Below are positions 1-40,306 of a stretch of DNA of 40,306 bases, piece after piece. The position numbers and the translations under genes are program-made. How positions within the stretch are numbered: position 1 is the stretch's first letter; the number at the start of each line of letters is the position of its first letter. A model generated the notes under the pieces. The model made no database searches, was not told the DNA's origin, and worked only from the letters and a program-made list of their open reading frames with translations. This DNA is from Sphingobacteriaceae bacterium (lineage in GTDB: Bacteria > Bacteroidota > Bacteroidia > B-17B0 > Aurantibacillaceae), in contig JAHEYC010000028.1 of NCBI GenBank assembly GCA_023251775.1, positions 1 to 40,306 on the forward strand, written 5' to 3'.

Positions 1-37
1 TAAGAGAAACCCGTTTTATCCTTACCTTTGAAGCCCT

Positions 38-1117
38 ATGGAAATTACAGTAGATAAGGTTATCGACGCTTTGCGTTATGTAGATGATCCGGATCTTAAA
101 AAAGATCTGGTGACATTGAACATGATAAAAGATGTTGTTGTGAACGGAAAGAATATTTCGTTCACCGTAGTTTTAACTACACCTGCATGTCCTATGAAAG
201 ACATGATCCACAACGCTTGCATGAATGCCATTTTACATTACGTTGATAAAACAGCGAACGTAAAGATAAATATGACGGCCAATGTTACTTCCAAAAAAGA
301 AAAAGATGAAACAACCTTACGCGATGTAAAAAATATCATTGCTGTTGCGAGTGGAAAAGGTGGAGTTGGAAAAAGTACGGTTGCCGCAAATTTGGCTTTA
401 GGATTAGCACGACAAGGTGCCAAAGTTGGAATTGTTGATGCGGATATTTACGGACCATCGCAACACATTATGTTTGGTGTTGAAAATGATGCGCCGGGTC
501 CGGGCGAATTTAATGGCGTAAAAAAAATGAAGCCCGTAGAAAGTTACGGCGTAAAAATAAATTCTATTGGATTTATGGCAGGGCCAAATCAAGCGGTGGC
601 TTTGCGCGGACCAATGGCCTCAAAAGCATTGGCACAATTATTTTACGATACAGTTTGGGGCGAATTAGATTATTTAATTGTTGATCTTCCTCCGGGCACG
701 GGCGATATACAAATTAGTTTGTGCACACAAGTAAAATTAACCGGGGCCATTGTAGTATGTACACCGCAAAAAGTTGCTATATCGGATGCGCGAAAAGGAA
801 TTGCTTTATTTCAATTGGATGGAATAAAAGTTCCTGTTTTGGGATTGGTAGAGAACATGTCGTGGTTCACACCAGAAGAATTACCAACTAATAAATATTA
901 TATTTTTGGGAAAGATGGTGTGAAAGATCTTGCAGAAGAATTACACATTCCATTATTGGCCCAAATTCCTTTGGTGCAAAGTATACGCGAAGCGTCGGAT
1001 GATGGAAAGCCAAGCGTGATGGAAAAAAATTCGGCACAAACTTTAGGCTTTGTTGAATTAGCACAAAACGTTGCGCAACAAATTGCTATTAAGAATGCAG
1101 AGTTAGTTGAAGCATAA
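38..1117 (+). CDS. mrp: Mrp/ApbC-family Fe-S cluster carrier P-loop ATPase
   Basis: Likely a cytosolic scaffold/carrier that hands [4Fe-4S] clusters to client enzymes. Residues 1-80 form the MIP18/DUF59 domain, including the TTPACPMKDMI segment that is characteristic of it. Residues 95-350 form the Mrp/NBP35 ATPase domain with a deviant Walker A GKGGVGKST at about 107 and DADIYGPSQ downstream. The 359-residue length is normal. The C-terminal CxxC that bridges the cluster in ApbC and Nbp35 is replaced by a MSWFTPEELPTNKYYIFG stretch with no cysteine. A TACCTTTG sequence (23-30) just before the ATG resembles a Bacteroidota -7 element but lies very close to the start. The NifU-like gene follows 43 bp later, which supports a role in Fe-S maturation. 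Family assignment is secure; the client proteins are unknown. Confidence 0.95.
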   Translation: MEITVDKVIDALRYVDDPDLKKDLVTLNMIKDVVVNGKNISFTVVLTTPACPMKDMIHNACMNAILHYVDKTANVKINMTANVTSKKEKDETTLRDVKNIIAVASGKGGVGKSTVAANLALGLARQGAKVGIVDADIYGPSQHIMFGVENDAPGPGEFNGVKKMKPVESYGVKINSIGFMAGPNQAVALRGPMASKALAQLFYDTVWGELDYLIVDLPPGTGDIQISLCTQVKLTGAIVVCTPQKVAISDARKGIALFQLDGIKVPVLGLVENMSWFTPEELPTNKYYIFGKDGVKDLAEELHIPLLAQIPLVQSIREASDDGKPSVMEKNSAQTLGFVELAQNVAQQIAIKNAELVEA

Positions 1118-1141
1118 ATTATTCTAGTACAGAAGAAATCG

Positions 1142-1149
1142 TATATTTG
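1142..1149 (+). promoter_or_regulatory. Candidate -7 promoter element upstream of the NifU-like gene
   Basis: TATATTTG matches the Bacteroidota -7 consensus TAnnTTTG and sits 11 bases before the ATG at 1161. No good -33 TTTG is seen at the expected distance, so this is a tentative call. Confidence 0.35.
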
Positions 1150-1160
1150 GTAAGTAAAAA

Positions 1161-1397
1161 ATGGACGCATTACATCAAAAAGTTGAAGACGCTTTAGACA
1201 CCATTAGACCTTATTTAGAGGCCGATGGCGGTAATGTTGCTGTTGTGGAAATTACCAGCGATCAAATATTAAAATTAGAACTCACCGGCGCTTGCAAAAC
1301 TTGTAATATGAGTCACATGACCATGAAAGCAGGAATTGAAGAAACCATTAAGCGCGCTGTTCCCGAAATAAAAGAAATACAATCTATTAATCGCTAA
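1161..1397 (+). CDS. NifU C-terminal-domain Fe-S assembly protein
   Basis: A 78-residue protein consisting only of the NifU C-terminal (Nfu) domain. The core reads RPYLEADGGNVAVVEI and then CKTCNMSHMTMKAGIEETI; C45 and C48 form the CxxC that carries a cluster between two subunits. Family members act as Fe-S carriers for apo-enzymes. The neighbouring Mrp ATPase, also a cluster carrier, fits this role. No A-type or NifU N-terminal domain is fused. The start is the first ATG, 11 bases after a TATATTTG element. Assignment to the family is strong; carrier versus scaffold cannot be told from sequence. Confidence 0.93.
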   Translation: MDALHQKVEDALDTIRPYLEADGGNVAVVEITSDQILKLELTGACKTCNMSHMTMKAGIEETIKRAVPEIKEIQSINR

Positions 1398-1411
1398 GCG
1401 ATCTTATTTTT

Positions 1412-2365
1412 ATGAAGCTTACACAGAAGTTAAAAGAAAGCAAGAAAACATTATTCTCAATTGAAATTCTTCCTCCGCTAAAAGGAAAAAGTATTCAGAG
1501 CATTTACGATAGCATTGATCCTTTGATGGAATTCAAACCTGCGTTCGTTGATGTTACATATCATCGTGAAGAATATATTTACAAAAAACGTGATGGGGGT
1601 TATTTAGAAAAAGTAAGTATTCGTAAGCGTCCGGGCACTGTAGGAATTTGTGCGGCCATTATGAATAAATATGATGTGGAAGCAGTTCCTCATATTATTT
1701 GCGGTGGTTTTACAAAAGAAGAAACAGAAAATGCTTTGATCGATCTTCAATTTTTGGGCGTTGATAATGTATTAGCATTACGCGGCGATAGCATAAAAAC
1801 AGAACCTGCTTTTGTTCCTGAACCGGGCGGTCATCCTTATGCCTTAGATCTTGTAAAACAAATAAGCGCCATGAATAAAGGTTTTTATTTGGATGATGAG
1901 ATGAAAGATGCAGCGCCAACAAATTTTTGCATGGGCATTGCAGGCTATCCCGAAAAACATTTTGAAGCACCGAATTTAACCAGCGACTTGAATTATTTAA
2001 AAGCAAAAGTGGATGCGGGTGCAGAATACATTGTAACGCAAATGTTCTTTGATAATAAAAAGTATTTTGATTTTGTGGATCTTTGCAGAAAAAATGGGAT
2101 CAATGTTCCAATTATTCCGGGATTAAAGATCTTATCAAGTAAAAAGCAGATAATTGCTTTGCCAAAAATATTTCATATTGATATCCCTCAACCATTTTAC
2201 GAATCGCTTGAAAAGTGTAAAGACGATAAACAAATTTTAGAAGCCGGGATCAAATGGTGCATACAACAATCAAAAGAATTAGTGAAAGCCAATGTGCCTT
2301 GTTTGCATTTTTATACCATGGGGGCTTCGGAGGCTACAAAACAAGTAGCGAAAGAAGTTTTCTAG
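1412..2365 (+). CDS. metF: Methylenetetrahydrofolate reductase
   Basis: A 317-residue protein of the MetF family, a FAD-dependent TIM barrel that reduces 5,10-methylene-THF to 5-methyl-THF for methionine synthesis. Visible family features are the N-terminal FSIEILPPLKG (catalytic Glu region), FVDVTYHREE, the NVLALRGDS segment, and GAEYIVTQMFFDNKKYFDF in the second half. Length is normal for the bacterial short form without the eukaryotic regulatory domain. It starts 14 bp after the NifU-like gene and is probably co-transcribed with it. It is one of two folate one-carbon genes in the window, the other being fhs on the opposite strand at 17-19 kb. No S-adenosylmethionine riboswitch is visible upstream. 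Confidence 0.96.
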   Translation: MKLTQKLKESKKTLFSIEILPPLKGKSIQSIYDSIDPLMEFKPAFVDVTYHREEYIYKKRDGGYLEKVSIRKRPGTVGICAAIMNKYDVEAVPHIICGGFTKEETENALIDLQFLGVDNVLALRGDSIKTEPAFVPEPGGHPYALDLVKQISAMNKGFYLDDEMKDAAPTNFCMGIAGYPEKHFEAPNLTSDLNYLKAKVDAGAEYIVTQMFFDNKKYFDFVDLCRKNGINVPIIPGLKILSSKKQIIALPKIFHIDIPQPFYESLEKCKDDKQILEAGIKWCIQQSKELVKANVPCLHFYTMGASEATKQVAKEVF

Positions 2366-2373
2366 GTAGCTTT

Positions 2374-2472
2374 AGCCACTAATTTCACTAATTAAACCAA
2401 TCTTTAGTGCGTTACGTTTAGTGCAATACTATTTCACTAAACCATTAGAGCAAATTGGTGAAATTAGTGGCT
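2374..2472. repeat. Intergenic imperfect hairpin built from 9-base units (copy A)
   Basis: The left arm (from 2374) reads AGCCACTAATTTCACTAATT and the right arm (to 2472) is its reverse complement with one mismatch. Inside the loop is a smaller hairpin, TTTAGTG...CACTAAA. The arm is a run of 9-base units, CACTAATTT then CACTAATTA. It fills the metF-truB gap. Copies B, C and D (27161, 9061, 24177) have the same architecture. It could be a REP-like or MITE-like dispersed repeat, or an RNA hairpin within a transcription unit. Confidence 0.75.
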
Positions 2473-2484
2473 TAAAATGAAGAC

Positions 2485-3183
2485 ATGAGTTACAACTTTT
2501 ATACCGGCGAAGTTTTATTAATTGACAAACCACTTGGCTGGAGTAGTTTTCAGGCTGTAAATAAATTAAAGCACGGTATTAAAAATCATCCATCATTTAT
2601 TCATGAAGGAAATAAGATAAAACCAAAGATCGGTCATGCCGGAACATTGGATCCCTTGGCAACAGGATTATTAATTGTTTGCACAGGTAAAAAAACAAAA
2701 GAGATCGAAAGTTTCATGGGCTTAACAAAAGAGTACACGGGTACTTTTTTTATTGGCGCAACAACGCCTTGCTTTGATCTTGAAAAAGAAATTGACAAAA
2801 CATTTCCAACCGAACATATTAGCAAAGAAGTGATCTTACAAACGGCCAAAACATTTCTTGGTAAACAAGAACAAGTTCCACCTTTATTTAGCGCCGTAAT
2901 GGTAAATGGCAAACGCGCTTACGAACATGCGCGCGCAGGCGACGACATTGAACTAAAACCAAAACAAATTGAACTTTTTGAATTTGAAATAACAGATGTG
3001 CAAATGCCAATTGTTTCGTTTCGAATCGTGTGTAGTAAAGGAACCTATATTCGTAGCATTGCCCGCGACTTTGGTTTAGCTTTAAATAGTGGCGCGCATT
3101 TAACTTCGTTACGAAGAACTAAAATTGGAAAGTTTGATGTGAAGGATGCGGTTAGTCCGGAGGAGTTTGTTAAAAATTTGTAG
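2485..3183 (+). CDS. truB: tRNA pseudouridine(55) synthase
   Basis: A 232-residue TruB, which converts U55 of the tRNA T-loop to pseudouridine. The signature GHAGTLDPLATGLLIVCTG carries the catalytic Asp at about residue 56. The N-terminal LLIDKPLGWSSF and the late GTYIRSIARDFG motif are also standard for the family. The protein stops soon after the catalytic domain and shows no recognisable PUA domain, as is common in this phylum. The ATG at 2485 gives the expected N-terminus; an earlier ATG at 2478 is out of frame. A 9-base-unit hairpin separates it from metF. It is followed by an unrelated secreted-protein gene. Confidence 0.96.
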   Translation: MSYNFYTGEVLLIDKPLGWSSFQAVNKLKHGIKNHPSFIHEGNKIKPKIGHAGTLDPLATGLLIVCTGKKTKEIESFMGLTKEYTGTFFIGATTPCFDLEKEIDKTFPTEHISKEVILQTAKTFLGKQEQVPPLFSAVMVNGKRAYEHARAGDDIELKPKQIELFEFEITDVQMPIVSFRIVCSKGTYIRSIARDFGLALNSGAHLTSLRRTKIGKFDVKDAVSPEEFVKNL

Positions 3184-3205
3184 GCCCTGCTTCATTTCTT
3201 AATTT

Positions 3206-3229
3206 TCACAAAAAGTTGTATATTTAATC
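3206..3229 (+). promoter_or_regulatory. Candidate promoter of the RCC1 gene, shared with moeA
   Basis: This 24-base stretch contains AAAAAG, two variable bases, then GTATATTTAATC, and matches 4680-4703 upstream of moeA at 21 of 24 positions. TATATTTA (3219-3226) is close to the Bacteroidota -7 consensus TAnnTTTG, with a TTTC (3195-3198) 20 bases upstream as a possible -33. If it is used, transcription would begin around 3231-3233, which bears on the start codon of the following gene. Confidence 0.4.
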
Positions 3230-3243
3230 TTGTGAGAGGCTTT

Positions 3244-4620
3244 GTGAAGAAAATATTATTGATCATATTAATCCCCTTAACTCATTGCTTTAACGCGCAA
3301 TGCTGGAGGTCAATATCAACCGGAGATTCTTTTTGTATTGCCATCAAAGATGATGGGACACTTTGGACTTGGGGTTATAACAGCCTTGGTCAACTTGGAG
3401 ACGGGACATTCCAAGACAAAAACACTCCAACACAAATTGGCAATGAGAGTAACTGGCAATCCATTGATGCTGGAAATACTTTTTGTTTAGCAATTAAAAC
3501 AGACAGCACTTTGTGGGCGTGGGGTAGTAATAATTACGGTCAATTAGGTGACGGAACTAATATTAATTCCAGCTCTCCAATACAAATAGGAAGTAATAAG
3601 GAATGGAAATCAATTTCCGGAGGATGGTGTTATTCTTTAGGAATTAAAATTGATGGCACTTTGTGGGCGTGGGGATTAAATGATGCTGGCCAATTGGGGA
3701 TTGGATCAACTGTTAATGCCAACGCGCCCTTACAAGTGGGAATGTTATCCTCTTGGAAAATTATTTCTGCCGGCGGCGGTCATTCTTTAGGTTTAAAAAA
3801 TGATAGCACTTTGTGGGCGTGGGGTTACAACGGCAATAGTCAACTGGGCGATGGCACTAATGTAACTAGTCATGTTCCAATTAATATTTTAAATCCTACC
3901 CCTAACACAAAATGGAAGTCAATCTCGGCAGGTTACTCTCATTCGTTAGGCATCAGATCGGATAAAACTTTGTTTGGATGGGGAACAAATTTATCTGGAG
4001 AATTATGTGGATGGAGTGGCGGAAGCAGTTTTTTTGAACTAGACAATAATATGGTTTGGGAATCCATTTCTGCAGGAAAGTACTATTGCTTGGGGATAAA
4101 AAAAGATAGTACGTTGTGGGCGTGGGGTAGTGATAATTGTGGTCAATTAGGTTTAGGGTCTGGGGCAGGGAACATTAGTCAAATAACACAAGTCGGAATA
4201 GATAAGGACTGGAAATCAACTTCAACAGGAGTCGGCTTGTCTGTTGGAACAAAATATAATGGCACCTCTTGGGGATGGGGCTGTAATTTTTTTGGCGATG
4301 TTGGTGACGGAACTAACTTTCAACATCTGGCCCCGGCTACTACAATTTGTGCGCCAACATCTATAAGAGAAATATTTAATAATTTTAACGCCTCAATAAT
4401 TTTCCCCAATCCAAACAGAGGTTCGTTCAAAATTGAAAACACTCTTGACGACAGCGAATTGATCTTATTAAACTCGTTAGGGGAAAAAATTCACTCTCAA
4501 TATATTTCAAAAGGAGAAAATGAAATTACTATAAAAGATCTTCCGGAAGGAATTTATTTTTATTCCATTTTAGAAAATGGCAAATCAATTAGTAATGGTA
4601 AAGTAGTGCTCCAGAAATAA
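3244..4620 (+). CDS. Secreted RCC1-repeat protein with T9SS sorting domain
   Basis: The start is GTG at 3244, giving a classic signal peptide (MKKILLIILIPLTHCFNAQ). A GTG four codons earlier (3232) is in frame but falls at or before the predicted transcription start. The mature part holds seven RCC1/BNR-like blades of about 50 residues, each beginning W-[KRQE]-S-I-S-x-G and containing a TLWAWG...GQLGDGT core; together they suggest a seven-bladed beta propeller. The C-terminal ~75 residues (IIFPNPNRGSF ... GIYFYSILENGK ... KVVLQK) are a type A T9SS sorting domain, so the protein is probably exported to the cell surface or medium. Its ligand is unknown. Several blades share identical DNA, suggesting recent repeat homogenisation. 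Confidence 0.9.
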   Translation: MKKILLIILIPLTHCFNAQCWRSISTGDSFCIAIKDDGTLWTWGYNSLGQLGDGTFQDKNTPTQIGNESNWQSIDAGNTFCLAIKTDSTLWAWGSNNYGQLGDGTNINSSSPIQIGSNKEWKSISGGWCYSLGIKIDGTLWAWGLNDAGQLGIGSTVNANAPLQVGMLSSWKIISAGGGHSLGLKNDSTLWAWGYNGNSQLGDGTNVTSHVPINILNPTPNTKWKSISAGYSHSLGIRSDKTLFGWGTNLSGELCGWSGGSSFFELDNNMVWESISAGKYYCLGIKKDSTLWAWGSDNCGQLGLGSGAGNISQITQVGIDKDWKSTSTGVGLSVGTKYNGTSWGWGCNFFGDVGDGTNFQHLAPATTICAPTSIREIFNNFNASIIFPNPNRGSFKIENTLDDSELILLNSLGEKIHSQYISKGENEITIKDLPEGIYFYSILENGKSISNGKVVLQK

Positions 4621-4679
4621 AAACATTGCTTTTTAGGAGTCCGTTAAGAATTTATAGCCTTCGTTTTGCTTCTTTCTAT

Positions 4680-4703
4680 TCTCAAAAAGCCGTATATTTA
4701 ATC
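4680..4703 (+). promoter_or_regulatory. Candidate promoter of the molybdenum-cofactor operon
   Basis: This stretch has AAAAAG, CC, then GTATATTTAATC. TATATTTA (4693-4700) resembles TAnnTTTG, and a TTTG (4665-4668) lies 24 bases upstream, slightly far for a -33 element. It is the best promoter-like sequence ahead of moeA (ATG 4741), leaving a leader of roughly 35 bases. Confidence 0.4.
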
Positions 4704-4740
4704 CCTAGCCTTTTTACCAAAGTCGACTTAATTTTGAAAC

Positions 4741-5919
4741 ATGATCTCCGTTACAGAAGCAAAACAATTAGTGAACGATCATTGTAAAAAACTTGAGACT
4801 ATTCAAGTTGATCTATACAATGCAACGGGACTTGTTTTGGCCGAAGATATTTATTCACAAACAGATTCTCCTCCTTTTGATCAATCTGCCATGGATGGTT
4901 ATGCTTATAAATTTTCGGGGGCGAACACAACTAAAAGTTTACAAATATTACACGAAATTGCTGCGGGCGATGCGCCCAAAAATATTTCAACTATTAACTC
5001 AGCTGTGCGCATTTTTACCGGAGCACAAGTTCCAAATGAATTTGATACGGTGGTGATGCAGGAAAAAGTAGAAGTGATAGGCGATCAATTATTAATAAAA
5101 GATCCTGATCAAAAAAAAGGAATGAACATCCGCTTAAAAGGTTCACAAATTAAAAAAGGTGCGCTTGCTTTAAAAAACGGAACAAAAATTAGTCCGGGCG
5201 CTGCGGGATATTTAGCAAGCATTGGTATTGCTTCTGTAAAAGTAATTTCTCGCGCACGTGTTTCAATTATCAGCACGGGCAATGAATTAATTTCTCCCGG
5301 AAAAGATCTTCAGCCCGGAAAAGTTTATGAATGCAATACGTATAGTTTGAATGCAGCCTTAAATGAATTCGAAATTAAACCGCAAGCCATTCACAAAGTT
5401 GTAGATAAACAAATTGCAATAGAAGAAGCAGTAAATAACAGTTTAAAAAGTAGTGACATTATTATTTTGTCGGGCGGTGTTTCGGTAGGCGATCACGATC
5501 ATGTGGCAAAAGCTCTTGAGGCTTGTGGCGTAAAATGTATTTTTCATAAAGTAAAACAAAAACCGGGTAAACCATTATATTTTGGAATTAAAGGAAATAC
5601 GCCGGTGTTTGGATTGCCCGGAAATCCTGCGGCTCTCTTAACTTGTTTTTATGAATACATTGCGCCGGCGATCTTAAAAATAATGGGACATTCCAATACG
5701 ATCGATCCGAAATTATCGCTTTCAGAACCTTTTACAAAAAAACCGGGACTCACACATTTTCTAAAGGGAAAAGTGAATGGTAATTCCGTTACTATTTTAA
5801 ATGCACAAGAATCGTATATCATGAGTTCATTTGCTTTAGCAGATTGCATTGTGCAATTAGATGAATCGAGATCCACTTTTGAAAAAGGAGAATTGGTGGA
5901 AGTACAACTCCTAAAATAA
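4741..5919 (+). CDS. moeA: Molybdopterin molybdenumtransferase
   Basis: A 392-residue MoeA, which inserts molybdate into adenylylated molybdopterin to form Mo-molybdopterin. Family marks are PPFDQSAMDGYA near residue 45, IFTGAQVPNEFDTVVMQE near 97, RARVSIISTGNEL near 175, the SGGVSVGDHDHV segment near 240 and the late KPGKPLYFG...VFGLPGNPAA motif. All four usual domains appear present. It is the first gene of the plus-strand Moco operon, with only 12 bp before the TSUP permease gene. Its client in the window is most likely the formate dehydrogenase encoded on the other strand. Confidence 0.96.
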   Translation: MISVTEAKQLVNDHCKKLETIQVDLYNATGLVLAEDIYSQTDSPPFDQSAMDGYAYKFSGANTTKSLQILHEIAAGDAPKNISTINSAVRIFTGAQVPNEFDTVVMQEKVEVIGDQLLIKDPDQKKGMNIRLKGSQIKKGALALKNGTKISPGAAGYLASIGIASVKVISRARVSIISTGNELISPGKDLQPGKVYECNTYSLNAALNEFEIKPQAIHKVVDKQIAIEEAVNNSLKSSDIIILSGGVSVGDHDHVAKALEACGVKCIFHKVKQKPGKPLYFGIKGNTPVFGLPGNPAALLTCFYEYIAPAILKIMGHSNTIDPKLSLSEPFTKKPGLTHFLKGKVNGNSVTILNAQESYIMSSFALADCIVQLDESRSTFEKGELVEVQLLK

Positions 5920-5931
5920 TTTCATCTTTAA

Positions 5932-6666
5932 ATGAAAGAATACATTCTCATATTTTATAGTCTATTATTTGTTGTTGCGTTTTTATATGCCAGTGTTGGT
6001 CATGGCGGCGCCAGCGGTTATCTTGCGCTCATGGCAATATTTACATTTAGTCCCGAAACAATGAAAAGCTCAGCGCTTATTTTAAATATCATTGTTTCGC
6101 TTATTGCATTCATACAGTATTACCAAGCAGGGCATTTTAAATTAAAATTGTTTTGGCCATTTGCCATCACTTCTATTCCTGCCGCATTTTTAGGCGGACT
6201 GATAACTATTGACACAGATCTGTATAAAAAAATATTAGCGGGCCTATTAGTTATTGCCGCCATTCGATTGTTGTTCTTTGATAAATTCGAAGAGGCGAAA
6301 GAAGAAAAACAAAATATATATATTTCCTTGGCAATTGGTTTGATCGTTGGATTATTTTCGGGAATGATAGGCATAGGCGGTGGAATTATTTTAAGTCCGC
6401 TTATTTTATTTTTACATTGGGCCAATATGAAACAAACAGCTGCAGTTTCCGCCTTATTTATTTTTGTGAATTCAGTAGCAGGACTGGGCGGTATTTTTGT
6501 AAAGGGATCTTCCTTCGCTTCTGAAATTTACATTCTTGTTGGTATTGCAGTAGTTGGAGGCTTAGTTGGCGCATATATGGGCGCTAAAAAATTTGAAAGT
6601 AAATTGCTAAAACCTTTATTGGCTTGCGTGCTTGTTATTGCATCCGTAAAATTGATCATTACGTAA
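5932..6666 (+). CDS. TSUP (TauE/SafE) family membrane permease
   Basis: A 244-residue integral membrane protein with about eight hydrophobic segments. It contains the two related halves typical of TauE/SafE proteins, seen at ASVGHGGASGYLALMAIF (N-terminal half) and SGMIGIGGGIILSPLI (C-terminal half). Characterised TSUP members move sulfur-containing anions such as sulfite or sulfoacetate. Here the gene sits between moeA and mobA, 12 bp and 3 bp from them, so it is almost certainly co-expressed with Moco synthesis. No modABC molybdate transporter is present in the window. Transport of molybdate, a sulfur anion or formate is inference only; the family assignment itself is firm. Confidence 0.9.
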   Translation: MKEYILIFYSLLFVVAFLYASVGHGGASGYLALMAIFTFSPETMKSSALILNIIVSLIAFIQYYQAGHFKLKLFWPFAITSIPAAFLGGLITIDTDLYKKILAGLLVIAAIRLLFFDKFEEAKEEKQNIYISLAIGLIVGLFSGMIGIGGGIILSPLILFLHWANMKQTAAVSALFIFVNSVAGLGGIFVKGSSFASEIYILVGIAVVGGLVGAYMGAKKFESKLLKPLLACVLVIASVKLIIT

Positions 6667-6669
6667 AAA

Positions 6670-7266
6670 ATGAGTGAGCTATCAAAACATATGAATTGTT
6701 ATATTTTAGCTGGTGGACAAAGTTCGCGCATGGGAATTGACAAAGGTTTAATTCAGCTGAATGGTAAAGCAATTGTGCAACATGTGATCGATAAACTCAA
6801 ACCGCTTTTCAAAAACGTGATCATAGTTTCAAATAATAAGGAGTATTCTAAATTCGGGCTTGAAACAATTTCGGATATTATAAAAGATTCGGGTCCAGCA
6901 GGTGGAATATATACTGCATTAACTCATAGCAATACAGGGAATAATTTTATTGTAAGTTGCGACATGCCCTTTATTACTTTGGAAGCAGTGAAGTTTGTTA
7001 TTTCCGAATCCGCTTCTTATCAAATAACAGTTCCCATTCATCACCAAAAATATGAGCCATTATTTGCCCAATATTCTACATCATGCAAGGATAAATGGAA
7101 GCAAGAAATAGATAAAGGGGTATTTAAACTTCAAAATATTATGACTAAATTTAATGTCCTGGAGTTAAATGTGGAAGGGAATCCTCTTTTTAATGATGTG
7201 TTCACTAATATCAATACAAAAGAAGATCTTGAAAAAGCGGTTAAAAAATTAAGCCATGGCAATTAA
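6670..7266 (+). CDS. mobA: Molybdenum cofactor guanylyltransferase
   Basis: A 198-residue MobA-type nucleotidyltransferase that attaches GMP to Mo-molybdopterin to give the MGD (then bis-MGD) cofactor used by DMSO-reductase-family enzymes such as formate dehydrogenase. The N-terminal signature CYILAGGQSSRMGIDKG is the GTP-binding loop, and VSCDMPF carries the metal-binding Asp. The first ATG is used; a second ATG at codon 8 would also leave the signature intact. The gene overlaps the moaD start by 11 bases, a sign of translational coupling. The presence of mobA fits the bis-MGD-dependent FdhA downstream. Confidence 0.94.
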   Translation: MSELSKHMNCYILAGGQSSRMGIDKGLIQLNGKAIVQHVIDKLKPLFKNVIIVSNNKEYSKFGLETISDIIKDSGPAGGIYTALTHSNTGNNFIVSCDMPFITLEAVKFVISESASYQITVPIHHQKYEPLFAQYSTSCKDKWKQEIDKGVFKLQNIMTKFNVLELNVEGNPLFNDVFTNINTKEDLEKAVKKLSHGN

Positions 7267-7489
7267 GGTATTGGCATTTGGACAGATCAGCGATATTATT
7301 TCTAAAACAGAAATGGAGTTTTCCTCAATTGCTAATACTGAGCAATTAACAAGTGAACTCAGCAAGCAATTTCCTAAATTAGCACAGGTTAAATACGCAA
7401 TAGCAGTAAATAAAAAAATTATTACTCAAAAAACAGTTTTAAACGATAAAGATATAGTGGCTTTATTGCCCGCATTTTCGGGAGGATAA
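7256..7489 (+). CDS. moaD: Molybdopterin synthase sulfur-carrier subunit
   Basis: A 77-residue ubiquitin-like protein ending in ...LLPAFSGG. The C-terminal Gly-Gly is adenylated by MoeB and converted to a thiocarboxylate, which supplies the dithiolene sulfurs of molybdopterin. The conserved KDIVALLPAFSGG tail and size are typical. It overlaps mobA by 11 bases and precedes moeB by 6 bases. Its partner MoaE is encoded two genes downstream. Confidence 0.93.
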   Translation: MAIKVLAFGQISDIISKTEMEFSSIANTEQLTSELSKQFPKLAQVKYAIAVNKKIITQKTVLNDKDIVALLPAFSGG

Positions 7490-7495
7490 AAATAA

Positions 7496-8611
7496 ATGAA
7501 TTCTCATAAAGATCATACGCGTTATCAGCGTCAAATTATTTTAAAAGAGTTTGGTGAAACGGGACAAGAAAAATTGTCTGCCGCAAACGTATTAGTTATT
7601 GGCGCGGGAGGATTAGGCTGTCCTGCTCTTCAATATCTTGCCGCAGCAGGAGTTGGTCATATTGGAATTGTTGATTTTGATGTTGTGGAATTGACAAATC
7701 TTCAACGACAAATTCTTTTCACAACAAATGATATTGGAAGATCAAAAGCAGAAATTGCCGCAAAACGATTGAGCGAATTAAATCCGGAAATTAAAGTTCA
7801 AGTATTTAATTTAAAGATCTCAAATACAAATGCATTAGATATTATCAAGGATTTTGATATTGTGATCGACGGGTCTGATAATTTCGAAACGCGCTATATG
7901 ATCAATGATGCATGTGTATTGTTGGACAAACCATTAATATACGGTGCAGTTCTACGTTTTGAGGGACAAGTAGCTGTTTTTAATTTGCTGGATAGCGAAA
8001 CGCAAGTAAAGACAAATTACAGAGATCTATTTCCGAATGCATCTACACAATTTTCGGTTTCGTGCAACGACGTTGGAGTTTTGGGTGTGATCCCCGGGAT
8101 CATTGGCACAATGCAAGCTACAGAAGCCATTAAGATCATTACAGGAATTGGGAAACCTTTAAGCAATAAACTTCTTACATACAATGCGCTTAATAATGCG
8201 TTTTATGATCTTGAAATTGTAAATTCAAAGGAAAATAAAAATTATCCGAAAACTAAAGAGGAATTTTTAAATTATAAGTATGATGTAATGTGCGAAACAT
8301 CTTCTACACAGATCTCCTCAGAAGAATTTGAACAGTTACGAAATGATAATAATGTAATAATACTTGATGTGCGAGAAAAAGACGAATTACCAATTGTAAA
8401 TGAATTCAAGCATATGCAATTGCCGTTAAGCAGATTAAAAAACGAATTAAATACAATTCCAACTAAAAATAAGATCATTGTATTTTGTAATTCAGGTCAG
8501 CGCAGTTCGCAAGCCGTAATAATTTTAAAAGAGCATTTTCCTTTGGTAGAAATACAGAATTTATCAGGGGGAATTGTGAAGTGGAAAGAAACTAATAAAA
8601 TTGCCATTTAA
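7496..8611 (+). CDS. moeB: MoeB/ThiF-type adenylyltransferase with rhodanese domain
   Basis: A 371-residue E1-like enzyme. Residues 1-250 form the ThiF/MoeB domain with the nucleotide-binding GAGGLGCPALQYLAAAGVG and the DFDVVELTNLQRQ motif. Residues ~265-371 form a rhodanese domain with the active-site loop FCNSGQRSS. This MOCS3-like layout suggests that one protein both adenylates the MoaD C-terminus and delivers sulfur from a persulfide cysteine. The CxxC pairs that bind zinc in E. coli MoeB are missing: the first reads YRDLFP and only a lone Cys is seen in SVSCNDVGVLG. The stop codon shares one base with the moaE start. It might also serve thiamine synthesis, but no thi genes are nearby. 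Confidence 0.93.
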   Translation: MNSHKDHTRYQRQIILKEFGETGQEKLSAANVLVIGAGGLGCPALQYLAAAGVGHIGIVDFDVVELTNLQRQILFTTNDIGRSKAEIAAKRLSELNPEIKVQVFNLKISNTNALDIIKDFDIVIDGSDNFETRYMINDACVLLDKPLIYGAVLRFEGQVAVFNLLDSETQVKTNYRDLFPNASTQFSVSCNDVGVLGVIPGIIGTMQATEAIKIITGIGKPLSNKLLTYNALNNAFYDLEIVNSKENKNYPKTKEEFLNYKYDVMCETSSTQISSEEFEQLRNDNNVIILDVREKDELPIVNEFKHMQLPLSRLKNELNTIPTKNKIIVFCNSGQRSSQAVIILKEHFPLVEIQNLSGGIVKWKETNKIAI

Positions 8612-9054
8612 TGAGCGAAAAGAAAAAACATAATGTTTTTAAAGAAGGTGCTATTAGTCCTGTTTTTATTTCTGAAAGTATAGCCAGTCATTCCAAAAAG
8701 CAAAACATTGGAGCTCATGCTATTTTTTTAGGACAAGTACGTAACGATATTTTAGATGCTAAAAAAGTATCGGCCATTGACTATTCGTGTTATCGCGAAA
8801 TGGCCGAAGAAAAATTGCACGAAATTCGCGAAGCCGCCTTTGCAAAACATGATCTTGTGTGCATGCATATATATCATAGTTTAGGCGAAGTCAAGGCAGG
8901 GGAAATTTGTTTATTTGTTTTTGTTTCGTCAAAACATCGAAAAGCTTCTTTTGAGGCTTGCGAAGAAATTGTTGAACAAATAAAAAAAGATGTTCCTATT
9001 TGGGGCAAAGAAATTTTTGAAGATGAATCACACGGATGGAAGGTAAATAAGTAA
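8611..9054 (+). CDS. moaE: Molybdopterin synthase catalytic subunit
   Basis: A 147-residue MoaE, the large subunit of the MoaD2-MoaE2 complex that adds two sulfurs to cyclic pyranopterin monophosphate. Recognisable parts are the early GAHAIFLGQVRND, the HSLGEVKAGE segment and the C-terminal KHRKASFEACEEIVEQIKK followed by VPIWGKEIF, which includes the lysine-rich active site. The first ~12 residues are an extra charged leader. It begins at the TAATG overlap with moeB. It is followed by a 97-bp gap holding a hairpin repeat, the only sizeable break in this operon. Confidence 0.93.
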   Translation: MSEKKKHNVFKEGAISPVFISESIASHSKKQNIGAHAIFLGQVRNDILDAKKVSAIDYSCYREMAEEKLHEIREAAFAKHDLVCMHIYHSLGEVKAGEICLFVFVSSKHRKASFEACEEIVEQIKKDVPIWGKEIFEDESHGWKVNK

Positions 9055-9060
9055 AGGAAT

Positions 9061-9110
9061 AACAAATTACACAAATTAATCTGTGAAAGAAATCTGCGTA
9101 AATTTGTGTT
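9061..9110. repeat. Intergenic imperfect hairpin built from 9-base units (copy C)
   Basis: The left side reads AACAAATTA then CACAAATTA in 9-base units. The right side, AAATTTGTGTT, is the reverse complement of part of it. This is the shortest and most degenerate of four similar elements (A 2374, B 27161, D 24177). It lies in the moaE-moaC gap, inside an otherwise tightly packed operon. Confidence 0.5.
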
Positions 9111-9127
9111 CCCGATAACTATCGGGA
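9110..9127. repeat. Short perfect palindrome with 2-base centre
   Basis: TCCCGATA, AC, TATCGGGA form an 8-bp perfect inverted repeat 24 bases before the moaC start. It abuts repeat C. It lacks a following T-run, so it is unlikely to be a terminator. It could be a protein-binding site, a translational hairpin or part of the repeat element. Confidence 0.6.
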
Positions 9128-9151
9128 CTGCGGCATTAAAAGAGAGATATT

Positions 9152-10069
9152 ATGATCGATATTACCCATAAAACAAGCACCAAGCGCATTGCCATTGCAA
9201 ACGCCATTGTAAAAGTGAGCAAGCAAGAAACCATTGATGCCATAAAAAATAAAACGGTTGCCAAGGGCGATGTATTTGAAATGGCCAAGACCGCTGGTTT
9301 GTTTGCGGTAAAACGCACTAGCGATATGATCCCTGATTGTCATCCTTTACCAATTGAATTTACTGCCGTACGTTATGAAATAAACGGATTAGAAATTAAA
9401 ATAGAAATAGAAGTCCGCACCATTTACAAAACAGGCGTGGAAGTGGAAGCCATGCACGGTGCATCGGTAATTGCACTTACCATTTACGATATGTTAAAGC
9501 CTATTGATAAAGGCATTGAAATTTGTTCTATAAAATTACAAGAGAAAAAAGGCGGTAAATCTGATTTTACAGATAAGGCCCGCAAAGATCTGAAAGCCGC
9601 AGTTATTGTTTGTTCAGATAGCATTTCGGCAGGAAAGAAAGAAGATAAAGCAGGAAAAGCTATTATTCAAAAATTAGAATCTTGTAAAGTAGTGGTAAGT
9701 GATTACTCTATTATTGCCGATGAAGTTGCAGGCATTCAGAAAAAAGTAAATGAGTTGTATGCTCTAAAAAATAATTTAATTATTCTCACCGGCGGCACAG
9801 GACTTTCACATCGCGATGTTACGCCTGAAGCAATTCGTCCTTTGTTGGACAGAGAAATTCCCGGAATTATGGAAGCCGCGCGTAATTACGGACAAGATCG
9901 TACCCCTTATTCAATGCTCTCGCGAGGAATTGCCGGAATGAAAGGAGATACATTAATTATTGCCGTTCCAGGTTCTACAAAAGGCGCTGCAGAAACTATG
10001 GATGCTTTGTTCCCTGCTATTCTGCATATTTTTGCAATTCTTGATGGTGGTGGGCATTCGGGGAAGTGA
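9152..10069 (+). CDS. moaCB: Bifunctional MoaC-MoaB/MogA molybdopterin biosynthesis protein
   Basis: A 305-residue fusion. Residues 1-150 are MoaC, cyclic pyranopterin monophosphate synthase, with [15 protein letters not shown] and the [17 protein letters not shown] active-site region. Residues 155-305 are a MoaB/MogA domain that adenylylates molybdopterin, with the signature [16 protein letters not shown] and the later [13 protein letters not shown]. The MoaC part acts right after MoaA and the MogA part just before MoeA, so the fusion joins two non-consecutive steps of the pathway. Such MoaC/MoaB fusions are known in other bacteria. No separate moaC or mogA is present in the window. Confidence 0.95.
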
Positions 10070-10100
10070 TAAGAAAAAATGTTACTTTTAGGCATTAAGA

Positions 10101-10892
10101 ATGAAACTAGACTTAAAGATAATACCAACATCCTTACTTGCGGAGTATTTAAAAAAAGTTCCAAAAAAACTCGAGGCTTATTTTAATGCTCTAGAGGAAG
10201 CTGAAATTTCTACCAAAACATTTAGCTTTTATACGTCTGTTTCTGTAATTGCCTCCTCACGCATTGAAGGCGAACAAATGGAAATAGATAGTTTCATTAA
10301 ACATAAAATGCTAAAGATCGAATACCAGCCTGATCTTGTAGAAAAACCAAATGATCTTTACAAAGCCTATATATTTGCACAGAAAAATAAACTATCGTCG
10401 ACTAATTTTTTAAAAGCCCATGCTTTACTTGCCAAACATTTATTGGCTAAACATAAACAAGGTAAATACCGTACCGTTAATATGGTGGTAATGGAACATA
10501 AAACAAGACGCATACAATATGAGGCCGCGCTTGTTGGTGATGTAAAAAAACTGATGGGTTTGCTTTGGAAAGATATTGTACAACTACAAAAGCAGAAACT
10601 AACAATAACCGAAGTGTTTTATTTTGCATCTTTTATACATATTGCATTTGTAAATATCCATCCATTTGAGGATGGTAACGGACGCGCAGGAAGATTATTA
10701 GAAAAATGGTTCATTTCCGAAAAATTAGGTAAGAAAACTTGGTTCATGCAAACCGAATTGAATTATTACAAAAACGTGAACGATTATTATAAGAACTTAA
10801 ACCGATTGGGGATGTTTTACGATGAGCTTGACTACGGTAAAGCTTTGCCGTTTTTATTGATGCTGCCTAGCTCGCTTAAGAAAAAAGAATGA
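10101..10892 (+). CDS. Fic-domain AMPylase-like protein
   Basis: A 263-residue Fic/DOC protein. The catalytic loop HPFEDGNGRAGR begins at H187 and has all residues expected for AMP transfer from ATP (His, Asp/Glu, Asn, both Arg). Residues 52-57 (SSRIEG) match the S/T-x-x-x-E-G/N inhibitory helix motif placed before the Fic core, as in class II Fic proteins, so the enzyme is probably autoinhibited by E56. A C-terminal ~40-residue extension does not match a winged helix I can recognise. It is the last gene on the Moco strand, 31 bp after moaCB and convergent with moaA (7-bp gap). Its target is unknown, and a functional link to Moco is only positional. Confidence 0.92.
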   Translation: MKLDLKIIPTSLLAEYLKKVPKKLEAYFNALEEAEISTKTFSFYTSVSVIASSRIEGEQMEIDSFIKHKMLKIEYQPDLVEKPNDLYKAYIFAQKNKLSSTNFLKAHALLAKHLLAKHKQGKYRTVNMVVMEHKTRRIQYEAALVGDVKKLMGLLWKDIVQLQKQKLTITEVFYFASFIHIAFVNIHPFEDGNGRAGRLLEKWFISEKLGKKTWFMQTELNYYKNVNDYYKNLNRLGMFYDELDYGKALPFLLMLPSSLKKKE

Positions 10893-10899
10893 TTTAACC

Positions 10900-11907
10900 C
10901 TACCCCCCAATACTGATCATATTCCTATTTTGCTGATTGAGTTCCGGATTCGAAAGATCTTCAAATGTATTCATACCTCCACGCACTGCTTTTTTATGCC
11001 AAACGCTTTCGCGAATTAAATTGGTGATGTCTTCCCCTGCTCTGAAAGCAGTTAAAAGGTCGGTCTCGCTTTGTGAGAATAAACAATTTTTTATTTTTCC
11101 ATCCGCAGTTAATCGCAAACGGTTACAAGTATCACAAAATGGATTTGTAACAGATGAAATAACGGCAAACGTTCCTTTGTATCCCGTAATTTGAAATGCT
11201 TTGGCTGTATCGTTCTTATCATCTTTTAATTTATTTACAGCATCGCCGTAAACGTTCTCTACTTTTTCCATTATTTCTTTGAACGAAAGCCCCTTACTCC
11301 AATCCCATTTATTTCCATTAAAGGGCATAAATTCAATAAAACGGTAATGAACGTTTTTATCCTTTGTAAATTCTATAAAATCTAAGATCTCGTGATCATT
11401 AACGCCTTTCATAATTACCGCATTCAATTTTAAATGAAAGCCTTCGTTCAAAAGAAGATCAATGTTAGATCTAATTTTAGTGAAATCATTTCTACGTGTA
11501 ACAGCATTAAATTTTTCTTCATTGAGAGAGTCTAAACTAATATTTATCGATCTAAGGTTGCATGATTTAAAAGTATCAAGAAATTTATCTACTAAAATTC
11601 CATTGGTAGAAATTGCAAGACTCACATTTAGTTTTGAAAGACCTTCAATTATTTCTTTAGCATCGTTTCTAACTAAAGGCTCTCCACCGGTAAGACGAAT
11701 TTTTTTAACTCCTAAATTTACAAATGCTTTGGCAAGACCAAGAACTTCTTCGGTCTTCATAAAATGTGATTTTGGCCTTAACACAATTCCCTCTTCGGGC
11801 ATGCAATACACGCAACGTAAATTACAACGCTCAGTTAATGAAATACGTAAATAATCGTGTACTCTTCCAAACGAATCGGTAAGCGGCGTGATCTGTTTCG
11901 TGGTCAT
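10900..11907 (-). CDS. moaA: GTP 3',8-cyclase
   Basis: A 335-residue radical-SAM enzyme that starts Moco synthesis by rearranging GTP. The N-terminal [4Fe-4S] motif ERCNLRCVYC carries C28, C32 and C35. The C-terminal cluster is CDTCNRLRLTADGKIKNC. The protein ends in SIGG, the Gly-Gly tail needed for activity in MoaA. It is the last gene of the minus-strand fhs-fdhD-fdhB-fdhA-moaA operon, 6 bp after fdhA. Thus the first step of Moco synthesis is expressed with the client enzyme rather than with the other moa genes, which run convergently from the other side. Confidence 0.96.
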   Translation of the reverse strand: MTTKQITPLTDSFGRVHDYLRISLTERCNLRCVYCMPEEGIVLRPKSHFMKTEEVLGLAKAFVNLGVKKIRLTGGEPLVRNDAKEIIEGLSKLNVSLAISTNGILVDKFLDTFKSCNLRSINISLDSLNEEKFNAVTRRNDFTKIRSNIDLLLNEGFHLKLNAVIMKGVNDHEILDFIEFTKDKNVHYRFIEFMPFNGNKWDWSKGLSFKEIMEKVENVYGDAVNKLKDDKNDTAKAFQITGYKGTFAVISSVTNPFCDTCNRLRLTADGKIKNCLFSQSETDLLTAFRAGEDITNLIRESVWHKKAVRGGMNTFEDLSNPELNQQNRNMISIGG

Positions 11908-11913
11908 TTAATT

Positions 11914-14646
11914 TTAGGCCTTAACTTTTGCATGCTTGTGTTGTCCTTTTGTTTTGCGAATATTCACCGCAACAACTTTGTATTCCGGACATAAAGCTTC
12001 AGTATCATGCTCATCGCTGGTAATAATATTTAGCATCACTTCAGGGAAATGGAACGTTGTACTTAAAATTCCCGGTTTCACTTCATCCGTTATAAATGCT
12101 TTAATATCTACTTTTCCTCTTAGTGATTCTACACAAACCATATCGCCATCCTTGATCAATGTTTTTTTAGCGTCAATTGGATTTATCATCAAAACATCTT
12201 CCGTTAAAATATCCACATTGCCCGTGCGTCTTGTCATGGTACCGCAATTATAGTGTTCTAATTTGCGATTTGTTGTAAGCGTATACGGATATTCTTTTCC
12301 GTTCTTCTTGATCTCCCCTGATTCTTTCCAATCAAAATAATGGAATTTCCCTTTTCCGCGTTTAAATGTTTCCAAATGCAGTATTTCGGTATCAGAACCA
12401 TCTTTTAAAACAGGCCATTGTTTCCCCATAGCACCAAGGTTTTCCCAAGTAACGCCTGCAAAGAACGGAACGATCTGAGAAATTTCTTCCAACATGGTAT
12501 CCGGTTGATATTCCGGTTGAGCATATCCCATTTTATTCATGATGTCAACCATAATTTGTCCATCACTCTTTGTTCCTTCTAATGGCTCAACCACTTTTTG
12601 AACTTTTTGAATTCTACGTTCAGCATTTGTATACGTTCCGCTTTTTTCTAAGAACGTTGCGCCCGGTAAAATAACATGCGCATACTTTGCTGTTTCGGTA
12701 AAAAATATTTCTTGCACAACCAATAGATCCAAATGTTCCATAGCAGCAATTACTTTGTTTGTGTTAGGATCGGTTTGCACCACATCTTCACCCATTAACC
12801 AAAGTGCTTTTAATTTTCCATCAATAGATGCATCAAACATCTCAGGAATTTTTAATCCTTTTCCTAATGGAATTGGTGCTTTATAAAAATCTTCATAAAC
12901 TTTATTCCAAGTAGCATCATATGAATCCATATAACCTGCACCTTGGTGTGGCTGACAGCCCATATCTGCTGCGCCCTGTACGTTGTTTTGTCCGCGTAAC
13001 GGATTTACTCCAACTCCTCTTCTTCCAATATTTCCTGTGATCATTGCTAAGTCAGAGATCAACATCACAGTAAAAGAACCTTGCGTATGTTCAGTAACAC
13101 CCAATCCGTGAAACGACATAGCATTTGGCGCTTTTGCATAAGCTAAAGATGCGGCCTTCACTAAATTTCTGTCAACGCCGGTAACTTTTTCCATTTCTGC
13201 AATATCCAATTTCAAAATTTGCGCTTTGAAATCTTCATATCCTTCGGTGCGATTTTCAATAAATTCTTTTGCTGCTGCTCCTTCGGTGATGATATAATAT
13301 AACATCATGTTTATAAGCGCAACATTTGTCCCCGGTTGCAATTGCAAATGATACGTTGCATACTTCGCCATTTCCGTTCTTCTAGGATCGATAACGATAG
13401 TAGTTTTTCCTTTCATCGCAAACTGTTTCAGTTTTGCTCCGGTAACAGGATGCGCATCGGTAGGATTTGCACCAATGATCATGATACAATCTGTATGTTT
13501 AATGTCTTCCACCGAATTGGTAGCTGCTCCTGTTCCAAACGAACGTTGCATACCTAAGGCCGTTGGTGAGTGACAAACGCGCGCGCAACAATCAATATTA
13601 TTTGTTCCAATAACTGCACGAATAAATTTCTGCATTAAATAATTTTCTTCGTTCGTACAACGAGCAGAAGAAATTCCGGCAATAGAATCAGGTCCGTGTT
13701 CTTTTTTAATAGTAGTTAATTTCCCTACGATAAAATCATAGGCTTCATCCCAGCTTACCGGCTCCAAATTTCCGTTCTTGCGGATCATAGGAGTTTTTAT
13801 TCTATCCTTATGATTATAGAAGGAAAATGCGAAACGTCCTTTTAAACAGGTATGCCCTTGATTTACTTCGGCATCATAAGGTGCTTGAATTGATTTTACT
13901 TTTTTATTTACAACAGTTACATCCAAATTACATCCCACGCCGCAATACGTACAAACGGTTCTGGTTTTTGTATCAGCAACAACTGCTTTTGATTCGAACA
14001 CATCAGAAATTGCAGAAGTAGGACAAGCTTGCGCACAAGCACCACAACTCACACAATCAGAATCAAAAAAAGATTTATTATCGCTTTTGATGATGTGACT
14101 ATCAAATCCACGACCCGACATGCTTAATACTAATTCACCTTGCACTTCATCGCATGCACGCACACAACGGTAACAATTGATACACTTCGAAAAATCGGAG
14201 GTCATGTATGGGTGACTAAGATCCTTCTTTTTATCTAAATGATTTTTTCCTTCGGGATAACGCACATCGCGCACGCCAACTTTTGCGGCAACGGTTTGTA
14301 ATTCGCAATTATTATTTACTTCACAGGTTAAACAATCAAGTGGATGATCTGTAAGAACCAACTCAATGATATTCTTACGTAAACGTTTTATTTTTTCGTT
14401 ATTGGTGTAGATATACGAATTTGCAATAACGGGCGTATGACAAGATGCCTGCGCTTTTGCAGGACCGTCTTTTACCAAGGCAACATCCACGCTACAAACG
14501 CGGCACGAACCGAACGGATCCAAATTAGGCGCATCGCAAAGCGTTGGCACTAATTCTTTTCCTAAATGTCTTCTTACAAAACTAAGAATGGTCTCTCCCT
14601 TTTTAATTGGGTACGACTTTTCATCGATGTAGGCAATTTGTTCCAT
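11914..14646 (-). CDS. fdhA: Formate dehydrogenase alpha subunit, Mo/W-bis-MGD, Cys type
   Basis: A 910-residue catalytic subunit oxidising formate to CO2. In order: a NuoG-like [2Fe-2S] domain (C37, C48, C51, C69); the HPLDCLTCEVNNNC cluster motif near 101; two ferredoxin [4Fe-4S] motifs (CINCYRCVRAC near 155, CVSCGACAQAC near 198); then the molybdopterin domain with its own [4Fe-4S] site (CTYCGVGC near 232, CLKG near 267). The active site reads CCARVCHSPT, so the metal ligand is Cys358 followed by His359, not selenocysteine. The C-terminal part is the bis-MGD-binding cap domain. I use ATG 14646, 4 bp after the fdhB stop; an in-frame ATG at 14685 would overlap fdhB and add 13 residues unlike the family. 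No Tat signal is seen, so the enzyme is cytosolic. Confidence 0.96.
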   Translation of the reverse strand: MEQIAYIDEKSYPIKKGETILSFVRRHLGKELVPTLCDAPNLDPFGSCRVCSVDVALVKDGPAKAQASCHTPVIANSYIYTNNEKIKRLRKNIIELVLTDHPLDCLTCEVNNNCELQTVAAKVGVRDVRYPEGKNHLDKKKDLSHPYMTSDFSKCINCYRCVRACDEVQGELVLSMSGRGFDSHIIKSDNKSFFDSDCVSCGACAQACPTSAISDVFESKAVVADTKTRTVCTYCGVGCNLDVTVVNKKVKSIQAPYDAEVNQGHTCLKGRFAFSFYNHKDRIKTPMIRKNGNLEPVSWDEAYDFIVGKLTTIKKEHGPDSIAGISSARCTNEENYLMQKFIRAVIGTNNIDCCARVCHSPTALGMQRSFGTGAATNSVEDIKHTDCIMIIGANPTDAHPVTGAKLKQFAMKGKTTIVIDPRRTEMAKYATYHLQLQPGTNVALINMMLYYIITEGAAAKEFIENRTEGYEDFKAQILKLDIAEMEKVTGVDRNLVKAASLAYAKAPNAMSFHGLGVTEHTQGSFTVMLISDLAMITGNIGRRGVGVNPLRGQNNVQGAADMGCQPHQGAGYMDSYDATWNKVYEDFYKAPIPLGKGLKIPEMFDASIDGKLKALWLMGEDVVQTDPNTNKVIAAMEHLDLLVVQEIFFTETAKYAHVILPGATFLEKSGTYTNAERRIQKVQKVVEPLEGTKSDGQIMVDIMNKMGYAQPEYQPDTMLEEISQIVPFFAGVTWENLGAMGKQWPVLKDGSDTEILHLETFKRGKGKFHYFDWKESGEIKKNGKEYPYTLTTNRKLEHYNCGTMTRRTGNVDILTEDVLMINPIDAKKTLIKDGDMVCVESLRGKVDIKAFITDEVKPGILSTTFHFPEVMLNIITSDEHDTEALCPEYKVVAVNIRKTKGQHKHAKVKA

Positions 14647-14650
14647 TTTT

Positions 14651-16306
14651 TTATTTTTTAAAATAAACCGACAATTCTTTTTCAAAGTACTTCATGGCAT
14701 TCTTTATAGGCAAAGGTAGTCCACCGCCTAAAGCACATAACGAGCCTATCTCTAAAGTTTCTAACAGGTCGTTCATCAAATTAATATCAATTTTATAGGT
14801 CTTATCACTTTGAGCCTTCTCCATCATCTCTGATCCACGGGTTGAGCCTAAGCGACAAGGAAAACATTTTCCACAACTCTCATGCGCGGTGAATTTGAAT
14901 AAATGCTCAATGTATTTTACAATAGGGAAATCTTTAGGGATACAAACTACAGAAGCGTGGCCCAATAAAAATCCTTCTTTAGCGAATGAATCAAAATCTA
15001 CTGTTAGATCTTTTATTTTTTGTACGGGAACTAATCCGCCTAAAGGACCACCAATATGCATTGCCTTTACCGGTTTAATAAATCCTCCGCCCAATTTATC
15101 GATCACCACCGAAAGCGGCGTGCCCATATCCACTTCATAAATTCCCGGATTTTTAAAATAGCCATCTAAGGAAACTAATTTTGTTCCTGTTGAACGCGCT
15201 GTTCCAATTGCCGCAAATGTTTTTCCGCCATTTTTGAAAATGAAAGGAAGGTTAGCTAAAGTTTCCACGTTATTTACAACAGTAGGTTTATTAAATAATC
15301 CTTTTTGTGTTGGATAAGGCGGACGAACTCGCACTTCCGGTCTTTGTCCTTCAATGGAAGACAGTAAAGCCGTCTCTTCTCCGCAAATATATGCGCCTTG
15401 TGCTTTAATAACTTTGAAATCGAAATTAAATCCTGAGCCGTTTATATTTTTTCCAAGTAATTTTTCTTTGTGCAATTCTTTGATGCATTCAGAAATAATA
15501 TCCACTGATTCGGGATATTCTCCGCGAATATAAACTACGCCACAATCGGCACCGCCAATATATCCGGCGATCATCATTCCCATAAGTAAAGAGTGCGGAC
15601 GTTGTTCCATTACATAACGATCAGAATAAGCACCCGGATCGCCTTCATCGGCATTACAAACAATAAATTTAGAGTCGGAAACTTCATTTTTACAAGATTC
15701 TAATTTAAATGCCATAGAAAATCCTGCGCCACCTCTTCCGCGAACACCTGAATCTTTTAGTTCTGATAAAAGTGTTGATGCGTCTTTTCCAAGGATAGAA
15801 GTAAAAATTTTATAATATTCTTTTATAGGACCATATTCTGCTGTAAGAATTCCTGCGCCTTTAGAACCAACTTTGTATTTTTCTAAAGTAGCTTGTTTCT
15901 TCTTTTTAATTTTTGCAATGTTATTTATATCCTTCCCCGAATAATTTGTTCCGTCAATATGAAAAGATGAATTTTCGTGGCAACGTCCTAAACAACACAT
16001 TTCGCCAATTTCTTTCGCCTTGTAATGCTTTTCCAGTTTTTTGTGCAGACCCTTTTGAGTTCCTTTGATCATACAAACGCTGCCGTTGCACACATAAACT
16101 TTTTTGCCTTTGTTCTCGGGTTTTAAGAAATCGTAAAAAGAAACAGTTCCGGTAACGGTAGATTTACCCACTAAAAAATCCTGGCGCAATTTTTCCATTA
16201 CGGCAATATCAGGCGTGCCTTTTTCGGAAGCAGCGATGCCAAGCTCCTCGAACAAATTTTTGTTTATGCCTTTGCGGCCCAGTAAGTGACTTAAGTTCTC
16301 TGACAT
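14651..16306 (-). CDS. fdhB: NAD-linked formate dehydrogenase beta subunit (NuoE-NuoF fusion)
   Basis: A 551-residue diaphorase subunit. Residues 1-125 are NuoE-like, with a thioredoxin-fold [2Fe-2S] site (C73, C78, C104 or C105, C109). Residues 150-551 are NuoF-like: the FMN/NADH site GRGGAGFSMAFKLESC (from ~190), NADEGDPGAYSDR, the CGEETALLSSIEGQRPEVR stretch, then a [4Fe-4S] motif ESCGKCFPCRLG with a distal Cys in SLCALGGG. It should pass electrons from FdhA to NAD+. It starts 5 bp after fdhD and ends 4 bp before fdhA, so the two are coupled. The NuoE-NuoF layout also occurs in bidirectional hydrogenases, but the partner FdhA makes formate dehydrogenase the clear choice. Confidence 0.94.
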   Translation of the reverse strand: MSENLSHLLGRKGINKNLFEELGIAASEKGTPDIAVMEKLRQDFLVGKSTVTGTVSFYDFLKPENKGKKVYVCNGSVCMIKGTQKGLHKKLEKHYKAKEIGEMCCLGRCHENSSFHIDGTNYSGKDINNIAKIKKKKQATLEKYKVGSKGAGILTAEYGPIKEYYKIFTSILGKDASTLLSELKDSGVRGRGGAGFSMAFKLESCKNEVSDSKFIVCNADEGDPGAYSDRYVMEQRPHSLLMGMMIAGYIGGADCGVVYIRGEYPESVDIISECIKELHKEKLLGKNINGSGFNFDFKVIKAQGAYICGEETALLSSIEGQRPEVRVRPPYPTQKGLFNKPTVVNNVETLANLPFIFKNGGKTFAAIGTARSTGTKLVSLDGYFKNPGIYEVDMGTPLSVVIDKLGGGFIKPVKAMHIGGPLGGLVPVQKIKDLTVDFDSFAKEGFLLGHASVVCIPKDFPIVKYIEHLFKFTAHESCGKCFPCRLGSTRGSEMMEKAQSDKTYKIDINLMNDLLETLEIGSLCALGGGLPLPIKNAMKYFEKELSVYFKK

Positions 16307-16311
16307 TTGTT

Positions 16312-17139
16312 TTATTTTTTTCCTGTTACCAATTCTCCGTTAACCAAATTGATCTGATCAGGATTTGAGTAAATAGTAAATTTATTATTTCTGCAAAAAC
16401 CCATTAATGTAATTCCCGATTTTTGTGCATTGTCAATAGCCAAAGTTGACGGCGCAGACACTGCAGCGAGAAAAGGAATATTTGCTGATCTTGCTTTTTC
16501 AACAATTTCATACGAGATCCTTCCGCTTACGGTAATGAATTTTGCTTTTTCTAGTAATTTATGATTGAGTAAATAACCAATTACTTTATCAACGGCATTG
16601 TGTCGGCCAATATCTTCTTGAAGGGTTAGCATTTCTCCGTCAATGGTAAATCCTCCTGCCGCGTGAGTTCCGCCCGCTTTTTTAAAATTTAATTGTCCTT
16701 CACTTATTTTTTCGAACATCTTGGGAACCAAAGCTCCGTTAAGTTTATTTGTATTCACAACGCGCGCGCAATGTGTGTCTCCATCCAAAGATGTTTTGCC
16801 GCAAACGCCGCAAGAAGAAGCGGAGATCACATTTCGTGTTCCTGCAAAATCTTTTGCAATGAATTCTTTGGGAATTTGGATATTTATCGAATCAATATGT
16901 CCTTCGCTATTTTTTGAAACAACTTCTACATCCAACGCGATCTCTTTATCAGTGATAATTCCTTCGGTAAATAATAATCCTCGTGCAAGATCAATTTCGT
17001 TACCCGGTGTTTGCATAGTAACAGTAAACGGAACTTTATTTACGGAAATGCTCAAAGCAACTTCAATGGAAATATAATCCTCTGTTTCAGAGAAATTTTT
17101 TCCGTTATAAATAATTCCGTTATAAAGTTCTACTTCCAT
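16312..17139 (-). CDS. fdhD: Formate dehydrogenase accessory sulfurtransferase
   Basis: A 275-residue FdhD, which transfers sulfur from a cysteine desulfurase to the bis-MGD cofactor of formate dehydrogenase so that the metal gains its sulfido ligand. The catalytic motif SSCGVCGK has C110 and C113. Other family features are the TPGNEIDLARGLLFTEGII stretch and LQEDIGRHNAVDKVIG. The ATG overlaps the fhs stop by one base (TAATG). Its position next to fdhB and fdhA gives direct support to the assigned role. Confidence 0.96.
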   Translation of the reverse strand: MEVELYNGIIYNGKNFSETEDYISIEVALSISVNKVPFTVTMQTPGNEIDLARGLLFTEGIITDKEIALDVEVVSKNSEGHIDSINIQIPKEFIAKDFAGTRNVISASSCGVCGKTSLDGDTHCARVVNTNKLNGALVPKMFEKISEGQLNFKKAGGTHAAGGFTIDGEMLTLQEDIGRHNAVDKVIGYLLNHKLLEKAKFITVSGRISYEIVEKARSANIPFLAAVSAPSTLAIDNAQKSGITLMGFCRNNKFTIYSNPDQINLVNGELVTGKK

Positions 17140-18824
17140 TATGAAAGTCCTGTAATGTTTCCGTTATTATCAATATCCATTCCTTCAGATGCAGGAATAA
17201 CCGGTAAGCCCGGCATACGCATCATTTCGCCAACTATCGCAACTAAAAATCCAGCCCCTGCAGCAACTTCAAATTCGCGAATATTAATTTTAAATCCTGT
17301 TGGGCGACCAACTTTCTTTTCATCTTCCGAAAAAGATTTTTGAGTTTTTGCCATACAGATCGGGAATTTATCAAATCCTAATTTTGCAAAATCTCTCATT
17401 TGAGTTCTTGCTTTTGGCGAATACGTTACATCATCTGCACCGTAAATTTCGGTAGCAATGGTTTTTATTTTATCTTCAATAGATAAATTCCAATCGTAAA
17501 GTTGTTTGTAATTGTTCTTTTTGCTTTCGATAACTTCTACAACCGCTTTTGCAAGATCCATGGTTCCATTTCCTCCATCGCCCCAACCTTTCGACACAAC
17601 TGCTTTTACGCCTAGAGAAGCACACTTTTCGATCACATAATTAATTTCAACATCCGAATCGGTGTAAAAATTATTTAATGCAACAACTGCGTGTAATCCA
17701 AATTTTTTGCAATTCTCAATATGTTTTTCCAAGTTCCCAAATCCTTTTTTGATATAATCCATGTTTGGCGTATTGTATTCATCAGGCTTTGCTCCACCAT
17801 GATGACGAAGCGCACGAATGGTTGCAACTATCACCAAAGCTTTTGGTTTTAATCCGCCAACCGGACATTTTATATCCAAGAATTTTTCTGCACCAAGATC
17901 TGCACCAAAACCTGCTTCGGTAACAGCGTAATCGCTTAGCGACATTCCCATTTTTGTAGCAACAATTGAATTTGTTCCTTGCGCAATATTAGCAAATGGT
18001 CCGCAATGAACAATAGCAGGATTTCCTTCAAGCGTTTGAACAAGATTTGGTTTGATGGCGTCTTTCAAAAGAATTGCCATAGCGCCTTCTGCTTTTAATT
18101 CGCGCGCAAAAACCGGACGTTTATCAAATGTATATCCAACAAAAATACTTCCTAAACGTTTTTTGAGATCTGGAAAATCTTTTGAAAGACAAAGGATAGC
18201 CATTACTTCAGATGCTGCGGTAATATTAAATCCCGTTTCGCGTGGAATTCCATTTGCAGTTCCTCCAAGTCCGATCACAATATCTCTTAAAGAACGATCA
18301 TTCATATCCATCACGCGTTTCCAAACAATTGTGCGTGGATCAATTCCAAGATTGCCGGATTTATTCTGAATATTATTATCAATCAATGCAGCCAATAAAT
18401 TATTTGCTTTTTCGATGGCCGAAAAATCTCCCGTAAAATGAAGATTGATATCAACCATAGGAATTACTTGCGAATGTCCACCGCCCGCTGCTCCGCCTTT
18501 CATTCCAAAAACAGGACCGAGCGAGGGCTCTCTTAGAACCACCATGGCTTTTTTACCAATTTTATTTAGGCCGTCGGTAAGTCCGATCGAAACTGTGGTT
18601 TTTCCTTCTCCCGCAGGTGTAGGATTAATAGCAGTTACTAAAACCAAATTACATTTTGCAACTTTCTCTTCGTTAATTAGAGTAAGGGGCAATTTGGCTT
18701 TATATTTTCCGTAATGTTCAAGGTCTTCAATATCTAAACCTAGCTTTTTTGCAATATTGTTTATGTGATCAATTTTAGCGCTTTGTGCTATCTCAAGATC
18801 GGTTAGTGTTGTTTTTGTTGTCAT
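17139..18824 (-). CDS. fhs: Formate-tetrahydrofolate ligase
   Basis: A 561-residue ATP-dependent ligase that joins formate to THF, making 10-formyl-THF. The P-loop-like TPAGEGKTT lies at 69-77, and GGAAGGGHSQVIPM and the C-terminal GFLVAIVGEMMRMPGLP are typical. Length is normal for the monofunctional bacterial enzyme. It is the first gene of the minus-strand formate operon and overlaps fdhD by one base, so the same transcript encodes enzymes that either oxidise formate or feed it into folate. No folD is visible in the window, although metF lies at 1.4 kb. The leader region can form alternative hairpins. Confidence 0.97.
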   Translation of the reverse strand: MTTKTTLTDLEIAQSAKIDHINNIAKKLGLDIEDLEHYGKYKAKLPLTLINEEKVAKCNLVLVTAINPTPAGEGKTTVSIGLTDGLNKIGKKAMVVLREPSLGPVFGMKGGAAGGGHSQVIPMVDINLHFTGDFSAIEKANNLLAALIDNNIQNKSGNLGIDPRTIVWKRVMDMNDRSLRDIVIGLGGTANGIPRETGFNITAASEVMAILCLSKDFPDLKKRLGSIFVGYTFDKRPVFARELKAEGAMAILLKDAIKPNLVQTLEGNPAIVHCGPFANIAQGTNSIVATKMGMSLSDYAVTEAGFGADLGAEKFLDIKCPVGGLKPKALVIVATIRALRHHGGAKPDEYNTPNMDYIKKGFGNLEKHIENCKKFGLHAVVALNNFYTDSDVEINYVIEKCASLGVKAVVSKGWGDGGNGTMDLAKAVVEVIESKKNNYKQLYDWNLSIEDKIKTIATEIYGADDVTYSPKARTQMRDFAKLGFDKFPICMAKTQKSFSEDEKKVGRPTGFKINIREFEVAAGAGFLVAIVGEMMRMPGLPVIPASEGMDIDNNGNITGLS

Positions 18825-18906
18825 AATACGTGTTTATTAAAATGGCTATTTGTAATAGTTAGTTTAGTTGTACTAAAATACAAATTTTGCTTCATACATA
18901 GGACAA

Positions 18907-18960
18907 AGCAGGCCTGCTAACCTCTAAAACCTTAGCTAAAATTTAGAGGGAATACTTCCT
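18907..18960 (-). promoter_or_regulatory. Structured region upstream of fhs with competing inverted repeats
   Basis: CCTCTAAA (18921-18928) and TTTAGAGG (18942-18949) form one stem. GAGG (18946-18949) can instead pair with CCTC at 18958-18961. The perfect palindrome AGCAGGCCTGCT (18907-18918) lies between this and fhs. The alternatives are mutually exclusive in RNA. I recognise no known riboswitch, and no T-run follows. The remainder of 18825-19015 holds nothing else I can support. Confidence 0.35.
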
Positions 18961-19015
18961 CTGATCCTTATAAAAACACATTATTTAAGAAGCCTTATGA
19001 GAAAACACAAATAAA

Positions 19016-19046
19016 AACCCCCCAATTACATGATAATTAGGGGGTT
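19016..19046 (-). terminator. Rho-independent terminator after tRNA-Leu
   Basis: AACCCCC...AATTA pairs with TAATT...GGGGGTT around a 5-base loop, with one mismatch. Read on the minus strand it lies 12 bases beyond the tRNA and is followed by TTTTTATTT. A T-rich run also flanks the other side, so it may work in both directions. Confidence 0.8.
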
Positions 19047-19058
19047 ATTTTTATTTTG

Positions 19059-19139
19059 TGCGGGTGAAGGGACTCGAACCCCCACGTCTTTCAACACCAG
19101 ATCCTAAGTCTGGCGCGGCTGCCATTACGCCACACCCGC
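19059..19139 (-). tRNA. tRNA-Leu (anticodon UAG)
   Basis: Read on the minus strand, the acceptor GCGGGTG pairs with CACCCGC and is followed by discriminator A. The anticodon arm is CCAGA, loop CTTAGGA, TCTGG, so the anticodon is UAG (reads CUA and other CUN codons). A long variable arm (about 13 bases, TGTTGAAAGACGT) fits a class II leucine tRNA, and the T-loop reads TTCGAGT. The 3' CCA is not encoded (CAA follows). It stands alone, with a terminator just downstream. Confidence 0.95.
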
Positions 19140-19173
19140 ATTTTGTTAGGGCTACAAATTTAATGAAATTTTA

Positions 19174-21270
19174 CTAATGCTGAATAATTAATTTTTGGTT
19201 GCTCTTGTGCCCGTTTTGTTCTATTTCCACAATATACGCTCCGTTGGGCAAGCCCATTAAATTAAGTTCGTTCACGCGCATTGTACTATATAATTTTTTA
19301 GAATGAACGGTTCTTCCTAACATGTCTTTTATACTTACCAATAAGTTTTTATTTAGTTGTTTTTCTGATAAGGCAATATACAATTCTCCGTTGCTAGGAT
19401 TTGGAAATATAGAAAACGAAACATTCTCAAAAACATTTTCCTCTACGCCGATCATTTCAGGATTTGCGGTTAGTTTTTCTTTTACAGCATTTAATACAGT
19501 GCGTTCATTCACGCTTATCCCAAACTCAGTAACAAAACCAACAATGTAAATATTGTCGGGATTAAATTTATGAACGTTGTTTGTTGCGGTTGGAATTGTC
19601 ACTGTAAATGTTTGCGTATAAGAATTTCCGGTGGTTCCTCCGGTTGTTGGAATTGCTCCCGGCAAACCATACATGCCATCAAATGCTTTTATCAAAACGT
19701 TTTGATGGTGAAAATACCAGGCGTTTAGTACGTGCGTATTATAAGTGTTAGAAAAATATCCTTTTAAATAATATGGTGACCAAGGTACAACATAATAATT
19801 ATTTAATTGATTATAGCCATTAACACTTGTGTCAGTTGGATTTCCGCAAACATGATTTTCGGTTAAATACGCGTTGATGCGATAATCTCCTTTTACTTCT
19901 CCAACAAGATCAACCTTTACAGAAAAAATAAGATCCCTGGTGGTTGGGTTGTAATTCTTGTTTACTATACTCACGCTTGCCGGAGAAACCGCTCTAATAC
20001 GTCGCGCCTTTGAAGAGTCATACGTGTTTTTTGCAACAGCAACTTTGTTAATGCTGCTAAAGTAATACCTATCGAAAAGTGCGGTAGAGTTGTTTTTTTT
20101 GTAATCAGAAAACAATGAAACTGCATCCACTATCTCCATGGTATCATTATCATGAACATTAACCACAATTAAAGAAGGCGAATTTAGGGCTTGTGCTTTT
20201 TCTTGCGCATCCGGACTATCGCCATCATATGCGCTTACAAATTGTTCCATTAAAACTGTTCGCGGTACGTTTGTATTTATTGCAGTAACATTTACGCTCA
20301 GCGCATCATCACTTGTGTTTTGCGGTGCTTGTCCGTTTATTGAACTTACCCAAGCGTTCACCGAATAAATTCCGGGAGATGTAAAATAAAATGTTTGCGG
20401 AAAAGTAACTCTATTCACCGAGGTATTTCCCCAACCCATTGCTGTGGTAAATGTGTTTGTAATTGTTCCCGATGTTCCATAAGTGTAATTTAGTGTTAAC
20501 GCCGTTATAGTATTCGATCCCATATTTGTAAAAGTAACATGAACCGAATCCGGCACATTGGTCAAATTATATTTTTTTACTTCAACTTTGTCTATCCTAA
20601 CATCCCGTGTATTATTAACCGTTGCAACTTGAATATTATCTATCCATAATTGAAACCTGTCTTTTGAATTATTTCTAAAAGCAAAACGAAAGGTTTGTCC
20701 AACAAATGCATCTAATAAAACAGAACGATTTGTCCATTGTGGATTCTCCCCTCCTCCACTTGTGTTATTATCAGCGAGCGTAAATATTCGATTTCCCAAG
20801 GGAAAATCAGTTTTTGATGGCGTGCCTGTAACTGTTGTAGTATAAACTTCATATCCATCACGGAAATTTGCATCGGGACTCATAGCGCTCCAACGCAAAA
20901 CGGTATTTGCTAAACTTATATTAATTGTTGGTGTAATTATCCAATCGTCAGAGGTAACAGAAGTTGTATCTAACCAGCTTGAAGAAACTAGGAACGTGTC
21001 GTTCACAATTGCATTATACCCAACTAACCAGCCTTGTGTTTTTAAAGCTGAATAATTGAAGGGCGTGTTTGGACTTGCAAAAGTTCCTGTGCTATTATTG
21101 TGACTGTCGTTTATGGTTATAAATCCCGATGGCGCGGTTGTATAAACGCCGCTGCCATTTGTGGCGGTATAGCCATTTAATGTTAGCGTCGAGAAATTCG
21201 CCGAGAACTGGATCTGAGAAAATGAATTTACATTTAAAAGTACGAGTGCTATTAGAATTAATCTTCTCAT
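19174..21270 (-). CDS. T9SS-exported Omp28-like protein with choice-of-anchor J domain
   Basis: A 698-residue protein starting at ATG 21270 with signal peptide MRRLILIALVLLNVNSFSQ. Residues ~20-210 resemble the choice-of-anchor J (cleaved-adhesin-like jelly-roll) domain, ending in FRNNSKDRFQLWIDNIQVA. Residues ~340-560 resemble Omp28-family proteins (VLMEQFVSAYDGDSPDAQ...), but the CxxC usually found after the EQF motif is absent. The last ~80 residues (FPNPSNGELYIAL ... GAYIVEIEQNG ... KLIIQH) are a type A T9SS sorting domain. It starts 4 bp after the AsmA-like gene and is probably co-transcribed with it. A longer reading frame to 21432 exists but lies out of phase within the asmA tail and lacks a signal peptide. 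Surface or secreted location is inferred; function unknown. Confidence 0.88.
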   Translation of the reverse strand: MRRLILIALVLLNVNSFSQIQFSANFSTLTLNGYTATNGSGVYTTAPSGFITINDSHNNSTGTFASPNTPFNYSALKTQGWLVGYNAIVNDTFLVSSSWLDTTSVTSDDWIITPTINISLANTVLRWSAMSPDANFRDGYEVYTTTVTGTPSKTDFPLGNRIFTLADNNTSGGGENPQWTNRSVLLDAFVGQTFRFAFRNNSKDRFQLWIDNIQVATVNNTRDVRIDKVEVKKYNLTNVPDSVHVTFTNMGSNTITALTLNYTYGTSGTITNTFTTAMGWGNTSVNRVTFPQTFYFTSPGIYSVNAWVSSINGQAPQNTSDDALSVNVTAINTNVPRTVLMEQFVSAYDGDSPDAQEKAQALNSPSLIVVNVHDNDTMEIVDAVSLFSDYKKNNSTALFDRYYFSSINKVAVAKNTYDSSKARRIRAVSPASVSIVNKNYNPTTRDLIFSVKVDLVGEVKGDYRINAYLTENHVCGNPTDTSVNGYNQLNNYYVVPWSPYYLKGYFSNTYNTHVLNAWYFHHQNVLIKAFDGMYGLPGAIPTTGGTTGNSYTQTFTVTIPTATNNVHKFNPDNIYIVGFVTEFGISVNERTVLNAVKEKLTANPEMIGVEENVFENVSFSIFPNPSNGELYIALSEKQLNKNLLVSIKDMLGRTVHSKKLYSTMRVNELNLMGLPNGAYIVEIEQNGHKSNQKLIIQH

Positions 21271-21274
21271 CAAT

Positions 21275-24094
21275 TTATTTTTTGCTTTCTGCTGCCTTAG
21301 CAGCTGCTCTTGCTTTGGCGTCTTCCATATTCTTTTCGCATTTTGCTGCGCCATCTGCCTTGGTCTTCTCACACTTCTCGTCAACCTTTTTCTTTGCTGC
21401 TTCTGCTGCTTTTTTAGCGGCCATTTTTGCAATAGGATTTCCTGCTTGCTCCACTAATTTATCTGCTTCGGCATAACCATCTGCTTTTTGTTTTTCAGCC
21501 GCAGCGGCAGTTTCTGCATTTATTTGATCGCATTTTGCTTTTGCTTCGTCCAATATTTTTTGCGCTTCTTCTGCTGCTTTGTCAATGGCATTATTTACTA
21601 CTGCTGTTGTAACTGTTGCAACTGCGCTTTGTGTATCTTCTTTTAAACTTGTTTTAACGGTTGGTTTCATTGCTGTTCCGCCAAACAATACATTCACTTT
21701 TATTTTTTCGCCAACCGCCATATTAGTTCCTGCTTTTGAATTTGCTTCTTTCAATAATCCGTCAAGCGCTCCGCTTGCTGCCCCGCCAAACATCGATTTT
21801 GGCATATCCATTTTCCATTTATAATCAATGGTTTGATCAATGCCTGTGCTTCCACTGATGTTTGTATTCACACCGCTAATTTTTGTATCAAACGGTTCTA
21901 AAATAATTCGGCCGTTCTCCATTCGGTATTTCAAATTAATATCAGTAACCTCCGTGCTTTTTAATTTATCCATCTTTAATGCTTCGCCCAATTTTACAAA
22001 GGGAGGAAAGCCGCCAACAATAACTTTACTTGTTTTAAATGTTCCAAATGCTTTAACCGAATTAAGATCCGGTTCCATTTTATCGTTCATGCCAACATTA
22101 AAGTTTTGCAAGGTTGCACTGAAATTTCCTTTGGAATATTCGGCTGCCGGTGCAATTTTTTTAACGGTGTTAAATGTTTTGAATGTGCTTTGGATATCAA
22201 AATTCTCGATCACCAAGTTTAAACCTGTGGTTGGTTTTTTAGGATTTGTTGTTTCGTAAAATCCGTTCACCACTAATGATCCTCCAAGTGTATTCATTTT
22301 TAAATTGGTCATGTCGGCTTTGCTATTACGAATAACAATGTTCCCAACTAAATTATCAATTACCATGTTCTCGAAAAGTATCTTGTCGATTTTTGAATTC
22401 AAAACAAAATCAATATTGCCCGGAACTTCTACAACGCCCGAATCGGTTGAAGTTGGAGCGGCGCTTGAAGTTGCCGCAGCAGTTTCTGTACTTGGCGGAC
22501 CCATCAACTCATTTAGATCCATTAGTTTTGAATTGAGTGCAAAAGTTCCTTTCAGGTTTTCATTTTTGAATATATAGTGCATAAAATTATCAATTCGTCC
22601 GCTTGCCTGAATATCGCTCTTGCCAAGAGTAGCATCAAAACCGGCCAGGTCAACAAAAGCATTACTGAATTTCAAGATCATTGTATTTAATGCAACCGGA
22701 TAAGTTAAGGCAGCGCTCTTGTAATTCATCTTGTTGATCTCTAAAGAACCTTCCGCTTTAAAATTATCGAAATCTTGTTTCTCTAGCGCGCTCATTCTTC
22801 CCGAAACGCTGATATCAGATTTAATTGTTCCGTTAAGATCGTCTCCTTTTTCAAGAGGAACAAATTCTTTTACGCTCGCTAATTCGATCACGCCTTTTAC
22901 ATGCGCTTTCAAATTTGGATCAGAGATAGGCGTTGTAACGTGTGCGCCAAGATCAACAGGATTTCCCGCAAGCTCCACGTGGAATTTATTTACATCAATA
23001 GTTGTTGCGTCTAAAACTCCTGTTGGATTATTTACTTTGATATCAATATTGATATTATTAACCGATTTTGGAAGTGAAGGATATTTGAACATCGCATCTT
23101 TTACCATTAGGTTAAGCGCAAATGCCGGCATGCTGCTGGCGTTATAAGTTCCCTTTGCAAAACCATCCATGGCTAAACTTCCTGCGGTTTTTACACTTGC
23201 AAAATCTTTGCTGTACACTACAGGAATTAAAGAAAGTAACGATTTAAATTCTGCTTGTTTTACTTTGAACTTTAGATCCATATCAATATTTGTGTCGGGC
23301 ATAGAAACATATCCGTCAAAACCAAAACCAAGATCGTTAAGTGATAATTCATTTTCTTTGAATGTGAATTTCATTTTTGGCATGTCCATGTCAAGATCTG
23401 CTTTAAAGCGAACTTTTGCTTCGCTTAAATACGGAACGCCATCCATTTTAAATGTTGTTTTGGCGATCTCTAAAATATTCGCCAATACAAAATTATCTTG
23501 TGTAAAGTCTCCGTTGAGTTCATAATAAAAACCATCTAGCTTTCCATACATCTTTCCTTGTTGATCGTCGTAAACAATGTAAGCGTCTTTTATTTTGAAT
23601 TCGTTCAACTTCATGGCAAATTTACTTGGCTCCGATGTTGCGGTTGGTGCAGCTACTGCAGCGGTATCTGCTTTTGCAATATCCCAATTTGCTTTTCCGC
23701 TTGGTAATATTTTTCCTAAGATGCGTGCTTTATCAATTATGATAGAATTAATTTTGTATTGATCGCCTGATAGAACAGATTTTAAATTAATGTCGGTGAT
23801 CAATTCGCCTATATAAGCCAAAGTATCATCTTTAAAATCATCTACACCAACAACACTTACGTTCTTTATCTTAAAACGAAAATCGGGGAACGAAGAAATT
23901 AGCGTAAGATCAAAATCACCAAAATCAACTTTTGCATTTAAGTTGGCGTTAGCTTCTTCTTTTACAATAGCAACTATTTTATCTTTAAAAATAAACGGCG
24001 CTGCAATTATTAAAATGATCAACACTAAAAGTGTAATTCCGGTCCACTTAAAAATGCGACCTATCAACGATTTCTTTGGTTTCGACCCTGTCAT
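21275..24094 (-). CDS. AsmA-like inner-membrane/periplasmic protein
   Basis: A 939-residue protein of the AsmA family. One membrane helix near residues 13-32 (WTGITLLVLIILIIAAPFIF) anchors it, with the rest periplasmic. The N-terminal AsmA domain begins with VDFGDFDLTLISSFPDFRFK, and the C-terminal AsmA_2-like part includes GSLVVNGFYET and later repeats of beta-rich segments. Family members are thought to take part in lipid transport or outer-membrane homeostasis. Unusually, the last ~100 residues form an Ala/Lys/Glu-rich, probably coiled-coil tail with several cysteines (KCDQ, KCEK, KCEKN). The gene is upstream of, and likely co-transcribed with, the T9SS-exported protein. The specific cargo is unknown. 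Confidence 0.88.
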   Translation of the reverse strand: MTGSKPKKSLIGRIFKWTGITLLVLIILIIAAPFIFKDKIVAIVKEEANANLNAKVDFGDFDLTLISSFPDFRFKIKNVSVVGVDDFKDDTLAYIGELITDINLKSVLSGDQYKINSIIIDKARILGKILPSGKANWDIAKADTAAVAAPTATSEPSKFAMKLNEFKIKDAYIVYDDQQGKMYGKLDGFYYELNGDFTQDNFVLANILEIAKTTFKMDGVPYLSEAKVRFKADLDMDMPKMKFTFKENELSLNDLGFGFDGYVSMPDTNIDMDLKFKVKQAEFKSLLSLIPVVYSKDFASVKTAGSLAMDGFAKGTYNASSMPAFALNLMVKDAMFKYPSLPKSVNNINIDIKVNNPTGVLDATTIDVNKFHVELAGNPVDLGAHVTTPISDPNLKAHVKGVIELASVKEFVPLEKGDDLNGTIKSDISVSGRMSALEKQDFDNFKAEGSLEINKMNYKSAALTYPVALNTMILKFSNAFVDLAGFDATLGKSDIQASGRIDNFMHYIFKNENLKGTFALNSKLMDLNELMGPPSTETAAATSSAAPTSTDSGVVEVPGNIDFVLNSKIDKILFENMVIDNLVGNIVIRNSKADMTNLKMNTLGGSLVVNGFYETTNPKKPTTGLNLVIENFDIQSTFKTFNTVKKIAPAAEYSKGNFSATLQNFNVGMNDKMEPDLNSVKAFGTFKTSKVIVGGFPPFVKLGEALKMDKLKSTEVTDINLKYRMENGRIILEPFDTKISGVNTNISGSTGIDQTIDYKWKMDMPKSMFGGAASGALDGLLKEANSKAGTNMAVGEKIKVNVLFGGTAMKPTVKTSLKEDTQSAVATVTTAVVNNAIDKAAEEAQKILDEAKAKCDQINAETAAAAEKQKADGYAEADKLVEQAGNPIAKMAAKKAAEAAKKKVDEKCEKTKADGAAKCEKNMEDAKARAAAKAAESKK

Positions 24095-24115
24095 GCGATT
24101 TTTGTTTTAGAGAGT

Positions 24116-24123
24116 CAAAGATA
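24116..24123 (-). promoter_or_regulatory. Candidate -7 element upstream of the AsmA-like gene
   Basis: On the minus strand the sequence is TATCTTTG, an exact match to TAnnTTTG, placed 21 bases before the ATG at 24094. No convincing -33 TTTG is seen. Confidence 0.35.
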
Positions 24124-24176
24124 AAAAGAAAGTGATAAAACGGGGGGATTTAGGGAATTTTAGGAGATAAGGCTAA

Positions 24177-24294
24177 ATGGCACGCGGATGGCGCGGATCG
24201 CTTATGATAAAATATGATTTTATGGGGCTCTTAGGCGTATTGGGTTAGCAAAATCTGCGAAAATCATAAAAAATCCGCGTTATCCGCGTGCCAT
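24177..24294. repeat. Long intergenic imperfect hairpin built from 9-base units (copy D)
   Basis: Two arms of 45 bases each (24177-24221 and 24250-24294) are imperfect inverted copies. Both begin ATGGCACGCGGAT and continue with CGCGGAT and TTATGAT at matching distances. The arm is a run of 9-base units: CACGCGGAT, GGCGCGGAT on one side and CACGCGGAT, AACGCGGAT on the other. It lies between rpoD and the AsmA-like gene. It is the largest and best-paired of the four elements in the window. Confidence 0.8.
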
Positions 24295-24313
24295 CATGGG
24301 TTGCATAAACGCG

Positions 24314-24349
24314 AAAAGCCCCCTGGAACACAACTACCAGAGGGCTTTT
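24314..24349 (-). terminator. Rho-independent terminator of rpoD
   Basis: AAAAGCCC, one mismatch, CTGG pairs with CCAG, one mismatch, GGGCTTTT across a 10-base loop. Read leftward from rpoD it ends in a short T-run (TTTT within the stem, then CGCG), so termination strength is uncertain. It is about 65 bp past the rpoD stop. Confidence 0.65.
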
Positions 24350-24415
24350 CTTCACTAACTAACTAGAACAAAGAACGAATTAAAAACACAAATTATAGAA
24401 CTTATATGCAGAGTA

Positions 24416-25282
24416 TTAACCTAAGTACGCTTTCAACAATTTGCTGCGGCTGCCATGTTTAAGGCGGCGAACAGCTTTTTCTTTTATTTGTCGAACGCGT
24501 TCACGGGTCAATTCGAATTTCTCTCCTATTTCTTCCAAAGTATGCGCATGAGAACCTGCTAATCCAAAAAATAATTTTACTACATCGGCCTCTCTTCCGG
24601 TTAAGGTTGATAATGCTCTGTCTATTTCTTGTTTTAAACTCTCGGTTAATAATCCTCTATCAGGTTTTAATGCTGTATCATTTTCTAAAAGATCGTACAT
24701 GTTTCCTGCATCTTCACCAAAACTTAATGGTGCATCCATGCTCATGTGGCGATTGCTATTGCGTAAAATATCTTGAATGTCCTCAGGCAACAGATCCATT
24801 TGCTCACTTATTTCGTGATAACTTGGCTCGCGCTCTAATTGTTGTTCAAGTTTAGAAAATGTTTTATTTATTTTGTTGATGGCGCCAATTTTATTCAAGG
24901 GCAAACGTACAATTCTGCTTTGTTCGGCCAATGCTTGTAAAATACTTTGGCGGATCCACCACACAGCGTAAGAGATGAATTTAAATCCGCGGGTCTCATC
25001 AAAACGTTGTGCTGCTTTTATTAAACCTAAATTTCCTTCATTAATAAGATCGGGTAAACTTAAACCTTGATTTTGATATTGTTTACTTACAGATACTACG
25101 AAACGTAAGTTTGCTTTTACCAATTTATCTAATGCGCGTTGATCCCCATCACGAATTTTTTTCGCTAACACAACTTCTTCATCGGCAGTGATCAACTCTA
25201 CTCTTGCAATATCTTGCAAGTACATATCCAACGAAGCGGTTTCGCGGTTTGTAATTTGTTTGGTTATCTTTAACTGTCTCAT
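24416..25282 (-). CDS. rpoD: Primary RNA polymerase sigma factor (RpoD/SigA)
   Basis: A 288-residue sigma-70 factor of the short Bacteroidota type, lacking region 1.1 and the non-conserved insert. Region 1.2 ([16 protein letters not shown]) is followed by region 2 with [20 protein letters not shown] and the -10-binding [14 protein letters not shown], then region 3, and region 4 with a helix-turn-helix at [20 protein letters not shown]. This form recognises the TTTG / TAnnTTTG promoters proposed here. It has its own terminator and is divergent from recN, sharing a 210-bp gap with recurrent sequence elements. Confidence 0.96.
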
Positions 25283-25353
25283 GTGTGTGTGTTTCTATTT
25301 AATACGCGCGGTTGTTAGTTAAGGTTGGGAGAATCATATAAGTGGTCGCTATA

Positions 25354-25414
25354 ATTGAGTAAGTGTTTTAAATTATTGAGTAAGCGGTTTATTATATAGA
25401 CTCCCTTATTCACA
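25354..25414. promoter_or_regulatory. Direct repeats and a DnaA-box match between rpoD and recN
   Basis: ATTGAGTAAG occurs at 25354-25363 and again at 25375-25384, exactly 21 bp apart (two helical turns), as expected for a tandem regulator site. TTATTCACA at 25406-25414 matches the DnaA-box consensus TTATnCACA. It is flanked by an ACTCCC (25400) / GGGAGT (25426) inverted repeat. One box of this kind can occur by chance in a window this size. Confidence 0.4.
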
Positions 25415-25492
25415 ATACGCTGCCTGGGAGTGCCTGGTTGGGTGTTGAAAATATAATTTTAACATTTGACTTTAATTGCCGACCTTAGTTTA

Positions 25493-27151
25493 ATGCTAAA
25501 GCGCCTGTATATAAGTAATTACGCATTAATTGAAGAATTGGATGTGAGTTTCCCCGGGCAATTAACTGTAATTACGGGGGAGACAGGTGCGGGAAAGTCT
25601 ATTTTTTTGGAAGCCCTGGGGTTAGCTTTGGGTAACCGAGCCGATGCAGGCTCACTTCAAAACAAGGCCAAAAAATGCGTGATTGAGGCCGAATTTGAGG
25701 CAAAAAACTACGATTTAAGCGATTTTTTTGTTAAAAATGGACTAGATTTCGAAAATCCGGTGATTTTGAGGCGTGAAATTAATGGAGAAGGAAAATCGCG
25801 GTCGTTTATTAATGACAGTCCGGTTAATTTAAATGTGCTAAAAGAAATTGCAGATAATTTAATTGATGTTCACTCACAACATCAAACTTTATTGCTCAAT
25901 CAAACAAAATTTCAATTACAATTGATCGATTCGTTTGCGGGAACAACAAATGATTTCGAATTATACAAAAAGTCATTCAAACAATTGCAAGAACATAAAA
26001 AACAATTAGAAGAATTAGAAACTAAAGAGAAGCAGGCGAAAAAAGATCTGGATTACTATCAATTTTTATTTAACGAGCTCAACGAATTTGAATTGGATGA
26101 GAATGATGTAAAGAAATTAGAAGAAGAAAGTGAAACGATGGAGAATGCCGAATTCATTAAATCGGCCTTGGTAAAAACATCGGTGAGTTTGGGCGGAGGA
26201 GAAACTAATTTGCTTTCGAGTATTGCCCAATTAAAACAACAATTACAATCCATCACAAAATTCAATACTACTTATAAGGAGTTGCTTGATCGCATCAATG
26301 CTTCGCACATTGAATTAAAAGATGTTTACAATGAACTGGAAAATGAAGAAGGAAAATTGACATTTGATCCGGAGAAACTGAACGAGGTAAATGATAAATT
26401 AGATAAGATCAATCGCCTTTTGAAAAAACATTCGGTGAATTCAATTTCTGAATTACTAAAGATAAAGGAAGAGATAGAAGGCAAATTACAATTGTTCAGT
26501 AGCCTGGAAGTTGAAATTGAAAAATTGAAAAAAGAAATTGTAAAAGTTGAAACTTCTTGTAAAAAACAAGCAAAAGATATTAGCGACAAACGCAAAAGAT
26601 CCATTGGCGGAATTGAAAAAAGCATTGATTCTATTTTGAATGATCTGTCGATGGAAAATGCAAAGTTTAAAATTGAATTAAGAGCCAAAGAAGAATTAAG
26701 CGCTTCGGGCATTGATGAAATATCTCTGATGTTCTCGGCAAATAAGGGCGGTGAGTTTAAAGAACTTCATAAAGTTGCTTCGGGCGGAGAAATGTCGCGC
26801 TTGATGTTAAGTTTAAAATCTGTTCTTGCTCAAAAGCGCGCTTTACCAACCATTATTTTTGATGAGATCGATACCGGAATTAGTGGCGATGTTGCCAATA
26901 AAATGGGAAATATCTTTTCGCAAATGGCGGGCAAAATGCAGGTGATCAGCATTACACACCTACCCCAAATTGCAAGCAAAGGACAACATCATTTGTTTGT
27001 TTACAAAAACGATGATAAAGACAAAACGCGATCGTTCATTAAAGTTTTAAGTAAAGATGATCGCACTGTTGAAATTGCAAAAATGCTTAGCACGGGTAAA
27101 CCAACCGAATCGGCTATTAAAAACGCGAAAGATCTGTTAAGCTCCAACTAA
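25493..27151 (+). CDS. recN: DNA repair protein RecN
   Basis: A 552-residue SMC-like ATPase involved in double-strand-break repair. Walker A is GETGAGKSIFLEAL, about 30 residues in. The middle third is a long coiled coil rich in Glu/Lys/Leu. The ABC signature region reads ASGGEMSRLMLSLK and Walker B is PTIIFDEIDTGISG, followed by SITHLPQIASKG. I choose ATG 25493, giving MLKRLYISNYALIEEL, the usual RecN N-terminus; a TTG nine codons upstream (25466) would add residues not seen in the family. It is divergent from rpoD and 138 bp before fabI. Confidence 0.96.
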   Translation: MLKRLYISNYALIEELDVSFPGQLTVITGETGAGKSIFLEALGLALGNRADAGSLQNKAKKCVIEAEFEAKNYDLSDFFVKNGLDFENPVILRREINGEGKSRSFINDSPVNLNVLKEIADNLIDVHSQHQTLLLNQTKFQLQLIDSFAGTTNDFELYKKSFKQLQEHKKQLEELETKEKQAKKDLDYYQFLFNELNEFELDENDVKKLEEESETMENAEFIKSALVKTSVSLGGGETNLLSSIAQLKQQLQSITKFNTTYKELLDRINASHIELKDVYNELENEEGKLTFDPEKLNEVNDKLDKINRLLKKHSVNSISELLKIKEEIEGKLQLFSSLEVEIEKLKKEIVKVETSCKKQAKDISDKRKRSIGGIEKSIDSILNDLSMENAKFKIELRAKEELSASGIDEISLMFSANKGGEFKELHKVASGGEMSRLMLSLKSVLAQKRALPTIIFDEIDTGISGDVANKMGNIFSQMAGKMQVISITHLPQIASKGQHHLFVYKNDDKDKTRSFIKVLSKDDRTVEIAKMLSTGKPTESAIKNAKDLLSSN

Positions 27152-27160
27152 GTTCGTTAG

Positions 27161-27231
27161 CCACGAATTACACTAATTTCACCAATCTGTGTTTATGCGG
27201 TTAGATTAGTGCTAATTCGTGAAATTCGTGG
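27161..27231. repeat. Intergenic imperfect hairpin built from 9-base units (copy B)
   Basis: The left arm (27161-27189) reads CACGAATTA, CACTAATTT, CACCAATCT in 9-base steps. The right arm (27202-27231) is its imperfect inverted copy, reading on the other strand CACGAATTT, CACGAATTA. It lies in the recN-fabI gap and strongly resembles copy A at 2374. Confidence 0.75.
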
Positions 27232-27241
27232 ATAAAAACGG

Positions 27242-27271
27242 TTAGCACTTGCATCATTAATACTATATTTG
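27242..27271 (+). promoter_or_regulatory. Candidate fabI promoter
   Basis: TATATTTG (27264-27271) matches the Bacteroidota -7 consensus exactly. TTAG (27242-27245), 18 bases upstream, is one base off the -33 TTTG. The ATG is 18 bases downstream, giving a short leader. Confidence 0.5.
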
Positions 27272-27289
27272 CATCACTAAAAAACTAAC

Positions 27290-28102
27290 ATGGGACACAA
27301 TTTATTAAAAGGAAAACGCGGAATTATTACCGGCGCATTAGATGAAAATTCAATAGCGTGGAAGGTGGCGCAAAAATGCCACGAAGAAGGCGCAACATTT
27401 ACGTTGACCAACGCCCCTATTGCTATGCGCATGGGTGCCATAAATAAATTAGCAGAAGAAACAGGATCAAAAATTATTCCTGCCGATGCAACCAGTGTAG
27501 AAGATCTTACAAAATTATATACAGAATCAATGAACGTGTTGGGCGGAAAAATTGATTTTGTTCTCCACTCTATTGGCATGAGCGTTAATATTCGCAAGAA
27601 CATTCCTTATACCGAATTGAATTACGAATATTTTAATAAAGGCATCGATGTTTCGGCAATGTCGTTTCATAAAATGTTGGCGGTGGCTCACAAAATGGAT
27701 GCATTGAACGATCACGCGTCGGTAGTTGCGCTTTCGTATATTGGCGCTCAACGCACCTATCCTTTTTATACGGATATGGCCGACATTAAAGCCATGCTGG
27801 AAAGTATTGCCCGCACATTTGGATATCATTATGGTAAACAAAAAAAGGTACGCGTTAATACCGTTTCACAATCACCAACCAAAACAAGTGCCGGCGGAGG
27901 CATCAAGGGCTTTAGTGAATTTTTTGATTTCGCGGAAATGCAATCGCCACTAGGAAATGCAAGTGCCGAAGATTGCGCAAGTTTTTGTATCGCTTTGTTC
28001 AGCGATCTAACGAGAATGGTTACAATGCAAAATTTATATCATGATGGTGGATATTCCTTCACCGGAGTTAGCCAAGAGCAATTGGCAGCAATGGGTAAAT
28101 AA
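27290..28102 (+). CDS. fabI: Enoyl-[acyl-carrier-protein] reductase (NADH)
   Basis: A 270-residue FabI of the short-chain dehydrogenase superfamily, the final reductase of the fatty-acid elongation cycle. The N-terminus LKGKRGIITGALDENSIAW is the atypical FabI cofactor loop, followed by DFVLHSIGMS. The catalytic region is VVALSYIGAQRTYPFYTDMADIK, with the Tyr-(x)6-Tyr/Lys arrangement slightly altered as in FabI proteins of this phylum: the second tyrosine is replaced in a Y...M pattern near the downstream lysine region, so active-site alignment should be checked. Length is normal. It has its own promoter and a strong terminator. Confidence 0.94.
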   Translation: MGHNLLKGKRGIITGALDENSIAWKVAQKCHEEGATFTLTNAPIAMRMGAINKLAEETGSKIIPADATSVEDLTKLYTESMNVLGGKIDFVLHSIGMSVNIRKNIPYTELNYEYFNKGIDVSAMSFHKMLAVAHKMDALNDHASVVALSYIGAQRTYPFYTDMADIKAMLESIARTFGYHYGKQKKVRVNTVSQSPTKTSAGGGIKGFSEFFDFAEMQSPLGNASAEDCASFCIALFSDLTRMVTMQNLYHDGGYSFTGVSQEQLAAMGK

Positions 28103-28120
28103 TTAAATTGATATTTGCGA

Positions 28121-28152
28121 AACGCCTCGGTAATTTACCGGGGCGTTTTTTT
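28121..28152 (+). terminator. Rho-independent terminator of fabI
   Basis: AACGCC, T, CGGT pairs with ACCG, G, GGCGTT around a 5-base A/T loop, then a run of T residues. It is 18 bp past the fabI stop and is the clearest terminator in the window. Confidence 0.9.
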
Positions 28153-28300
28153 ATTTATCGATAGGCAAAAAAGATCTTGGCCAATTTCAACTTATAAAAC
28201 TCTCGAGTATTTGAATAATTTCGCCATTCCTTTTCCATCTCCGCGAATTTTGAAGTAAATCAACACCATTATTAGAAAATTCGTTATAACTATTTGATTT

Positions 28301-28420
28301 TTAGATAGTTGTATTTAGTTTGTCAATACGAGCAAGTAGGCTGTCAATTTGATCGATCTTTCCGAACTAATTCTTCCCACTAATGCCTTTTGCTTTCAGT
28401 CTAAGGGGCGTTCATTACCC
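28301..28420 (-). pseudogene. Possible decayed coding fragment
   Basis: On the minus strand one frame reads LRLKAKGISGKN, a TAG stop, then FGKIDQIDSLLARIDKLN before a final TAA at 28303. The second part looks like real coiled-coil-type protein. No start or family is recognisable, so this may be a remnant or chance. Confidence 0.2.
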
Positions 28421-28817
28421 CATCCTCCCTTGGCATTGTCTTCACCTCAGGCCTTCCTTAAACGATCCTTTGTACGAATTCGAATTTAAGCGTTGTTTTA
28501 CTTAATATTTTTAACAACACTTCTGGAGAGGTTTTCATAAATCATTAGGATACTTATAATTTATATGAATTTCTAATTATTCATCAATTTGAATAATTCA
28601 TCTAATTATAAAAATTTGTTGATTCAATAATATTTGCATATTTAATATAAATCAAATTAGAAATATTTAATTAATATGAAATTGATAAACATAAATAAAT
28701 ATATTTAATATGATTATTGAAAATCTATTTCTATATCAAAAGCTCACCAAATGTATTGTTAAAAATATTAACTCTAAATGAAGTTTTGATCAAAATGAAT
28801 GGTTGATAAGTTTAAAT

Positions 28818-28833
28818 TGTTTCACGTGGAACC
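28818..28833. promoter_or_regulatory. parS-like ParB-binding site 1
   Basis: TGTTTCACGTGGAACC differs at one base from the canonical bacterial parS 16-mer TGTTtCACGTGgAACA. It lies between the A+T-rich island and the 3' end of the methyltransferase gene. Two more such sites lie 606 and 979 bp away. Confidence 0.85.
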
Positions 28834-28844
28834 TGAAAGGATCC

Positions 28845-28873
28845 AAATAAAAAAGCGCCCTATAAGGACGCTT
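28845..28873 (-). terminator. Terminator of the mnmG-methyltransferase unit
   Basis: AAGCG, one mismatch, CC and GG, mismatch, CGCTT form a stem at 28853-28873. On the minus strand it is followed by a T-rich run (TTTTTTATTT), 24 bp past the methyltransferase stop. Confidence 0.7.
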
Positions 28874-28896
28874 AACGAAGACTTCTTTTTGGTCGT

Positions 28897-29787
28897 TTAA
28901 GGCTTTTTAAAGACGTATATAACGCTTGAATAGTCTTTGCCTTGTTTGGCCCTTAGGTTTGATCTAAGTCCTGTAAAAAAGGCCGAAACATAGTTGACCT
29001 TTCCGGTCTTATATTTCTCGCTCAGCATGCTCACATAATAACTATCGAACTTCATTGGAAGAGATTCTACATATTTGAACCCGGCCTTTTGAACAACCTC
29101 AACCATTGTCTTTTCATCAAAGTGATAAAGATGTCTTGGAACATCGTAGGCTGCCCAAAACTCTTTATAGGTTTGTGCATCGTAACTCATATAGTTTGGA
29201 ACGGCAATTATCAAAGCTCCGCCAGAATTTAATTTAGTGTTGAACCAAGAGAGTGTTTCATTCAGATCCATTACGTGTTCCAAAACGTGCCAAAGTGTAA
29301 TGCAATTAAACTCTACATCCTTGAGATTGGCTAGTGCTGTTTTCACATCAGGATAAACCCTTGTGATCTTGTTCTCGTTCATTGCAAAATCTCTTGCCCC
29401 GGGATCAGGTTCTATCCCAAACACGTTCCACGTGGAACCGCGAGCAACCGAAAGAAACATTCCTGTACCGCATCCATAGTCCAAAAGGTTTCCCTTTTTG
29501 CTGTGTTTGGAGATAAGATTAAGCTTTCCTTTCAATGTATAATTGCGGACTGCTTTGTAGAGTTTGCTTATTAATCCTTTGCTGGTATTAGAGTGGGAGA
29601 TGTAGCTTTCGGACTTATAGAAGTCTCCTATTTTATCTTCCGAAGGACGAGGGTTAGTGAATTTGAAACTGCAACTTTTACAAGAAACTATCTGAAATGT
29701 TTCTTGGCTTACGGTATAGTCCTTGCAGGAAATGAAAGGCTCAAAAGAGCTTCCGTTACAACATGGACAATTACTTAAACTGGTCAT
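28897..29787 (-). CDS. Class I SAM-dependent methyltransferase with N-terminal zinc-ribbon-like motif
   Basis: A 296-residue protein. Residues 5-40 have two Cys pairs (CPCC and CKSC) that may bind zinc. The Rossmann methyltransferase core follows, with motif I LLDYGCGTGMFLSVA near 100, and ITLWHVLEHVMDLNETLSWF further on. This layout occurs in Methyltransf_23-type enzymes acting on sugars, lipids or quinone-like substrates; the substrate cannot be read from the sequence. It starts 25 bp after mnmG ends and is likely co-transcribed. The gene carries a parS-like site at 29424-29439 in its coding sequence (encoding G-S-T-W-N). Confidence 0.88.
   Translation of the reverse strand: MTSLSNCPCCNGSSFEPFISCKDYTVSQETFQIVSCKSCSFKFTNPRPSEDKIGDFYKSESYISHSNTSKGLISKLYKAVRNYTLKGKLNLISKHSKKGNLLDYGCGTGMFLSVARGSTWNVFGIEPDPGARDFAMNENKITRVYPDVKTALANLKDVEFNCITLWHVLEHVMDLNETLSWFNTKLNSGGALIIAVPNYMSYDAQTYKEFWAAYDVPRHLYHFDEKTMVEVVQKAGFKYVESLPMKFDSYYVSMLSEKYKTGKVNYVSAFFTGLRSNLRAKQGKDYSSVIYVFKKP
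29424..29439. promoter_or_regulatory. parS-like ParB-binding site 2, inside a gene
   Basis: CGTTCCACGTGGAACC contains the perfect 14-bp palindrome GTTCCACGTGGAAC (29425-29438). It is read through as codons for Gly-Ser-Thr-Trp-Asn in the methyltransferase. Confidence 0.85.
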
Positions 29788-29796
29788 ATATAAAAT

Positions 29797-29812
29797 TGTT
29801 GCACGTGGAACA
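29797..29812. promoter_or_regulatory. parS-like ParB-binding site 3
   Basis: TGTTGCACGTGGAACA matches the parS core at all but one position of the left half. It fills most of the 25-bp gap between the mnmG stop (29813) and the methyltransferase ATG (29787). Confidence 0.85.
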
Positions 29813-31720
29813 CTAGCGTCCCATGTGCACTAAAAGTATAGAAATATCTGAAGGACTTACTCCCGAAATACGACTCGCCTGACCAATTGAAAAGGGCTTA
29901 AGTTTCTTAAGCTTTTCTTTCGCTTCGGTACTTAATGAAGAAATAGATTCATAATCGTAGTCGGGTCTTATTCTTAATTCTTCCAGGCGCTCAAGCTTGT
30001 CGGCGTTCTCCTTTTCCTTAGAAAGATAGCCTTCGTACTTGATCAAGATCTCGGCCTGTAAAATAGTTTCGAAATCAAATGGACTTAAGAAAGATTCTAA
30101 TTCCGGATCCACTTTTCTCATTTGATTGATGTCGACATTGGGTCTTGAGAGTATATTGGTGTATTTTATTTTTTGATTAATAGGGGCAGAATCTATAGAC
30201 GCCAAATAAGGATTTATGATCTCCGGCTGCGCGCTGGTTTCCTTAATGTGTTTCATGATCGCCTTATAGTTCTCTTCTTTTTTAAGAACAACATCAAGAC
30301 GATCTTTTTTTGCCAAGCCAATATCATAGCCCAGTTTCGTTAAGCGGATATCGGCATTATCTTGTCTCAACAATAAACGATATTCTGCTCTTGAAGTAAA
30401 CATTCGATAAGGTTCATCAGTTCCTTTTGTAACAAGATCATCTATCAAAACACCAATGTAGGCTTCGCTTCTTTTCAAAACAAATTCAGGTTTTTCATTC
30501 ACTTTTAAATGCGCATTTATTCCCGCCATCAATCCTTGGCAAGCAGCTTCCTCATAACCTGTTGTTCCATTGATCTGCCCTGCGAAATATAAATTGTCAA
30601 CTAATTTTGTCTCCAAGGTCATTTTTAATTGGGTAGGGGGGAAGTAATCATATTCGATAGCATAACCCGGGCGGAACATCTTAACTTTCTCAAAACCAGG
30701 GATTAACCTAAGTGCTTGATTTTGAATATCTTGCGGTAAAGAGGTAGAAAATCCATTTACATAGATCTCAACGGTGTTCCATCCTTCGGGCTCAACAAAT
30801 ATTTGGTGACGTTCTCTTTCCGAAAAACGGGTGATCTTATCTTCAATGCTTGGGCAATAACGCGGACCAAGACCTTGAATTCTTCCGGAATACATTGGAG
30901 ATTTTTCGAATCCTGTTTTTAAAATATCGTGTACTTTTTGATTTGTGTAAGTGAGATGACAAGGAATTTGTTTTTTTAATTCACGAGGAACATTTGTTTT
31001 GTGCGAATTAAAGAACGGAGATGTATTGGGTAAATACGAAAATTTATCGGCTACCTCATCGCCTTCTTGCACTTCCATTTTACTATAATCCAAAGTGCGT
31101 CCGTCAATTCGCGGAGGAGTTCCGGTCTTCATCCTTCCGGATTCAAATCCTAATTTTACTAACTGCTCAGTGATCCCAAACGATGCGCTTTCGCCCATAC
31201 GTCCACCCCCAATTTGTTTTTCGCCAATGTGAATTAACCCATTTAAAAAAGTTCCATTCGTAAGCACAACGCTTTTCGCTTTGAACTCAATTCCCATTCC
31301 CGTTACAACACCTTCAACGCGCTTTCCATCTTTGGAAATGATCAAGCTTTTAGCCATGTCTTGCCAAAAATCAACGTTGGGCGTTTGCTCTAACATTTCT
31401 CTCCAATAGGTTGCAAATTGCATGCGATCGTTTTGCGTGCGCGGACTCCACATAGCGGGGCCTTTACTTCTGTTCAACATTCTAAATTGAATAGCAGATC
31501 TGTCGGAAACAATTCCGCTATAACCCCCAAGGGCATCAATTTCCCTTACAATTTGTCCTTTTGCAATTCCGCCCATAGCAGGATTACAACTCATTTGTGC
31601 AATGGTTTGCATGTTCATGGTAAGGAGTAAAACCTTTGAGCCCATGTTGGCGGCTGCGGCGGCGGCTTCACAACCTGCATGACCTGCGCCAATGACTATG
31701 ACATCGTAATTCTGTTCCAA
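29813..31720 (-). CDS. mnmG: tRNA uridine-34 carboxymethylaminomethyl modification enzyme
   Basis: A ~635-residue MnmG (GidA), the FAD-binding partner of MnmE that makes cmnm5U34 in tRNAs. The FAD motif [16 protein letters not shown] is at the N-terminus, followed by [43 protein letters not shown] and [18 protein letters not shown] choose TTG 31720 ([13 protein letters not shown]), which matches the family N-terminus. A GTG at 31738 would add MYLCTR but lies over a TATCTTTG promoter-like element. mnmG is a classic neighbour of bacterial origins, which fits the parS sites just downstream. MnmE is not in the window. Confidence 0.96.
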
Positions 31721-31727
31721 GCGGGTA

Positions 31728-31735
31728 CAAAGATA
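31728..31735 (-). promoter_or_regulatory. Candidate -7 element of mnmG
   Basis: The minus strand reads TATCTTTG (TAnnTTTG). It ends 7 bases before TTG 31720 and overlaps the alternative GTG start at 31738, which would imply a nearly leaderless mRNA. No good -33 box is visible. Confidence 0.3.
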
Positions 31736-31886
31736 CACTTTTCACGTAACCATTTTATAAGGCTTCCGTTACACAAAGGAAGGAGCTGGGGGTTAAATTA
31801 TGATAAAAGCGTTAAATCGGCACTTTTCTTAAATAATTTTATGGAACCTGAACTTTGCCGCATCTAAATTACGTAAAACCTATACT

Positions 31887-33383
31887 ATGAAAAAATTATT
31901 ATCTATTGGAATGTTGAGCATGAGTTGTTTAATTGCCTCGGCGCAAAACAGCTCTGATTTTAAAGTGTTCACGCCTGCAAAAAGCGGAATAAAGACCACA
32001 GAAAAATTATTAGAATCGCTTATTGGCGAAGGGGTAGTTCTAAAGAATTACAGCATCACAAAATCGAGTGGTGAAGAAGCTTTTGGTTTTTTTGAAGATA
32101 GTAAAGAGCGTTTGGGGATGAAAAAAGGTTTAGTAATGACCACCGGCGGAATTATTGCCTTGTCAAGTAAGAATACTTCTCCATCGATGAGTAATAATAC
32201 ACATGCGCGCATTGAAGGAAGAGGTGTTGTTACACAAGAAACCGGTTATGCCGAATTAGAGAAATTAATTAATAATCAAAAAACATTTGATGCCTGTGTG
32301 ATAGAATTGGATATTGTTCCAACCGCAGATACATTAAGTTTTAATTATGTGTTTGGGTCGGAAGAATATGATGAGTTTGTTGGAAGTAATTACAACGATA
32401 TTTTTGCTTTCTTAATTAGCGGAAAAGGAATTACGGTAAATAAGAATTTAGCGGTTGTTCCTAATACAGAAATTCCCGTTTCGGTAAATACCATCAATAA
32501 TGGAAGCGGAAATGGCTCGTATAAAGCGCGCCCAACCAATTCAACATTTTATGTAACAAATACTGATGGACATATAGGAATTGAATATGATGGCATGACA
32601 AAATTAATGCAGATCCGTCAGCCCGTTACGCCTTACGAAACGTACCATATTAAATTATGCATAGCCGACGTGAGTGATAATTCTTATGATTCGGGTGTAT
32701 TTATTGAAGGGCAAAGTTTTGTTTCTTACGATAAAACATACAATGTATTATACAAAAAGAACGACAAAGAAATTGAGCCGGGTTATAAAACATTATTAGA
32801 TAACTTGAGCAAAGAATACAAAAAACATCCGGAAGGAAAAATATTGATCACGGGTCATACCGACGAAGAAGGAGATAATACATTTAATATGACGCTTTCG
32901 TGCGAGCGCTCAACTATTGTAGGAAATTATTTAAAAGCAACGGGAATTCCTGCCGATAGAATTGTAGTAGATTGCAAAGGCGAAACTATGCCTGCTTATG
33001 ATAATACAAAAGCGGTTGGTCAGGCCCTTAACAGAAGAGTAGAGGTAAAGCTAACGGGAAATTCACAAGCGTATCTTACGAAAAAAGCAAATGCAGATGC
33101 TGCTATTACCCCAGAGCTTTCGGAAAAATCAACGCTTATTAAAAACTTTCCAAATCCATTTATTGATATGACAACGCTTGATGTTTTTGTTAAGTCGGAT
33201 GTAAAAGACGCAAGTATTACCATTATGGATGTTAACGGAAAACAAGTAAAGACCATTCATTTATTGGAGCGCGGAAATACCAATGTAAATTTTGATGGGC
33301 AATCTTTAGCAAAAGGAATTTATATGGCAACGCTGAACACAGATGGTGCCAAACAAAATACTTTGAAAATAATTCTTCAGTAA
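31887..33383 (+). CDS. Choice-of-anchor-L / OmpA-domain protein with T9SS sorting domain
   Basis: A 498-residue exported protein with signal peptide MKKLLSIGMLSMSCLIASAQ. Residues ~30-275 match the choice-of-anchor L type (GLVMTTGGI, then LSFNYVFGSEEYDEFVGSNY and NDIFAFLISGKG). Residues ~295-400 are an OmpA C-terminal-like peptidoglycan-binding domain: GHTDEEGD, SCERSTIVGNYLKATGI and NRRVEVKL keep the key Asp and Arg. The last ~80 residues (FPNPFIDMTTLDVFV ... GIYMATLN ... KIILQ) are a T9SS type A sorting domain. Combining a peptidoglycan-binding domain with T9SS export is unusual. It is divergent from mnmG and convergent with the response-regulator gene, 4 bp away. Function unknown; adhesion or cell-envelope anchoring is inference. 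Confidence 0.9.
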   Translation: MKKLLSIGMLSMSCLIASAQNSSDFKVFTPAKSGIKTTEKLLESLIGEGVVLKNYSITKSSGEEAFGFFEDSKERLGMKKGLVMTTGGIIALSSKNTSPSMSNNTHARIEGRGVVTQETGYAELEKLINNQKTFDACVIELDIVPTADTLSFNYVFGSEEYDEFVGSNYNDIFAFLISGKGITVNKNLAVVPNTEIPVSVNTINNGSGNGSYKARPTNSTFYVTNTDGHIGIEYDGMTKLMQIRQPVTPYETYHIKLCIADVSDNSYDSGVFIEGQSFVSYDKTYNVLYKKNDKEIEPGYKTLLDNLSKEYKKHPEGKILITGHTDEEGDNTFNMTLSCERSTIVGNYLKATGIPADRIVVDCKGETMPAYDNTKAVGQALNRRVEVKLTGNSQAYLTKKANADAAITPELSEKSTLIKNFPNPFIDMTTLDVFVKSDVKDASITIMDVNGKQVKTIHLLERGNTNVNFDGQSLAKGIYMATLNTDGAKQNTLKIILQ

Positions 33384-33387
33384 AAAA

Positions 33388-34152
33388 CTATAGGAGATTT
33401 AATTTACCTAACAATTCCTCGCGGTATGAACCACCAACGGGAATTGTTTTTTTATCGTTCTCCAATACCACATTTTGATTTTCGATCGCTTGAATTTTAT
33501 CTATTCGCGCAATGAACGAACGGTGAACGCGAATGAATTGAGTGTTGCCCAATTTCTTTTCAATGTCCTTCATGGTACTGTGAACTGTATAGCGCGCGTA
33601 TTGTGTGTTAATGATCACATAATCTTTTAGCGCCTCTACGTAATAAATATCTTTTAGAAGTATCTTAACTAATTTACTGTTAGCTTTTACAAATAAAATA
33701 TCAGCTCCGGCCTCGTCTTTGTTTTCTACTAAAGAATAAAGGAAGTCGCGTTCTTTTTTTAGCTCCAGGTCTTTTTTGTGTTTATATGCGCTCATTTCAA
33801 TTGAGCTGTGAAGATCGATCTCTTTGAATGGTTTTAAAATGTATCCGTAAGGTTCAGTGATCTTTGCTTTACTTAAAGTTGCTTCATCGGCGTAAGCGGT
33901 TAAATAAATTATAGGAAGGTTCATGGTTTCCTTTAATTTTTCGCTTACATCAATTCCTGTCATTGGGCCTTTGATCATGATATCCATCAACACAAGATCC
34001 GGATTTGTATCCTGAATTTGTTGAATTGCCTCAGCGCCATTATTGGCAACGCCAACTACATTATAGCCCAGTTTTACCAAGCTGTTTTGAATATCCTTTG
34101 CAACAATGCTCTCGTCTTCTACAATAAAGATATTTAATTTGCTATTTTCCAT
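33388..34152 (-). CDS. LytTR-family response regulator
   Basis: A 254-residue two-component regulator. The receiver domain (residues 5-125) has the acidic pair in VEDES, the phosphoacceptor Asp57 in LVLMDIM, a Thr in YLTAYAD and the conserved Lys in LKPF. The LytTR DNA-binding domain fills the C-terminal ~100 residues (KDIYYVEALKDYVIINT, FIRVHRSFIARIDKI, IPVGGSYR). LytTR proteins bind tandem promoter sites. The ATG is 4 bp after the histidine-kinase stop, so the two are a cognate pair. Confidence 0.94.
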   Translation of the reverse strand: MENSKLNIFIVEDESIVAKDIQNSLVKLGYNVVGVANNGAEAIQQIQDTNPDLVLMDIMIKGPMTGIDVSEKLKETMNLPIIYLTAYADEATLSKAKITEPYGYILKPFKEIDLHSSIEMSAYKHKKDLELKKERDFLYSLVENKDEAGADILFVKANSKLVKILLKDIYYVEALKDYVIINTQYARYTVHSTMKDIEKKLGNTQFIRVHRSFIARIDKIQAIENQNVVLENDKKTIPVGGSYREELLGKLNLL

Positions 34153-34156
34153 TGAT

Positions 34157-37100
34157 CTAAATTAAAAAACTAATATTTACTCTTGTTCCTTGCGGTTCTG
34201 TTCTTTCAAAATTGATCTTTCCGTCTATCTGATCGATGAGCGTATAAACCAGCTGAAGTCCAAGAGTTCCGCTTTTTTCGGTGCTAATATCGGGACCAAT
34301 TCCAACCCCGTTATCTTGCACAGTTAAAAATACTAATTTGTTCTCAGTTCGCAAATTTATAGAAATTATTCCTTTGATAGAGTTAGGGAAGGCGTGTTTT
34401 ATGGAATTAGTGATCAACTCGTTAATAATTAGGCCTAAAGGAATAGAAATATCAAGGTTCAGGATGGTTTTTTCGCAGTTAAGTTGCAGTTGCAATCTCT
34501 CAGGCGACACCGAATAAGAGTGAATAATGTTGCTAATAAGTTGCGTTAGATACTCATTAAAGTTTATTGAAGAGAATGTTTTATTCTGATATAGGCTTTC
34601 GTGAATATACGCCATTGTTTTGATCCGGTTCTGACTCTCGCGTAATAAATTTAAAATATTACTGTCGCTTGTGTAAGATGATTGAAGGTTCAAAATACTG
34701 GAGATGATCTGCATATTATTTTTTACACGATGATGCACTTCTTTCAATAATACTTCTTTTTCTTTCAGTGATTGTTTGATGTGTTCCTCGTTGAGTTTTG
34801 TTGCCGTAATGTCGTGCGCAATTCCTGAAACCTCCATGATCTCATCCTTTTCCATTACTGGATTTAGAAAAACATCTAAAAAAACTTTTTCTCCTTTTTT
34901 TCCGATAAGCTCTAATTCGAAATTTATTTTTTCACCTTCAAATGCTTTACCATAATTATTCTCCATTCTTTTTATGTACTCTTCGTTCTCAAGCATTTTT
35001 CCACGGTCGAGGGGCTCGCCTAATTTAGGGACAGACTCGTAAACTTTATGAATGAGGTCGGTATAGTTCTTATTGAATGAGGTTAAATTATTTTCTCTAT
35101 CAACTGTCCAAATATAGTGTGAGCTTCCTTCAAAGAGCGCATGAAGTTTTGCGGTTTGCCTGAACGTGCTTTGTTCAGCCGTAACTTTTTCGGTAATGTC
35201 TTTTCCTAAACCATATACTTCCACGATCTCTCCTGTCTCGTTATAAATTGGGTGGAGATAAAATTGCATATCGTATTCTCTGCCGCTCGCGTCTCTTCTT
35301 TCGGAAACAAACTCCAGTGGCTTTCCTTTAAATACTTCTTTATACATTTCTTTCCATTGGCCCCATATTTTAAGAGCCACTTTATTATTCTTAAGGTCGT
35401 CTAAGCGTCCTCCAAGTTTTGGGTAAGATCTATAAAAGTCGTGGAAGGTGTCGGCAAATTTTCTATTAAAAGAAGTGTATCTATATTCTTTATCTACTGT
35501 CCAAAGTGTTTGATTTCCGCTTTCAAAGATCGCCTTCATTCTGGAAGTTTGTTCCATGATCTTTTTCTCGGCGCCTTTCCTTAATTCAATTTCCTTTACC
35601 AGTTTTTTATTGTGTTCCTCGGTTAGTTCGGCTTTTATCCTCGCTTTCTCCAAGATCTCTCTTTCGGTAATATCTTTTACCAACGAAAGCACGCAGTTTA
35701 TTCCATTGTATCTAATCGGCACCGTTTTTATTTCGACATTAATGTGCTTGCCTTTACTATCGCTGATCTGGTAATTGATAAATTCAAATTCTTTTCCTTC
35801 GGTGGCCGCCCTCATTCGCTCAATAGCTCTCGAGCGTTGTTCGGGTATAATATAATTTATTATGAATTTTCCGATAATATCTTTTTCGCTGCGAACCCTT
35901 AAGAGTTCTACCGCTTGTTTATTGCACATTAAACAAACTCCCTTATCGTGAATAAAGAACGAAATGGGCGATTGATCCAATAATAATTTATAATCGCTCC
36001 ATTTTTGGTCTAGTTCTTTTTCTTTTTCTTTAAGATCGTTTATGTTTCGAACGATGCCAAACAAAAAACTGATCTTGCCTTTTTCATCGCGAATGGGATT
36101 AATGTGGTCTTCCATCCAAACGGTTTCGCCCTTACTATTCTGTATTTGAAAATCTACTTTATGTTGGGTATAAGTTCCCTTTAGTTGCATTTTTGCGGCA
36201 ACTTTTTCGTGCTCCTTGAACGCGTTCGTTTTTCCAATAGTTCTTTTGTTAAGATAAAAAGGGTCTTTATAGATCTCTTTTGGATCGTATCCTAAAACTT
36301 TTTTTACTGAGTTGCTTATAAAAAGATATTTTGGTTTTGGATGATAGGTATAAAAATAAATAATGTCGTGAGCATTATTAGCGATAAGCCTTAATTGTTC
36401 CTGAGTAATATTGAGCTGGGCCTCGGTTTCTTTTTGTTTTGTAACATCGCGACTAACGCTTAAAATAGAAACAACCTTGCCCTTTTCGTTCTTAACCGCG
36501 CTCTGAATGGTCTCAAGCCAAATAATATTTCCATTTTTACCGATGTATTTTGAGATGTTGCGCTCATTCTTTTGTACATACTTTATATAGGCCTCGGTTT
36601 TAGTGGGAAATTTCTTTCGATCATCGGGATGTAATATCCGTGAGAATAATTCTTTTTTATTCAGCCATTCTTTAATAGAATATCCTAAGATCTTTTCGGC
36701 CGATTCGCTGATGTAGGAGTAATGCTCTTTTGGATAAAGGTCGTACTTAAAAATAATGTCAGCACTATTTTTACCAATGAGTTCTAGTATGGTTTTCGCT
36801 TGCTCTAACTCACTATACGATCTTTTACGATCTGTGATCTCATAAAAAATTGCTTGTGTTGCTTTTACTTCACCAACGGAAACCACATTTGATTTTGCCT
36901 CAACATCAATAAGATTCTTCTTGCTATCCCTTATCTTTAATTCGAGTGGCTGAAAGTCTTCCCCTTTGGTGATCTTCAAATTATTCTCTTTTATGCGCTT
37001 ATGATATTCGGGTAAAATAAAATCAAAAGCGTTCAGCTTTGAAACATCAAGGTTCTTTTTTGGGAGTTTTAAGAGTTCCTTGGCTTTTTGATTTAAAAAA

Positions 37101-37180
37101 TAAATCTTTTTGTTGTCGAAAATAACAAGCGGAATAGATAAAAGATTGAGTGCCGAAAAATCCTGAGTTTCCTTTTTCAC
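34157..37180 (-). CDS. Six-PAS sensor histidine kinase (HisKA_2 type)
   Basis: A 1007-residue soluble kinase without any membrane helix. About six PAS/PAC units run from residue 10 to ~790. The last two are close copies of each other (TLWTVDKEYRYTSFNRKFAD versus YIWTVDRENNLTSFNKNYTD). The dimerisation/phosphoacceptor region is of the HisKA_2 type (KEVHHRVKNNMQIISSILNL near 813), followed by a HATPase with NELITNSIKHAFP, DNGVGIG and GTLGLQLVYTLI motifs. PAS domains may bind small ligands or cofactors, but no ligand can be assigned. It is encoded between the YwqK-repeat gene (9-bp gap) and its LytTR regulator, in one operon. Confidence 0.93.
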   Translation of the reverse strand: MKKETQDFSALNLLSIPLVIFDNKKIYFLNQKAKELLKLPKKNLDVSKLNAFDFILPEYHKRIKENNLKITKGEDFQPLELKIRDSKKNLIDVEAKSNVVSVGEVKATQAIFYEITDRKRSYSELEQAKTILELIGKNSADIIFKYDLYPKEHYSYISESAEKILGYSIKEWLNKKELFSRILHPDDRKKFPTKTEAYIKYVQKNERNISKYIGKNGNIIWLETIQSAVKNEKGKVVSILSVSRDVTKQKETEAQLNITQEQLRLIANNAHDIIYFYTYHPKPKYLFISNSVKKVLGYDPKEIYKDPFYLNKRTIGKTNAFKEHEKVAAKMQLKGTYTQHKVDFQIQNSKGETVWMEDHINPIRDEKGKISFLFGIVRNINDLKEKEKELDQKWSDYKLLLDQSPISFFIHDKGVCLMCNKQAVELLRVRSEKDIIGKFIINYIIPEQRSRAIERMRAATEGKEFEFINYQISDSKGKHINVEIKTVPIRYNGINCVLSLVKDITEREILEKARIKAELTEEHNKKLVKEIELRKGAEKKIMEQTSRMKAIFESGNQTLWTVDKEYRYTSFNRKFADTFHDFYRSYPKLGGRLDDLKNNKVALKIWGQWKEMYKEVFKGKPLEFVSERRDASGREYDMQFYLHPIYNETGEIVEVYGLGKDITEKVTAEQSTFRQTAKLHALFEGSSHYIWTVDRENNLTSFNKNYTDLIHKVYESVPKLGEPLDRGKMLENEEYIKRMENNYGKAFEGEKINFELELIGKKGEKVFLDVFLNPVMEKDEIMEVSGIAHDITATKLNEEHIKQSLKEKEVLLKEVHHRVKNNMQIISSILNLQSSYTSDSNILNLLRESQNRIKTMAYIHESLYQNKTFSSINFNEYLTQLISNIIHSYSVSPERLQLQLNCEKTILNLDISIPLGLIINELITNSIKHAFPNSIKGIISINLRTENKLVFLTVQDNGVGIGPDISTEKSGTLGLQLVYTLIDQIDGKINFERTEPQGTRVNISFLI

Positions 37181-37189
37181 AAAACGATA

Positions 37190-38851
37190 TTATGGTTTAC
37201 TTCTAATGGTTTGTGTTTTATCTTCTCCTATCTTGATATTATAGGTTCTAACACTCTGTTCGTAGGTTGGAAATATTTTATCGCCCTGCCATCTGATCTC
37301 AATATCATCTTTATAAAAAACAGTAAGATAATTATAGCCAAGGTCGTCGTAAAATTTCCAATCTCCCTCTTTTAGTCCGCCTTGATAGCTTCCTTCTACC
37401 ATTTTTTTACCATTACGATAATAGAATGTGTGATAGCCCTCGGGCGTTCCTTGTATAAATTTACCGACAAACAGTTTTGTTTTTTCGGGTTTATAAAATC
37501 CTTTCCATAAACTATCAGGCTCGTCGTTCACAAAATTACCGTACTCATAATATTCAGAGTTCTCATAATTCCACATTCCTTCTTTTCTGTTATCTATCCA
37601 ATTTCCTTTGGTAATTATTTTTCCCGCTTCGGTATAATCTGTCATTATTCCTTCTCGCTTTCCGTTCACATAATTCTCTTCGCGCATTAAATTCCCGCTT
37701 TCGTAATACCATTTCCAAACTCCTTGCGTGCGGCCTTTTTTATCGTAGCGTCCTTTTTGTTCTAATTTACCCGACGAATAAAAAAATTCCCATTCGCCAG
37801 TTCGTGATCCCGCAACATAAATTCCTTTTCCTTTAAATTCTCCGGTAACATGGTATTCTATCCAAGGACCAATTCTATTTCTTGCGCTATCAACTTGGCC
37901 TTTTGCCACAACTGTGCCATTAAAATATTCAATGGCGCTATCAGGGATAGAATAATTACTGCACATCCATTTTTTATGAAATATCTTTAATGAATCATTA
38001 TAATATTCTACCGAATCGCAAATTCTTGCGGGTTTATAATGATAATGTGTGCCAATTGCAACACCCTCATCATACACGCCCTCGTATTTTAATGAGCCGT
38101 CGCTGTATTTTTCTTTATACCATTCTACCTGACGAGTTTCGGGAGCGCGAGGTAAGAATTTTCCGTTATCGTATTTTTTAATTGATGTAAGATTTCCTTT
38201 TTTATCATATTCCTTTACAAAACCATCAATAGAATCGTTCAAATAAATAGCTTCTTTTTTAGGATCACCGTTCGGATATAGCTCTTTCCATAAACCTTGC
38301 TTTCTTCCTAATTCATCTTTGCGATTTATTTTTTCGTTGCTTGTTGTAAATCCAACTTTATAATTTACTATAGAAATAACCGTAGAGTCCTCTGCGTATT
38401 CATAAGCAGTACCGTCTTGTTTTCCATTCACATAATTAATAATGGTTTTAAGTTTGCCGGAGGTATAGAATTTTTTTGCCGGACCTTCTTTTACATCATT
38501 CGCATACGTTTCCGAAGAAGTAACTCTTCCGAGTGTATCATATAAATTAGTTAGTCCGTTCTTTTTTCCTTCTTTATAATTTACAGCGCGGGTAACTCTT
38601 CCTCTTTCATCGTAAAAACTCCATGTACTATCTAACTGAAAATTTTTGCGATTTCCTGCGATCTTTAAATTGCCATTCAAATAATAATTCTTCCAAAAAC
38701 CATCAGGCTTTCCGTCTTTCATATTTCCTTCACTGCTAATTTTACCATTTTCGTAATAAAATTTTTGATACCCATTCTTTACGGTAGTTTGTGAAAACGA
38801 AAAGATAGCGCTTATTAAAAAACCTAGGAATATATAGTGTTTACGGGACAT
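37190..38851 (-). CDS. Exported YwqK/MORN-like repeat protein
   Basis: A 553-residue protein with a signal peptide (MSRKHYIFLGFLISAIFSFS) and about 15-20 copies of a ~23-residue motif such as YYLNGNLKIAGNRKN or YYESGNLMREENYVNGKREG. These are YwqK-type (MORN_2-like) beta-hairpin repeats, sometimes annotated as toxin-antitoxin YwqK antitoxin, although there is no toxin here. No T9SS domain or lipobox is seen at the ends. It is probably periplasmic or secreted. It lies 9 bp upstream of the kinase gene and 36 bp after nadA, so it may belong to one transcription unit. A ligand-binding or envelope role would fit but is unproven. Confidence 0.88.
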   Translation of the reverse strand: MSRKHYIFLGFLISAIFSFSQTTVKNGYQKFYYENGKISSEGNMKDGKPDGFWKNYYLNGNLKIAGNRKNFQLDSTWSFYDERGRVTRAVNYKEGKKNGLTNLYDTLGRVTSSETYANDVKEGPAKKFYTSGKLKTIINYVNGKQDGTAYEYAEDSTVISIVNYKVGFTTSNEKINRKDELGRKQGLWKELYPNGDPKKEAIYLNDSIDGFVKEYDKKGNLTSIKKYDNGKFLPRAPETRQVEWYKEKYSDGSLKYEGVYDEGVAIGTHYHYKPARICDSVEYYNDSLKIFHKKWMCSNYSIPDSAIEYFNGTVVAKGQVDSARNRIGPWIEYHVTGEFKGKGIYVAGSRTGEWEFFYSSGKLEQKGRYDKKGRTQGVWKWYYESGNLMREENYVNGKREGIMTDYTEAGKIITKGNWIDNRKEGMWNYENSEYYEYGNFVNDEPDSLWKGFYKPEKTKLFVGKFIQGTPEGYHTFYYRNGKKMVEGSYQGGLKEGDWKFYDDLGYNYLTVFYKDDIEIRWQGDKIFPTYEQSVRTYNIKIGEDKTQTIRSKP

Positions 38852-38887
38852 CTTGGACTTATAAATCTACTAAAAAAATACCAGTTG

Positions 38888-39850
38888 TTAAAGTCCGAAT
38901 TTAGCCGATAATTCAAGCATTTTTAGGATGGGACGCTTGGCTTTTTCCATTAGATCTACATTCATAACGAGTTCGGGCTGCTCATATTTTAAGGAAAGGT
39001 AAATTTTTTCTAATGTATTGAGTTTCATATAGGGACAATCGTTACAAGCGCATGAATTATTAGGTGGTGCGGGAATAAATGTCTTATTAGGACTTGCTTT
39101 TTGCATTTGATGTAAAATACCTGTTTCTGTCAATACAATGAACTCTTTATCATCACTTTTTTTGGAATAATTTAACAGTGCTGTTGTACTTCCTATAAAA
39201 TCTGCATGTTCTAAAATAGCTTCTTCACATTCCGGATGCGCAATTATCTTTGCTTTTGGATTTTGAACTTTTAGTTTTATTAATTTTTCTAAACTAAAAA
39301 TTTCATGAACCATACATGTTCCATCCCATAAGACCATATTTCGTTTTGTTTTTTTATTAATATAAGCTCCAAGATTTTTATCCGGTGCAAATATTATTTT
39401 TTGATCTTTTGGTAAGCTCTCTACAATTTGAACCGCATTACTACTTGTACAAATAATATCTGATAATGCTTTTATTTCGGCTGTACAATTAATATAAGTA
39501 ATGATAATATGATCGGGATGTTTTTCTTTAAATTCTTTAAATTTATCTGTAGGACAAGAATCGGCTAAACTACATCCGGCATTAAGATCTGGAATTAAAA
39601 CTTTTTTTGTTGGATTTAAAATTTTTGCGGTCTCGGCCATGAAATGAACTCCGGCAAACAAAATGATATCGGCATTTGTTTTTTGAGCTTGTTGCGCCAG
39701 TCCTAAGCTGTCGCCAATGTAATCCGCAATGTCCTGTATGTCGTTGTTCTGGTAATAGTGAGCCAAAAGTAGAACGTTCTTTTCTTTTTTCAAAGTTTTT
39801 ATTTCTTCAAAAAGATCTAAACTTGGATCAACCTCTTTATCTAATAACAT
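38888..39850 (-). CDS. nadA: Quinolinate synthase
   Basis: A 320-residue NadA, the [4Fe-4S] enzyme that condenses iminoaspartate and dihydroxyacetone phosphate to quinolinate in NAD synthesis. The N-terminal [20 protein letters not shown] is the family signature. Cluster ligands are in [10 protein letters not shown] (C93 and/or C99), GTCMVHE near 178 and CACNDCP near 267. Its usual partners nadB and nadC are not in the window. It is the upstream-most gene of a minus-strand run with YwqK, the kinase and the regulator. No clear promoter is seen in the A+T-rich region before it. Confidence 0.96.
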
Positions 39851-40306
39851 ATATATATTTTTAAAATAAATTAAATATTACTATTATTATAAGGTGTTAG
39901 TATGGTTAGTAAAGAATTAAATAAAAATTAGGAGATAGGGGTTATTACACATTATGAATACGTTATAAACAAAGGTAAAGGTTTAAACATCTGGAAATCA
40001 AAGATAGCGAGTTTAATTAACATGTCTTAATTACTCTTAACACTCATAACTTTCATCCTATTTTGATTGTTTATATACCCAATTTCGTTCTTAAAACTTC
40101 TTGCAGATAAATTTAAAATGATAGTGTAAAACTCAAACATCATCTGCATAACATAATAAGTTAACAATTGGGTAAAATCTTATGTTTTGTTTATGAGACA
40201 AAAATAATAATATTAACATGCTTTTGAGTGATTTGTGTTAATACCACATCGCTGAACATCAGCCGATTATTTTATGAGTGTTAATTAACGTTGATTACTA
40301 CTTTTA
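39851..40306. other. A+T-rich non-coding stretch at window end
   Basis: I see no supported gene, RNA or terminator in these 456 bases. A small inverted repeat, GCTGA ACA TCAGC, occurs near 40251. TTATTACACA near 39942 is not a good DnaA box. Part may be the promoter region of nadA; the neighbour to the right lies outside the window. Confidence 0.4.

Follow-up and report, generated by a model that had tools for sequence, protein, structure and literature searches.

Three parS sites beside mnmG are, as read from the sequence, the chromosomal centromere (ParABS) of this Bacteroidia bacterium, with binding of ParB predicted at each of them. They lie about 10 kb from an intergenic element (39851-40306) that is the likely oriC, and the one site located inside a gene appears to be under selection. 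We give this reading as a whole a probability of roughly 0.83. All coordinates refer to the window, that is, the whole stretch of 40,306 nucleotides that was analysed; the genome it belongs to is a draft of 144 contigs and 3,598,727 bases. The features of the centromere region are as follows.

28819..28832, no strand: parS site 1, GTTTCACGTGGAAC, exact match; intergenic, downstream of the methyltransferase gene
29425..29438, no strand: parS site 2, GTTCCACGTGGAAC, exact match; within the methyltransferase gene, codons 117-121 (GSTWN)
29798..29811, no strand: parS site 3, GTTGCACGTGGAAC, exact match; gap between mnmG and the methyltransferase gene
28897..29787, minus strand: class I SAM-dependent methyltransferase gene (PF13489, 98.6 bits), host of parS site 2
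29813..31738, minus strand: mnmG (gidA; TIGR00136, 848 bits; PF01134)

A motif scan of the window found GTTNCACGTGNAAC with zero mismatches at 28819, 29425 and 29798, three copies inside 993 bp. The original prediction had described three parS-like sites within about 1 kb next to mnmG, and both the sites and their neighbour are as it said; the 16-mers it listed (28818, 29424 and 29797) start one base before the exact 14-bp sites. It had also proposed a genome-wide motif search, which we ran: across the 3,598,727-base draft, no exact copy of GTTNCACGTGNAAC lies outside the 28819-29811 cluster beside mnmG. From base composition, 0.0016 copies would be expected by chance in the window and 0.14 in the genome, and the control motif, reversed but not complemented, had no match in the same draft.

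The clustering is shared by relatives. Exact parS occurs in 55 of 60 related genomes, mostly as two to four grouped copies, and in the 20-kb neighbourhoods that we read, from the genus and many other families, it adjoins mnmG and usually the methyltransferase gene too. Most congeners, and many of the other families, have the latter gene next to mnmG or near it, and many congeners, as well as other families, keep a parS at the position of site 3. Four of the five genomes lacking an exact site were checked (G009, G021, G033 and G046); they nevertheless encode a ParB above the family cut-off, and their missing sites may reflect an assembly gap, these being draft assemblies, or sites that have diverged. 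We found no paper in a literature search that links parS with mnmG in Bacteroidota.

The genome also encodes the proteins expected to act on these sites. On a contig other than that of the window (C70 of G000), a ParB open frame scores above the TIGR00180 cut-off and carries the GERRFRA motif, with a ParA open frame directly upstream; both are intact. In our model, ParB would load at the three parS sites and spread from them across mnmG and its neighbours, and would so enable ParA to separate the origin regions once they have been copied. With the SMC family profile, no Smc match rose above the family cut-off in five genomes; two Bacteroidetes without a known condensin have been described (PMC10197239).

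Next, we consider the site within the methyltransferase gene. In our genome it covers codons 117-121 (GSTWN, frame 1). Of 20 congeners, 16 have their exact parS of this gene around codons 96-100 (VSRGT, frame 0), where the remaining four have a one-mismatch parS; our genome reads SKKGN at these codons, with no parS. Three other families have the intragenic site at codons 26-30 (VSRET), and one locus (L192) has, besides this copy, another (RSTWN, frame 1) close to the C-terminal end. Within the genus the VSRGT peptide shows good conservation, as would be expected if the intragenic parS were not a working site and resulted from codon bias or from conservation of the protein. We consider this highly improbable: our genome keeps a parS elsewhere in the same gene and in another frame, other lineages keep it at further places, and the codons over the site are frozen more than the rest of the gene. 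Codon identity among congeners is 0.85 across the intragenic parS against a mean of 0.49, exceeding all 56 comparable five-column stretches. As a parS persists in the gene although it shifts in place and frame between genomes, it is the DNA site and not the peptide that seems to be selected. Selection would retain a parS somewhere in the methyltransferase stretch, with its exact place in the gene free to move. Together with the unique sites, the class-wide clusters by mnmG and the intact parA and parB, this codon constraint supports well the earlier proposal of a ParB loading centre.

The original prediction further suggested that the origin itself might lie at the parS sites and the very A+T-rich block beside them, and cautioned that it could lie elsewhere nearby. 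The features that bear on this question are the following.

28541..28800, no strand: A+T-rich island beside parS site 1, 85% A+T, one GTTAAT word; probably not oriC
37190..38851, minus strand: MORN-repeat gene (PF07661), second origin neighbour, conserved beside the element
38888..39850, minus strand: nadA (NF006878, 465 bits), transcribed away from the candidate oriC
39851..40306, minus strand: candidate oriC; A+T-rich, conserved and intergenic, upstream of nadA; the contig end cuts its far edge

The A+T-rich block is real, as is the reported lack of a clear DnaA-box cluster. Positions 28551-28800 are the highest 250 bp of the window in A+T (85%), adjoin parS and lie near mnmG, all of which would suit an origin. 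However, BLAST matches to congeners hit chiefly the parS next to the island, a scan for canonical DnaA boxes found no cluster beside the island, and GTTAAT occurs in it once, compared with five times in the nadA element. The island is probably not oriC because it is unconserved and has no cluster of DnaA-box-like words, and the skew minima of congeners, described below, fall at the nadA/MORN element instead. That the island is the replication origin is therefore very improbable. The warning that the origin might be found elsewhere nearby was sound, as the candidate at 39851-40306, about 10 kb away, is conserved and has support from skew and from a cluster of words.

GC skew was analysed over 400 contiguous kb around parS in two single-contig congeners, G001 and G030. 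The cumulative minimum falls at 957,971 in G001, where parS spans 953,000-954,346, and at 2,329,163 in G030, where parS spans 2,321,614-2,325,486. Both minima thus lie 3-7 kb from parS. Each of them has a conserved intergenic element about 100 bp away, which is on the upstream side of the MORN gene, or of nadA in most other congeners. Sparse 20-kb samples taken round both whole contigs roughly agree, with the minimum in the region of parS and the element. The strand-controlled third-position skew of G001 changes at 957.5-963.5 kb (likelihood ratio about 104); for G030 the corresponding fit puts 2,328.5 kb among the best points, with a point 80 kb off equally good. Closeness of parS to the origin is therefore supported by GC skew in these two congeners, and this part of the original suggestion stands; its placing of the origin at the island probably does not, as the minima are elsewhere and the island is not conserved.

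In the window itself, the cumulative skew minimum (38,782) lies about 1 kb from the element; the third-position skew is weak, and its sign is not the one expected left of an origin. The skew minimum at the element is found in G001 and G030 and is weak or absent in three other loci (L111, L115 and L116), which show no local flip there, and the sharp flip next to the element partly reflects gene composition. Given the 144-contig draft, the origin of our genome is placed from the congeners and from the fact that the element is conserved.

This element, of about 450 bp, is found genus-wide: twelve sequences (the window and 11 congeners) could be aligned, the window copy being the most diverged, and nadA adjoins it in most congeners and several other families. 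When the rest of oriC was sought in our own draft, the contig end alone stood out; the terminal 38 bp of the contig match the G001 element with an E value of about 2e-6 in that search. A search of the 144 contigs for rpiB gave no match, which by itself shows nothing; a draft gap next to the origin would fit this result.

Canonical DnaA boxes (TTATCCACA) form no cluster in the window or in congeners; over the 400 kb analysed in G001 and G030, the element is not the place where these or TGTTGATAA words are densest. The word GTTAAT occurs five times in the window element against 1.0 expected, a count reached by 20 of 5000 shuffles. Across the twelve elements there are 77 copies against 15 expected, a partly circular count, since the elements counted are those from which the word was picked out. 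No stretch off the element in the 400 kb of G001 and G030 has as many. Possibly, the GTTAAT words are DnaA boxes that have drifted from TTATCCACA. Since variant words take the place of a canonical cluster, we call the element a candidate only; it is nonetheless most likely the replication origin, and a better candidate than the island.

The gene block containing nadA, the MORN gene, a kinase and a regulator (31887-39850 in the window) lies between mnmG and the candidate origin here and in two other loci (L111 and L125). In other congeners (L108, L109, L117 and L118) it is found beyond the candidate origin, an arrangement such as an inversion of the stretch about the origin would give. The MORN-repeat protein itself, a conserved neighbour of the origin, has below-cut-off similarity to an adhesin family.

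In other phyla, dnaA is a frequent neighbour of the origin. One might then suppose that the parS sites are bound by ParB and merely organise the region, with the true origin elsewhere, for example at dnaA, all the more as the firing of an origin at the nadA/MORN element is deduced from sequence. We regard this as very improbable. The dnaA gene is at 28 in G001 and at 1,232,514 in G030, which puts it about 0.96 Mb (G001) and 1.1 Mb (G030) away from the skew minimum. In published Bacteroidota genomes the origin has been put by mnmG, away from dnaA (PMC11278836, PMC12843772), and Hi-C work found parS clusters at ori that are not always close to dnaA (PMC10197239). These three sources agree that the origin of Bacteroidota or gut bacteria may lie by mnmG or parS and off dnaA. 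With regard to the partition genes, parB is at 2,684,193 in G001 and 4,818,659 in G030. The spacing in these two genomes is unusual for ParABS, with 1.7-2.5 Mb between parB and parS and about 1 Mb between dnaA and the skew minimum.

The element upstream of nadA has counterparts beyond the genus. In several other families, the local skew minimum falls on an A+T-rich gap that has rpiB on one side and nadA or a MORN gene on the other (L181, L184, L190 and L192). Such gaps hold TTATCCACA, TTATCAACA or TTATTAACA words, with near-canonical DnaA boxes in several. This suggests that the box may have shifted gradually, with the genus now at TGTTAATNA. The C-terminal helix of DnaA reads GGKDHATVLHACRTV. 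We tentatively propose, as a conjecture that is somewhat more likely wrong than right, that DnaA of the genus recognises TGTTAATNA, reached from TTATCCACA via TTATCAACA, and that the parS of the methyltransferase gene shifts in place and frame while the site tends to be kept. If this were true, standard origin finding would miss the origin in this genus. The lineage offers a case in which the drift of an initiator box can be put to the test.

Elsewhere in the window, genes for a formate dehydrogenase alpha subunit, a NuoF-like subunit and formate--tetrahydrofolate ligase are grouped at 11914-18824, adjoined by molybdopterin genes (moaA, moaC/B, moeA and moeB-like) at 4741-11907. A protein at 10101-10892 has weak, below-cut-off similarity to a Fic domain (NF046030, 29 bits). 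The Rfam scan of the window returned one tRNA and nothing else.

Our analysis provides a concrete map of the centromere and the likely origin in a poorly studied lineage of Bacteroidia, in which dnaA is a poor marker of the origin. The change of place and frame of the intragenic parS suggests selection for a DNA function working through coding sequence. As in known chromosomal ParABS (Spo0J/ParB-parS) systems, exact consensus sites are clustered near the likely origin, and the ParA and ParB genes are adjacent; the differences here are a distance of 1.7-2.5 Mb between parAB and parS, as measured in G001 and G030, and the lack of an Smc that scores above the family cut-off. The candidate element resembles a bacterial oriC with DnaA boxes (TTATCCACA) in being A+T-rich, in its repeated short words and in its position at the skew minimum, and differs in that the words are TGTTAATNA-like while the canonical boxes are unclustered. 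The mnmG-associated oriC of Bacteroidota (PMC11278836, PMC12843772) likewise has its predicted origin by mnmG and not by dnaA, whereas the candidate described here stands apart from parS by 3-14 kb, as an intergenic element of its own on the upstream side of nadA or the MORN gene. Finally, in Pseudomonas aeruginosa nine of ten predicted parS sites are most likely in coding sequence (PMC4368675), so that a parS inside an open reading frame has precedent; the difference here is that lineages vary in where, and in which reading frame, one orthologous gene holds the site.
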